From NCBI GenBank assembly GCA_949317995.1, contig OX439046.1:39716002-39780001 (forward strand): a stretch of DNA of 64,000 nucleotides. Direction: 5' to 3'. Source of the stretch: Acholoe squamosa. Taxonomy: Eukaryota > Annelida > Polychaeta > Phyllodocida > Polynoidae. Made by a program: the position numbers and the translations under genes. Shown in pieces: positions 1 through 64,000 of this stretch (positions are counted from its first letter, which is position 1; each line of letters opens with the position of its first letter). The notes under the pieces are model-generated. The model was given only the letters and a program-made list of their open reading frames with translations, was not told where the DNA came from and did no database searches.

Positions 1-835
1 TATATTACCTATAGTCAGTTGTGCGGCTTCTACGTATTTATCTAGAGTCATTGCAGTATTTTGCAGATCCTGAAGCTCATTAGTGAGTTTCTGTCTATCT
101 TCCTCCAGTTGTTTATTATAAGCTATAATGCCCGTCCGGATAGTCTCATTGTCTTCAGCTTGCTTATTACACTGAAGTTTCAATTTCTCCAATTCGCTTT
201 GATATAGGCTTATGTCAGATTCATAGTTGGCCTTATCAAGGCATAGTTGATCATTCGTATCTATGTATGTTTGGATATGAGCGTGTCTATTGTTATATTC
301 TTTATTAAATGACTTTCTCATCTCCTGAAGTTTTATTTCTTCAGTTTCTAAATCTTTCATGTATTCCCTCTTTCTGCTTCCGGTACCGCATATGTTACAT
401 CGCCGTCTATGGCGCTGTAGTCTAGAATCGGTAGTCCGGGTCTAGGTATACTGTATGGTAATTTTCCAAATGTTACCCTTTTTGGCATAGGTGCCGGATG
501 TTCTGGATTAGTGCTACCACCAACTTCGAACATCGAATTGCTTAATTCGTCAACAAGTGATTGTTGACCCACCAAAGTACTCTTTCTCTGTATGGATTGT
601 TCTCTACGTACAGATTCCGGTATATTTTCTTCACTATCCATTTTGTAGTGAGGTCCAGGATCCCTCCAGGATGCAGTATCTACATCCTGTGAGTTCGAAT
701 GGGTATGGATCATTAATGACCCATTGCCATTCTCCTGGGCAAAAAGTTGCCCTTCAGGGTTAGCTTCCGCGAGGCTGTCTAACCCATGTACTAGCCGTTC
801 GGACGTTATAACGTCCGGGCTATACACCAGAATTA
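1..835 (-). pseudogene. gag: gag fragment of TE-A, broken by a deletion/frameshift
   Basis: The frame from about 835 down to 357 encodes the same N-terminus as TE-B Gag (YSPDVITSERLVHGLD, then VTFGKLPY and DYSAIDGDVTYAVPE). At about 375 the sequence jumps from the TYAVPE segment to the REYMKDLE segment. About 155-160 bp present in TE-B (near 34975-35133) are missing, the frame shifts, and a stop follows. In the shifted frame the coiled coil continues to base 1 (for example NKQLEEDRQKLTNELQ). CTTC occurs at both edges of the lost segment, suggesting a microhomology deletion. As in TE-B there is no ATG near the start; a CTG in good context is conserved. This copy is non-functional. Confidence 0.8.
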
Positions 836-836
836 A

Positions 837-851
837 CTGGTCACGGCACCA
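837..851 (-). promoter_or_regulatory. Primer-binding site of TE-A
   Basis: Minus-strand TGGTGCCGTGACCAG lies one base inside the LTR, exactly as in TE-B and TE-D. The starting TGG is the complement of the tRNA CCA end. I could not assign the primer tRNA from memory. Confidence 0.7.
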
Positions 852-852
852 A

Positions 853-1209
853 TGTAATGGTTCATATCACTATTTCGGTGGTTCGGGCCTTACGGATCAG
901 GAAAGAAGGAGTAAGGCGGTAATTCAAGTGTATGCCAACGGAAGTTTTATTGCTAAAGACACTTAACGGCTACCCGGAAGATGATGAAGGGGCAGCTAAT
1001 GTTAATAAAAGATCTTACATGGTCAGAGGCCAGGAGGGCCTCTGACGTAGCGGCTGAGCCCTGGTCTTTATATACGGACCTTGGTGTTTGTCGTCAGATG
1101 TCCCCACAGGCCCGGATCGGTGCTGCCACCTATCCGGAACCTGAGGAACACCCAACGACTGGACTCACCCCCACGCCAGACGGTACCCATAACTATGGCA
1201 ATACCTACA
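853..1209 (-). repeat. 5' LTR of TE-A
   Basis: Plus-strand sequence starts TGTAATGG and ends TACCTACA, so the minus-strand LTR has the usual TG...CA ends. It aligns along its length with the TE-B LTRs, including the block from GGAGGCC through the TATA-like CTTTATATACGG and the GATCGGTGCTGCCACC stretch. Confidence 0.75.
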
Positions 1210-2420
1210 ATACTAAAACCCATATCACTAGAAAGGTTATCATGTCTGACAGACAATGCAGCAAATCATATATGTTGGTATCTTCTATGCTTCTTGAGAT
1301 ATTTGGGAAAATGTGAGACCAAGTCAAGTGTTTTCTGTGAAAAGTTTCCCATACAAACTGCAGGCAGAAAGTGGTCTTCTGTGCACACACTAGCAGTGCA
1401 TTGACTGGTACTACAGAGGTAACTTCAACGTGTACTTAGCAGGCAGAGAAAATGTGTGCTAAAATTTACATTTTCTGAAAGTCTGTATTAAGGAAGATAT
1501 AATATGTAACTAAAATATATAATATGTCTATAGTTGGGCCCATGAGGGGCTTGTAAATGGCCCTACATAGACCTGGGCTCAGCTTACTAGTGCCAAAGAA
1601 AAGGTTTAGTTTCCCGTCACCCAACCTACATCAGCAAACGGAGGCCTACCTCATATTTTGAAGAAAAATGGCATATTTTTCATGATTTTATCCCACAAAG
1701 TTCAAAATTTTTGATCATTTGCTTGTATACAAATACAGAATCAAGCATTTCGACCAAGTCTTCCATGTTTTTGGATGGTATATTAGATAAATATATAATT
1801 TCCTTGGCTAAATTATTAATAATATAACAGGCCAAAATGTTGTTCAGCAAAAAAAAGAAAAAGAAAATCCGACCTACCTCCACTTTTTGGAGCATGTGAC
1901 GGGGAATGTTACATTTTTTTTTGGGGGGGGGGTGATTAGGAATAGGAATTCCTTTTGACATCTGACCATGGGAAATGTTGTATTATGGATAGATTATGCA
2001 TGGTACGTTATTGGTGTTGAACTGATCTAATCAAATCTGGAGTTTCTTTGAAATATGGATTGGGATTTGCACTGTAGGGATTATTAGTATGTACTATAAA
2101 AGGCACATCTATTCACCCAGTTTACATAGGGATATCATAATAGAACACTCATTCTATGTAAACAGTGCAAATTATTATACCCAAGTTCCGTAATCGGGTC
2201 TACCTATAGGTCTAGTCACCTTTTCACCTAACTTTTTTTGCTGAAAAGGGTAATGTGACCCATGTGTCCCTGCATCAGTACAGGCCTCCACCTCTGCTAC
2301 ATAGATACTTGCGTCTTTGCTGATAACAACCAATGATTACCCTTTAAGGACTGTATAGTGCTATCTATATGTTGTCATGATACATGGGAAGTTGTGTCTT
2401 TGCTGATCACAACCATTACA
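1210..2420. other. Non-coding stretch, nothing recognised
   Basis: AT-rich DNA with A- and G-homopolymer runs (for example around 1915-1935). No open frame with family similarity, no LTR continuation and no convincing terminal repeats were seen. It probably lies in the intron upstream of the exon at 5003. Confidence 0.5.
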
Positions 2421-2806
2421 ACTTACACTGTCTAGCTTCTCTCCACCACCACCCCCTCCGTACACTGTACAAAATTTGTGTGATAAACTTACACTGTCTA
2501 GCTTCTCTCCACCACCATGAGCCCCCTCCCTACACTGTAAAAAATGTGTGTTGAACTTACACTGTCTCGCTTCTCTCCACCACCACGACCCCTGCCTCCC
2601 TACACTGTGAAAAATGTGTGTTGAACTTTCAGTCTAGCTTTTTTCCACCACCACGACCCCCCCCCCTCCCTACACTGTAAAAATGTGTGTTGAACTTACA
2701 CTGTCTGGCTGATCTCTACCACCACAACCCCCCCTCAATACACTGAAAAATATGTGTTGAGCTTACACTGTCTAGCTTCTCTCCACCAGCACGAACCCCC
2801 TCCCTA
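2421..2806. repeat. Minisatellite, about 68-bp unit, six copies
   Basis: Units beginning ACTTACACTGTCTAGCTTCT start near 2421, 2487, 2555, 2625, 2694 and 2761, giving spacings of 66-70 bp. Each unit has a CCACCACC tract, a C-rich run of variable length and a TACACTGTAAAAA segment. Confidence 0.85.
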
Positions 2807-3165
2807 TAGTCAATATATGTTAATAATTACTCACTGTTTGTCAGCAGTTAGTCAATATATGTTAGTAATTACTCCCTATTTGACGGCAATTAGTAAAAAT
2901 ATGTCAGTAATAAAGCACTATTTGTCAGCAATTAGTAAACATTTGTTAGTAACTACTCATTACTTGTCAGCAATTAGTCAATATATGTTAGTAATTACTC
3001 ACTATTGAATTTTGTCAGCATTTAGCCAAGATATGTCAGGAATAATGCACTATTTGTCAGCAATTAGTCAATATATGTTAATAACTACTCACTTATTGTC
3101 AGGAAATTAGTCAAAATATGTCAGTAATATGCACTAGTTACTTGTCAGCAACTAGTCAACATATG
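2807..3165. repeat. Second minisatellite, about 43-bp unit, directly abutting the first
   Basis: About eight degenerate units of the form GTCAATATATGTTAGTAA followed by a TTGTCAGCAATTA segment. The sequence is unrelated to the 68-bp array that it touches. Open frames here only reflect the repeat. Confidence 0.8.
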
Positions 3166-3347
3166 AACTTGCTTGAAAATTGCTTTATTAACTCAGGTCT
3201 TTTAGCTCTTCCACTCTGCTCCATCTTATCATAACCCATTGATATCTCCCAGTGTCACTTTATAAAATCAACAGAATATACCCGATTTAGGCAAAGATGT
3301 GTCTTTATACAATCTCAAATTCGTTAAGAACTACTGGAAATACAATA

Positions 3348-3683
3348 CAGGGGCGTAGGAAAAGGGGGGGGCCAGGGGGGGCCAAGCCCCCCAATCACAG
3401 AGGAGGTGGGGCCTGAATATGTCTGGGCCCCCCCAAAAATGAGTCAAGCCCCTCTATAAAATGTACAAGATTCCCACAGCTCAGCACTCAAATTGGACAA
3501 ATATGTAATTAAAATAGGGAAAAATGGCAAGTTTGTTTAAAGATAAGTCATCAAGGAGTATTCTTTTATATAAATCCAATACAGTGATGCATCAACACCA
3601 GCGCGCTCAAGCCGACAATTTATGGTGGCTGTGGTGGGGCCCCCCTGGGCCCCCCCAATGAAGATTTGCTTCCTACGCCTCTG
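3348..3683. mobile_element. MITE-like element with short inverted ends
   Basis: The ends CAGGGGCGTAGGAA (3348-3361) and TTCCTACGCCTCTG (3670-3683) are inverted repeats with one mismatch. G/C-rich runs also oppose each other just inside (GGGGGGGCC and GGCCCCCC). No coding capacity. Flanking sequences are A/T-rich but show no clean target duplication, so the superfamily is left open. Confidence 0.55.
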
Positions 3684-4095
3684 AAATAAAAACTTCTTGA
3701 AACCATAAATACTGGATCTTCAAACCCACCAACAATGAAATTAATATTGCATGGTAATCGTAGCTGCTCATTGCATTTTCATGGATATATGAGCAGATAC
3801 ACTTCTAGTAATGATAGAGGATAGGGTTGACTCAAATGTTTGGCAACATAGAGGGAACACTGTGGCCAGCCTTTAAGAAACAAAAGGATTTTCAACGTTT
3901 GCAAAAACCCAGGCAAAATCCTTTGTTAATTACGTCTGTTTAAGTCAAAATTCCTTTGTTTAAACTAGAAATAAAAACATTTGTCTATAATTTCACCAAA
4001 ACGTTTTTGGAGTTCATGCTTTGATTTATTATTATTTTTATTTTTTTTTTGCATTCAAAACAACCAGATTTTTATATCAACAGCCAGTTGGCTGT

Positions 4096-4886
4096 CTATA
4101 GCGAGGACTCTGGACACCGTGTGTACGCAGACATAATCCACCCATCTCGTGTTTTCTCGTGAAAATTGACCAACCTCACAATACATAGACATTTGTACAA
4201 TTTGGGAATGAGCAGCACAATGAGATTTTGGCACCGCTTTGGCTGGTAACAGTGATTGGCATTTTCATTGTAAGGGTCACTTCCATTGCCGCCACCCTAT
4301 TCCTTCAGTCACGATTTCCTGATAGTTTTGGACGGAATGGTGACAGAATGGTGACGGAATCATATTCCATCACAATTCAATGATGATTCCATCACTATTC
4401 CATCCCGGGATTCCATCCAAATTTGTCATGGAATCGTCACTGACGAAATAGGGTGGCGGCAATGGAAGTGGGGGTTTAGCGCATCTGGGTCTCTTCTTGG
4501 GATTTTGACCTGGCCGGAAGTAGAATGACGTCACACTGAAGTCAAACATTCATTCCGCCTTAGTTCCTCAGGGATGTGGTGGGACCATGCTGTCACACAC
4601 TTCTGACTGTTTTCAGATGAGATCTCATCTGAATAATAATCTTCCATTTATTAGATGATCTCATCTGAATGTAATTCAAATTCAGATGAGTTCTGGCATA
4701 TTTCCTTAATTGGGGGCTCTGCCCCCGAACCCCTGTTAGGCCGGGCACCCAGGGAAGCGCGGCGGCATCAACATTTGTCTCCATGCAGGGCCAGGTCAAT
4801 TCTGCAAGAAGTGACCCTTTTGCGGGTTTAGCCGACGGGACTGGCACAAACTTTTGCATGCCACCTAACCCGAGTCCTCGCTATAG
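4096..4886. mobile_element. Non-autonomous DNA transposon with 15-bp inverted ends
   Basis: CTATAGCGAGGACTC at 4096-4110 is repeated exactly, inverted, at 4872-4886. The 791-bp body has no plausible protein. It contains a nested smaller inverted-repeat element (4278-4470) and a perfect 22-bp palindrome at 4612-4633. The outer TA dinucleotides would fit a TA-target transposon, but that is inference. It sits in the intron just upstream of the exon at 5003. Confidence 0.5.
4278..4470. mobile_element. Nested 193-bp MITE
   Basis: The left end, starting CACTTCCATTGCCGCCACCC, is the inverted copy of the right end over about 38 bases with few mismatches. The interior is built of short GATTCCATCA-type repeats. 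It lies wholly inside the 4096-4886 element, so it inserted later. Confidence 0.65.
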
Positions 4887-5002
4887 GTAGTAGGCCTCTG
4901 TCGGGCAATGTCAACTCTGAGACAATAACATTACAGTCAGATTTCCCACACACCCTGAACATTCTTGTCACTGGCTGATAGGTAAGCATGTTTGTATTTC
5001 AG

Positions 5003-5745
5003 ACTCTACCCAAGTGCTTCACACGGGCACCAGCTGGGGATATGGGTCTATGGTAACAATACGTCCAGACGATGACCTGGCTATATACACAAGCATAACG
5101 GGACCAGACGATGGCTATGTGGGCCGTCGGATGATCCACATTTTCCTCATGGATATTCTTCTGGGAGAGAGACCGTGGATGAACACCTCCACGGTATGCA
5201 GCTTTCCCGAACCTTGGGGACCACCACTCAGAAAACGCATGTACCCAGGCTTCTACTCTCGTATTTTCCGTGACCGGCGGATTAAACCAGCACTGCCCAG
5301 AGCACAGTATGCTGGTACCTATGGTAACTATGGTTATGGAAATCTGACTGTCCTTTACAATGCCACACTAGACCAGTTGGAAATGCAATATGGCCGCTTT
5401 GGCCGCTGGTACCTGCACTGTAAGCACAGGAATGACTTTACTGGAGAGGGCTTCGGTGTGTTCTGGGCACGTGAACTGCACAGTATACTGTTCCGCAAGT
5501 CACATGGAGGTACTAAAATTGATGAGGTGGTGGTGTCATTTGAGATGCGTAGTCCGCCTGTGTTCCGCCGAGGCCTCACCATGGCCACTGCCCCTGCACC
5601 ACCTAATCCAGGATCCTGTACCCTACCTCAAGTTGGTGCTGGAAGTGGCCACCACCCATCATCCCACCTTGTGGTTTGCCAGCTCCTTGCCACTCTGTTA
5701 ACTGTTTTTGTATTTGTTGAACAGCAGGTAAAATGTGTTTTGTAA
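5003..5745 (+). CDS. Last exon of a serine beta-lactamase-like (gigasin-6-like) gene
   Basis: A polypyrimidine stretch ending TTTGTATTTCAG (4991-5002) is a good splice acceptor, and the frame is open from there to a TAA at 5743-5745 (about 247 residues). The first residues contain LHTGTSWGYGS. H-T-G corresponds to the third conserved box (KTG/HTG) of serine beta-lactamases and related penicillin-binding-type hydrolases, followed by a strand like IRPDDDLAIYTSITGP. The SxxK and YxN boxes must be in upstream exons outside the window. The rest resembles the C-terminal domain of animal beta-lactamase-related proteins such as oyster gigasin-6. There are N-glycosylation sequons (NLT, NAT) and a hydrophobic C-terminus (about the last 25 residues) that could be a membrane or GPI signal, so a secreted or surface protein is likely. 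The family match is from memory, and the substrate is unknown. No AATAAA was found just downstream. Confidence 0.7.
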
Positions 5746-5945
5746 CACGGTATGGATTGATTCGGCACATGATCTCTTGTTGATGTTGTTTGTTGTTTCA
5801 ACGAGTGACTCACCAATGACAGCAGGTGCAGTATCTACAGGGCAAGGAGTCAGTCATATTACAAAAAAGATAGTTGACAAATATTTAAGCATGAATACAC
5901 GTGTATAGAAAAAGTTGTGCATTGGACAATGCACATAGGAAGGTG

Positions 5946-5947
<2 letters not shown>

Positions 5948-6015
<68 letters not shown>
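5948..6015. repeat. (AT)n microsatellite
   Basis: About 34 uninterrupted AT dinucleotides, 200 bp after the stop codon of the exon at 5003-5745. The rest of 5746-6940 shows no gene or repeat I can support. Confidence 0.95.
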
Positions 6016-6018
<3 letters not shown>

Positions 6019-6940
6019 CTACTCTGACCGATGTAAATATCCATTTTCACAATTTACACCTCCTCATGCAGCTATATATATACTCTATTAGACACGAAGT
6101 AGAACCATGTGATGTATTCCTGACAGCAGACATGAGAAATAGCCGTTATATTTGTGATATTAGATAGACAGATACTAGGGACTGAACACACGATTTAATC
6201 ATGTTTTACCCCAAATGCTACTATCTTCGTATCCAAGGGTAGTGTCAACGAAAAGAATGGCATGGAATGTCACCCTTGCAAACATCATCCTGGTGGCTGT
6301 ATGCAAAATCGGGAGAATGTTTTATGTTTGTCAACATGAAATTGGTTCCAACCTGCTGATTCTTACCATAGAATGTTCTTTGCAAGCACATACACCCACC
6401 AGTCTGACAGGCCGTCCTGTTAAAGCCTGTGACTGTGTACATTGTAAACTTACATGTTACTTACAGCGCCTCACAGCTGGGGTAGTCCTAGCCTGAGTTT
6501 GTAGACGTTATCATTAGCTGATCGAAGTGGCATCTAATTACGATCTTACTACTCTCGAAACCATTGGCCTAGTAGTGATATGTTATACACATGTAAAAGT
6601 TTCTATGCCTGGTTGTTTTTCCAATCTTTAACTGCAGTGTGATTAATAATTATATTATATTGTAATCCAAAGGAAGAGAAGGCTAAAAGAAACGTTGTCT
6701 ACCATTTACATTCCAATGTTTGCAAAATCACTTAATCACAGGGCCTATTTGAAGGAGACATTAGACACAATCGAAGGATGGTACATTGTTACCTTCAGGT
6801 TGTCACTGGCCGTCACATAGAGGTCGTGGGGTTGAGGGAGCTCAAACACAATGGAGTAAACATGTATGGCGCTGCTTTGTTTGTGTCTATAGTATAGTTG
6901 AGGAGATCTGTGAATACACAGGTGTTGCTCTCCTGCCTTA

Positions 6941-7266
6941 GGGAGTGGTCATTATTTATCAACAGGAGGGGGGGCATAAAATTTTCAGACCCCTCCTGAG
7001 GGGGGGGCTAAAAAAATTTGACCCCTCTTGAGGGGGGCTTAAAAAAATTTTGACCCCTCTTGAGGGGGGCTAAAAAATTCACCCTCTTTTTAGCAAAAAA
7101 AGCCAGCGCGCTACTATAGATCATAGAGGGACGCAAAAACCATCCGCGCCTCCGACGCGGGGGGCGTGCAAAAGATTTTGACTGCCATCTAGGGGGGCGT
7201 AAAAAATTTGCGTGCATCTGCGTGGAAACCCACCACCCCCCCTGTTGATAAATAATGACCATTCCC
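6941..7266. mobile_element. Harbinger-like MITE with TTA target duplication
   Basis: The left end GGGAGTGGTCATTATTTATC and the right end are inverted copies over about 30 bp with one or two differences. TTA is present immediately outside both ends (6938-6940 and 7267-7269). A 3-bp TTA/TWA duplication is characteristic of PIF/Harbinger elements. The 326-bp interior is G/C-run rich with no transposase. Confidence 0.65.
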
Positions 7267-7950
7267 TTATGACAAATTCCAGCACCATGGACTGGCTTTT
7301 GACACTGTTTGAATCATGAGACATTCAAAATAGGTTATTGTGCAGTTCCAATATCCCTAATTGATGTCCGTTCTTTTTAGGAAGATCATTTATTCATGTA
7401 AGTATTTGATCAATTGATTAAGCCAGAATCTTCCTCTTCTTATAAATGACCTGTCCAAGTAGTAACATTGCTATTCCTGGAGGTATGTGGCCAAAATTAT
7501 GCAATGTGCTGTGCAGTAGGAAGAAATATATGTTGGAGCAATGGGATACCAGAAAGCAGTTCCGTGGACCCCACAGCCAGCAGGCCATCACAGTGTGCAT
7601 CTCACATAGATGTCCAAGGGCCCCATCTATGTGAGATGTACAAAGAGACTAATAAGATTGGATAAATAAGGCATTTCCAATGCTTTACTTGAAGATTAAT
7701 GTGAGTTATATCAATATTTAGGTGGGTTTGAATTGAGCAGTTAGTGTAATTAAGTGATAGTATATGTTTTTAGTCTGTTTACATGGAGTTATGGTAGATT
7801 TGCAGTTTCATAACCCCCCTGGCCAGCAGTTGAAATTCTACCATCTGGTGTTATTCTAGGAACCATGTAAAGACATACAGGGCATAACACCAGATGGCAG
7901 CACACACTGTGGCAGGAGTATTGTATTGGTGAGATTGGAGTAGCCTTTTA

Positions 7951-8345
7951 AGGGAGTGATCATTTGTAAACAACAGGGGGTGGGCTGGTGGAGGGGGGGG
8001 CAGAATTTTTTCACCCCCTTTCACCTGCTTTCAGTGGAAAACCCCACACATTACTAGTATAGGTTAAAAGGCCACGTTCGTGCACGATTACGCCCCTTAC
8101 AGGGGGGTCAAAAGAATTTTACCTTAGTCGGGTTAGCCAGGGCCTATTTTTCTTTTTCTCATAAAAGGGTCAATCAAGTTGGGAAAAGCCTGAATGTATT
8201 GTGGATGCTCTGTTTTTGACCTATGGAAAAACACGGTTTTCCACTGAACAGGTAATCTTAACCCTCCCCCCACCCTATCCCTATCAGAAGGGTTAAATAG
8301 TCAAGAGAAAAAATTCTGCCATACACTCCCTGCCCCCTTGTTGGA
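7951..8345. mobile_element. Probable diverged relative of the 6941-7266 MITE
   Basis: The left part AGGGAGTGATCATTTGTAAA follows TTA and resembles the end of the element at 6941. The interior has the same style of opposing G and C runs. The right end is poorly preserved, so the boundary is approximate. Confidence 0.3.
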
Positions 8346-8371
8346 ATGTTCCCAAATGACATAATTGGTAT

Positions 8372-8600
8372 GAGGGCATGGGGAACATTCACAAATGATA
8401 GACAACTATCACTCAGTGACATTTACAAATAAAACATTATTGATATTAGGACATGGGGAACATTCGCAAATAACACATAATGATATTGGTACTAGGACAT
8501 GGGGAATGTTCACAGATGATACACTATTAGCACAAAGGAAGCAGAATCTTCACAAATGTTTTCATCACTGACATGGGCAACATTCACAAATGAGGGTGTG
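8372..8600. repeat. Degenerate tandem repeat around ACATGGGGAACATTCACAAA
   Basis: Four or five imperfect copies of a segment containing CATGGGGAACATTC and ACAAATGATA at intervals of roughly 60-75 bp. No gene is seen between 7267 and 9470. Confidence 0.55.
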
Positions 8601-9472
8601 TTATAGGTACATCCTCTGTGGGAGGTTTCGCTGTAAATTTATGCTCTTGTACCCAAGTAAAAGTATATGCTTCACTCATAGCATGCATGTTAATGTATTC
8701 CTGCCTCTATTGATGGAATGATCTTCACATTTGTTTACAAATGCCAACTACCCTAATGTGCTACTTGTTAATATATGGAATACTGAAAGCCATTGTCATG
8801 TGGCCAACAGGAAGAGTAACCCTTTTGGATAGTTCCTCCAGGTCTAATATCTGTATACTATCCTGGTTGGCCAGTGTGAGTAAGACTGGATCTCAAGTGT
8901 ATGTGTATTTGAACCTCTGATGGTTTGGCCAAATTAACTGTTCCAAAAATAGCTTCTCCATCTTGGAAAAGCATCTGCGGGAAGAAAAAAACGTCCACAA
9001 GGAAATAATTCTATCCACCTCATAGTGGAAGAAATGGAAAAATTGGATTGGAATTTGCCCCCAAAACATTTAGAATATAACCTAAAGTGTCACAAAAGAC
9101 TAATTAAAATATGATAACACTATTTACAGAGGTATCTATTCAATTTCTGTTGGTGGGGTTTTGGTACTTCAAAATAATGATGGAGGAAACAATATATGAA
9201 TGGCGGATATTATCTGTGTTGTCTTGTTGAAAGGAGATGAACTTCATCTGGTGAATAAATTTGTCATTCATTTACCCTATTTCTGATTTATAGCTTTCTG
9301 GAAAATGCAGTGGCTGTGTCTGACCAGTAAGGACTTTAAAGGACTCAACTGAATTCTAATGAAAGATGGCTGCTATAAATGGGATGGAATTTGCTCTCTT
9401 GGTTTCATGGTTATACAGAATGCCCTGCAGACAAGACAGACATGTATACATGTATTCATATATGAACACTCC

Positions 9473-9690
9473 GCACCTAAGGCACACCCTCCCCACCTAA
9501 CACATATATCCACCAAACCATCCTTGCCAACCCGTACATCCACTGAAAACTCCCCACTTAACCTATACACCCCCTGTCTAACCCGTACATCCACCAAACA
9601 CTCCCCGCCTAACCAGTACATCCACTGAGCACTCCACACCAAACCTGCAAATCTACTGAACCCCCCCCCTCACCTAACCTATACATCTGC
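9473..9690. repeat. C-rich minisatellite, units of roughly 32-35 bp
   Basis: Repeated CTCCCCACCTAACC and CGTACATCCACCAAAC segments, six or so imperfect copies. The long open frames on both strands here come from the repeat. Confidence 0.6.
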
Positions 9691-10140
9691 TGAACCATGT
9701 GAGGCCCCTAAGTCTCAAAATGTCCCTATCCCTCAAAAATGTGTGGGATAGGGGCCGTTTCAGAGTTACGCCCCACCTAAAGCCCCAAACCTATGAAAAG
9801 TCCCTATCCCACAAAATTTTGAGATATAGGGGCCATGTCCAATTGCCCCTATCTAACAAATATTTGTGAGATAGGGATCATTTGTGAGATAGGGACATGT
9901 CAGGCCCCTATGTTTCAAAAAGTTACTAGCCTATACATCCGCTGAACCATGTGAGGCCCCTAAGTCTCAAAATGTCCCTATCCCTCAAAGATGTGTGGGA
10001 TAGGGGCCGTTTCAGATTTAGGGCTTACCTAAAGCCCCAAACCTATGAAAAATCCCTATCCCACAAATATTTGTGAGATAGGGACATGTCAGGCCCCTAT
10101 GTTTCAAAACGTTACTATCTCTCAAAACCCCTATCTTTCA
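9691..10140. repeat. Direct duplication of about 240 bp
   Basis: The block beginning CTGAACCATGTGAGGCCCCT (near 9690) recurs near 9940. Both contain TGTGGGATAGGGGCCGTTTC and the AAAGCCCCAAACCTATGAAA segment. The second copy is shorter. 10290-10690 beyond it carries loosely repeated AATTGGGTCAA-type words. Nothing is recognised from there to 11951. Confidence 0.6.
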
Positions 10141-11951
10141 CACACATTATCAATGTTAGTTTCTTTCACTTTAGGGGTTTGGGAGGATTCTTTGAGCTGA
10201 AAGGTGTTTCTTTTCACACATTTCTCCTTTTAATTGTCAGACTTTAGACTCATTCAAAGTACCTTGTTTTTTTACTCAATTTAACCCACCCTGGATCCAC
10301 TTGCCTCAATTTGGCTCATTCCCTGACCTGTTGGCCCATATTGGTGCAATTGACCCATATCAACCTTAGTACTCAAAATTGGTCCAACAGCCAGGGATTG
10401 GGCAAAATTTTATCAGATTGACCTATGTTTGGTAAATCAGATCGAAAAAAAGGAAAAGTTGGACAAAGATGGGTCAATACAGGTTAAGGTCAAATTAGCA
10501 CAAAGACAGTTCAAATGGCCAGAGATTGGACCAAATCGAGTCAATTGGACCCAAGATGCTAAATTGGGTCAAAACAGGTTTCCCTAGATCAAAATGGTCC
10601 CAGAGACATCAAGTTGGGATAATGTTCCAAATAGAGTAAGATTGGCCTAAGTTTGGTAAATTGGGCCAAATTGACCTAATTGGGGAATCTCAAGATATTT
10701 ACATGTGAGTCAGAAAATCTGCCAAAATATAGGGACCTACAAGAAGTGAGAGTTCAGCGTATAGGCAGGTATTTAAAGTAGCATGTGCCATTTTTATTTC
10801 ATACAAAATTAAATGCTTGTAATTTATTTTCAGTGGTATTCAAATTTAGTCAGGGGAAATGATTATTCAATCCAAGATTTTTTGTGGGAACTATGAACTA
10901 GCAAACTCCTCTACCTGGCAAAAGATCACTTGGAGCTAAAATTGACAAGGGGCATAGGGTTGGGAGACAAGGAACAAGAGCATTACTTATAGGCCTAATT
11001 GACAAGCCTACGGTGTGACACTGACAGCTAATAATCAACAGGGCTTGATAGAACATTTAGTGAACTTTGAACAGCCATTTCATTTTTATTTCTGTGACAA
11101 TTCTACTCATAGGAATCGACAAAAATACAGAGTGAAATGTAGAGCCACATAGTGCACAGCCTGTAGCTATGGGGTTGTTTTCACCAACTGTATTGGCTGC
11201 ACTAGGTTGCCAAGTGTGCACATATGCATAAAAGACATAAATTTATTTAGCATTATAAGCTGCCTTTTGAAAACCAAAATGGCCACTACATTGTATAAAC
11301 TGTGACTTACACGTGAACCAGAGGCCTCCTACAGCATATAGAATTTTTCAATTGTCAGGATGCAGCTTATTCAACTTACAGCTTATTTTACCTATTGAAA
11401 ACTAATATACTATCAATTCTCAGGCTTAGCTTATGTAGCTTACTGTTTAAATCAGGTGCAGCTTATACCTCAATGCAGCTTATACAGGGAATACACTATA
11501 GTAAGCTATGTACAAGTTAATCAGACATCACATCTAATCATGCTGAAATTTGTAAATATCAGTACAAATAATATATAGCTTGAGTTGAACTACAGCCAGT
11601 GCAGTTACTCCCACAAATAAGCTATGGAAGCCTACCCTCACAGTCATCCTAAACATTAAAATGACTGTTCAATAAAGTCCTTGGCATGGCAAGAGACTGT
11701 ACATGGGAGTGGTGACTTCTCACACTTACATCTTTGAGTAAAACTTAAACCTTCATTTTATGAGTTCATGACTTCAGTGGCATGAAAATAATCCAAGGAT
11801 CTGTGCTTTTGGGTATAGGTTCTCTGCATTCATCATCTGTGCACTCAAAATCAGTGATTCAGTGATTTTTGTGAAAATATATGGTGCGTATTTCAGACCG
11901 AATGAGAGGGAACAATCAATAAAGTAGTCCTCTTTCCCTTTCAGTGACCAT

Positions 11952-12301
11952 CTATAGCCTTCTGTCTGGAGCCTGGATGACCGCAGCAGCTGCGGCGGCA
12001 TGAGTATTTCTAGACGGAGTCTTTACTACAGGTACTGACTCTGTTGAAGTGATGTCCACTCCCGGGATCTGACTGACCCGTGGGTGTCCTTGTGTAGATG
12101 TAGGCTGTGTAGCAGCAGGTTTAAGGCCGTTTATAGCAGTGAGGATTTGATTGTTTTGAGACCGGATGGCGAGGACATCGTCCTCGAGGCTAGTAACACG
12201 GTCGCCTAAATTGTCAGTAGAATTAGTCCTTTTAGCCTTACTGCCTGCTTTCTTTTTAGGTGGAGAGCAGCAGTAGATGCTGTAGTATTAGTACGCTTCA
12301 T
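11952..12301 (-). pseudogene. Remnant of a mobile-element ORF1/Gag-like protein
   Basis: A minus-strand ATG (12299-12301) starts MKRTNTTASTAA. After a one-base frame change the sequence continues PPKKKAGSKAKRTNSTDNLG, then a short coiled-coil-like segment (DRVTSLEDDVLAIRSQNNQI), a Pro/Thr-rich part and a run of alanines, ending at a TAG (11952-11954). The composition (basic N-terminus, coiled coil, low-complexity tail) is typical of ORF1 or Gag proteins of retroelements, and the lysine-rich and Leu-heptad pattern is unlikely by chance. I cannot assign the family. No RT lies next to it, so it is a fragment. Confidence 0.4.
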
Positions 12302-12625
12302 CCTGGAAGTCGGATGGTCACTTAAGAGGGTGATAGTGATGGATTAAATATGTAAAGTTTATAAGGCGTATTGTTATGAACGCAGGGTGAGAAAAGGTAA
12401 AGTGTGTCACCCGTTGCAACCGGGGTTGAGAGTTGCTTAGTGATTTGCTGAAGGTGGAGCCACCGGGCTGAGTCATTGAGAGTCTGGTGAGTACTTGGAA
12501 CCAAGACTAGGTGGAGTATGAATTTGCCTGTCAGTCTCATTACCCACAATTTATCAATTACTGATAATGAAAACTCCCATAGCGTTAAGGTCCAATGATT
12601 GCTGTCCATAGGGCTGACCTACCAA

Positions 12626-13125
12626 TATTGACATTCAGGTGGGGTTGTAGAAGCTGATACCCAAGATGAATTACAGATTTGCCAAAAAGTGAAGTCTGCA
12701 AAGTAGAACATCTTTAGCATACATGTAAGACTAATAGTCAGCAGCCATATTGGATTTAAATTGAGAGACATTGCCACAGCAACAGTTCTTTGTGTCCTCT
12801 CAGCCTCAATTCATAGTTTTGTTTTATATGTAATAACCAGCTTGTGATTTGGGGAAACACGATTTGCATTCATAACCCTCTCTGTACCGTCACTATGATA
12901 ATACAAAGTTATGGGGTTTAGGATGTATACTAAGCTTACTGGTGGCCATCTTGGATTTAAAATCTATACTAATATGAAAATGCCAATAGTGACATTCAGG
13001 TGGGGGAAAGGAGCCTGATACCCAAGATGAATTACAGATTTGCCAAAGAGTGATATCTGCATAGTAAAACGTCTTTAGCATATACATGTAAGATCTGTAT
13101 GACCAGTTTGTGATTCAGTAAAAAA
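12626..13125. repeat. Imperfect direct duplication
   Basis: The segment containing CTGATACCCAAGATGAATTA and TTTAGCATA...CATGTAAGA occurs near 12650-12735 and again near 13013-13092. Both are followed by a CCAGTTTGTGATT-like word (12838 and 13100). The flanking 12302-12625 and 13126-15880 hold no gene I can support. Confidence 0.55.
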
Positions 13126-16021
13126 AAACTTGAAAAGGTCCTGTTCAGATAACACTAAAACCCCTGAAAAATGCTGGAACAATGGACCAATAATCTCAAT
13201 TCTAAGCTTCATAAAGAAACCCGCCACCTCAAAGGAGGGGCAACTTGAAAGAAATCAGGAGGAAAAAAGATGGATGCACCGTTTGTGCACAATCATCCCC
13301 CTGGGGTTGAACCTTCTTGATTAAAAAGTCAACAAGTCAGTCTGATCAAAAACAACCACTAACCAAGACTTGTCTCAACTTTAGCTACAAATGGTCACTT
13401 TAGTTTGCAAATGCGTTTTTTGTTACATTTTGTTAGTTTTGGTAACATACACATGTACTCATTTACCATTCTAATCCACTGCCAGCATCTAGAATGCCTT
13501 CATTTTAGTCTCCAAACATAATTTCTTCTGCATCAAATATTGGCCTTAAACAATCAATAACTCCCCAAAAAGGCTTAGTGGCATGATGCAGTTGACGACA
13601 TTCCCATACATGTTGTTTGTCAAGGCTTCTTATTTGCATCAGTTTTATTTATGAAATACCCCATACGTGACCACATCAAATTGTCCAAGATTTTACCTAA
13701 ATCTCTGGATTTTGCCACAGAATCTGGTAAATTGCAGAAACCTTCCAATCATGCAAGATAAAATATCTAAATATTTAGATCTTAATTTGTCTAATAATCT
13801 ACAAGAGCTTCCTTGCTATTATATCTACTAACTAACTTGCTCTAACTTGCAAAAGATTGCTAAATTGCAGAAACTTTCCTGTAAAATCACGTCGTTATTC
13901 CTTTATCAGGTTATCATATTTATGAGGATCGTCTCACCTTAAGAGAACTAACCATCTCGGCCTCATTTGAAAGTTGCTGAAGGGTGCAGGATATGAATCC
14001 ATTTTCTGTTAAGCAAGCTGGCCTCACCTCGAGTGAGTCGCTGCTGGAATACAGTTACAGGGATAATGGGTAAAAGTAGCTCTGGCTGCTGGTTGCTGTA
14101 GTTCTAACATGTAGGCAGGTACCATGCCTAGTAATTTTCCCCACTAAATTGGGACCATCACCCACAAAAACGCGAAAGAAGCATTCCATAGAATGTGTCT
14201 TGGGCGATATTGGAATGAGTGTAGAAAGGGATGAGTTTGGTCAGTTACTGAGTGGTAATATGTCACAAAACCAGACGTGGTCAATTCAAATTAAACTATT
14301 CCCTTTTATGTATCAAACGTATGAATGGTGCAGTTTATGGTACCGTAGTAAATTGGTGGAAGTAGATAAAGCAATTGACGTTTCGGATATTCAGGTGGCC
14401 TTCTTCTTTATTGGCAGTAAATTGATATAAGATCCTCTTCATCAAAAAGCCAATGGAGTAACAACCATCGAATTTTTAAACAGAACAGGAACCTACCAGT
14501 AAAACCTGTGAGTTGGTACCGATCAAATCCAACTATGCAAACATAGACAGAAAATCCTTGGAATTGCACGGGACTTAGCCCATATAGCAGAAGTTAACTT
14601 ACTGGGGTGTTTCTAACTATAGTCCTCTCGGGCAAACAAACCAAATGCACTCCACTGACCTTAGGTGTTTGTAGGGTAAGGTGACAATAAATCAACAAAT
14701 AACGTTGTGTGCCCTATATCATTGATATAACCATATGGTTCCCGTTATTCAGTATATGATTACATAGTAAGCTGTTGTATAACTATTTCAGTGTGGGAAT
14801 TTGATATTCGTTTAAACAATTTGAGAATATTTACTCATGGTGTGGTTACCTCTCCACATGGAGGCAATGTTTGTCCGCACACCAACACCTTCTGACGTAG
14901 CAGGCACACTGTGTACCTGGGGTCAGGCAGTGTGTCTGCTCATCCCTAGGCCCTCCATACCTCTATCACATAATAAGAGCAGATGGACTACTAAAGAAGT
15001 GCAACTGTATAACCACCACCCCCTCCCCCATAAATTGCACTCTCTTCTGGGTTTTGCCTGAACTGAAAGTTCCTCTAGTCACCTAGTCAAAATGGGGGAG
15101 CATGCGAGGAGTAGGCGGAAAAGCATCTCTCTTCGCAAGGTGATGACTTTGAAATACAAAAAAGGTCTATGTACGTGAATAACGTGAAAACCACCATTTC
15201 TGGGGTCATTTATGTTCAAACTCGTTGCTTTAGAGTATTGGTAAAATGTAGATTTCCGATTTGAATTTAAATATTGAAGCATTAATGTAAATGCAATTGA
15301 TTGGTTTGTGGTAGGGCATCATGGTTAACTAAGTTTTGCTCTGCACAAAATATGAGCATCTGTGTCTGTCTCTACTTGTACGATCACTTAATTGGAGTTT
15401 TTAAATCACTAAGATTTCAGGCCCATTAGCTGCGTTATGAGATATGACCTTTACATTAACATGTATCAAATGTTCTTGAAATTGAAATAATTTTTGCATC
15501 TCTTTGCAAATAGAAATGGGAATGTTCATGATGAATGTGAATGGCATAGTAACATAGATGTGCAATAACCTGGAATACAATTTATGCCATGGCTAATATC
15601 GACGACACTATAAATTAGTACTACTTACGCTGTATTCAATGGGGGGGTGGAATACGATCCTCGCATATTCAGCGGCGCCATTTTGAAATTTATACAGAAC
15701 TAATTAGTTTCGTATTTAGGTGTGGTTATTAGAAGTTTTACACAAAAAAGAATGATTGAACTAGTTAAATAATATGTTATGAATTGTTAAAGGTATATCT
15801 AAGTATAAGCACCATGTTAAAAAAGAAGATATTGCCCTGCGCAAGGAACATTTAAATCGAAAATAAAAGCAGCGGCTAGCTCCGTATCACGTGACCTACT
15901 TCGTCGAGCAAGGTGTCATGGCAGACAAAAACAAATCGAGACAACTCGACACGTTGAAAAACAGTAAATATGGTTGTGTTGCTTTATTTAATAGCAAATT
16001 AACCCCGTAGGGCCATGGCAT

Positions 16022-16141
16022 AAATGAAAATGTCCACTCCCGTGAATAATTTTACAGCGTATAACGGCTTCCTTGTATACGGCAGCCCCACCTTGGTGAA
16101 TACGCTGTAAAATTATTCACTGGTTGTGGACATTTGCTTAT
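16022..16141. mobile_element. Short hairpin MITE
   Basis: A perfect 21-bp inverted repeat (16042-16062 and 16100-16120, core AATAATTTTACAGCG) lies within longer imperfect arms that include AAATGTCCAC (16028-16037) and GTGGACATTT (16126-16135). The loop is 37 bp. There is no coding capacity. Confidence 0.55.
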
Positions 16142-16449
16142 GTATTGTGCATATACACCCTACCAGTAATGTAAGTATACTGCACATACAACCTATTCTC
16201 TGGTAATTATGGATAAATGACATTACTCTCACCTGTATCTATTTGTTATCCTTTTTTTTCAAATTGAGCACATTAATGCACTAGTAGGCCAACGACATCT
16301 GCAAAAGCAACCATGTAACATGCATGTCACTTTATGAGTACCACCATGTAATATATACACAGGATTGTGGGCCAGCAATAGAACCATTTATCATTATATG
16401 CTGATATGTGCAACCCTAAGAATTACGTAGGAACAAAGGCAGAGTGCAG

Positions 16450-18905
16450 TAGATATATCACCATGGGATGTGTGCAGTACATGTATCATCATGAGAAATG
16501 TGTAGTACATGTATCATCATGGGACATGTGTAGTACATGTATCACCATGGGACATGTGTAGTACATGTATCACCATGGAACATGCATAGTACATGCATAG
16601 TACATGTATCACCAAGAGACATGTGTAGTACATGTATCACCATGAGACATGCATAGTACATGTCTCACCATGGGACATGCATAGTACATGTATCACCATG
16701 GGACATGCATAGTACATGTATCACCATGAGACATGTGTCGTACATGTATCACCATGGGACATGCATAGTACATGAATCACCATGGGACATGCATAGTACA
16801 TGTATCACCATGAGACATGTGTCGTACATGTATCACCATGGGACATGTGTAGTACATGTATCACCACGAGACATGCATAGTACATGTATCACCATGGGAC
16901 ATGTGTAGTACATGTATCACCACGAGACATGCATAGTACATGTATCACCATGAGACATGTGTAGTACATGTATCACCATGAGACATGTGTAGTACATGTA
17001 TCACCATGGGACATGTGTAGTACATGTATCACCACGAGACATGCATAGTACATGTATCACCATGAGACATGTGTAGTACATGTATCACCATGAGACATGT
17101 GTAGTACATGTATCACCATGAGACATGTGTATTACATGTCTCACCATGGGACATGCATAGTACATGTATCACCATGAGACATGTGTAGTACATGTATCAC
17201 CATGGGACATGCATAGTACATGTCTCACCATGGGACATGCATAGTACATGTATCGCCACGAGACATGTGTAGTACATGTATCACCATGAGACATGTGTAG
17301 TACATGTATCACCATGAGACATGTGTATTACATGTCTCACCATGGGACATGCATAGTACATGTATCACCATGAGACATGTGTAGTACATGTATCACCATG
17401 GGACATGCATAGTACATGTCTCACCATGGGACATGCATAGTACATGTATCACCACGAGACATGTGTAGTACATGTATCACCATGAGACATGTGTAGTACA
17501 TGTATCACCATGGGACATTTGTAGTACATGTATCACCATGAGACATGTGTAGTACATGTATTACCATGGGACATGTGTAGTACATGTATTATCATGGGAC
17601 ATGCATAGTACATGTATCACCATTGGACATGCATAGTACATGTATCACCATGGGACATGCATAGTACATGTATCACCATGGGACATGTGTAGTACACGTA
17701 TCACCATGGGACATGCATAGTTCATGTATCACCATGGGACATGCATAGTACATGTATCACCATGGGACATGCATAGTACATGTATCACCATGGGACATGC
17801 ATAGTACATGTATCACCATGAGACATGCATAGTACATGTCTCACCATGGGACATGCATAGTACATGTCTCACCATGGAACATGCATAGTACATGTATCAC
17901 CATGGGACATGCATAGTACATGTATCACCATGGGACATGTGTAGTACACGTATCACCATGGGACATGTGTAGTACATGTCTCACCATGGGACATGCATAG
18001 TACATGTATCACCATGGGACATGCATAGTACATGTCTCACCATGGGACATGCATAGTACATGTATCACCATGGGACATGTGTAGTACACGTATCACCATG
18101 GGACATGTGTAGTACATGTATCACCATGGGACATGCATAGTACACGTATCACCATGGGACATGTGTAGTACACGTATCACCATGGGACATGCATAGTACA
18201 TGTATCACCATGGGACATGCATAGTACACGTATCACCATGGGACATGTGTAGTACATGTCTCACCATGGGACATGCATAGTACATGTATCACCATGGGAC
18301 ATGTGTAGTACACGTATCACCATGGGACATGCATAGTACATGTATCACCATGGGACATGCATAGTACACGTATCACCATTGGACATGTGTAGTACATGTA
18401 TCACCATGGGACATGCATAGTACATGTATCACCATGGGACATGCATAGTACATGTCTCACCATGGGACATGCATAGTACATGTATCACCATGGGACATGC
18501 ATAGTACATGTATCACCATGGGACATGTGTAGTACATGTATCACCATGGGACATGTGTAGTACACGTATCACCATGGGACATATGTCATACATGTATCAC
18601 CATGGGACATGTGTAGTACATGTATTACCATGGGACATGTGTAGTATATGTATTACCATGGGACATTTGTAGTATATGTATCACAATGGGGCATGTTTAC
18701 TACATGTATCACCATGGGGCATGTGTAGTACATGTATCCCCATGGGACATTTGTAGTACATGTATCACCATGGGACATGTGTAGTACATGTATCACCATG
18801 GGGTATGTGTAGTACACCATGGAACATGTCTGGGACACATTTATCACTGTGTAGTACATAATGTTTCGCAATGGGATGTGTAGAACATGTATCACCATGG
18901 GACAT
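16450..18905. repeat. Large minisatellite of 28-bp units with higher-order structure
   Basis: About 85 copies of a 28-bp unit such as AGTACATGTATCACCATGGG followed by ACATGCAT or ACATGTGT. Units differ at a few fixed sites (GGG/GAG, GCAT/GTGT, TATC/TCTC). A rare variant ATTACATGTCTC recurs exactly 196 bp apart (17131 and 17327), seven units, so blocks of units were duplicated together. The edges are more degenerate. All open frames here are repeat artefacts. Confidence 0.95.
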
Positions 18906-20044
18906 GGTTAGGTCAATTGTACAACCATGGGATGTAAGTGTCTCCATGGGACATATGTAATGTGAACCACAATTGAACCTATCATACAATGCGGCATGCT
19001 ACTGTAAATCCTTTTCTTGTACGGGCTGTATGAATGTACTATCATGTTGGCCTCTAGCATTACTGAATTTTGAGATTTTGCACTGTGTATCACACATCTA
19101 TACTATGTATAGGCTTTAGTATACAGCACAAGTGTAAAGGTAAATATTTCAAGGGCAGGAATTAGTTATCTAGCGTGATATATATTACAATTTGTGTGTC
19201 TGGAATCCACTGTCGTAGTTACCTATGAAAGACATTCGAGTTTCTCCCGGACACTTCTAATAGATATTTCTTCATTGCAAATTTCCTTTAGAACTTGAAG
19301 AGCTGATGATCAATGAATATCATAGACTCAATTCTGCTTCAGTTCTCCCATTTCTTTGTCATTTTACCAATCCACAGATCTGTCAAAAAATATCATAATA
19401 TTCTATATTCTCCACATCGCTCATGTAATCCCAATATTTATTAGTGTGACAGAGAATATCAATCAAATCAGTAATTGTCTACGATGGTCATGTCCCAGTA
19501 AACACTTTGTCCAGAAGTGACCCATTTCAGAATGAACCTGATTGTGCAGCTATGTTCTATATAACAAATGCAGAATAATTTTCTGTACCTACCTACACCC
19601 ACGTGACTCTTTTGAAATAGATATCACAATATATCATTGATTCCGGTTTGAAATCTGTGATCATTCTGGTTCTGTTATGATTAGGACATTATATTAATGT
19701 TCATTTACAGAGCAGACCTTTTTTGGATAGACGATCATTCATGCTCTGGTGATACCACAGCCAATCATCAGAATAAAAGTATACAGCAATCAATAAACAT
19801 AACTGTCTTTATAGCCTTTATTCTTGAGGTCGTTATCTTCCTCGGTAATGTGACGACACACCCAGTACCAGTGCCCAGGCTTAAGAGTTTGTCATATAGT
19901 AGCTTCAGGTGTAAATCGACTCTAAAGGATAGAGTTTTTCCAAAATCCTTCTGGAGCTATATCGAAATGACTAACTGAACAAAGCCTGGTACAGTGGCTT
20001 CACAGTTTGTTGTTCCAAGGAAGTATTTCCTGGGTAGAATAACC
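18906..20044. other. Non-coding stretch, nothing recognised
   Basis: Unique-looking AT-rich DNA between the 28-bp array and the foldback structure. A short open frame at 19697-19978 has no recognisable similarity. Confidence 0.5.
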
Positions 20045-21165
20045 ATTGGGAATTTCAGACTCATGGCCCCCAAGATACATGGCATCTGGACACATGGCAC
20101 CCATGACTTATGGCACCTAGTACGCATAGCACCTGGACACATGGCCGAAATTTCAGATTCTAGGGCACATGGCCGAAATCATTCTGGCACCTGGTCACAT
20201 GGCAGAAAACATTATGGCCCCTAATCCACATGGCCTCTGGTCACATGGCCGAAATATTGGTGTTGTACACTACTGTACACTACCAGTTCAAGCCCTGTAC
20301 ATTACCAGTATCCATGTACGATCCTGTATGATCACTGTACAATCCCTGTACACTACCAGTACACTTCCTATATGATCCTTGTACAATCCCTGTACGATCC
20401 TGTATGATCTCTGTACGATTCTGTACAACCTCTGTACGATCATGTACAACCCTGTACAAACTACAGGGATCATACAGGATCGTACAGAGATCGTACAGGA
20501 CTGTACAGAGATCATACAGGATCGTACAGGGATTGTACAAGGATCATATAGGAAGTGTACTGGTAGTGTACAGGATCATACAAAGGTTGTACAGGTAGTG
20601 TACAGTGTACTGGTAGTGTACAGGTAGTATTGCACTGGGTTGTACATAGTTAGGGGACTGTGGAATACATGTACAATCCTGTACAACCCTTTACAAGCAT
20701 GTACAATCCCTGTACGACCATGTACAATCCATGTACGACCCTTGCAATCCCTGTACGATCTTGTACAATCCCTGTACGATCTTGTACAATCCCTGTATGA
20801 TCTTTTACAATCCCTGTACGACCCTGTACAATCCATGTACGACCCAGTACAATCCCTGTACGGTCTTGTACAATCCCTGTATGATCTTCTACAATCCCTG
20901 TACAACCCTGTACAATCCATGTACGACCCAGTACAATCTCTGTACGACCATGTACAATCCCTGTACGTTCTTGTACAATCCTGTGACTAGTTCCTCACAA
21001 ACTGTGACTACAGGGCTTGTACAGGGCTTGTACAATCAAATTTCGGCCATATATCCAGGTACCATGAGTCCTAGGGGCCATGAATCATGGGTGCCATGGG
21101 TCAGGGTGCCATGTGTCCGGGTGCCACGTGGATTGGGGCCATTAGTCTGGAAACCCATGTGGTTA
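20045..21165. mobile_element. Foldback-like element built of inverted short-repeat arrays
   Basis: The left flank carries repeated CATGGC words (ACACATGGCACC, CATGGCCGAAAT). The right flank carries the same words inverted (GGTGCCATGTGT, ATTTCGGCCAT). Between them lie GTAC-rich arrays in both orientations (20270-20640 and 20660-20990). Near the centre, 20345-20416 and 20503-20574 form a perfect 72-bp inverted repeat with an 86-bp spacer. The outermost left segment (AACCATTGGGAATTTCAGAC) resembles the inverse of the rightmost (GTCTGGAAACCCATGTGGTT). No coding potential. A foldback transposon is the simplest reading, but the ends are not sharply defined. Confidence 0.6.
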
Positions 21166-21364
21166 CACATGTAAAGTTTTTGAGTTATAAGTCAGGGGAT
21201 TCCTGTGGGGATCACAAGTCATGACACAAGATGACATTTTGAGTTATTCATGTGAATTAAATGAGTTATTTCTTGTAGCAAACCCATGTCATGACACAAG
21301 TGTAGATCTCAAGTTATTTTGTGGACCTGAACATGTTCTCATAACCAGCCTATTCTTGTGGGGA

Positions 21365-21672
21365 TCTGTAGAGACCATTTAAACCCATATTGTTGCTGTT
21401 ATAGCAATAAAATCTACTTTTGGGAGTGGGTTTGGTTGTACTAAAGTACCGATAAATCAGCTATTTTGCAAGCATTTGCTCCTATACAACCCGGAGCATT
21501 ATACTGCTAATAGAAAGTCACCATGGGTTCATGTAGGCTTAAGAAACTTAAATATGGGGCATAATGAAACACTTTGTCATGATTATAGGGGTATAATTTA
21601 CCCTGGAGGGGCTGGGGGGGCTGGCTTGAATTAAGTACCAATAAATCACCTATTTTGCATGTATTCCCAGCA
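21365..21672 (+). repeat. Interspersed repeat, copy 1 (inverted relative to the copy at 36781)
   Basis: The sequence with TTGCTGTTATAGCAATAAAA, AAGTACCGATAAATCAGCTA and CTGCTAATAGAAAGTCA is present in reverse complement at 36781-37090 with scattered changes. The family is not identified. From 21673 to 23141 no gene is supported, but note the two X-box-like motifs at 22908-22965. Confidence 0.65.
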
Positions 21673-23141
21673 TTACAATCTGGTGTTTATACCATGATGA
21701 TACACAAATAAGCTGGGATTATTAGTCAGTGTAGATCCTCAGGGGTGGATTCAGAAGGGGTGGACTGGGAGGGGGGTATTAACAGGAGAATTTGGTGAGG
21801 GGGTGCAGCCAGGGTCCTGTACAACATTTCCAATAGATAAAAGTCATATCAAGGCCTACTTTCAGAGCCTCATAGTATATACCAGAATGAGATCAGACTG
21901 GGCAGTGTGAATCAATCCTGAAGCTACTTGCTCTTTGATATTTTCCAAAGGTACCATCCACCTCCATAACCATGCCCCCTGCTTCCTGGCAACTCCCATG
22001 TGGGTGCAGTGAACAGTGTCATATAAAAATATTGATTGCATACAGTTTATCACCATTATCACTGAACCTGTATAGATATGCATTGGCACCTTGGCCTGTG
22101 TGGAGACAGTAGTCTGCTGACAGGGGATGAAAGGGAGGGAGGCCCCCCTGTCACTCCCCCCCCCCACCCTTGATTTACAGTGGAGGTATGTCATAAGGCC
22201 CATATATAAGTTGCTTAGACAAAGAAGTATGAAATTCAATGAGATTTTCTCTATAGAGTAATTGGCATAAAAAAGAGCCATTGGAGATAGCATGGCCACT
22301 AAGGGCAAAACTAAGTTGTGTCCAGGAGGTAGATATTGTGTACCCATCCCGATAACTGCATATCTGCTCCAAAAACCCGCCCCAACAAATTTACCTCAGG
22401 CCTATTAGGCTGAAGCTAATGGCTGAGCTCCAGCATCACAGAACACGTAGTCAGGGGCAACTTCTGCCCTCACCTACCCTAAGTAAAGCCTAACTAAAGC
22501 TAAAGCCCCCCCCCCCTCCTCCCCATAAGGATTGTCTCTATTTTGTCAGAATATTTTTGCAGGCTTATGGATATCCAGGCCACAGAACTGAAAGTTGTAG
22601 GCTTCCTATTAATCAAATCATTCACGGTATAGTGGGAAAACTTCACCTTTTGTCTAAAATACCTTAGGTAGCTAGACCACAACTCTTCCCCACCAGTGCT
22701 AGATTTAACCTAGGTCCAGCGGGGGAGAACGCGCCTCCAAGGGGGGAGGGGGTTTAGTAATGGTTTTGGCCACCAGGGGGCAGTATATGGGTTAAACACT
22801 GACAAATATGCTAAAAAAAAGCTTTGGGCCAATTTTTTATAAGGAATCTAGTTGTATGCTTAAAATCATTCCATCCCCACTGAAAATGTTCCATTTTTGG
22901 AATGTTGGTTGCCATGGAAACATAGAAAATTGGTAGTTAAAGGAATTTCTGGTTGCCATGGAAACCACTCCCCTATTCCAATTGGGAATTTTTGCCACAA
23001 ACCTTTTTTTAAATTCCTTCAGGAACCCAGGACTGGAAACAGAGCTCAAAAATTCCCTCTAGAACCAATTTTATGACAAAAACATCACATTCCTTTGGGT
23101 TTTTTCCACAAAACTGTGTTTTTTGCATTATTAGTGCTTAT

Positions 23142-23518
23142 TGTAAGGGTTTGTGGCCTTACGGACCTGGGGGGTTCGGGTCTTACGATTCGGAAAGAAA
23201 GAGTAAGACAGTATTCCAAGTGTATGCCAACGGTTAGGTTTATTACTTAATGCACACTCACGGCTGCCGAATGATATCAAAGGGGCAGCTAATATTAAAA
23301 GACAGTGGTTTACATAGTGTGGAGGCCAGAAGGGCCTCTGACGTAGCGGCTGAGCCCTGGGCTTTATATACGGACCCAGGTGTTCGTCGTCAGATGTCCC
23401 CACAGACCCGGATCGGTGCTGCCACCTATCCGGAACCTGAGGAACGTCCGACGACTCGACTCACCCGCCACGTCAGACGGTACCCAACTCCTATGGTTTA
23501 GTAAAGTGTACCTCTACA
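23142..23518 (-). repeat. 3' LTR of TE-B
   Basis: Begins TGTAAGGG and ends CCTCTACA on the plus strand, so TG...CA in either reading. On the minus strand it carries TATATAAAG (plus 23362-23370) and downstream of it AATAAA (plus 23239-23244), a plausible promoter and poly(A) signal. It is preceded on the minus strand by a purine tract. Confidence 0.93.
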
Positions 23519-25026
23519 CCACTCCCCCAGACATTTAGGAGGGTCTTATACGTATAATATTACTAGGATAACATTTCTACATGTCTAAACCTTTAGTAAT
23601 AGAGGTACAACCATAGGTATAACATTAGCACTAAATAAATTGTGAACCAGATGTCATATATATATTCGATAGTGAATTTTAGTTACATATAACGATTAGG
23701 ATGTTGAAATATTATACGAATTACTTGAAGAAGAGACAGTTATGTGAAACGGAACTGTCTATTTAATTATTATACCACATAATATTGTATTATATTTCAG
23801 GTATAATTAATAAGACAAGTAATATGAATCGTATACATGTGATGATGACAGCTATATGTAACGGAACTGTCGATAATAAAACATATCACAAAATAACATC
23901 CGTATGTGTGTTTGTAGTCATTGACAACACATTTGAATATGTAGTCTTAAAGAAGACTGTTATAGTAACATCACTATCTAATGACATGTCGTATATTAAT
24001 ATTATACGAATCCGTTAAGGATTCCGTGAGTAGTACGAATATGATTATTTATAACATACACTTGAAAAAAAACATCACGGTGTGGTAATGAATATAATAA
24101 TATATTATCACCGTGTACCTAATAACCTTTATAGCACCAGATCATTATACTTATTATATATTTTGTCTCGCAGGACAATAATATGTGTTATCTGGTGGAG
24201 TTTAACGGATCTTATAATATAAATACTAATAGTGATTAGAGATCCGTATCAGGAAATGTCTATGTACCCGTATTATAATATGTATCTAGTGGATATGTAC
24301 ATACATATAATATTATAGAAAAATAGAAATATGACATTATATACAATATATAGGAATTATAAATGCTGCTGGAGTCTTCTGCTGTATCCTCCGGGTACTA
24401 GTAGGTAGGTGTGGTCAGCTAACCACGGGATGGACGTGCTAAAGTTTATAGTTTCCTTATATTGAGTGAACACGGTAGTTGATTTGGGGCAGCTACCCAC
24501 AATCCTCTAGTAGTGCTAAAGTTTATAGTATATCCGAATGGTGTAGATTTGTAGAATATTAGTCCGGATGTGTCAACTGTGTAGAGAACGTAATCCTTTT
24601 TAAGTTTTAGTTGACATAAGTAAAATAATAGTCCGATATAGGTTGATCCGGAAGTAATAGTAGTAGAGATATAAGTCCATTCGGGAGTACAGATGAGTTG
24701 TAGAGGTAAATCGTAAAGTCCATCCTAGTAATTGGTTAGCACGGGTAACAGCAGGAGTCTGGAACTGGCATCCGGATACGTCTCACAGCAGCAAGTCTAC
24801 TATCGGATTGTTCATGGATGAAATTATAAATCCGAATAGGCTATTCAGGGTGTAATAAATGTTATACAACCTGAATAATAGACTGGTCAAAGGAACCCGG
24901 AACACATAGCATAGGTGTTCATGCACTAGTAAAAGCATTCGCAGACCTTTAGGGTTCCGCAAAGACTATATCTGGTCATTTAGTGTTGGAAAAAAAAAAT
25001 TATGGAAGAAATAACCCTAGCATGCT
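23519..25026 (-). other. Long AT-rich 3' region of TE-B with polypurine tract
   Basis: 1.5 kb between the ORF3 stop and the 3' LTR with no open frame of note. Short internal repeats (GTGCTAAAGTTTATAGT twice near 24437-24530; ACGGAACTGTC near 23750 and 23867). The minus-strand purine stretch GGGGGAGTGG directly abuts the LTR and is the polypurine tract. TE-D has an equally long AT-rich region in the same place (59440-60831), so this is a lineage feature rather than decay. Confidence 0.7.
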
Positions 25027-27975
25027 TTAAACGGATTTCTTAGCATGCTTCTTCTTCAGAAGAGCTAAAGCCGACTCGGGAGTGCCGTCCCACTCGTCCA
25101 AGTCGACTCCGAACACCCTCATGAACTTAGTGTTCAGGTTGGTGTTCCGAGTGATCTCCTCCTTTACACGCTTTTCCAACACGTGTACATCCATAGCTGC
25201 TTTTTCTTGAGCAGCTGAGGCAGCCTCCTCCTGGGCCTTTACATCGTCCCGGATGAGAGTCTCGAGACGTTGCTTTTCAGCGTCGCCCACCTGTTTCATA
25301 CACAACAGAGTTTCGTTTAGGAGACCCTGATGAAACTCGATCGCTTTCTCCCGAACGGTCTTCTCCCAATGGGTGTAGATGGCCTTCTGGACATCTGCCT
25401 CCCCTTGGCGAGACTTCTCAAACCAAACTTCCGCATTACCAGTTTTAATGGTAATGGCGTCCTTCGGTTTCTCAGGTGCCGCGACAGCCTTGGGAGGAGT
25501 CGAGGCGGCCTGTGGACCACTTCCGGGTTTAGGACTCCCGGACACACCTGTCGTTGGTACACAGAAGGCAGGTGGTACATTCTGTTTCAGTCCCATTTGC
25601 AGGTACATGTTTAACTGCTCCTGGGTAAAGGTAACTGGTGGGGCGGCTGGAGCGGATGCAGATCCGGCGGCAGCAGATGCGGTGGTCTTCTTTGGCATAA
25701 GGCGACCATCCTTTCCTACCACCAAGGTCTGGCTCTCAGGTCCAGGTCCCTGGTTTAAGGACGGAAAGTTTCGAGAACTCACTTTCCCAGGTTTAGATAC
25801 GGCTCCAGCGTATCCGGCAGGTTCAGGCTTCTTGAACACCGGAGTGCCCTGAGCCTGTTCTGCGGGGTGCCTTGTCAGAGGGGACCTGGAACGGTCCTCT
25901 GCTCTGACCTTTGGTTTTGTCGTGCTCTGACCATTACCGTTGCCGCCACGGTTCTGGTCTCTCCTGCTCCTTTCACGAGCTCTCTTTGCATCCTTTCCGG
26001 ATTCCTCGCATTTCTGCCAGAGAGACTCGTGCATGTCCAATTTACCCTTTCCAGGAGTCAGGACTATCTTTGCTCGGAGTTTCGAATCCTTGGTCTTCGG
26101 AACTTCGCAGAGGACTTGGTCCCCTGGTCGGATCTTAGACCAAGCATCCTCGCTCAGGCTATCGAACTCCTTCATGAGTTCCTGATGAAGCTCCATGATG
26201 CGCTTCCGGGCCCCGTCCAAACCTTCTGCGTGGCATTTCTTCTGGTGTCTAGCCAGATCACTACGTCGGTTGTATTGCACCTTCGTAGTACACTTCTTGC
26301 CCTTCTTACCATAACTCGGATCACAAATGTAAACCGGGTGATGGTGGAAGTGGGCCTCTACCAGATGCCTTTGGAACCGGGCTGGAGTACTCCAGGTCCG
26401 GATCGAGACATCACTCGCATCCTGGCAGATAGAGAAGGGACAGGACTTTTGATCGTCACCGTACCACTTCTCTAAAGCCCAACGCAGCTTCCTCCTCTGG
26501 GTATAAGTGTAATACCCTTCGGTGTGGTTTAGCATAAGCCACATCTTTCGATAGGCTTTGCTCGGATTGGGGTCCTCGTCCGAAAGGCGCATCCAATCTT
26601 CATCATCCGACTCATCGTTCTTATTGATTGAGTCTGGACAGGCATAGAGGGTAGAGCCGTCCTTCTTAACTCCGTACGCACAGTCGGAGAAACACGTCGG
26701 GATCCGGGTTTTGAATCCGGATTTGGCGTTAGCCCAACGTTCGGCCTCGGTTTGAGTTGATGGAGTGGCCTTCTCATCATACTCAACCGAGGATTCGTGC
26801 ACCGACTCCTCGTCAGACGACTCAACCTCCATGGCAGTACTACCAGTGGTTGAGGTGCTGGGTTTCGGCTCGGCTCTCGCAGAATCCGGGAGATTCTTGA
26901 GCTTCCGAGCAGCGGATCGTCGGTTCTTACTGACCTTCCAGTCTTCCTCCGGTTCCTGGGTTCCGGATGTGCTGGAGGTCGTGGCTTCTACTGGAGTAGT
27001 AGTGCTGCCGGTAGCTGATGTAGCACTGGCGGAGCTTCTGGTGGCAAGCTTCAGGTCGGGGATAGGAGGTGCGGGTGCTTCCGCGGCCCTCTTAGCCTCT
27101 TCCTGTGCCTCCTGTTCGGCAGTCATGCGGCGGACAATAACCGTCCGAAGGGCTGCAGCTCGGTCCAATCCGATTAGTGAATTGTTCTGGACATCCACCA
27201 ATTCCTGTTCGGTTATGTAGTAACCGTCGTCCCACTGCTCAAAGTTAGCAGCGGCCTCCCGGAATTCCTTAGTGGTCCGGCACGGCGTCCGGATAGCACT
27301 AGGGCGTGGGTAGGTCTGGCCATCGGTATCCCAGACACAGCCTACCCAGTTAATGTTCGTAGCCTTGACGTTCCACAGGGACTTGTCAGGCTTCGGATAC
27401 GCTCCGAGCTCGAAGGCTCGGTTAGCTGCGTACACGGTTTCACGGAAACCGGCGTCCACCATAAGTCCCCGTTGGAACCACGGCCAGTCTCGAAGCCACT
27501 CGGGAGGCATCCTGGTCAGCTGTTCGGGAGCCATGACGCCCTCGATAGCTATCCTGACTTTCGGGTCCATCCTGACTGGTGTCCCGTCCGCGTAGGTCAC
27601 TTGTGCCTGCAGTTCCGGGTGGACATACAGGTAGCGACCATCATAACTAGCTGGAAAAGGCTCCGCCACTGCTGGCTTCCACTCATCCTTCTGTCCGTCA
27701 ACTTGGGTAGTTTCGGACTCTGTCGCTGCGGGTTCAGCACTCGCAGTCGCTCCGGATCCCTCTGCTGGGAGTGGAGATAGCAGTTTCTCTGGCTCATTGA
27801 GTGAGAATGAAGCCAGCTTCTCCTCGAACGAGCGATCCGTGGGTTCCTCCACGTCCATCATCTCGCTCTCTTCCTGTGTAACAGGCGACAAAGCTTCCGG
27901 AAAAGCTTCTGCGGACGGAGTCAGCTTATCCGGGTCACCGGATAGCTTGGCTGCAGCTACGGATTCCTCAGCCAT
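25027..27975 (-). CDS. ORF3 of TE-B: unknown zinc-finger/coiled-coil protein downstream of pol
   Basis: 982 codons from the first ATG (27973-27975, MAEESVAAA); an upstream GTG would add six residues. TE-D starts MAEEAV at the same place. Segments in order: acidic Ser/Pro/Glu-rich N-terminus; a conserved block of about residues 105-290 (YDGRYLYV ... ITEQELVDVQ); a Ser/Thr/basic linker with RSPL-type repeats; a block starting WANAKSGF at about 420; a Cys/His region at about 512-582 (CPFSIC ... FQRHLVEAH ... CDP ... CTTK ... RHQKKCH) that looks like two C2H2-type fingers; TPGKGKL; PGPESQ; a charged C-terminal coiled coil; and FGVDLDEWDGTPE near the end. No signal peptide, membrane segment or protease site is visible, so it is not an ordinary envelope gene. 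I do not recognise it. A nucleic-acid-binding or particle protein is an inference. Homologous ORFs occur in TE-C and TE-D. Confidence 0.85.
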   Translation of the reverse strand: MAEESVAAAKLSGDPDKLTPSAEAFPEALSPVTQEESEMMDVEEPTDRSFEEKLASFSLNEPEKLLSPLPAEGSGATASAEPAATESETTQVDGQKDEWKPAVAEPFPASYDGRYLYVHPELQAQVTYADGTPVRMDPKVRIAIEGVMAPEQLTRMPPEWLRDWPWFQRGLMVDAGFRETVYAANRAFELGAYPKPDKSLWNVKATNINWVGCVWDTDGQTYPRPSAIRTPCRTTKEFREAAANFEQWDDGYYITEQELVDVQNNSLIGLDRAAALRTVIVRRMTAEQEAQEEAKRAAEAPAPPIPDLKLATRSSASATSATGSTTTPVEATTSSTSGTQEPEEDWKVSKNRRSAARKLKNLPDSARAEPKPSTSTTGSTAMEVESSDEESVHESSVEYDEKATPSTQTEAERWANAKSGFKTRIPTCFSDCAYGVKKDGSTLYACPDSINKNDESDDEDWMRLSDEDPNPSKAYRKMWLMLNHTEGYYTYTQRRKLRWALEKWYGDDQKSCPFSICQDASDVSIRTWSTPARFQRHLVEAHFHHHPVYICDPSYGKKGKKCTTKVQYNRRSDLARHQKKCHAEGLDGARKRIMELHQELMKEFDSLSEDAWSKIRPGDQVLCEVPKTKDSKLRAKIVLTPGKGKLDMHESLWQKCEESGKDAKRARERSRRDQNRGGNGNGQSTTKPKVRAEDRSRSPLTRHPAEQAQGTPVFKKPEPAGYAGAVSKPGKVSSRNFPSLNQGPGPESQTLVVGKDGRLMPKKTTASAAAGSASAPAAPPVTFTQEQLNMYLQMGLKQNVPPAFCVPTTGVSGSPKPGSGPQAASTPPKAVAAPEKPKDAITIKTGNAEVWFEKSRQGEADVQKAIYTHWEKTVREKAIEFHQGLLNETLLCMKQVGDAEKQRLETLIRDDVKAQEEAASAAQEKAAMDVHVLEKRVKEEITRNTNLNTKFMRVFGVDLDEWDGTPESALALLKKKHAKKSV

Positions 27976-28484
27976 GACTGGGGAATCGACCACGGGAGTA
28001 AACTACTCCTTTTTCCGGCTTTTACGGCGCCGGGGCCGGCACAAACGGAGTCTGTCTACCAGGAGACAGACTCTGGAGGAGCAGCGGGGGGTTTGCTTAG
28101 CCGGTAAAATCCAAGAAGGGAGCGAGCTCGACCGTCTTGGACGTTACCGAAAACAAATATGGCGACAGGCCAGCTTTCGTGACGTCATTTCCCCGCGGTC
28201 CGCGAGGTCACGAGAGGTCAGCCGAGACTGGACACGGTGACGTCATGCGGAAACGCACGTGCTACAGGCGGTACATCAACAAACTGATTGTTTTTAGGTA
28301 ATTATCGCTCACCCCGATGACTCGACTGGGGATTTAAGTGGAGATTATGGAAAGCTTAAGCAAATCCACCGGATTATCCGTCCACTACCCATTGGTACAT
28401 CATGCGGGGGCGACAAATAAGCCTTTAGGGTCAGTTGTCATCCGTTCCTCTAAATGTAAACATTACACTCGTTGTGTATACAGG

Positions 28485-31400
28485 TTAGGTCACTGCAGTC
28501 CTCTGGGCAATTCGGGGGCTGCGGCGAACGTATCTCCCCTTCTCGGATAGTTCTTTATCGGACCTGACAGTCTGAAGAGCTTTCTCTAGGTGCTTCTTAG
28601 CCTTAGAAACACCTTTCCTCTTCTTTTTGTCTTCACCTGCCGAGACTTTTTTAACTCCCCCACGCTTAATCGGTGTTGGCGTGGGTGTTACTGATTCGGA
28701 ACACTTTTTGGGTCTACCCTGACCATGCTTCACTGTAGTGTTCTTTACCTGGTCTATTATGCGATTCTGATTCAGGATCCTTTCGGAACCTTCACCATAC
28801 ATTTCTGTGGAGGTCTCCCTCCCAGACCATCTCCTTAATCTAGCCACATTTGACTTATAGAGTCGACCAAGGTCAGATTTAATAATTACGGTACAATCAC
28901 TGATAATTTGTGTTATAGTAAAGGGACCGTCCCAATTAGACGCTAATTTTATGTGTCTAAGTGGTTCATGTAATCTAAGGACTCTGTCTCCGGATTGGAA
29001 TTTCCGATGTTTTAGATCGGTATCGTATCCTACTTTCTGCCATTTGGCACTTTTCTCCAAATCAATTCGGACAGACTCATATGCTTTTCTAAATCTGTCT
29101 CTTAAACATTCCACAAAAACTACATGGCAAGGTAGTTCAGGGTCCATTCCTACGACTCCAAAAACTAGGTCAGCAGGCATTATCAAATCTTCTCCGAATA
29201 CTAAAAGGTTCGGAGAACAATTTGTACTTGAATGTACTGTACTATTATAAGCATGTGTCACAAAATGGCATTGCTCATCCCAGTCATCCATATGTTCATT
29301 AACGAGTGACTTTAGGACTTGGATGAGGGTTCTATTGAACCTTTCCACCAATCCGTCGCTTTGTGGTCTATACGGATTGGTTCTAGTCTTGCAAATAGCC
29401 AAGTACTCGCACATACCCTGCCAGAGATTTGATTCGAATTCTCTGCCTTGGTCACTGTGTAACATTAATGGTACACCGAAGCTTAGTACCCAACCTTTTA
29501 CAAAAGCTTCGGCACAAGTAATTGCTTTGTGGTCCGGTAGTGGAAATACTTTAGTGTATTTCGTATAATAATCACACACTACCATCATACAGGTATTATC
29601 ATTAGCGGTTGTATTAAATCCACTAATAATATCTACCCCGATTCTTGCGAATCTAACTCCGAAAAGTTCTTGGGATAGGGGAAGTTTGCCCATCCCGGGT
29701 CCGGGTTTGTTTTTACAACAATCCGGACAGGTGGTTACCCATCTTTGCAAGTCCCGTGTCATGCCAGGCCAATAGTATTTCTTGGAAAGTCGTGCTAGCG
29801 AGCGTTTCCTTCCGAAATGACCACTGCTCCGATGTCCATGACAGAAGTACATAATGTCATGTCTCATGGCATGTGGTATCACCACTTGCATGATTCTACC
29901 ACCATTATTACATGGCTTCCAACGGTATAACACGCCTTTCCGGACTTCAAGCTCGGTCCATTGAGCAAGAAACCTTCTCATTTCTCGATTTTCCAGAGAG
30001 ACCTCTGGTCTAACTGGACGTATACCCTTTGGTACTAATTGCAGTAGCTGTGCAGTTATCGAGTCAGCTTCCTGGAAATGTCGTATGTGATCCATAGACC
30101 AATCCAGTATACTGGCAACTAGGGGTACGAATGGTCTTCGAATCCCTGCTAACACTGCCTTATGAGCTCCACAATCAGTACAATCCGGATTATCACATTT
30201 CCGGATTGGTATTCGAGACAAAGCATCAGCATTTAAATGCTTAACTCCGGGTCTATGCTGAATCTGTTGATGTTCAAGCCCATATTCGGATAAATGGGCT
30301 AGCCATCGGCCTAACATGCCTTCAGCATCTCGGAAGTTCAGTAGCCACCTTAAAGAGGAATGATCCGTACGCAAAGTAAAGTTCGTTCCCCATAGAAAAT
30401 GTTTGAACTTCTTGGTATATACGACTACTGCTAACAACTCTCTTTTGGTTGTGCAGTAATTGCGCTGGGTCTTGCTCAGTGTATTGCTGGCAAAGGCAAT
30501 TGGCACTTCTCTCCCATTTTGGACTTGCGAGAGAGCTGCACCAATGCTATCATTACTAGCATCAGTATCCAGTATGAAATGATCCGTCTCATTCGGATAT
30601 TGCAATACGGGAGTACTCGTGAACAGGTCTTTTAGCTTTTGGAAAGCGGTTTCCTGTTCATGCGTCCAAGGAAATTTTTCCTTGGTACTTCCTGGAGTCC
30701 AGTTAGCTATTGCTTGTAATGGGTAACTGACTCTAGAATAATTCGGAATAAATTCCCTGTAATAGGAACAGAATCCTAAAAAGGACCTCACTTCTTTGGG
30801 TGTTTTAAGTCTATTCCAATTCGTAACTGATTCGATTTTTTCCGGATCAGCCTTTATTCCTTCATCACTGATGATGCGGCCCAAATAATTTATGGACTTT
30901 CTAAACATGTGGCATTTCTTAGGTTTCAATTTGAGACCATTTGAAATAATACGTTCTAGTACCATTTTTAGGTTATTAGAACATTCTTCGAATGTTTTTC
31001 CGAAGACAATGACATCGTCTAGATATACAAGACATCTTTTCCACAATAAATCACTTAGAATTGTTTCCATCATTGCTTCAAATGTTGCAGGTGCATTGCA
31101 CAATCCAAACGGCATTACATTATATTGAAATAATCCAATATGACTTGAAAATGCAGTTTTCTCCATATCTGAAGGGTTCATTCCCACTTGCCAATAGCCT
31201 GATTGCAAGTCTAGGGTACAAAACCAACTGTTTCCTCCTAAGGAGTCAATGGTTTCATCTATTCTCGGTAATGGATACGAATTCTTTTTCGTTATTCCAT
31301 TCAACTTCCTGTAGTCTATGCAGAAACGGATAGTACCGTCTTTTTTTGTTACCATACACACAGGACTACTCCATGGACTATTAGAAGGGACTATTACATC

Positions 31401-32720
31401 CTGTTCCAACATCTTATTTATTTCATCCTCAGCTACTCTCTTTTTTGCTAAGGGTAACCGTCTATACGGTATCTTAAAGGGTTCGGCATCCCCAGTATCT
31501 ATTTTATGTAATACCTTATTTGTCGTACCTAGTTTTTCACCAGGTTTGGCAAAGGCAGTATGATACTGACAGAGCATATCATAGAACTCTTTCCGGTGTT
31601 CCGGATCTTCTAATGAAGTTTCTTCATACAACTTAAGTAAGTCTTCCGAAATTTCATCATCTCCTGTTACCTTCTGTAAGCTTAGCTTGCTATCCGTTAC
31701 AGTTTCCGAAAGGGTCACGTTTCCAAAAACTTGTCCCTTTTTCAAGTAGATAGTAGTGTTTCCAGTATTGGAGACAGGTACTACCGACCAGGATGCATTC
31801 GCTACTATCGTGTCTACAGAATTTAATCCAATACCTGACAAAGTAACTACATCCGGTTCTATCACTGCAGGTTTGTTACGCATTGCAGGATCACTTCTTA
31901 CAAGCACATCACAGGCTACTCCCGGAGGGATTCGCACAGTGTGTGCCACACTAGCCATACTGCTCACTTGTCTCAGTGCACATCTAACCTTCACGGGGTA
32001 CGGGTATCTCACACTCAACACTCCTGTTTGGGGTTCCAATACAGCACCATACAGGGATGCGAAATCTAACCCGAGTATCCCCTCATCTGCTATATCCGCA
32101 ACGGTGGCGCTCATGACATAGTCATGTATACCATCTAACTGTAGTCTCACACAAGTTCTACCATACGTTTGCAAGGTACTGCCGTCGGCCGTCTGAGCAC
32201 TTCCTCCCGATTTGAGAGTATCATGTTCATCCGGTATAAGGTCGTAGAACCCCTTGGAGATACAAGAGTGGCTAGCTCCCGTATCCACAAGGAATTCGGC
32301 AGACCTTCCGTTAACAGTAAGGCAAACATACCACCGCCTTCCGTTTAGAACAGAGGGCATGTCCGTGACAATCGGAACGTCATTTTTCACACCAGGAGTC
32401 AATCCACATCCTTTTAAGAATTCCAGACAAGGATGACCCGGGGGCAGGTGGGCACCACAGACCTTGGCTAACGAATAGCCGCCTGCCTCGTTACTGATAT
32501 TGGGTTTCCCCTGTGCTCCCATAGCACCTGTTATATCAGCTTCCCTAACCTTCCGGGTGTCTACAACCACCTCGGTGTTAGGCGATCTTGTTACTTCATG
32601 TGAACTATCATCACGGATGGTGATATCATGGCAAGATTTGTCACTGGGATCCCCTTCTTTGCCCCTCGGGAGACCCCTCCTTAGTTTTCCTCTGTACTTA
32701 CTCCAGAGACACTCTCCTGT
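28485..32720 (-). CDS. pol: Pol polyprotein of TE-B (protease, RT, RNase H, integrase)
   Basis: The frame is open from 32720, overlapping the end of gag by 40 nt in the -1 frame; there is no ATG near its start, so it is probably made as a Gag-Pol fusion. Domains in order: aspartic protease with LVDTGASHSC (near 32280); reverse transcriptase with CIDYRKLN, LDLQSGYWQV, MPFGLCNAPATF and the catalytic YLDD (31014-31025); RNase H with LDTDASNDSIGAAL, TKRELLAVV, RTDHSSLRW and LNADALSR; an integrase HHCC finger (FCHGHRSSGHFG ... CPDCCKNK); and the integrase D-D-E core (IGVDII, LHSDQGREFE, DGLVERFNRT). A basic tail carries GRPKK and ends RRSPRIAQRTAVT. No chromodomain is visible. All catalytic residues are present, so the enzyme should be functional. 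About 1,411 residues. Confidence 0.95.
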   Translation of the reverse strand, partial: TGECLWSKYRGKLRRGLPRGKEGDPSDKSCHDITIRDDSSHEVTRSPNTEVVVDTRKVREADITGAMGAQGKPNISNEAGGYSLAKVCGAHLPPGHPCLEFLKGCGLTPGVKNDVPIVTDMPSVLNGRRWYVCLTVNGRSAEFLVDTGASHSCISKGFYDLIPDEHDTLKSGGSAQTADGSTLQTYGRTCVRLQLDGIHDYVMSATVADIADEGILGLDFASLYGAVLEPQTGVLSVRYPYPVKVRCALRQVSSMASVAHTVRIPPGVACDVLVRSDPAMRNKPAVIEPDVVTLSGIGLNSVDTIVANASWSVVPVSNTGNTTIYLKKGQVFGNVTLSETVTDSKLSLQKVTGDDEISEDLLKLYEETSLEDPEHRKEFYDMLCQYHTAFAKPGEKLGTTNKVLHKIDTGDAEPFKIPYRRLPLAKKRVAEDEINKMLEQDVIVPSNSPWSSPVCMVTKKDGTIRFCIDYRKLNGITKKNSYPLPRIDETIDSLGGNSWFCTLDLQSGYWQVGMNPSDMEKTAFSSHIGLFQYNVMPFGLCNAPATFEAMMETILSDLLWKRCLVYLDDVIVFGKTFEECSNNLKMVLERIISNGLKLKPKKCHMFRKSINYLGRIISDEGIKADPEKIESVTNWNRLKTPKEVRSFLGFCSYYREFIPNYSRVSYPLQAIANWTPGSTKEKFPWTHEQETAFQKLKDLFTSTPVLQYPNETDHFILDTDASNDSIGAALSQVQNGREVPIAFASNTLSKTQRNYCTTKRELLAVVVYTKKFKHFLWGTNFTLRTDHSSLRWLLNFRDAEGMLGRWLAHLSEYGLEHQQIQHRPGVKHLNADALSRIPIRKCDNPDCTDCGAHKAVLAGIRRPFVPLVASILDWSMDHIRHFQEADSITAQLLQLVPKGIRPVRPEVSLENREMRRFLAQWTELEVRKGVLYRWKPCNNGGRIMQVVIPHAMRHDIMYFCHGHRSSGHFGRKRSLARLSKKYYWPGMTRDLQRWVTTCPDCCKNKPGPGMGKLPLSQELFGVRFARIGVDIISGFNTTANDNTCMMVVCDYYTKYTKVFPLPDHKAITCAEAFVKGWVLSFGVPLMLHSDQGREFESNLWQGMCEYLAICKTRTNPYRPQSDGLVERFNRTLIQVLKSLVNEHMDDWDEQCHFVTHAYNSTVHSSTNCSPNLLVFGEDLIMPADLVFGVVGMDPELPCHVVFVECLRDRFRKAYESVRIDLEKSAKWQKVGYDTDLKHRKFQSGDRVLRLHEPLRHIKLASNWDGPFTITQIISDCTVIIKSDLGRLYKSNVARLRRWSGRETSTEMYGEGSERILNQNRIIDQVKNTTVKHGQGRPKKCSESVTPTPTPIKRGGVKKVSAGEDKKKRKGVSKAKKHLEKALQTVRSDKELSEKGRYVRRSPRIAQRTAVT

Positions 32721-35578
32721 CTACGAGGGACAGGTTTTTCAGCCATACATTCTGGAGCATAATGCCCCAGTTTCTGGCATCTGAAACATCTCCTCTGGGA
32801 TTTGTCAACTCTCGGTCTCTTTAGAGCTTCTGTTAATCCGGCTAATAATGTTTCCATCATGTTAGTCGGAGCAACAGTGGCTGCTACAGTTGGGTTCGCC
32901 GTAGAGGCTACACTGCCAGGTTGAGTTGATCCGGAAGCTGTTTTACCAGCAACTGATCCTCCTCTCCCTCTCGAATGTACTTTCCTATACCGCTTTTGTC
33001 GGTAATATTTTCCAGCTACATGCACTGAACCAATATAATCTCCGTTTTCATCGGAGACATATTCATCATTCTCATCAACTTCATTCGATTCAACCGGAGC
33101 TAATTGGGAAGTATCGTATACCGGAGCAGGTGTACCTCCGTATTGGAATGGAGCTGCTCTTATTGGATTAGGTCCGAGACCTACCAGACGTTTCTTCATG
33201 TCATGTCCATCGATTGCTATGAACAGATCACTGAAGGAAGTGTCATCTTTCCAAGAGTCCCAGACCACTTGCTTGTGATCCGGATCACGCAATCCACTGT
33301 AGAATTGTATAAACAATTCTTGTAGATAACAATCATCATCATGAGCCCAATTTGGACGTGCTTTCGAAAGCAAGTCCTGTAGCTCCAAACCAAAGACTTT
33401 GTGTGATTCTTTAGGTTTTTGTGTCCTCTTCTTAAAGCTTACCCACGGATCTTCTCTAACGATTGATCCGAAAAGGTATGCGGCACATTCGACCAATTGA
33501 TCATAGGTACCATATATTCCGTAAGCTGCTCTCCATTGGTTGAGAGCTACTTTTCCGCCTTTATTTAACCAACAAATCAAATATGGCAGAGCTTCTTCTT
33601 TTGTCCAGCCACTACAATTGACTTCGTCAACAAAAGCTTGATACCTGTCCTTCCATGGATCATTAGAATCATATGGAGGGGGTATCCGTGCCTGCCTACG
33701 TGCCGGATTATTACATCCGCGTAGTCTATCTGCTTCTCGCATGCTCCAGTTCATGACTTCCATGCCGTCTGCTCCCTTTCGGTAGCAGTCAATGCCAAGG
33801 TTTTGTATACATTGGCTTCTATCAAAGATGGTTTGCATCCCTGCAGGCATAGAAGTTCTCCTGTTAGGTTTCCTGCCATCTCCTCCTGATCCTGATCCTC
33901 CGAATCCGGATCCTCCTGGGCCGCCTGGAGGGTTTCCTCCTGGTGGACCATTATTATTATAGCCTCCAGATGAACCACCAGGGTATCCACTATTGTGACC
34001 GGTGTTTCCAGAAGAAGCATATCTAGGGTAAGAATCATTTTGATTCCATCCCTGGTTATAGCTATTACCATTCTGATAATTGCCACTTCCCGATGGATTA
34101 TAATTATTTCTATATCCATAGGAAGATGTTCTCGGTTGGTACGTACCGCCGTTGATATTGTTTTGTGGCGGATTTGGTCTCGGAAAACGTCCATCAGTAG
34201 GACCATTACCAGAACCTGGGGGTGGATTCGGTAATCTTGGTACTGCTGGTGTACTGTGGCCGGGTTGGGGGAAATATGAAGGTGGTGTCAACATATGTCT
34301 CATTGGTCCGGGTGCTCTTGGTTGTGCCACGGGTGAATTATTATTATTCCCTGTAGCACCATCGTGAGTCGCTTTGATTTTGTGACTCAAATCTGGTATG
34401 GGTGGTGCTGGTCCTATCGTATCCAGCATTGGAACTACTGGTTTAGATGCGGTTCCATTTACTGCAGCATTATCCGGTTTCTTATAGATTCCGGATACCA
34501 CATTCTTGTCAGCCCCATCATCAACGAATGGGCTGTATCTAATTGGGGTTGCATCTTTAGATGTCTTTCCCAACATTGTAGATACCACAGCTGGGTCTAT
34601 ATTACCTATAGTTAACTGAGCTGCTTCTACATATTTATCTAGAGTTATTGCAGTGGCCTGCAATTCCTGAAGCTCATTCGTGAGTTTCTGTCTATCCTCC
34701 TCCAGTTGTTTGTTGTAAGCTATGATGCCTACCCGGATGGTTTCATTATCTTCAGCTTGTTTACTGCACTGAAGTTTCAATTTATCCAACTCCTCCTGAT
34801 AATGGCGAATTTCGGATTCGAATTTTGTCTTATCAAGGTTTAGTTGGTCGTTCGTATCTATGTATGTTTGGATACGAATGTGCCTATTATCATATTCTTT
34901 ATTGAATGAATCTCTCATAGATTGAAGTTTTAGTTCTTCACTCTCGAGTTCTTTCATGTACTCGCTCCTTCTGGCTTCGAATTCCTTTCGCATGCCAGTT
35001 AGGTCCTCTTCCATTTGAAGTTTTTCATGCAATACTTCATCCTTAGCTTTGACCAAGGTATTTAAATTCTCGTTCAAAGTTACATAAGTTTCATTCAACA
35101 ACAGGACATCCGGTCGTTTTAATTCTTCACCTTCCGGTACCGCATAGGTTAAGTCGCCATCTATAGCGCTATAATCTAATATTGGTAATTCGGGTCTGGG
35201 TAACCTATAAGGTAGTTCTCCGAATGTTACCCTTTTTCGCATTGGTGCCGGATGTTCTGGGTTAGTACTACCACCGACTTCGAACATCGAATCACATAAT
35301 TCGTCAACAATTGAATGCTGGCCTATTAAGTTACTATGTCTCTGTATGGACTGTTCGCGTCGTACAGAGTCTGGCAGATTCTCTTCACTATCATTATAGT
35401 GGGGTCCGGGATCTCTCCAGGATGCTGATTCTGCATCTTGTGAGTCCGAATGGGCTTGGAGCATTAGCGATCCATTTCCATTCTCTTGGGCAAGTGATTG
35501 CCCTGCTGGGTTAGCTTCCCTAAGGGTGTCTAACCCATGTACTAGCCGTTCGGACGTTATAACGTCCGGGCTATACAC
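32681..35578 (-). CDS. gag: Gag polyprotein of TE-B (coiled coil, capsid-like region, zinc knuckle)
   Basis: About 965 residues. Order: an acidic N-terminal part; a long coiled coil at roughly residues 152-335; a Pro/Gly/Asn-rich flexible linker (about 390-580); a capsid-like helical region (about 590-800, NLGIDCYRKG ... EALPYLICWLNKGG ... SYRDPD-like parts); and one CCHC zinc knuckle (CFRCQKLGHYAPEC, about residue 930), the usual RNA-binding motif of Gag. There is no ATG near the 5' end. The first in-frame ATG is at 35464, yet the preceding 38 codons are conserved in TE-A. The frame opens at 35620. A CTG at 35579-35581 has A at -3 and G at +4 and is a candidate start. The coiled coil is unusual for a Ty3/gypsy Gag and may drive oligomerisation (inference). 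The frame ends TAA at 32681-32683 just after a likely frameshift site. Confidence 0.85.
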   Translation of the reverse strand: MYSPDVITSERLVHGLDTLREANPAGQSLAQENGNGSLMLQAHSDSQDAESASWRDPGPHYNDSEENLPDSVRREQSIQRHSNLIGQHSIVDELCDSMFEVGGSTNPEHPAPMRKRVTFGELPYRLPRPELPILDYSAIDGDLTYAVPEGEELKRPDVLLLNETYVTLNENLNTLVKAKDEVLHEKLQMEEDLTGMRKEFEARRSEYMKELESEELKLQSMRDSFNKEYDNRHIRIQTYIDTNDQLNLDKTKFESEIRHYQEELDKLKLQCSKQAEDNETIRVGIIAYNKQLEEDRQKLTNELQELQATAITLDKYVEAAQLTIGNIDPAVVSTMLGKTSKDATPIRYSPFVDDGADKNVVSGIYKKPDNAAVNGTASKPVVPMLDTIGPAPPIPDLSHKIKATHDGATGNNNNSPVAQPRAPGPMRHMLTPPSYFPQPGHSTPAVPRLPNPPPGSGNGPTDGRFPRPNPPQNNINGGTYQPRTSSYGYRNNYNPSGSGNYQNGNSYNQGWNQNDSYPRYASSGNTGHNSGYPGGSSGGYNNNGPPGGNPPGGPGGSGFGGSGSGGDGRKPNRRTSMPAGMQTIFDRSQCIQNLGIDCYRKGADGMEVMNWSMREADRLRGCNNPARRQARIPPPYDSNDPWKDRYQAFVDEVNCSGWTKEEALPYLICWLNKGGKVALNQWRAAYGIYGTYDQLVECAAYLFGSIVREDPWVSFKKRTQKPKESHKVFGLELQDLLSKARPNWAHDDDCYLQELFIQFYSGLRDPDHKQVVWDSWKDDTSFSDLFIAIDGHDMKKRLVGLGPNPIRAAPFQYGGTPAPVYDTSQLAPVESNEVDENDEYVSDENGDYIGSVHVAGKYYRQKRYRKVHSRGRGGSVAGKTASGSTQPGSVASTANPTVAATVAPTNMMETLLAGLTEALKRPRVDKSQRRCFRCQKLGHYAPECMAEKPVPRRQESVSGVSTEEN
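32684..32690 (-). promoter_or_regulatory. Candidate -1 ribosomal frameshift site between gag and pol (TE-B)
   Basis: Minus-strand GGAAAAC directly precedes the gag stop (TAA), and pol is open in the -1 frame across it. About six bases further on, a G-rich arm can pair with GGGATCCC downstream to form a bulged hairpin. TE-D has the same heptamer at the same place. It is not a perfect X-XXY-YYZ slippery site, so the exact mechanism is open. Confidence 0.55.
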
Positions 35579-35587
35579 CAGAATTAA

Positions 35588-35602
35588 CTGGTCACGGCAC
35601 CA
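35588..35602 (-). promoter_or_regulatory. Primer-binding site of TE-B
   Basis: Minus-strand TGGTGCCGTGACCAG starts one base after the 5' LTR. Identical in TE-A and TE-D. The primer tRNA was not identified. Confidence 0.8.
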
Positions 35603-35603
35603 G

Positions 35604-35980
35604 TGTAAGGGTTTGTGGCCTTACGGACCTGGGGGGTTCGGGTCTTACGATTCGGAAAGAAAGAGTAAGACAGTATTCCAAGTGTATGCCAACGGTTAGG
35701 TTTATTACTTAATGCACACTCACGGCTGCCGAATGATATCAAAGGGGCAGCTAATATTAAAAGACAGTGGTTTACATAGTGTGGAGGCCAGAAGGGCCTC
35801 TGACGTAGCGGCTGAGCCCTGGGCTTTATATACGGACCCAGGTGTTCGTCGTCAGATGTCCCCACAGACCCGGATCGGTGCTGCCACCTATCCGGAACCT
35901 GAGGAACGTCCGACGACTCGACTCACCCGCCACGTCAGACGGTACCCAACTCCTATGGTTTAGTAAAGTGTACCTCTAGG
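35604..35980 (-). repeat. 5' LTR of TE-B
   Basis: Identical by eye to the 3' LTR (23142-23518) for 375 bp. At the outer edge the last two bases are GG where the other copy has CA. TATA-like and AATAAA motifs are in the same positions as in the other LTR. Confidence 0.92.
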
Positions 35981-36195
35981 ATATAGTGCATTTAGAGCTT
36001 ATTTCCCATTTTCAGTTGTACACATCAACCTATGTTTGACAAGCAATTACAGCAAAACTACTGGGGATATGTTAGCTCAAGATATCTCATTTTAAAGCCC
36101 ATGACTTAAACCTTAAAAAGCCATTTCCCCCCAGGAGGCATGTTTTCCCTCACCTGGCCACAGATACTTTTGTAGAGGTCGGCGAAAACGTACTT

Positions 36196-36266
36196 GGAAA
36201 CACTGGGCTTCGAACCTGGGACCTCTCAACTTGCAAGCGAGTGCTCTACCACTGAGCTACATCCCC
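36196..36266 (-). repeat. tRNA-derived SINE head (tRNA-like sequence)
   Basis: On the minus strand GGGGATGTAGCTCAGTGGTA gives a good box A, D-stem GCTC/GAGC, and GGTTCGAAGCC gives box B. The acceptor arms (GGGGATG and TGTTTCC) pair fully if wobble is allowed. The anticodon loop TTGCAAG would read GCA, but the anticodon and T stems have mismatches, so it is not a working tRNA gene. The surrounding 36130-36400 is probably the SINE body. Confidence 0.55.
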
Positions 36267-36780
36267 AGACCTGACATTGTCTACCTTCCACCTACACCTG
36301 GATTGGTATGACACACACTAGGGGAGCAGTGAAGACCAGGCTACCGGCTCCTGAGAGTCGGTCTACCGGGTAGAGGGATTTCCGGTCCCCTACACTTTGA
36401 ATGTGTAACATGCTGCTGAACCTAAGGACATTCTTCCTTGCACTCTAGGAATAGTGTGCATATGTACAATATGTCATATTCCATAGGCATTAGTGAGAAT
36501 GAGAGTGTGGTGGATATTTCATTTTCACTTGATATTTTTCATTAATGAATACTGTTTTTGTACAAAAATTCAACCCCTATTTCATCACCTTTCCCTTATG
36601 ACAATTCCCCACTTACATCGACTATATTCACCAGCATTATGCCAGTATGCATTATGCACTGGGTGCATTATGAATATATAAGCTCCAACCCATCCCACAA
36701 GCCTCTAACTAAAACACCTGTCTGTGCTCTCTACCCTAAGGATCTACACCATCTAAACTTAGTAGTATAAGCACCAGTTT

Positions 36781-37090
36781 GGAATGGCAGGAATGCATGC
36801 AAAATAGGTGATTTTTTAGAACTTAAGCCAAGCTGACCCCCCTCCCCAGGGTATATCATACTCCTATCATCATGACAAGGTGGCTTTAAAGTGTTTCTTT
36901 ATGTCCCATATTGAAGTTTTTCGATGACCTTCATGAACCCATGATGACTTTCTATTAGCAGTATATGCTTCAGATTCCACGGCAAAATAGCTGATTTATC
37001 GGTACTTTAGCACAGCCAAACACCCTCCCTAGAGTAGATTTTATTGCTATAACAGCAACACTATAGGGTTTAAAGGTCTATACAGGACCT
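36781..37090 (-). repeat. Interspersed repeat, copy 2 (inverted relative to 21365-21672)
   Basis: Reverse complement of the repeat at 21365, with the same order of blocks (TAGCAGTATA, AATAGCTGATTTATCGGTAC, GATTTTATTGCTATAACAGC). The two copies flank TE-B on either side. 37091-37690 shows nothing further. Confidence 0.65.
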
Positions 37091-37709
37091 ATATTAAATT
37101 GTCTGATCAATTCATGAGCCCATAGTGACTTTCTAATAGGAATTTGAAATTATGGATTTATTATGCTTTCTTGCCCTCATTTTCAGTAACGTAATCTCCC
37201 GCGTATAAGGTGCAGCCCGCCTATAAGGCACACCTAGAGTTTTAGGATTTGATCAGAAAAATAAAAAAAATCATAACTTTTGTTCTACTGGACGGATTTT
37301 ACAAAATTCAAAAAGCTATGTGTAGCTAGTGTCCCATGGACCCCAATGAAATCCCTTTATTTCCTACCAGGACCTCAGGGGAGTGTAACATATCAAAATT
37401 AAGGTCTTGATCTCCCGCTTGTGGATTCACGAGAACTAAAACCTTGCATATAAGACGCTGCCACATACATAATTCTGAATGATCTGATTGCATTCCCTGA
37501 CCCAAGAAACATACTTTTTGACCTTTTATTTGTGTCTCTAAGATGAATAGAAGCAGAGATATGCAATCTTCAAGATTTTTGTAAACTTTTGGTGGCCATC
37601 TTGAATATCTCAATTTCCCCGAACCACCCATGAATACATCATACATCATATGGTTGCATAGACCGCATATTATTATATAGGGGTTAACTCAGCGCATAGC
37701 TAGAGCTAC

Positions 37710-37955
37710 TGAAATCCGAACCGGAAGTGACCTACTTTTGAATGCAGGAAATTTGAAATCTTGAGCTTTGATTGGTTGAGAGACCGGAAGTGATGTCATG
37801 ACCTAGTTTCTTGAGCTCTGATTGGCTGAGGGTTTCAAAGGCGGGAAATTTGAAATTTTGCAATTGAAGGCGTGAGAGACGGTTGCCATGACAACAACAA
37901 AACATAAACAAATGTGTTATTGTCATAGAATAATGATGTGACCTTGACCTTGACA
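37710..37955. promoter_or_regulatory. Cluster of promoter-type motifs
   Basis: Within 250 bp: two ETS-like ACCGGAAGTGA sites (near 37718 and 37782), a CRE-like TGATGTCATGA, two CCAAT boxes read as GATTGG (near 37768 and 37820), an E2F-like GGCGGGAAA, an RFX X-box-like GTTGCCATGACAAC (37882-37895) and a TGACCTTGACCTTGA nuclear-receptor-type site (37939-37953). No downstream coding exon is recognised on either strand, so this may be a promoter without a visible gene or a repeat. Confidence 0.35.
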
Positions 37956-37971
37956 AATGTCATTTTGACCT

Positions 37972-38195
37972 GACACCTAGCGGATATTATTGAAACTTGT
38001 TTTAGCTTAACCTAGTGGAACCCTCTTGTGGTTGAAAAAAAACACTAGTGGTGCCCTGACACCTAGTGGATATTATTGGAACTGCTCATAGCTGCATTTA
38101 GTGGAGCCCCCTTGTGGTTAAAAATTTTAGTGACACCTGACACCTAGTGGTTGTTATTGGAACTACTTATAGCTGGGTTTAGTGGAGGCTTTTGA
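37972..38195. repeat. Three tandem units of 81-86 bp
   Basis: GACACCTAG starts units at 37972, 38058 and 38139. Each contains GGATATTATTGGAACT-like and CCCTCTTGTGGTTGAAAA-like segments. Between 38196 and 40060 I see no supported gene. Confidence 0.75.
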
Positions 38196-40060
38196 AGCAC
38201 TGATTGCTTTGTACATGATCTAATTTTCTTCAGTTTTGATTGGTTGTTGACATTTGTGTTATACCTATGGAATGTTAGGGGAGATGTGATATTGATACAA
38301 TTTAACCATTACAACAAGAAATGAAATGTGTAATTAACTCACCACAACACAACACAGGTTTTTTTTAACTTGTATTTCATTTTATTTTACAGACAACCTC
38401 GACATATGAATGTGCTTTTACAAATAGGAGGTTTTGTACATATGTGACAGAAAGAGCTGTTTGCGGTTTGTGATTTTGCTCTTGTCCAATACATCAACTT
38501 TAAGATTTTATTCCAGTTATTAAAATAACACGTGCTACTGATTTTAGCTATGTTTGCAATAGCAGGTTTTATTTAATGTCTGAGTCAGAAAGTAGGCGGA
38601 GTTGTTTTGCACTTAAGCTAAATGTCCTGAAAGGTATCCTTCCTTGAAATTTAGCTAGCATGAAAAATGACTTTTTACCCCAACCAAGTCTAAAGCTGAA
38701 AGTTCCAAATGCTACACACTACACATTTTGTCATCGTTTAGATTACTTTTACAATGTCAGAACACACCCACTTTGGGGTAAATTTTCAGTTCCTGTATGC
38801 ATGTATGTTGCAAATTTTTGCACGCCAACACACCAATTTTTTACCTGTAATGTAACGTTGTTATGTTTGCAGAAGTCAATGCAAATGACAAAAACATCCC
38901 AAAAAGCCACAGTGGAGGACTTGTACATATTAACGCTAGTTAAACAGTGGTCAACAGTGTCTGGTTCAGCTCCTCTAAAATATTGAATGTTGTCTACAGG
39001 AATTGTTTCCCAGAAAAAAAGATACATTATTGCCTGGAGTAATTACAGAAGGTTTACTGTATGTTGCGCTCAACTGTAAATGGGGGCGCATATAAAACTC
39101 ACAATCACTTTTTTCTTTTTTGTTTCTTGCGCCTAGTTCTTTTTGAGATTGTATATCCCCCCTTTTTTCCTTTTTACACACACACACTGTATACACATGA
39201 CAGAATTTTACACAGGTTATGTGATAGAACACAACGTTAATGTTATCTTTTAGTAAAAGATTTTACTGTTTTACACAACTACTTTTCTTTTTGGTTACTT
39301 TTCACACAGTATACATATGGTGGTGGTGGTGCTTCCTTGGCCCGGCAATCATCCACTACTATGTTATAACAAGGTGCAGAGGGAGAACCCTCTGTAGAAG
39401 AGCACTGTAGTTTAAGGGGTGGTAGCTTCTTAGCTCTTGTTTTCAGTCTGCTTGGCATGATGACTGTGGAAATGGTGGTGGTGGTGTAGTGAAGCTGTGA
39501 TAGGTGTGGTTGCAGCAACAGCGGTAGCAGTAAAAGCGCTCGTGTGACGATCGTTGAGACGATCACCACTCCTTATAAACTGTGCTTTCCCCCCATCCCT
39601 CCAGTAGCAGCTTAATGAGCCTGTATATGAAACCCTGTTTTGTTTAGATAAGACCGCCCGCCAAGTTGCCACTGTGTGCAGTGCGTCAAGCAGCTCCCAC
39701 CCCCAGTATGTATTACCCCCCTCCCCCTTTTTCCCCCACCCCCCACTAAAACTGACCACTGAGTTGCCACTGTGAGCATTGACGGTGCAAGACTCCTGCT
39801 TCACTACCTCTGAGCTTATCCAATTCTCACAAAAGAGAAACGGAGGTTTTTATTTCAGACATAAGGGGTGGTGTAGAACAAGGTAAGCTGTTTTAACTGT
39901 GGCAGTATTGCCCTGAACAGCATCCTTTAGACACGTTTGTTCCTCCCAATTTAAATTTTAGAGAGTTTCCTTCAAAACATCACAGCACCTTTGATAAAGA
40001 ATGGCAAACACTCCTTTTGTCCATCTATTAAAAAAAATTACCACAAGAAAGTTTTAAAAA

Positions 40061-41500
40061 TTGGCAGGTAGCAGGGATTGAGCTTACTCACAATGTTGTA
40101 ATGCACATTATGAGACCTAAAATTGATCAGGGATTGAGCTTACTCACAATGTTGTAATGAGACGTTACACCATATGCTGTACGTCCTCAATCTCTTTCAC
40201 AAGTACAAAAGGGTGAAATTGACCACTCCTCGCTAGGCTGTTGTCATATATTGAGGGTGGTAACTAAAATATCCGCTGAAGGTTGCAAAGTGGTCCCAGC
40301 TTATCCCGTTAACCATTTTACCTCTCACTGAAGACAAAATTTAACAGTGCAGTTTCCCATAGTTTCCATGTCTTTTCACTCATCATTTTACATGGCACAC
40401 AATTAAAATATGTTCCCATACAGCATGTTGAAAACTAGTAGTATACATCCCATGCATGCTGCATCACTGCCATTGGCATCTGTCCTCCAGGATCAAAAGA
40501 CAAGTTTGGTTTTCAGCCTCCAGTCACACTCATTCATAACATTTTCCCACCACAATCCCCCCCCCCATTCCACAACAACAACAAACCGCTGCACACTGGT
40601 CTGTGCTTGTATAATAAATGATTTTATGTTTGAGCTAACATGAAGGGTAGTCATGTACCTTCTCACCATACACCTCAAATCCCACTCGTAATAACATTCT
40701 CTGCCATTGACGCGCGTGTGCTCCAGGATTAAAAAGAGACAGGTGTAAGATTTACCCATGAAGGAAGGTCAGCTTTTACATCCTCCCGGTTTACTCAACA
40801 TCATTAATGTGTTCAAACTTATGAATTTACACCCTGTTTGCATAATAATCGATTCCATGTATAAGCTAAAAGAATATCTGGCAAGCCACGCCAAGGCCTA
40901 TGGCGCATGCTCCCGGTTCGTTCATCATAACATTCTCCATAATGAACGACCCTATCAACATGTTCCAATTAGCCTTTTACATAGTACACCCTGCCATGGG
41001 ATGCATGCCATATGTTTTAGGATCAAAGGGGAAAACCCCCAGTCCCACTCATCATAACATTCCCCCACCACAACTTGCCAGCGTCTAACACTGGACACCG
41101 CTCCGTACTTGTATAATAATAAACAAATTTTGCTTTCAGGAGTTAGGATCAAAAGAAAAGGCAACAAAGTTTACCCCCTCCCCACAACATAACATTCTCC
41201 CCTTCACAAGGTTACAAAAACAAACGACCCTAAAAGGTGGTCCTACCAGAACCTGGCGAGGTCGACAAAGGACCTTACTAATGTGGTTTCTCAGTGTAAT
41301 TTTTATAGGTGTGGTCAGTGGTTTTCAAACAAATGACCCTTCTGACACTTTGACACCTTTCAGGGGTTAACTCAGCACATAGCTACAGCTACTGAAATCT
41401 GTTTGATTCTTATAGGTATGGTCAGTGGTTTTCAAACAAATGACCCTTCTGACACTTTGACCCCCTTCCTCCAGGGTTGCTAATTCAAAACGTACAGAGA
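40061..41500. repeat. Diverged interspersed and tandem repeats
   Basis: Several related segments: GGGATTGAGCTTACTCACAA twice (40074 and 40131), two copies of GTGGTCAGTGGTTTTCAAAC-type sequence (41303-41354 and 41411-41462), and repeated TCCCACTCATCATAACATTC words. Parts recur at 61640-62200, on the far side of the TE-C/TE-D complex. GGGGTTAACTCAGC at 41363 also recurs at 37681. Confidence 0.5.
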
Positions 41501-41559
41501 AACCGCACACTCCAGGTCTAAACGTTCTTATGGTCTCTAATATAGTACTTTATATGGTA

Positions 41560-42144
41560 CTCCAGTAGTGGATCCTATATAGACTTTATTAAACTTGTTA
41601 AATCAATAGATATTAAAAAACCATCAGCTATAAAGCATTGTAAATCTTTTGTTATAAAAGATTCCTTGTTTGCTATTCCAGATATCTTCAGGTCATTGTA
41701 TAGTAAGTGCTTGGCATCAGCCACTTTCCCTGATGACTGGAAATTAGCTACAGTTATACCCCTAACTAAAAAGGCGACCTCCATGAATGTTGAGGATCTT
41801 AGACCCATTAGTCTATTGCCTATCACAGGAAAATTACTTGAAAGAATTGTTTGTAAAAGATTACAATTGTACATGGAGAGACAAAATCTATTGTGCCCAA
41901 CTCAACATGGTTATAGAAAAGGTCATTCTATGCAGACTGCTATTACTGAACATCTTAAAACAGTTATTGATAACTTTATTATTAATAAACCAACCTATTT
42001 TCTATATATTGACTTCAAAAAAGCTTTTGATACAGTCTCACATCCAAAATTGTTGCAAAAATTACATGCTTTAGGATAATAAACATGTGATTTTTTCAAA
42101 AATTATTTATCAAATCGACAACAGTGTACTTTAGCTAATGATAT
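41560..42144 (+). pseudogene. Non-LTR retrotransposon (LINE) reverse transcriptase fragment
   Basis: The open frame from about 41560 encodes a typical LINE RT N-terminal half: SLYSKCLASATFPDDWKLATVIPLTKK, then DLRPISLLPITGKLLERIV, QHGYRKGHSMQTAI and IDFKKAFDTVSH (motif A with its catalytic Asp). Two stop codons follow LHALG (42077-42082), after which the same frame still reads FFKNYLSNRQQCTLAND. It is cut at 42144/42145 by the LTR of TE-C, and no YADD part follows. The jockey/I-like side of LINEs is suggested by the motif style, but the clade is not certain. The fragment is dead. Confidence 0.85.
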
Positions 42145-42502
42145 TGTAGTGGTTCGGATTAATGTCTCGACTAGTTCGAAGTGAAAACCAGACAAGGTAT
42201 CTCGGGTTAGTGCAACCGGCACGTATTTATTGCGGTATATGTTTTACATCCACCTCGAAGTGTACTGCTTAGCTATAGTGCAAGCTCAGGTAAAGGTGGT
42301 CCGACTTCGTTGGCAGGTAGAGCCAGACTAACGCCTTCCCCGGCCCCAGGTAGGAGCTGGAGCGAGGCGAACAGTGCTGCCACCATCCCGCAGAAACCAG
42401 GGGTCGAGGAGACCTCTAGTGACTACCGGTGATGGGCGCACCGCTCGAAACGCCCTCTCGAGGGAGACGCTCACACTATATCACGATCTACGAGCCCCTA
42501 CA
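42145..42502 (-). repeat. 3' LTR of TE-C
   Basis: Starts TGTAGTGG and ends CCCCTACA on the plus strand. On the minus strand a purine tract (GGTGGGGGTAG) abuts its start. AATAAA on the minus strand lies at plus 42226-42231. No second copy exists in the window because the 5' end is lost. Confidence 0.75.
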
Positions 42503-43320
42503 CTACCCCCACCAGAATAAGGAAAGGGGTGTGCAAAATAACATAATTTAACAGAGTAACAACTTCGTTATTCTAAAGAAATAAGGGCTCGAAGTAATAA
42601 ACGAGAGTTCGAAGTAGAACGTGATATGTTATTTGTGTGACGTCTTAATAATAGGAGTCGACCATAACAATATACCATATTTGTAATTATATGTGATACT
42701 AAGTTGCATGACCCGAAAAGAAAATTTTCGCTGTTCACGTATGAACACTATATACTAGTTTTTTTTGCACAGTTTACAATAACTGTGGGTTTTTATAACT
42801 ATAAGAATATATATATATCTATACCACTACTAACCTCGAATTGGTGTGTACCTGAGAAATATTAAATAGCATTACGGTAACAGATCTCGTAGGTTTATAG
42901 CACCAATTATTCTGTTTTACTGTTAACAAATTGACAAGTTTTATGAGATCGGTCCTAGTGGACGACGTTAGGATCGAAATTATTAAAACAGAAACAATAT
43001 TTTTATGCGTAGGGTGAGAGGACTAGTGGTTAATTAAGTTATATACAATATGGTTCTATAGCAGCCCACCGGCGTAGTGGGTCTGCTGTACAATAATAAT
43101 TAACTTCGGGGTGTCTTCGGGGTCGTTCACTGCTTCTCTGCAGATCCATTCGGCAAATGATGGACTTGGCGGTGGCAAGCCGCGTCGCTGTGTGGTGTGC
43201 CCTGATCAAGATGGGAAGATGTAGATACGTCCATTGGGTTCCGTGGGTCTGCATCCGTCCGGACATCCTTTGGGTTCGGGGCACAGTCTCGGTGTTCAAA
43301 GATCCCATGAGACAGGGTCG
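42503..43320 (-). other. AT-rich 3' region of TE-C
   Basis: Non-coding interval between the end of the ORF3 remnant and the 3' LTR, matching in position the long AT-rich regions of TE-B and TE-D but about half as long. Confidence 0.6.
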
Positions 43321-46300
43321 TTAACTGTATTTGCCTACATCTGTCTCCATCATCGTTTCCCCAGAATGGGTTTCCGGATCGGAGTCCAAACTGATCAGGT
43401 TATGGACCACTGGTGTTTGGACAGGGGTTGTGGCTACCGTGGCTGCTTCGGGGGTAGAGGCTGGCATGTCGGTTTGTCTAGTCGGGGTGACAATCGGGGC
43501 AGCAGTGGCGCCTTCGGACTCCCTTTCGGGTCCGGTTGGTGGCGCACCTGCACTGGCGGAGGCTCTCGGGGTGGCCATGCTAGTGAATCCAAAGGATTCG
43601 ATGTCCGCCTCGAGCTGTCTAGCCTCCTGCAGCTTGGCCTGGAGCTTTTCGAAGGCACTCTCGGCAGTCCTGAAGCTGCGACTCATACTTCAGCTTCATG
43701 GCCTTGGCCTCGTTCTCACGTTGAAGCGAGGCCCGAAGCTGGTCCCTCGCCTGTCCCTGCATGTCCTGTGAGATTCGGGCGATTTCTCGCCGCTGAATCT
43801 CGTGCAGACATTCGAACACGCCTTCGGTGACACCTCGAAGGTAGCCGGTGGCCTGGCTGATGTGTCGTTCCTGCCACGCCTGGAAGACGTCGGCCTGAAT
43901 ATCACAGGATTCCTGTGTCCGGTTCCTGATGTAGTCATCGGGGTCCTCCAGCTCGAAGTTAGATTTCACTAAATGTAACACATTGGTGGTCTTCATGTTT
44001 CATGCTGGAGGGGTCGGCACGGGGGTCGTCTGAGTATCAGAACCGCTCTCATAGGCGGAGCTCGAAGTGGCAGTGGCGCTCGGGGATGGGGTAGCAGTGT
44101 TGGTCCGTCGAGACGACCCAACTAACGCTCCACTCTCATCTATGGTCAGGCCTCGGCCCCTACCAACCTCGGGGAGAGGTTGACTGGGGTTTTTCAAAAC
44201 AAGTTCACGCCCGGGTCGCTTCGGGTCCACAGGTCGGACCCGCCCTCGAGAGGAAGCAGTAGCAGGAGCACCCGGGGGACCCATTGGCTTTGGTTTCCCT
44301 GAAGGCAATAGGGTCTGGGACTCGGGGCCTGGTGTCTGGGTTTCAGACAGAGTGGGGAACTCGTCTGGTTCGGCCGACTGTGCCTTGAGTCTGGCGAGCA
44401 AGGCGTCCTCCTCTGGAGTGCCCTGGTACCGAAGGGTAGACCCAGAGTGACCTGCAAACCAGTCAGAATGTGAGAGGGTGTTCCGTCCCTCGAACCAGGT
44501 CTGGTGGTTACCAGTCGAGGTCCCTGCTACAGGTCGAGCTCAGGGGCAAGACATGCTCAAGGCTCGAGGGGTCTCGGGATGTAGCGCCCGCGATCGTGGT
44601 AGGATCGGGGGACCTCTTCTTATGTTCAGGAGCTGGGGCTGGAGACTGTGACTCCAACCTTGGCCGCTTGGCGTCCCGTCAGGGGTCGCTACCGGGGTGT
44701 GGTCGGGGTCTTCCATGACGGTCGACCGTGTCGGGATCTCTCCTCTGGACTTTGACACGCCAGTGCATTTCGGCAGACATGTCAAATCAGTGAGAACGCA
44801 CGTTCTTGAGGAAGTAGGCGTCCTGCTTCCCCTCGACCGTGTGGCAAAGGTGGTCGGTCCTCATGGTGATGTTCAATCTCTCCTCGGAGGTCATCTGGTC
44901 CCACTTCGACATAAGTCGTTCGTGGAGTTTCAGGGCCTTGAGTCGAGCATAGCTGGCTTTGAGACCATGGACCTGAGCTAAGTGCTTGGCCATGCGTCCC
45001 CGCCTTGTGGTTCTCAGCCCTTGGCATTTCTTGTTCTCATTCTTCTCATTGGAAGGCCAGACTCTCTCAGTCTCTGCGGCATTGACGCAGATCTCGAACG
45101 GGCAGGTCGGGTTTGAGGGTGTCCAGCTCGAAGCGGCATACTGCAGCTTCGTCCGGTGTTCGAAGCCATAGTAAGACTTAGGCGTCTTAACTGTGCTTCC
45201 GAGTGAGGCTATCCACACGCGATAGAATTTCGTGGGGCCAGAGTCCTTCTTCAGGATTTTCATCCATTCCTCGTTGTAACTATCGGCGTCGCGATTGGTG
45301 GCGGGAGGAATCGAATAGCTGTCAGTGTGACGCTGACAGTCCATGAAACATTTCGGGGTATAATCCGGGAATCCGGTTTGGGCGTTGACCCACTTATTTA
45401 AACAGGTCTCGTCAGGGGCGTCCCCCAGGGGTTCCTCCAACGAGTCGATGTTTTCCAGCAGGTGCCGGCTCATTTCGGCAACCTGCCGGTCACGGTCTCC
45501 ATTACCTTCTTCCTGGATCTCTTCCTCCTCGACAGCAGTGCTACTGACGGGCTCGGGGGCAAGAGGGGTCGTTCTTCGAGAAGGTCTCGTCTGGGTAGAT
45601 CTTGAGGGGGATGGGGCGTCCTCCTCCTTTGTGGTTTTACCACTCCGGGTTCGACTCCGCGAGCTTCGAGACGAAGTCGAGGCTGCGGAGTCGTCGCTCT
45701 CTTCGGCTTTCTCCTCTACCACCTTCTTCTTACGGCGGCTCGATTTAGGCTTCGCTTCGGGTTTGTCCGTGGACTCCTTCTTGGCTTTCTCTACCTCCTT
45801 CTTTAGTTTCGACTTGCGCTTCATTAAGTCTTTGCGCACACGTTCAATGGCCTCTTGACGGGCGTCAAGCTCCTCGAGGCTCATTTCCTTGGCGGTGTTT
45901 ACCTTGGTGGAGTAGCAAGCTCCACCCTCAAGGCTCGAGGCAGCTTCAGGGATCTTACTGGCCACGTCTCCATCGCGAGCGGTCTTGTTGGCCATTCTCT
46001 GCTCTTCTTTCTCGAGCTCGGGGTCCGCCAACAAAGCGTCTTCTTCCTCACGAAAAGGAGAGTTCTTCTGCGAGTCAGACATGAACGCGTAGGTGCATTC
46101 TTGGGGTGGTCCTTGTGGGAGGAGGACTTCGCGGGAGTGGATGCTGGGAAGGCGCTCCTCGAACCCGATTGGGCCATACAGCAGGGGGTACGCTGTCTGT
46201 GACCTAATTCGGTCGTCCTCGCAGATGGCGTCAACAACAGCAACTAGGCCATCGCTGATGCACATCGCTTCGGCCAGTCCGAAATAGTTTTCGAACCAGA

Positions 46301-46671
46301 TGTCGGAAACGTCAGTGACTCCGGTGTCGGTGCATCCACGGCAGATCCTAGATTGTAAATCGTAGGGTATCAGCCGTGGAGGTTCGCCTTTAAGGCCCAG
46401 GTACTTTGGGGGGCAGTACCGGTACTTGGACGATGACTGAAGGGGTGGTTCCTTCAGTCGTACTCGGGCGTGGGGTCCTCGGGGCAATCAGTTCTGCACC
46501 TCTCGGGATGCTCAGGGTGTCTGGAGCCGTTTCGGGGATAGATGACTCCATTTCGGTGGTGTCCATTAGTTCCACTACTGGACTTCGGGGTGCCTCGTCT
46601 TGGGCTCGAAGTGGAGTCGGGTGTCCTTCGGGGTTGGCCATTATGGTCGCCATCACCTCCGACTGAGCCAT
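43321..46671 (-). pseudogene. ORF3 of TE-C, broken by frameshifts and a stop
   Basis: Starts MAQSEVMATIM at 46671 (compare MAEESV and MAEEAV in TE-B and TE-D). It changes frame at about 46440-46490, then has a long open part (46487-44787), another shift near 44790, an in-frame TGA at 44000-44002 and a last shift near 43620-43690. It keeps the family marks: WVNAQTGFPDYTPKC, CPFEIC, RMAKHLAQVHG (finger region, about 44950-45100), PGPESQT and the C-terminal coiled coil (EIQRREIARIS). The FGV-WDGTPE motif of the other two is not seen; instead a Ser/Thr/Pro tail follows. One Lys/Glu/Ser-rich linker (KSKLKKEVEKAKKE) is longer than in TE-B. It is strongly CpG-rich compared with the flanks. Confidence 0.75.
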
Positions 46672-47209
46672 ATTTCGGGCTCAGACGGCTCAGGGGGTTA
46701 TCCTCCTTCGTTCAAGGAACAGAAGGAGTCAATGGCAGTCAGCTGAGAAGAACTATGTCACTATAAGTGGCAGAGAAAACAGCGGCACGTCTTACCTCGG
46801 TAAGACGGTTCGCGTGCTGTGAGCTATATTAGAGGCACAACAAGCGATGCGGAACCATTGCGCATGCGCCACTGCACTGCGCCACTCCGACATTCCGCTC
46901 CCTAGCACCCCCTTCCCGCTCGTGGCAGGCGTCCGTACTACCCCGGATAACCAGGGGTCGGGGTTGGTTTTCTCCATAGGCCGTTGGTGGACTTACCCCC
47001 TCCGCTACTCATATCAACATGAGTTCGGCAGAATAACATGTAGCATCATGCGTACACGTCAGCCAAGCTGTCTGCCACCCACAGGAACCATGAGTAGGGT
47101 GGTAATGTCCGGCGTGGTCGTATTTCGAATCGTACTCGAGGTATCTCAACCTCCAAACACATAACAAGACACATAAACAGGACAATACACACGTTGTGAT
47201 TTCGGAACA
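46672..47209 (-). other. Spacer between pol and ORF3 of TE-C
   Basis: 538 nt without coding. It contains an NRF1-like palindrome TGCGCATGCGCC (46859-46870). A CTTCTCAG acceptor-like site on the minus strand lies about 70 nt upstream of the ORF3 ATG. Spacer length is similar in TE-B (about 510) and TE-D (about 554). Confidence 0.4.
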
Positions 47210-48059
47210 TTAAGTAACGGCAGTCCGCCCGGCAATTCTGGGACTGCGTATCACCTCTCTTCCTTTGTTGTTCAACTGAGATTCTCGAGAAGGTCCAGTG
47301 GAACGTGCCAACGCTTTCCCCCTACCTCGAGTTCTCCATTCCACCGAGACAATTTTATCACAATTAGATTTTAAATTTGTGTCAGTTTCGACCTTTCGGG
47401 GTCGTCCTCTCTTCGGCTTTTTCTCATTCGCCACTTTAGCAGGTCGGCCTCTTCTCCTTTTCGGGGCCATACCCTTCGTTTTTCTCGACAATTTGTTGGT
47501 CTTCATTAGGATCTCGTCCTTCTGCTCGTTCATCTGTTTGGAAATTTCCTCACACTCGGAGTTGGCGGCATCTCGTCCTCTCCATTTCCTCAACCTACAC
47601 ACGTTAGACTTATTCATGCGGCCTGTAGCTAGACTCATAAGCATAACGGTGCTCTCAGATATAATTCGGGTGACCACCGTCCCAGCTCGAAATCAGTTTC
47701 TTGCACCTTAAAGGTTCATGCATCCTAAACACTCGGTCGCCCACACTGAATTGCCATGGCTTTAGGTGGGTATCATACCCAACTTTTTGCCAATTCGCGT
47801 TCTTTAGTAGTTCATTTCGAACTACTTCATAAGCTCTCTTAAATTGGTCTCGCAGAGACTCTACAAACATTACAGTACATGGGGCTTCGGGGCTTACCCC
47901 TATAACACCATATACAAGATCAGCTGGCATTATGATGTCCTCCCCAAATACTAACAAATTCGGGGAGCAGTTTGTTGCGGCGTGCACAGTGCTATTGTAA
48001 GCATGTACCACGAAGTCACATTGTTTGTCCCAATCATCCTGGCAAGAATTTACCAAGGG
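47210..48059 (-). pseudogene. pol: pol 3' end of TE-C: integrase C-terminal half and basic tail
   Basis: Continues from 61249 across the TE-D insertion. It reads DDWDKQCDFVVHAYNSTVHA, SPNLLVFGEDIIMPADLVYG, then NWQKVGYDTHLK and SSWDG, as in TE-B. A one-base frameshift at about 47660-47680 follows. The tail has two AT-hook-like cores (RRRGRPAK and KRGRPRK) and ends RSPRIAGRTAVT, matching the ends of TE-B and TE-D Pol. Confidence 0.85.
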
Positions 48060-48476
48060 TGTAGGGGTATGGTATTTTACACTTTAACGTTCATGTACCC
48101 GTGAGACTCAGACCTAGGTCCTTCGGGTGTGGTGGGGGAATCTGGATGGCAGGTGGCAGCACCTGCCTCTGGGTTCGTATCCATTACACCAGGGGGCCTA
48201 CCACTCGTCCGCCACACGTCACGTGGCCGGTCTGAGTTTCGCGGGCTTTTCCCCTATATAAGGCTGGTCCTAGCCCAGGTTCCTCAGTAGTGGTTTACCC
48301 ACTGCTCAACCAGGTTGTTACCCAAAAGGGTAACCGAATGCCCTAGTAGCATGTAGTCCTCTGAGGCTGTGATCGTATGTAACACAAGCTATGAAATAAA
48401 AGCTCGGTTGCCTACCCGGAAACTTTTCTCTCTCTTCGTTATGATTTAATCTAACTTAACGAGACGAACCATTACA
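48060..48476 (+). repeat. 5' LTR of TE-D
   Basis: TGTAGGGG ... CCATTACA, 417 bp. TATATAAG at 48255-48262 and AATAAA at 48395-48400 are likely promoter and poly(A) signals. No sequence match to the TE-B LTR beyond the ends. Confidence 0.95.
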
Positions 48477-48477
48477 C

Positions 48478-48492
48478 TGGTGCCGTGACCAG
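48478..48492 (+). promoter_or_regulatory. Primer-binding site of TE-D
   Basis: TGGTGCCGTGACCAG, one base after the LTR. Identical to TE-A and TE-B although the LTRs are unrelated in sequence. Confidence 0.8.
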
Positions 48493-48519
48493 TTGGTCTT
48501 CGGGTAAGCGCAGTCAGAA

Positions 48520-51046
48520 ATGACTGAGCTGAGCCCAGTCAGGGGAAATGGCCCAAATTATGAGCTAAACTCCCCGATGGAGGATGGTGAAATCAAATCA
48601 CCACCCCAAGGTACAGAGTGGAGAAATCCACTGGAACACTACCCTGATGGGTTAGAGGATGTAAGAAAAAACTTACATGATGAACTGGATAAATTTGGAG
48701 ACTCCTTATTCATGCCAGGAGGTACTTCGAAACCTGCACCAATGCATAAAAGTACTGCTCAATTTGGTAAACTACCATTTGAGGTACCAAAGCCTAGTGC
48801 AGGTATGTTTGAAACGAATTAAACACTCGAATTAAACACCAGAAATGTGGATTCGAAAGGAACAAAATGGACGAGCTTGAAGACATGAGAGCTGAATACG
48901 AGAAGATCCAGAAGGATCTTATTACACTGACTGGAACCCGAGACAAGATTCTGACTGAAAACAAACAGTTGATATCAGAACGTCTTGATTACGATCAAAG
49001 TTGTAGACGCCAACAACAATTGTTATTGGATCAGATGGAGAAAGAAAAACAAGATTTTCAACTCCAGCACGAACAGTATTGTGATGCACTATACACGGCG
49101 GATCTGGAATACAGAGCCTCGTGTGATGAGTTGAATAGAACTAAACAAGAGTTAAATTCAACTCAAACGGCCTATGGTAAGTACCAAGAAGAGCTGATGA
49201 AAATTGAATCAGCCTTCAAGGATGCTCGGAAAACATATCAAAAACAAACCAATGAACATGAAAAACTCAAAGGTCAATGGATACGTGAATCCACAGATTT
49301 GGCTGCCAAACAGACAAAGATGATGGATGATTATTCCGAACTGGAAGCTAAAGCTCTCCAGATGTCAAAGTATCTAGAAGATACTGGTCGTGCAGTAGGC
49401 ACTCTTGAATCAGACTTCACTGTTTCAGGAATTGCCCTAAACACGACGAGTATCCGGATGAACTCTTTGAGGGGCGATGACGGGGTAACAGAGACAACTG
49501 TACCTCGTTATGAAGAAATAAAGAGTCATCAGGTTAGATTTACGGATAATACCTTCAAACCTCTTGGTTTAGGTACGGGAAATGGTGGGGTTGACTCTGC
49601 GAGTGGAACTAAACAAAGCCACTCGGCAAACACCTCCACCTTTGACGGCGGATGGCCACAACAGTCACCTTTAGGGGGACCAAATGGCCCGTATGCCCAG
49701 TATGGATGGAGTCAATCCCAAACAGGAGCGAATCCGTCCAAAGGTAACACCCGGAACATGTCCGGAGGAACAACCGGACAATCATCCGGGAATTCCAGTC
49801 CAGCTGGAGGGCAATCCGGATGTGACCAAGGATCCGGACCTTCAGGAGATCGTTCCAGAAGCAGATCCTCTGCTGGTGGGACTGGTTCCAATAATGGAAA
49901 TCAGTCAGATGGAACAGGAGGAAACACTAATCCCAATAGTGGTTTCTTTAGCTTTGGTGGAAATACACAACCCACCAATAATCAACCCGCTGCATGACTC
50001 TAATGCAGCGATTGCTAACTTAGGTGTTGATTGCTACAATCAAGGTCTGGACGATACGGAGATCATGGAATGGAGTAAGGGTTTATCCCTTACTGGATCC
50101 ACGAATCCGGCTCGTAGAGTAGCTAAGATACCTACCCCCTTTAATGCCAAGAACCCTTGGAAGGAGGAGTATCAAGGCTGCGCGGATGTCTTTAACTGCA
50201 ATGGATGGGGTAAAGCGGAAGCTCTCCCCTATTTAGTATGCTGGTTAAAGGAAGGCGATGGAAAAGGAGCCGTGGAACAATGGAGAGATTCTCAAATAGT
50301 AGGACTTTCAGCCCATATGAAATATGATGAACTCATAGAGATTGCTTCATATCTATATGGGAATATAGTTGGAGAAGATCCTTGCCAAAGTGTTCGGCTT
50401 GGAATGTCAACGACTGTTGCATAAAGCCAGACCTCAATGGAGACTAGATGATGAATGCTTCCTAGATGAAATGTTTAAACAATTCATTGAAGGATTGCGG
50501 AATCAGGAACACAGGACAGTAGCCTGTGAAGCTTGGAAGAATGATGCCTCTCTGACAGATTTGTTCCAGTCCTTAGATCATTATGATCGAAAGGCCCGTA
50601 TCTTTGCCGGGAAGGTACCCCAACAGATGTCAGCAATGATAATCCCGGAGGGAATACCCGAAACCGATTCATCCGAATCAGGGGAACCTGACGAAGATGA
50701 AAACATTGGGGCCATTGGCCAAGGGAACCCCCGGTATAACCGGAACTGGGGAAAGAAACCGGGTTACGTCAAGGAGAAAGTGATTACTTCTAAACCTCCT
50801 GTGACTCAACCCGATACCAAACTTACTACGGGTCCGTCTTTATCAGAGGACCTGGTTAACAATTTGGTAAAGAAGATTACTGAAAATCTTAAGAGGCCTA
50901 AGCCTGATAGGAGCGTTGTGACATGCTTTCGATGTCAGGAAACTGGGCATTATGCTGCCGAGTGTGAGGCAGATAAGCCAGTTTATAGAAACACTCGTTA
51001 CCGGAACAATCCGGGTAAGGAGGACTCAGTGAAGAAGGAAAACTGA
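48520..51046 (+). pseudogene. gag: gag of TE-D, three frame disruptions
   Basis: Starts at ATG 48520 (MTELSPVRGNG). 48520-48822 matches the N-terminal part of TE-B Gag (DELDKFGDSLF, QFGKLPFEVPKP), then a stop and shift. 48867-49997 encodes a coiled coil and a Gly/Ser/Asn-rich linker. 49990-50390 in a third frame has the capsid-like part (NLGVDCYNQG, EALPYLVCWLKEG). At about 50385 a deletion removes roughly 15 codons found in TE-B and shifts the frame. 50390-51046 has KVFGLECQRLLHKARPQW and the zinc knuckle CFRCQETGHYAAEC. It cannot give a full Gag. It ends TGA just after GGAAAAC. Confidence 0.85.
51037..51043 (+). promoter_or_regulatory. Candidate -1 frameshift site between gag and pol (TE-D)
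   Basis: GGAAAAC precedes the gag TGA (51044-51046), and pol is open in the -1 frame. Five bases later GGGGGT can pair with ACCCCC about 25 bases on, with adjacent TCC/GGA pairing: a stimulatory hairpin at the usual distance. Conserved with TE-B. Confidence 0.55.
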
Positions 51047-54000
51047 GAGGGGGTGTCCATGAAGGCAACCGGATTACCCCCCGAATAAGTGATTGCCATG
51101 ACTGCCAGCCTATCGCCGCTTGCGGTACTGGTGAGAATCCTCTAGCGATTTCGCCCAGCAGTGAAGCTAAGGAGCCTGATCAGTTCCTTACTCATGAGGC
51201 TGGGGAGACTGATAGTACACCAGGTGTCAAGAACCGGCAGAAGAACACAGAGGGGAAACCCGATATGAGTCCAGAGGGAGCGGCCAACGAGTTGGCCAGG
51301 GTGGGGTGTGCCCAGTTCCCCCCGGGTCATCCTTGTCTCAAGTTTTTGGAGGGATGTGGATTTGATCTCGGCGCTAAGACGGAACTTGCTAAGTACGCAA
51401 GTAGTCCTACCTACTTGAAAGGTAGGAGGTGGTACGCAGTTGTATCTGTGAGTGGTAGATCCGCTGAGTTTCTTGTCGATACGGGTGCTAGCCACTCCTG
51501 CATTGCTAAGAGATTCTACGATCTTTTGCCTACGAATCATGAAACTTTCACAACGGAAGGAAATGCTCGTACGGCCGACGGTAGCATGATACAAACGTTC
51601 GGTAGAACATGTATGAGGTTCAGTCTACAGGAAGATAAGGACTTCATCCTTACTCCTACTGTGGCGAACATCGCGGATGATGGTATACTTGGTCTGGATT
51701 TTGCTGCATTATATGGAGCAAGGTTAGATTCCCAGAGGGGAATATTGGAAGTGAGAGACCCGTACCATCTCGAAGTACAATGTGTGCTTAGGCAAGTAAG
51801 CAGTGTAGCCAGTGTAGCCCAGACTGTTAAGATACCACCGGGCACAGCCTGTGATGTCTTATGTCGAGCGGACAGACAGTTTTCAGGAAAAACTGGAGTT
51901 GTAGAGCCAGACATGGCCATGTTGTCAAGTATCGGATTGGAATCCGCCGACGTTCTAGTAGCTAACGCTGCTTGGACGGTGGTTCCTATATCCAATACCG
52001 GTAATAAGACTGTCTACGTACAGAATGATACGATCCTCGGGTCGGTTGTCCTATCTGAATTGGTAGAAGGCTGTAAACATGTTTCGGCACCCGGAGCCCC
52101 TTCCTCACCCGAAAGGAGCCCGGAACTAGACATTCTAGTAGCCGAAAGCCATGTAGAAAGTGATGAACAACGTGAAGCTCTAACTGACTTGTTATACAAG
52201 TACCGTAAAGCTTTTGCAACACCAAGTGAAAAATTGGGGCGTACCGATAAGGTACTGCATACGATTGACACTGGTGAGAATGAACCTTTTAAGATTCCTT
52301 ATAGAAGACTCCCACTAGCAAAAAAAAAGGTAGCTGAGGAGGCTAAAATGCTTGAACAGGATGTAATAATTCCATCAACCAGTCCTTGGTCTAGCCCTGT
52401 GTGCAAGGTGACTAAGAAAGATGGTACCATCCGTTTCTGCATAGATTACCGGAAATTGAATGGTATGACCAAGAAGAATTCATATCCCTTACCACGGATT
52501 GATGAGACTATAGACTCCCTTGGAGGTAAGCAATGGTATTGCTCTCTAGACTTACAATCCGGGTACTGGCAAGTGGGTATGCATCCGAAAGATATGGAGA
52601 AGACGGCCTTTTCCAGTCATGTTGGGTTATTCCAATATAATGTGATGCCGTTTGGATTGTGCAATGCACCAGCGACATTTGAAGCCATGATGGAAACTTT
52701 ATTAAGTGACCTCTTATGGAAGAAATGTCTCGTCTATCTAGATGATGTGATTGTCTTTGGGAAGACATACGAAGAATGCTTGGAAAATTTAGGTATGGTC
52801 CTGGAAAGGATCATAACTAATGGTTTGAAGCTGAAGCCCAAGAAATGCGATCTTTTCAAAAGATCTATTAATTACTTGGGGCGAATAATCTCGAATGAAG
52901 GGATTAAAGCCGATCCGGAGAAACTGGATGCCGTGTCAAATTGGCAGGCACCCACGAATGCGAAAGAAGTCAGATCCTTCCTCGGATTCTGTTCCTACTA
53001 CCGGGACTTTATCCCAGGATATTCAAGGGTTGCCTTTCCTATCCAGAGTTTGTCCCACTGGACACCCGGGATAAGAAAGGAACAATTCCCTTGGGGATCC
53101 GAGCAAGACGAGTCCTTTATGAAAATAAAGGATTTGTTTGCAAGTACACCTGTGTTGAAGTACCCTACGGAGAATGATCATTTCATTCTAGATACCGATG
53201 CTAGTAATGAAAGCATAGGAGCCGCCCTTTCTCAGGTCCAGGATGGGGTTGAAGTTCCTATAGCCTTCGCTAGTAACACGTTGAGTAAAACTCAAAGAAA
53301 TTATTGTACCACTAAACGTGAGTTGTTGGCTGTGGTGGTCTATACGAAGAAGTTCAAGCACTTTTTGTGGGGGAGTGATTTCACTCTACGGACTGACCAC
53401 TCTTCCCTCAGATTGTTATTGAACTTCAAAGATGCAGAGGGGATGATAGGTCGCTGGTTAGCGCACCTATCCGAATTCGGTCTAAATCACAGCCAGATTG
53501 AACACCGAGCCGGGGCAAAGCATTTGAATGCAAATGCTTTGTCTATAATCCCAGTGAGGAAATGTGCAAATGCTGAGTGCACTGATTGTGGAGCACACAA
53601 TGCTGTGTTGGCAGGGGTTCGAGTTCCATTCGAAACCCATCCGGAACATGTCTTGAATTGGTCCTTGGAGTCCATCCAGCAGTTCCAGGAGTCTGATACA
53701 GTCACATCACGTTTGATTAAGTTCCTTAATCAGGGTATCTGTCCTCCAAGACCCGAAGTGTCGTTGAAAAACAGAGAAATGAGACAATTCTTAGCTCAAT
53801 GGGCCGAGCTAGAAGTCCGGAATGGTATTCTGTTCCGATGGAAGAACCATTCTAATAGGAAGAAAACCTTGCAAGTTGTCATACCTAGTGCTATGCGACG
53901 AGATATTATGTATTTCTGTCATGGACATAGAACTAGTGGACACTTTGGAAGAAACGGTCTCTAGAACGTCTAACCAGACGATACTATTGGCCCGGCATGA

Positions 54001-55271
54001 GTACAGATCTCACCCGATGGGTGGAGACCTGTCCCGAGTGCTGTAAGAACAAACCAGGACCCGGGTTAGGCAAACTGCCATTATCCCAGGAACTGTTTGG
54101 TGTAAGGTTTGCTAGAATAGCTGTTGACATTATTAGTGGGATTCCCCCCACTCCTAGTGGCAACACATGTATGATGGTCGTGTCTGATTATTATACCAAG
54201 TACACCCGAGTGTTTCCTCTACCGGATCATAAGGCTGTTACTTGTGCTATGGCCTTTGTAAAAGGGTGGGTGCTGCACTTAGGTGTCCCACTCATGTTAC
54301 ATAGTGACCAAGGCAGAGAATTTGAGTCTAGTCTGTGGCAAGAGATGTGTAATTGTCTGGCGATCTGCAAGACAAGAACTAATCCCTATAGACCACAGAG
54401 CGATGGACAGGTAGAGAGATTCAATAGGACTTTGATCCAAGTATTGAAGTCTCTGATAAATGAGCAGATGGATGATTGGGATGAACAATGTGAATTCGTG
54501 GTACATGCCTATAATGGCACTGTACATTCGAGCACAAACTGTTCTCCTAATCTCCTCGTTTTTGGAGAGGATTTGATTATGCCAGCCGATTTGGTGTTTG
54601 GCGTAATAAGAATGAATCCGGAAACCCCTTGCCAGGTGATGTTTGTAGAATCCCTACGGGATAATTTCAAACAAGCCTATGAGAGGGTTAGAGACGAGTT
54701 GCAGAAAACTGCGCGTTGGCAGAAAGTTGGCTATGACACAGGTCTAAAAGCTAGATTTTTTAATCTAGGGGATAGAGTACTGCGTCTACACCAACCTCTA
54801 GCCAACCTGAAATTAGCCAGCAATTCTGATGGACCTTTCACTATAACTCAGGTTATTAGTGATTGCACAGTGATTATTAAATCACAGCTTGGTAAATGTT
54901 ACAAGTCAAATGTAGCGAGACTACGCCCATGGAGAGGGAGGGATACCTCCACCGAAATGTATGGTGATGGTCTATTGAAAGTAATGGAACAGAGTCATGT
55001 TAAGCAACTCGAAGTGGTACCGACCCGAAAGCGAGGACCCGGGCGGCCACGGAAGGTTGCAGACCCGAAGAGGGTGGTGCCCCCTGTCGTAACATCCGGA
55101 AAACAGGGGAAGATACAAAAAGTCTCGGCAGGCGCAGGTAAAAATAAGAGGAAAGGTCCTTCTAAGGCTAAGAAGACCTTGGAAAAGGCTCTTATGGATA
55201 CCAGGTCAATAAAAGAGGCCTCAAAACCTCTCAGACGCAGTCCAAGGTTGCTAAAGACTGCCGTAACCTAG
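51037..55271 (+). pseudogene. pol: pol of TE-D, one frameshift and a lost RNase H residue
   Basis: The frame is open from the -1 site, with the first ATG at 51265. Protease LVDTGASHSC; RT with CIDYRKLN, LDLQSGYWQV and YLDD; RNase H; integrase. Compared with TE-B, two residues are missing before KMLEQDV, and the RNase H motif LNADALSR reads LNANALSI, so the last catalytic Asp is Asn. A one-base loss at about 53953-53960, inside the integrase zinc-finger region after HFGRN, shifts the frame; it resumes as RRYYWPGMSTDL and runs to 55271. The integrase core (VDIISG, LHSDQGREFE, DGQVERFNRT) is intact. The tail has GPGRPRK and ends RRSPRLLKTAVT. Confidence 0.93.
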
Positions 55272-55825
55272 CCTGTTAACACAACGAGTGTGTTGTCCTG
55301 TACTGTGTACTGTTATATGTTGTAACCTAGTTCAATGTATATTTGAGCCGGTCATGAGTTTCTGGAAAAGGCCCTATGACAATGTACCCATGGTTTTGGA
55401 CGGATAATCCGGTGGATATGCTTATGCTATCCATAAACTCCATAATACCTAGCGAGTTGTCATAGTTGAACCCTGAGTACGGACGAACGACCGATCAGGT
55501 ATTGTATTGTTTTTATGTAAGGGCGCTTGACCTAATTAAGGGCACGCGGGAAAGTTGTCGACCCATTTTCGAATGGTCACGTGAGGCGCCGGTTTGATCA
55601 TGCGCAGCGATTCAAGTTCGAGTATCCCCCCATATTGTCTTATTCCTGCAAAGGAAGAAGACGTGGCCGAGGGTGGTCTTACTCTTGTTGGAGTCTGATA
55701 GCCCGTGACAGCCATATTCCGAGGTGTGCCCTCGTTAAAAGGCACCCGCCTTTCACTGGGTAAGCAGTACTTACTGCTTATCCGGTGAATTGGGATATTT
55801 TATCCCCGAACAGCCACTTCTGTCG
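55272..55825 (+). other. Spacer between pol and ORF3 of TE-D
   Basis: 554 nt, non-coding. It holds an E-box TCACGTGA (55577-55584), a CATGCGCA half NRF1-like site (55599-55606) and an acceptor-like TTTTATCCCCGAACAG shortly before the ORF3 ATG. It could be an internal promoter or the site of splicing for an ORF3 mRNA (inference). Confidence 0.4.
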
Positions 55826-58800
55826 ATGGCAGAAGAGGCCGTCCGCCTTGGCGGTGGTGCCGGTGCCAGCACCCCGCCAGAGTATGGAAGTGGTTCTCCC
55901 CAGAGTCCCACTTATACATACGACGATCAGCAATACGATGCTGATTGTGATCAGATGGATCAACAAATGAATGTTGATCAGTACTTCTCTGGAGTAGACG
56001 ATAGCGACATAGAATCGTTCTATGACGCATCCGACAACTCCAGACAAGTTAGTCCTGAACGCCGAGGTGTTCAACAACAAACTGATGTAGGTGAGCCTTA
56101 CGTAGCCCCTCCATCCGAAGGTTTGAGTGGAGAACCGGCAGGAGCCCAGTCTCATGACAGGGCTCTGATGCCACCTCCCCCTCAACTGCCGCCCCGTCTT
56201 GGTGGGAGTACCTCATTCGGTGCTTTGGGACCTGCTTCTCCGGTTGACAGGCCAATGTACCTAGAGCTGCCCCTCCCAGAGAGTCCAGAATGGCACGATG
56301 TAGCCGGTCCCTATGACGGACGGATGTTAGCAATTTCTGAGGAAATGCTGATACCCACCTGTTATGGGACGTCCAGAGAGGTTGATGAACGTGTTGTCAA
56401 CGCAATCTGGGAATGTGATGGCCAAAGGATTGGTAGTCCACTTATGGTTTCGTAAAGCCGTCTGGGACGCAGAAATGGCTTTCCGAAGGAATCCCTCTTA
56501 TAGGCCTTCCTACGTGTCTGACAAAACGGGTTATACCGGTGTCAAGGCAGATGAGGTCTCTAGATACATAGATAGAGACCAGATCCTACTGTTAGGCACA
56601 GCGGATGAGTATGAAGCAGCAGGTAACGCTGTTGTGGATTACTGTCCAGGGGTCCCCATTACGTCTCAAACCATTGAGGCAGAAGAGGCCCGTATTGGTG
56701 TGTCTCCACTAGACAGACTCGGGGTAATACAGGACCTCGTAGTACGTCTATTGGAGAGGCAGTATGGACTGGCGCATCCGGAGTTAGTACCCGGACCCGC
56801 ACCCGTGCAAGTAACAGCCAAGATGGCCGATCGGATGGACCGTCTCATGTCTCCTGCTGAAGCTCCTACCTTGGGAGGCGCAGCAGTAGTACCTGAGAAG
56901 GCCCTACCTGATGCAGATGTTTCCCTTAAAACTGCTCAGTCTACCCCTACGAAGACTGAGCAAGTAAAGGAGAAAGCAGCTGGTGGAAAGGGTAAAGCAA
57001 CCCCTACCAAAGGTAAGGGTAAAGGGAAGCGGTCAGGAACCGAACCCTCTACCAGCACGAGTGTGGCCGACAGTACCCGAACCCGTCGGGTGTCTCCACG
57101 CTCGGCCAATAAGAAGAGCACTAAGGCTTCGGATGTCTCCGGCAATGAGACGGACGCATCCGAGCCTGGCACTTCTACTAATGGCAGATCCCGCAGGCGG
57201 AATAAGAAGAGGGTTGACCAACGCAAACCTGAACCTATCGAGGTAGACGTTCAAGCTGATAATACAGAAGCTGAACCGGCTGTCCCAACCGTAAAAGTTG
57301 AGCTCAGTGTGCCAATCGTCAAGCTACACGACGTAATGGCCGATTTGAGTGGAGACGCTCAAGATGCCGCAGCCCAGGTTCTCGCGGGTCAACAACCCGT
57401 TGTGCAACCTGTGGATGTACCATCCGACCCGGAGGGAGAGGAGCCGGTTGACCCAGTTGTGGATGCCACTCCGACTGACGAGCAAGAGGCTGCTATCTGG
57501 GCTAACGCCAATAGCAACTTTGCCGACTTCATTCCTCTACACAGGGGACACCTGAAGGGGAGTAAATCCGTATGGAGACTGCCCCCTCGGATCACCTGTG
57601 AGAAGCGTGAAGATATGGAGGAATGGCTTCGCAAGAAGCTCTCCGATAGAAAACCGGCCAATATGTACTGGATCTATTGGGAATTCATTAAGAATTCGCC
57701 CAATGGTCTGTACAATTACGACCAGAAGGGCAAGCTCAAGTTTGCTCTAGATGAGTACTACAGGGAGGATCGTAAGGATTGTCCCTTTCAACGTTGTACT
57801 CAAAGTGAGGGTGAGGTTGAATTCTTCATCGAGAAAGACGAGTTCCTTCGTCATCTCGTGGAGGTTCATATGCACCAGAGGCCAGAATATGTCTGCGACC
57901 GGGAGGTTGGCAAGAAATGTGCTAAATGCACAGGATGTGTCACCCCCCGACGCGGAGACATGGTCCGGCACTATGTGACTTCGCATGGAGAGGGCCTGGA
58001 GGCAGCCATAGATCGGGTGATGAAAATTCACTCTGAACTCTATGGTAACCTTAAGGGCCTCAATGCAGAGAAGTTGGCTTCCCTCACACCGAGTACGAAG
58101 CAGTTTGCGCCTACGGTTCCTGGTACTAACCAGAAACTAAAGGCTCAGTTTGCCCAGACTCCCGGGTCCGGCAAACTAGAGTACGCTCAGGAGGAGTACG
58201 ATCTGTTGAACGAATGGAGGAGCAACAAGGCCCGCCGTCGTGGTGGGGCTTATGTAACTCCATCCGGAGAACAGATCCGAAGCCACAGGGATTACCGCCA
58301 GGGACCCTCCGCGGCAGATAGGAAGAGACAGGCGTCTGAATCTCCAAGCCGAGCCAGGTCACCACTGGAGGCGTTGGAGAGACAGACGAATGGGGGAAGG
58401 AAGAAGCCACATCTTCCATCTCCTACTGGAACTCCTTCCCATTATGGACGAGCACCAACTCCACTAGGTGCACAGAACCCGACATTCTTTGGTGTCAGTG
58501 GACCGGGTGGCCAGTCTTCCCGGAAACACGCGCCTTTGAATGTCAAAGACCCGAAGCAGTACCCTGCTATGGGCCCACCCGGACCAGAGATGCAAATCTT
58601 TGATCAGTACGGGAGGGTCAAGCAGGAACTGCCGACAGTAGGAGGTCAAGCTCCCCGACCTACAATGAGTGCTGTGGTGAGACAACGTCCACCCGCGCCA
58701 TTGTTGACAGCCAAAGACCTTAGAAGGGAATTGTCGCGGTTGCCCCTAGCTCAGGGATTACCAAAGCAAGGCCCTTCTTCGACCACTGCTAGTGCGGCTA

Positions 58801-59439
58801 CTACTGCGGTTGCTTCTTCGCACACGCGGGTAGCTGTCACTGCGAGTGGGTCTGGAGCACAGCCGAAGCCTCAGGGTCAGGTACCCCCACCTGGTGCTGT
58901 GGTTCATCGGCCTAAGCTGATCCAGACAGTGGAGACAGAAGGAGGACAAATTGTCTTGCAATATTCAGAGCAAGCAATTTGAGACGTTAGAGCACCATCT
59001 GGAAAACCTCCACCTGGATATGTATCGTCGGACCGTGTCGAGCACTCTCCAGTGCATTGACGCGATCCAGAAGTCAGAGATCAACCGGATCTCGACTCAG
59101 ATAAAGGCGGATGTTGCCAAAGATAAGCAGGAAGCTGCTAATCTGCGGCAGGAGGCCCTATCCGAGAAGGAAACAGCTTCTCAGATGCTCGACCTAGAAC
59201 GAGCAACGAACATGAAGAACCAGCAAAAGTTCTTCAAGGTTTTTGGAGTTATCATGGATAACTGGGACGGCACACCTGAGCATGCTTTGAACCTGTTCGA
59301 GGCACGCCAAAAGGTGAAACTAACACCTGCTGTCCCCGCATTGGCACCTACGGATGGAACCGGTGTGGACCCCCCCGTTCAGCCACAGGCTCAACAACCG
59401 GGTCCAAACCAGCCACCCGAGGAGAACATGGAACAGTGA
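55826..59439 (+). pseudogene. ORF3 of TE-D, two frameshifts
   Basis: Starts MAEEAVRLGG at 55826. The first frame runs to about 56440, the second covers about 56400-58982 and the third about 58955-59439. Family marks: GPYDGRML (compare YDGRYLYV); ITSQTIEAEEARIGVSPLDR; a Lys/Ser/Thr-rich linker; WANANSNFADFIP; a Cys/His region CPFQRC ... FLRHLVEVH ... CDRE ... CAKCTGC ... RHYVTSHG (57780-57990); TPGSGKL; PGPEMQ; a C-terminal coiled coil; and FGVIMDNWDGTPEHALNL followed by a Pro/Gln-rich tail. Without the two shifts it would be about 1,200 residues, larger than in TE-B. Function unknown; same reasoning as for TE-B ORF3. Confidence 0.82.
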
Positions 59440-60831
59440 AAACTGTTGCATGGAGATTGGGCATAATTGTGTGTCCCGGGGTGCTATTACCTATGTATTG
59501 TTGGATAGGAAACCATTTTTTTATCCAACCCGTATTGATTCGGGTACCAAACTGTACCCTAATCCGGAAACTGAAAACAGAAGGAGAAACAAACAACTCA
59601 CTCTGGAGGAGGAGTATGAATGCTGTAAACACCATAATTGTACTGTGCCATAATATAATGACTATGCCTATTATAAAATCATGGACAATTTACACTAATA
59701 TGGACTTTTGAACTACAAACCGGATTTACTACTACACCACTACTATTTGTGAGCTAGCACTACAGGCATCAGGGTTTAGCTACGCCCATAAAGTCCATCA
59801 ACAGTCTACAACTGGATCTACTATTACCTCCAGTTAGCTAGCACTACAGGCATCAGGGTTTAGCTACGCCCATAAAGTCCATCAACAGTCTACAACTGGA
59901 TCTACTATTACCTTCAGTTAGCTAGCACTACAGGCATCAGGGTTTAGCTACACCCACCAACAAGTTTTACTATAGCACTTCAGGCATCAGGGTTCAGCTC
60001 GCCCATACCAAGACATCAGCAGCATCCGACTCCTGTTACATCCTCCAATCATGAAAACAAGTAACTTTGTTGATAATATTATATTGTGTGTAAAATTGTA
60101 TTTATAACTATATAATATCTTTTATAAAGATATATTATTATATAAGGGTACCTATAAATATACGGGATCTGCGAATCCTAAAAGTTGTTTAAGGTAATCT
60201 TAGACCTATAACTGTCTAGATAGGTCATTCCTGGTCTCAATATATTAAGAGACTATATTTCTTCTGTAACTTGTAAATATAAAACACTAAGGTATAAACT
60301 GAGCTGCGTCTCAAAAGTATAAATATTTTTCCATAAAATAAGAGAAGGTCCAACGGATTTCTCTAAACTTAGTATTGTATTACTCAGGTTAATACCTAAT
60401 TGTGTTCATATAGTATCAGATTAATTGTTCATATCTGATCATTAATATTCAATTCACTTTGTAAGGTGGACAGAGTTGTTAATTTAAAAAGTCAAATTTT
60501 TTTTTCCGGGTTCAATAACTGTAATACGATCATTATTTACAACCACCGGTCCTTTTTAGGACCCTACTGTTGTCAAAACGTTACTATAAATCTGTGATAG
60601 TTGTATATTTATCATTTTGTGGTTGTTATAAGCTACTGGTGGAAATGACATGAACGACACTCGATGCTATTATTGTATAATTTTTCGGAAATAGGATAGT
60701 CTTATACTATAGCCTATTTCACATCGAGCAAGTGTAATTAGTACCCCTTTTTAGTATTGTAAACAATCACTTACTAGGTTATTAATACACTGCGGTTTAA
60801 TTACCCCCAAGTTATTGTCTAAGGGGGGCAG
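59440..60831 (+). other. AT-rich 3' region of TE-D with an 84-bp tandem repeat
   Basis: No coding. TACAGGCATCAGGGTTTAGC starts repeats at 59761, 59845 and 59929 (period 84), with a shortened copy near 59979. The rest is very AT-rich, ending in the purine tract before the LTR. Confidence 0.75.
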
Positions 60832-61248
60832 TGTAGGGGTATGGTATTTTACACTTTAACGTTCATGTACCCGTGAGACTCAGACCTAGGTCCTTCGGGT
60901 GTGGTGGGGAAATCCGGATGGCAGGTGGCAGCACCTGCCTCTGGGTTCGTATCCATTACACCAGGGGGCCTACCACTCGTCCGCCACACGTCACGTGGCC
61001 GGTCTGAGTTTCGCGGGCTTTTCCCCTATATAAGGCTGGTCCTAGCCCAGGTTCCTCAGTAGTGGTTTACCCACTGCTCAACCAGGTTGTTACCCGAAAG
61101 GGTAACCGAATGCCCTAGTAGCATGTAGTCCTCTGAGGCTGTGATCGTATGTAACGCAAGCTATGAAATAAAAGCTCGGTTGCCTACCCGAAAACTTTTC
61201 TCTCTCTTCGTTATGATTTAATCTAACTTAACGAGACGAACCATTACA
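60832..61248 (+). repeat. 3' LTR of TE-D
   Basis: 417 bp. Differs from the 5' LTR at about five positions, e.g. CCCAAAAGGG versus CCCGAAAGGG and AACACAAG versus AACGCAAG. TATATAAG at 61027-61034; AATAAA at 61167-61172. Confidence 0.95.
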
Positions 61249-61557
61249 AGGGTTTAAGGACTTGTATCAATGTTCGATTGAATCTTTCTACCTGGCCATC
61301 AGACTGTGGTCTGTATGGGTTGGTTCGAGTTTTACAAATGGCCAAATAGTGGCACATCTCTTGCTACAGGTTGGACTCGAATTCTCGTCCCTGGTCGCTG
61401 TGCATCATTAATGGTGCACCTAAATGTAACACCCACGTAGGATGGTTTCTTCTGGCCATTCTATAACATTTTCCATACTGGCGCTAGGCAACGGCGTCGA
61501 CTGTCTAGTTCGAACCATTGCGGCCACCGCGTTGTGAGCCCCGCAATCATCACAACG
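61249..61557 (-). pseudogene. pol: pol fragment of TE-C continued (integrase core plus RNase H-integrase linker)
   Basis: On the minus strand, from the TE-D edge upwards: ERFNRTLIQVLK, TRTNPYRPQSDG, an in-frame TAG where TE-B has Trp (NLWQ), then MMHSDQGREFES and VLHLGAP. At about 61437 it jumps to the segment ENVIEWPEE ... CDDCGAHNAV, which in TE-B lies some 700 bp earlier in pol. The integrase zinc finger and the first catalytic Asp are therefore deleted. Similarity stops at about 61557, the 5' truncation point of TE-C. Confidence 0.8.
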
Positions 61558-62451
61558 TATTATTGTTGTATTATGAATAGAATTATGTTGTATAGTGGGT
61601 CCTATCGTAAGCACTACAATGCGTAGGTGCTAGGTTAAACATCTTACATTTCATTATGTACTTTGTTATGTGCCCAATAAACGCCTTTAAAAAATGTCAC
61701 TTTTAAAGGGGATGAAAATAACCTCCTCCCATGTCCACTTGTAGGTGTAAAATATCTCACTAATAAATGTGTTAATCACACACAGTCAGGGGGCCCACTA
61801 GGTTTTTCCAGACAACCTTTTATCAACATGTTCCAAATTATAACCTTTTACATTTTGCACCCTACCATGAGACGTGTACCCTCATCATTTTCCCCACCAC
61901 CGGCACCAACACCACCCCATCCGCAGCCTCGGTCAGCGTCTATTGAAACCAGTTCAATAGCCTGGGATCGGTTCTACACTCAACTTTACATGTAAAAGGT
62001 TGACCACCAGAGCCTGGCAAGGAGGACAAAGCACCTTACTAATGGTTTCTCAGTGGAAGTCTTATAGCTGTGGTTGGTGGTTTCATGCAAATTACACTTT
62101 GACACCATTCCTCCAAATGTACAGGGGGGGAAACCACTTGTAGGTGTAAAAATCTCCCGCTAATAAACATGTTAATCACGCACAGTCAGGGGGCCCCACC
62201 TTAGACAAGAATCTAAAATTTGATCTGGAATGTGTATTCACTCTCGCCGCTGTTCAGTCACTCCAGATGTAAAACATCTACTGGGAAAACTAGCTCGCCA
62301 CCTAGGACGTGGCGTGTAAAGGGTTGGGGAGGGCAAGCCTGCCGCCACCACCACTAGCGCACACACCCATTGGCGCTCACTGGTTTGCGGACGAATAACA
62401 AACAATTTTCTTTTGATGTTCAAGCTAGAGTAAAGGAGGCGGAAGAAAATA
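61558..62451. repeat. Interspersed repeat related to 40400-41500
   Basis: ATCAACATGTTCCAA and TTTTACATTTTGCACCCTACC (61810-61870), then CAGAGCCTGGCAAGGAGGAC and ACCTTACTAATGGTTTCTCA (61985-62055) match segments at 40955-41000 and 41245-41300. So the same repeat family flanks the TE-C/TE-D complex on both sides. Nothing else is recognised. Confidence 0.5.
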
Positions 62452-62660
62452 AGGTAGGGTAGGTAGGTGTGAAAGGGGTATGGTAGGATAGGGTGGGGTA
62501 GGGGTAAAGTATGGGTTAGGGGTTACCACTTAAGTAATAGGGGGAGGGAAAAAACGTCCCACATTCGCGTATGTATAACATACACACACCCCATACCCTA
62601 CCCTATATAACCCCTACCTACCTTTACCTACCCACTCACTCTACCTACCTACCTAGCCTA
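62452..62660. repeat. GGGTA-type G-rich tract and inverted C-rich partner
   Basis: GGTAGGGTAGGTAGG-like sequence (62452-62530) faces CCTACCCTATATAACCCC and CCTACCTACC-like sequence (62585-62660). The arms can pair imperfectly, and the G strand has many short G-runs. A TATATAA lies in the right arm, 70 bp before the ATG at 62672. Confidence 0.55.
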
Positions 62661-62671
62661 CCACCACAACA

Positions 62672-63160
62672 ATGGCAAATGCAAAATATCCTACAGATTT
62701 CTCACTGTTTAAAATCAGTGAACTAATTGGAGACGATCCTTTAAAGTAGTTAGCACCTGCTTTAGGAATTCACATGGATGCACTACACTATCTTACATGT
62801 GAAGACAGTCCCCCTGAGCATTATGGAAGGCTTATGCTGTGGAAATACTTGGACCAAATCCACCCTTTCATATATGAAAAACTAAGGTCTGCTTTAAAAA
62901 ACATCGGTCTAGGGAAAGCAGCTTTCATTGACTGACACAGAACTCACCACTTTGACCACACCCATCTCAAAACTAGGTGATGGTCGTAAACCTTTTGAAG
63001 TGTTGAGGATATGGAAATATTGCAGCCGCTGGTTTTATTGGACGTCCTACGTGCACTCAACTTGAAAAAGGCAAGCTGTTATGCAGCAAAATCATTGGAA
63101 GCAGTGGAAAAGACCACGCACGAAAAAAGAATGGCTGATGACGTAGTCGCTTTGCTTTAA
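62672..63160 (+). pseudogene. Decayed tandem death-fold (death-domain-like) gene
   Basis: The ATG at 62672 starts MANAKYPTDFSLFKISELIG. A TAG (62747-62749) falls inside DDPLK-LAPALGI, and the frame continues HMDALHYLTCEDSPPEHYGR, LMLWKYLDQ and LRSALKNIGLGKAA to a TGA (62933-62935). The pattern LA-LG ... R-ML-W ... L--AL--IG--A is the classic six-helix death-domain layout. A second unit follows: TPISKLGDGRKPFEVLRIW in another frame (62940 on), then LQPLVLLDVLRALNLKKASC back in the first frame to TAA (63158-63160). So there were two tandem death-fold domains, now broken by one stop and two shifts. Upstream exons are possible; as it stands it is a pseudogene. Family call from pattern only. Confidence 0.5.
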
Positions 63161-64000
63161 AAAAAAACACTGTCGCTGCTGCTGCTGCTGCTGGTTGAAA
63201 AAAAAGGGGGTCACCAACGATGGAAAGCCACAAGTCACCAAGCGATAGGAGAAGTTAAGCGAGAGCACCCTTAGTGAAAGAGAGAGAAAGAGACAGAGAG
63301 AGAGACAGAGAAATGCACTGGATCTGGAGCCTGACGACACAGGCAGAGGCACACCGGAAGAGGCCGGAAGCAGACGAACTTATGTCTCTGGACACTCCTA
63401 AGGAGGATAGCTACTGGTAAGTGTGTCACAGAGGATCCTCAACAAGGCGCACACATGAGAGGTTGTGTGGCACAGGGACGAGGCACACATGTAAGAGGTT
63501 AAATGGGTGCTGAACTGCAGCCTGTTGGGCTATGGGAGGCGGAGGGGTGATGGTCGGTGGGGGTTCTATTATGCTTGTTGAGGAGCCGCCTTGTTATAGT
63601 TCTGAGGAAGAGACTGGAGGGAAAGCTGTGTTCGTTTTCTAAATAGGGGTTAATCCTAAAGCATAGTGCACCCTTGAAATGGGGTGAATCTTTATAAGGG
63701 GAGGCTTAACTCGCATTCCAAATGGGGTAGCTAGCAATACAATAACCGAACTCGGGAATTCCACTAATTAGGTTTCACCTCACTCCAGTCTCCACTCACG
63801 GCTTGAATTTCTCCACTCGTCCCTCTCCACTGGCAACATTACCATATTCTTGGGGAATAATCTCGGACTAGCATCAAGGTTAGAGCTTTGTGTTTAAATT
63901 CCTATGCCCATATGGAAAGAAAACACAATTGGGTACTTCATCTCCAAGGGTTTTTATTGCATCGAAACACGTGTGCCAATCCAAGTCCAATACAATTCAG
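63161..64000. other. Non-coding end of window
   Basis: A short GCT-repeat tract (63174-63193) and a GAGA-rich tract (63280-63312). No open frame with recognisable similarity. Confidence 0.5.

What the first reader, a model, noticed from the sequence alone, without database searches (positions are those of the whole stretch)
25027..27975. A third large ORF downstream of pol, conserved in three Ty3/gypsy families, with a zinc-finger/coiled-coil protein of unknown function
Seen: TE-B (25027-27975), TE-C (43321-46671) and TE-D (55826-59439) each carry a same-strand ORF 510-555 nt after pol. They share a start (MAEESV, MAEEAV, MAQSEV), a W(A/V)NA block, a CPFxxC ... RHLVEVH/KHLAQVH Cys-His region, PGPE(S/M)Q and a C-terminal coiled coil; TE-B and TE-D also share TPGxGKL and FGV--D-WDGTPE. 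Established: the slot after pol in Ty3/gypsy is usually empty or holds env. Here no signal peptide, membrane span or furin-type site is visible. Inference: this is a lineage-specific accessory protein under purifying selection, perhaps binding nucleic acid.
Basis: partly seen in the sequence, partly recalled or inferred. Interest (0 to 1): 0.92.

Follow-up and report, generated by a model that had tools for sequence, protein, structure and literature searches.

The report
Third gene in animal Ty3/gypsy retrotransposons
A family of jumping genes in an animal genome carries, besides the usual two genes, a third gene kept intact by selection that encodes a protein with two zinc fingers and a coiled coil, next to a conserved folded RNA, which together look like an unrecognised device for handling the element's own RNA in the nucleus.

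Summary
Three Ty3/gypsy families in the window carry a same-strand ORF 509-554 nt after pol. Only TE-B's is intact here, but open copies of all three exist elsewhere in the 1.48 Gb genome. The protein (982-1225 aa) has no significant Pfam or NCBIfam match, nor (TE-B only) a PDB match. It has two C2H2-type fingers with unusual spacing, a C-terminal coiled coil, disordered linkers and no clear env hallmark. It is under purifying selection: dN/dS 0.13 against neighbouring TE-A, 0.10-0.17 among nine TE-C copies. A fourth ORF3 of the same plan, with a homologous finger core, follows pol in a related element, L054. New here: the pol-ORF3 spacer is itself constrained and carries a CACAACGAGT box and a roughly 50-nt RNA three-way junction, backed by compensatory changes between families, though a TE-C-only model missed the other families. 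I propose a nuclear RNA-handling (export or packaging) module analogous to CERV of Cer1 and to Rev/RRE; homology to those was not tested and function is inference. Novelty: a new ORF3 type in a known slot.

The parts
25027..27975 (-). TE-B ORF3, intact, 982 aa from MAEESV; the element's third gene
   Evidence: purifying selection; 46 of 46 scored copies elsewhere open and identical in protein (the tool scored 46 of 13,484 candidates, the best only, so this set is biased)
26230..26442 (-). two C2H2-type fingers of TE-B ORF3 (P0001 residues 521-591: C521-x4-C526-x19-H546-x4-H551 and C560-x10-C571-x14-H586-x4-H591)
   Evidence: all eight ligands invariant in B, C and D open copies; in the 8-row core alignment one stop-bearing copy (L032) has Tyr at H551; homologous core in L054
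25114..25416 (-). long C-terminal helix / coiled coil of TE-B ORF3 (P0001 residues 863-963)
   Evidence: AlphaFold, the most confident part (ten-residue mean pLDDT 62-86 over 871-960) of an otherwise low-confidence model
27976..28484 (-). TE-B pol-ORF3 spacer, constrained non-coding (81% identical to TE-A, 421 of 520)
   Evidence: synonymous-site differences in the flanking genes 57% (ORF3) and 36% (pol)
28335..28389 (-). RNA three-way junction, TE-B copy
47025..47079 (-). RNA three-way junction, TE-C copy
55392..55446 (+). RNA three-way junction, TE-D copy (outer stem only 4 bp)
43321..46671 (-). TE-C ORF3, frame-broken here; open copies (1182 codons) elsewhere in the genome
55826..59439 (+). 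TE-D ORF3, frame-broken here; open copies elsewhere in the genome (44 of 52 scored places, the window's included, have no stop in the matched stretch)
28485..32570 (-). TE-B pol (protease, RT, RNase H, integrase)
32681..35578 (-). TE-B gag, with zinc knuckle
23142..23516 (-). TE-B 3' LTR
   Evidence: 375 bp, identical to 5' LTR
35604..35978 (-). TE-B 5' LTR
48059..61248 (+). TE-D, whole element with LTRs 48059-48476 and 60831-61248 (98.8% identical), nested in TE-C

Best explanation
SHOWN: ORF3 is a real, selected third gene of a Ty3/gypsy lineage. It encodes a large protein with two C2H2-type fingers, disordered linkers and a C-terminal coiled coil, and it follows a constrained spacer that carries a conserved box and an RNA fold supported by compensatory changes. 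INFERRED: ORF3 is an RNA-handling regulator that acts in the nucleus. It would oligomerise through its coiled coil, bind the full-length element RNA through its fingers (the junction being the likeliest docking site), and carry that RNA past nuclear retention for export, translation and packaging. ORF3 itself would be made from a spliced or internally started short RNA that lacks the junction, so the signal would mark full-length RNA only.
For: [quoted passage not shown] Purifying selection. No clear env-like features: greatest 19-residue Kyte-Doolittle mean 0.67 (B), 0.96 (D), 1.16 (L054), 1.66 in TE-C, borderline. Junction: unsupervised RNAalifold on 27 distinct spacer stretches (1 B, 1 A, 7 D, 18 C) found outer stem and first hairpin, 6 of 13 predicted pairs having changes on both sides. 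95.6% of 270 cells pair, covariation score 0.467 against 0.203 in shuffles (0 of 500 reach it), slid versions at most 47.4% paired. B, D and two of three C variants fold alone to the three-way form. The L054 spacer allows the same geometry, starting 166 nt after pol, at practically its lowest energy; 2 of 60 shuffles of that spacer had any such form. CACAACGAGT box in B, C, D and L054. The spacer diverges far less than synonymous sites. Precedent: CERV of Cer1, in the same slot, is nuclear and required for export of genomic RNA (PMC10309623, passages).
Against: No binding, localisation or RNA data. C2H2 fingers more often bind DNA (recalled). Two of the five measures do not exceed shuffles (pairs changed on both sides 6 against 5.2, 185 of 500; pair types 10 against 10.4, 439 of 500), and the double changes mostly separate B/D from C, so they are few events. 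RNAalifold did not recover the second hairpin. A covariance model from TE-C alone found neither TE-B/TE-D nor L054, and the mixed model R1 did not find L054 either. TE-A and one C variant fold without the first hairpin; L054's printed lowest-energy form also lacks it. Forms of the same class occur elsewhere in the elements (one other in TE-B, one in TE-D, four in L054). The junction is not the strongest local fold and within TE-C is no more conserved than the rest of the spacer (0.080 against 0.081). Splice acceptors before ORF3 score no better than shuffles (p 0.19-0.66). B has only one strong basic cluster, at its C terminus.
Confidence: 0.4

Rival explanations
1. ORF3 is a DNA-binding regulator: it acts on the element's LTR or on chromatin as a transactivator or anti-silencing factor, in the manner of foamy-virus Tas (recalled), and the constrained spacer is its internal promoter.
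For: Two C2H2-type fingers; the Foldseek matches listed first are C2H2 DNA-binding domains, none with E <= 0.001. Spacer CpG observed/expected 0.92-1.10 against 0.34 for window 5-20 kb. TGACGTCA occurs twice in the B spacer (read, not tested statistically).
Against: The spacer's best-supported feature is a base-paired fold kept by compensatory change, which suits RNA better than promoter DNA. No transcription start data.
Confidence: 0.3
2. ORF3 is a structural partner of Gag: its coiled coil and fingers help assemble the particle or package RNA in the cytoplasm, with the junction as a packaging signal.
For: Coiled coil; Gag also has a long coiled-coil-like N-terminal part by eye; the junction would be confined to full-length RNA if ORF3 is spliced.
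Against: Gag already has a CCHC knuckle, and most Ty3/gypsy elements assemble without an ORF3 (recalled).
Confidence: 0.2
3. ORF3 is a highly diverged envelope gene.
For: It sits in the env slot; such slots often hold env-like genes (PMC5408684, PMC7264820, passages). TE-C has one borderline hydrophobic stretch (1.66).
Against: No clear membrane span in the other three, no significant family match, zinc-finger ligands conserved instead.
Confidence: 0.04
4. ORF3 is a captured host gene or passenger without function in the element.
For: Higher GC (55%) than pol (43%) in TE-B.
Against: dN/dS 0.10-0.17 between diverged copies; same gene in three families and, by its finger core, in L054.
Confidence: 0.03

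Closest known systems
CERV of the Ty3/gypsy element Cer1 (C. elegans), PMC10309623
   Same: Large ORF between pol and 3' LTR, not env, no obvious homology outside nematodes, predicted coiled-coil part, Cys-rich region, highly divergent between species (passages read).
   Different: 517 aa against 982-1225 aa; CERV's Cys region is described as possible C4, here two C2H2-type fingers; CERV's first exons share the gag frame, here not shown. No sequence comparison with CERV was made. The passages I read named no structured RNA target for CERV.
ORF3 types of bdelloid rotifer LTR retrotransposons (env, GDSL, DEDDy, CC, TM), PMC5408684
   Same: Same slot; the paper says ORF3s are typically separate transcriptional units expressed from spliced messages (passages).
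   Different: The types with assigned domains are enzymes, membrane or fusion proteins; the words 'zinc finger' and 'C2H2' do not occur in that paper's main text.
Additional ORFs of plant Ty3/gypsy elements (Retand TRP28, Grande GENE23), PMC11963269, PMC7264820
   Same: Lineage-wide extra gene between pol and 3' LTR, proposed nuclear or DNA-binding role (passages).
   Different: Those are antisense (Retand's with a TRP28 domain); this one is sense and has no significant Pfam match.
[quoted passage not shown]
   Same: Structured RNA proposed to mark unspliced RNA for export (principle as told in PMC10309623).
   Different: No sequence or structural kinship shown; no Rfam family but one tRNA matched in the searched stretch. 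Works-like only, as a hypothesis.

Membership tests
Ty3/gypsy LTR retrotransposon (host element) | Two LTRs flanking gag and pol | tested here: met
Ty3/gypsy LTR retrotransposon (host element) | Pol order protease-RT-RNase H-integrase | tested here: met
Ty3/gypsy LTR retrotransposon (host element) | Gag with CCHC knuckle | tested here: met
   zf-CCHC E=0.00082, 19.8 bits against a cut-off of 20.8, so just under the curated cut-off; visible
Retroviral or baculoviral-type envelope | Membrane span / fusion protein homology | tested here: not met
   (TE-C has one borderline hydrophobic stretch, 1.66)
C2H2 zinc finger | Conserved Cys2His2 ligands | tested here: met
   3 of 3 open copies; one broken copy lost H551; spacing not canonical
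C2H2 zinc finger | Match to a Pfam C2H2 model | tested here: not met
CERV (Cer1) | Slot between pol and 3' LTR, not env | tested here: met
CERV (Cer1) | Sequence homology to CERV | not tested
   CERV sequence was not fetched or typed
CERV (Cer1) | Spliced mRNA | tested here: inconclusive
   acceptor scores not above shuffles
CERV (Cer1) | Nuclear protein needed for genomic RNA export | not testable with these tools
   needs cells
Rev/RRE-like module | Conserved structured RNA in the element | tested here: met
   against it: two measures,
Rev/RRE-like module | Protein binds that RNA | not testable with these tools
   needs binding assay

The most novel reading that the evidence does not exclude
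A lineage of animal Ty3/gypsy elements independently evolved a self-contained protein-RNA export module: a zinc-finger/coiled-coil ORF3 that recognises an RNA three-way junction between pol and ORF3, a retrotransposon counterpart of Rev/RRE, kept while the protein core diverged almost beyond recognition and present in elements of more than one host.
Probability: 0.25. Interest if true: 0.82.

Novelty: new variant of a known kind. Interest (0 to 1): 0.62.

Why it matters
Many LTR retrotransposons have an extra ORF in the env position, and in most cases, says PMC10309623 (passage), its homology is unclear and its function unknown. Here one such gene is shown to be under selection in highly copied families, is tied by position to a conserved RNA fold, and makes a testable prediction (protein binds fold, full-length RNA leaves the nucleus). 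If right, regulated export of full-length RNA by an element-coded protein would be a recurrent invention of Ty3/gypsy elements rather than a peculiarity of Cer1 and complex retroviruses.

Tried and rejected
Protein searches: P0001 (residues 380-990) and the three-family alignment A1 against 5.8 billion proteins gave nothing at E <= 0.01. This is weak evidence of absence: only about 8,000 candidates were scored each time, the candidate step may be swamped by low-complexity words, and the same database holds pol relatives of up to 68% identity over 98% of the query. Core alignment A2 in viral contigs and genome contigs: no relative. Pol in viral contigs: none. Sub-threshold family hits that I take for chance: DUF1818 E=0.012 (TE-C), DUF4729 E=0.7 (TE-D core), FlgJ E=0.029 (TE-B), PDB 4rzp E=1 (TE-B).

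Structure: both AlphaFold jobs were low-confidence (mean pLDDT 38 and 47). Foldseek on the core gave no match at E <= 0.001, the top ones being C2H2 domains at E 0.5 or more.

L054 homology: a full-length B+C+D profile did not find it in the six-frame set at E <= 10 with default filters. The core profile with filters off ranked it first (20.8 bits; best of 3000 local-composition shuffles 8.2), and hhalign gave probabilities of 51% and 83%. The C-terminal profile alone was not significant (18 shuffles scored higher), so the shared FG..WDG ending rests on the eye. A scan with loose criteria was dropped because 15 of 30 shuffles passed; one search replaced it.

Junction: covariance model R1 was trained with a one-column misplacement of the second hairpin in B and D, so its scores for those are not independent, and it did not find L054. 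R2 (TE-C only) is the fair test and failed to find B, D or L054. In L010, a decayed relative, the R1 match (E 0.13 in the set of 23 sources, 0.0036 in L010 alone) lacks the outer stem and the RNA does not fold well (z +1.07), and no ORF3 was detected. In one search's strict scan, A and D spacers gave no hit (D outer stem 4 bp; A first hairpin broken), while hits of the class also fell at other places. Rows left out of the junction alignment: loci whose spacer did not match my anchor pattern or was identical to a row already taken (L046 is one that is absent). Internal promoter, splice acceptors and box pairing were looked at without a significant result.

Selection: 9 of the 21 other TE-C loci and 10 of the 19 other TE-D loci held were given.

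Papers: seven answered searches (one search was about the host). No listed title or start of abstract described this gene in animal Ty3/gypsy elements; apart from listings I read passages of PMC10309623, PMC6431247, PMC8556966, PMC5408684, PMC11963269 and PMC7264820, none in full.
Full report
1. What is there. The window lies in a 1.48 Gb eukaryote genome. Its COX1 reads with TGA as Trp and looks like that of an annelid or other lophotrochozoan (my recollection, not tested). TE-B is an intact Ty3/gypsy element on the minus strand with 375-bp LTRs that are identical, a gag ORF with a zinc knuckle, a pol ORF with protease, RT, RNase H and integrase, and the third ORF. TE-D (plus strand) is inserted in the integrase of TE-C (minus strand). 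The third ORF begins 509 (B), 538 (C) and 554 nt (D) after pol.

2. More than chance. TE-B ORF3 matches TE-D (E 2e-44) and TE-C (E 1e-20) by tblastn against the window alone. In the genome, 46 of 46 scored TE-B ORF3 copies are open and identical in protein, and the 8 that I compared differ from the window copy at 2-12 nucleotide sites. That set is biased, since the tool scored only the best 46 of 13,484 candidates. Of 52 scored TE-D places (the window's included), 44 have no stop in the matched stretch. TE-C has many copies with an open frame of 1182 codons (its table is cut).

3. Selection. TE-A, the element at the window's left edge, was chosen by place, not by score. Against it TE-B gives dN/dS 0.129 in ORF3 (95% interval 0.102-0.159; 910 codons), 0.151 in gag and 0.145 in pol. 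Nine TE-C copies (of 21 others held) against one open copy give 0.10-0.17, seven of them at dS 0.38-0.98. Ten TE-D copies (of 19 others held) give 0.19-0.76, the values of 0.41 and above at dS below 0.02, where changes after insertion dominate. These C and D sets were drawn from protein-ranked lists, which favours low dN. ORF3 evolves as a gene, though faster in amino acids than pol: TE-B and TE-D are 69% identical in the aligned pol piece and about 30% in the ORF3 matches.

4. Anatomy of the protein. Residues 521-551 and 560-591 of P0001 form two Cys2His2 units with unusual Cys spacing; the ligands are invariant in open copies of the three families, while one stop-bearing TE-C copy has lost one (L032). 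No Pfam C2H2 model reports them. AlphaFold is confident only for the long C-terminal helix (863-963) and moderately for the second finger and the helices after it. No membrane span is evident: the greatest hydrophobicity is 0.67, 0.96 and 1.16 in B, D and L054, and a borderline 1.66 in TE-C. Clear basic clusters occur in C, D and L054, in B only at the C terminus.

5. A relative elsewhere. A scan of genome contigs with a pol alignment found 18 loci. The best, L054, is a contig filed under a Calditrichota MAG but plainly a retroelement, with pol 50% identical in the best segment. After pol it has a 1058-codon open frame of the same plan: acidic start, basic repeats, SDDE.W motif, two fingers, coiled-coil-like part and FG....WDG. 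The finger core is homologous by profile (20.8 bits against 8.2 for the best of 3000 shuffles; hhalign probability 51% and 83%); a whole-length profile with default filters missed it, and the C-terminal profile was not significant. The next locus, L055, has no such ORF, and none of the 17 other loci gave a match at E <= 10 with the four-family profile. That L054 comes from another host is inference from its source.

6. The spacer. Between TE-B and TE-A it is 81% identical (421 of 520), while synonymous sites differ by 57% in ORF3 (360 of 636) and 36% in pol (296 of 827). Twelve TE-C copies diverge in it from the reference copy by 2-15%, also far below synonymous divergence of the farther copies. 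All four families keep CACAACGAGT soon after pol, and the decayed relative L010 keeps most of it.

7. The RNA three-way junction. RNAalifold on 27 distinct spacer stretches (MAFFT alignment, not fitted to structure) predicted 13 pairs, among them a 6-bp outer stem and a 4-bp hairpin with a 3-nt loop, six pairs having changed on both sides; it did not recover the second hairpin, which MAFFT sets one column off between B/D and C. Counting the ten pairs of the first two helices gave 95.6% of 270 cells paired and a covariation score of 0.467 against 0.203 for shuffles, none of 500 reaching it; sliding partners by 1-3 columns dropped pairing to 18-47%. Two of the five measures did not exceed shuffles: pairs with double change (185 of 500) and number of pair types (439 of 500). 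Most of the double changes separate B/D from C, so they are few events. Folded alone, B, D and two of three C variants give outer stem, first hairpin and second hairpin; A and the third C variant lose the first hairpin. L054's spacer allows the same geometry, starting 166 nt after its pol stop:'s windows at the lowest energy, while the exact stretch has a lowest-energy form without the first hairpin and a centroid with it. 2 of 60 shuffles of that spacer held any such form, and 9 of 240 over four spacers; in the same scan the spacers of A and D gave no hit, and other places in TE-B (one), TE-D (one) and L054 (four) did. A covariance model from TE-C alone did not find B, D or L054, the mixed model did not find L054, and the junction is not the most stable local fold. 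No Rfam family matches it.

8. How it most likely works. Shown: a selected gene, its domains, the constrained spacer and the fold's compensatory changes. Inferred: nuclear action, binding of the fold by the fingers, oligomerisation by the coiled coil, export or packaging of full-length RNA, and ORF3 expression from a shorter RNA lacking the fold. The closest precedent is CERV of Cer1, in the same slot, nuclear and required for export of genomic RNA (PMC10309623, passages). I did not compare sequences with CERV, so this is 'works like', not 'is a'. The main rival is a DNA-binding transactivator or anti-silencing factor.

9. Verdict. The slot is well known (PMC5408684, PMC7264820, PMC11963269, PMC6431247, passages). 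The protein type and its companion RNA fold appeared in none of the titles and abstract starts that my searches listed, nor in the passages read. A survey of polychaete LTR retrotransposons (PMC8556966, passages) has no occurrence of 'additional ORF', 'third ORF' or 'envelope' in its main text.

Noticed in passing
window 48059-61248: TE-D is nested inside the integrase of TE-C, which resumes at about 61247.
   Followed up: partly
window 1-1189 and L009: TE-A, an older relative of TE-B (81-83% DNA identity in the stretches matched), runs off the left edge; its ORF3 lies outside the window in L009 and is frame-broken.
   Followed up: yes
window 16444-18959: Long array of tandem repeats (self-matches of about 71-89% at many offsets).
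   Followed up: no
window 20345-21017: Array of 21-nt repeats (CAATCCCTGTACGATCTTGTA type) with inverted parts.
   Followed up: no
window 36194-36267 (-): tRNA-Cys(GCA) gene or pseudogene about 215 nt upstream of TE-B's 5' LTR.
   Followed up: no
window 35588-35603 (-) and 48477-48492 (+): TE-B and TE-D share the same stretch right after the 5' LTR (CTGGTGCCGTGACCAG), probably a primer-binding site; a match to tRNA-His is my recollection.
   Followed up: no
window 27976-28080 (-) and the same place in TE-C and TE-D: B, C and D each have a further hairpin of different sequence within about 100 nt upstream of the ORF3 start; TE-A's is less regular.
   Followed up: partly
window 5000-20000 against TE-B: CpG observed/expected is 0.34 in this flank but 0.72-1.09 in TE-B's genes, spacer, LTR and 3' part, as expected of a recent insertion in a CpG-depleted genome.
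   Followed up: no
L054: A public Calditrichota MAG holds an animal-type retroelement contig whose two ends overlap (the 3' open frame ends with the residues that begin the 5' open frame), suggesting a circular assembly.
   Followed up: partly
window 41546-42079 (+): Fragment of a non-LTR reverse transcriptase ORF (by eye).
   Followed up: no
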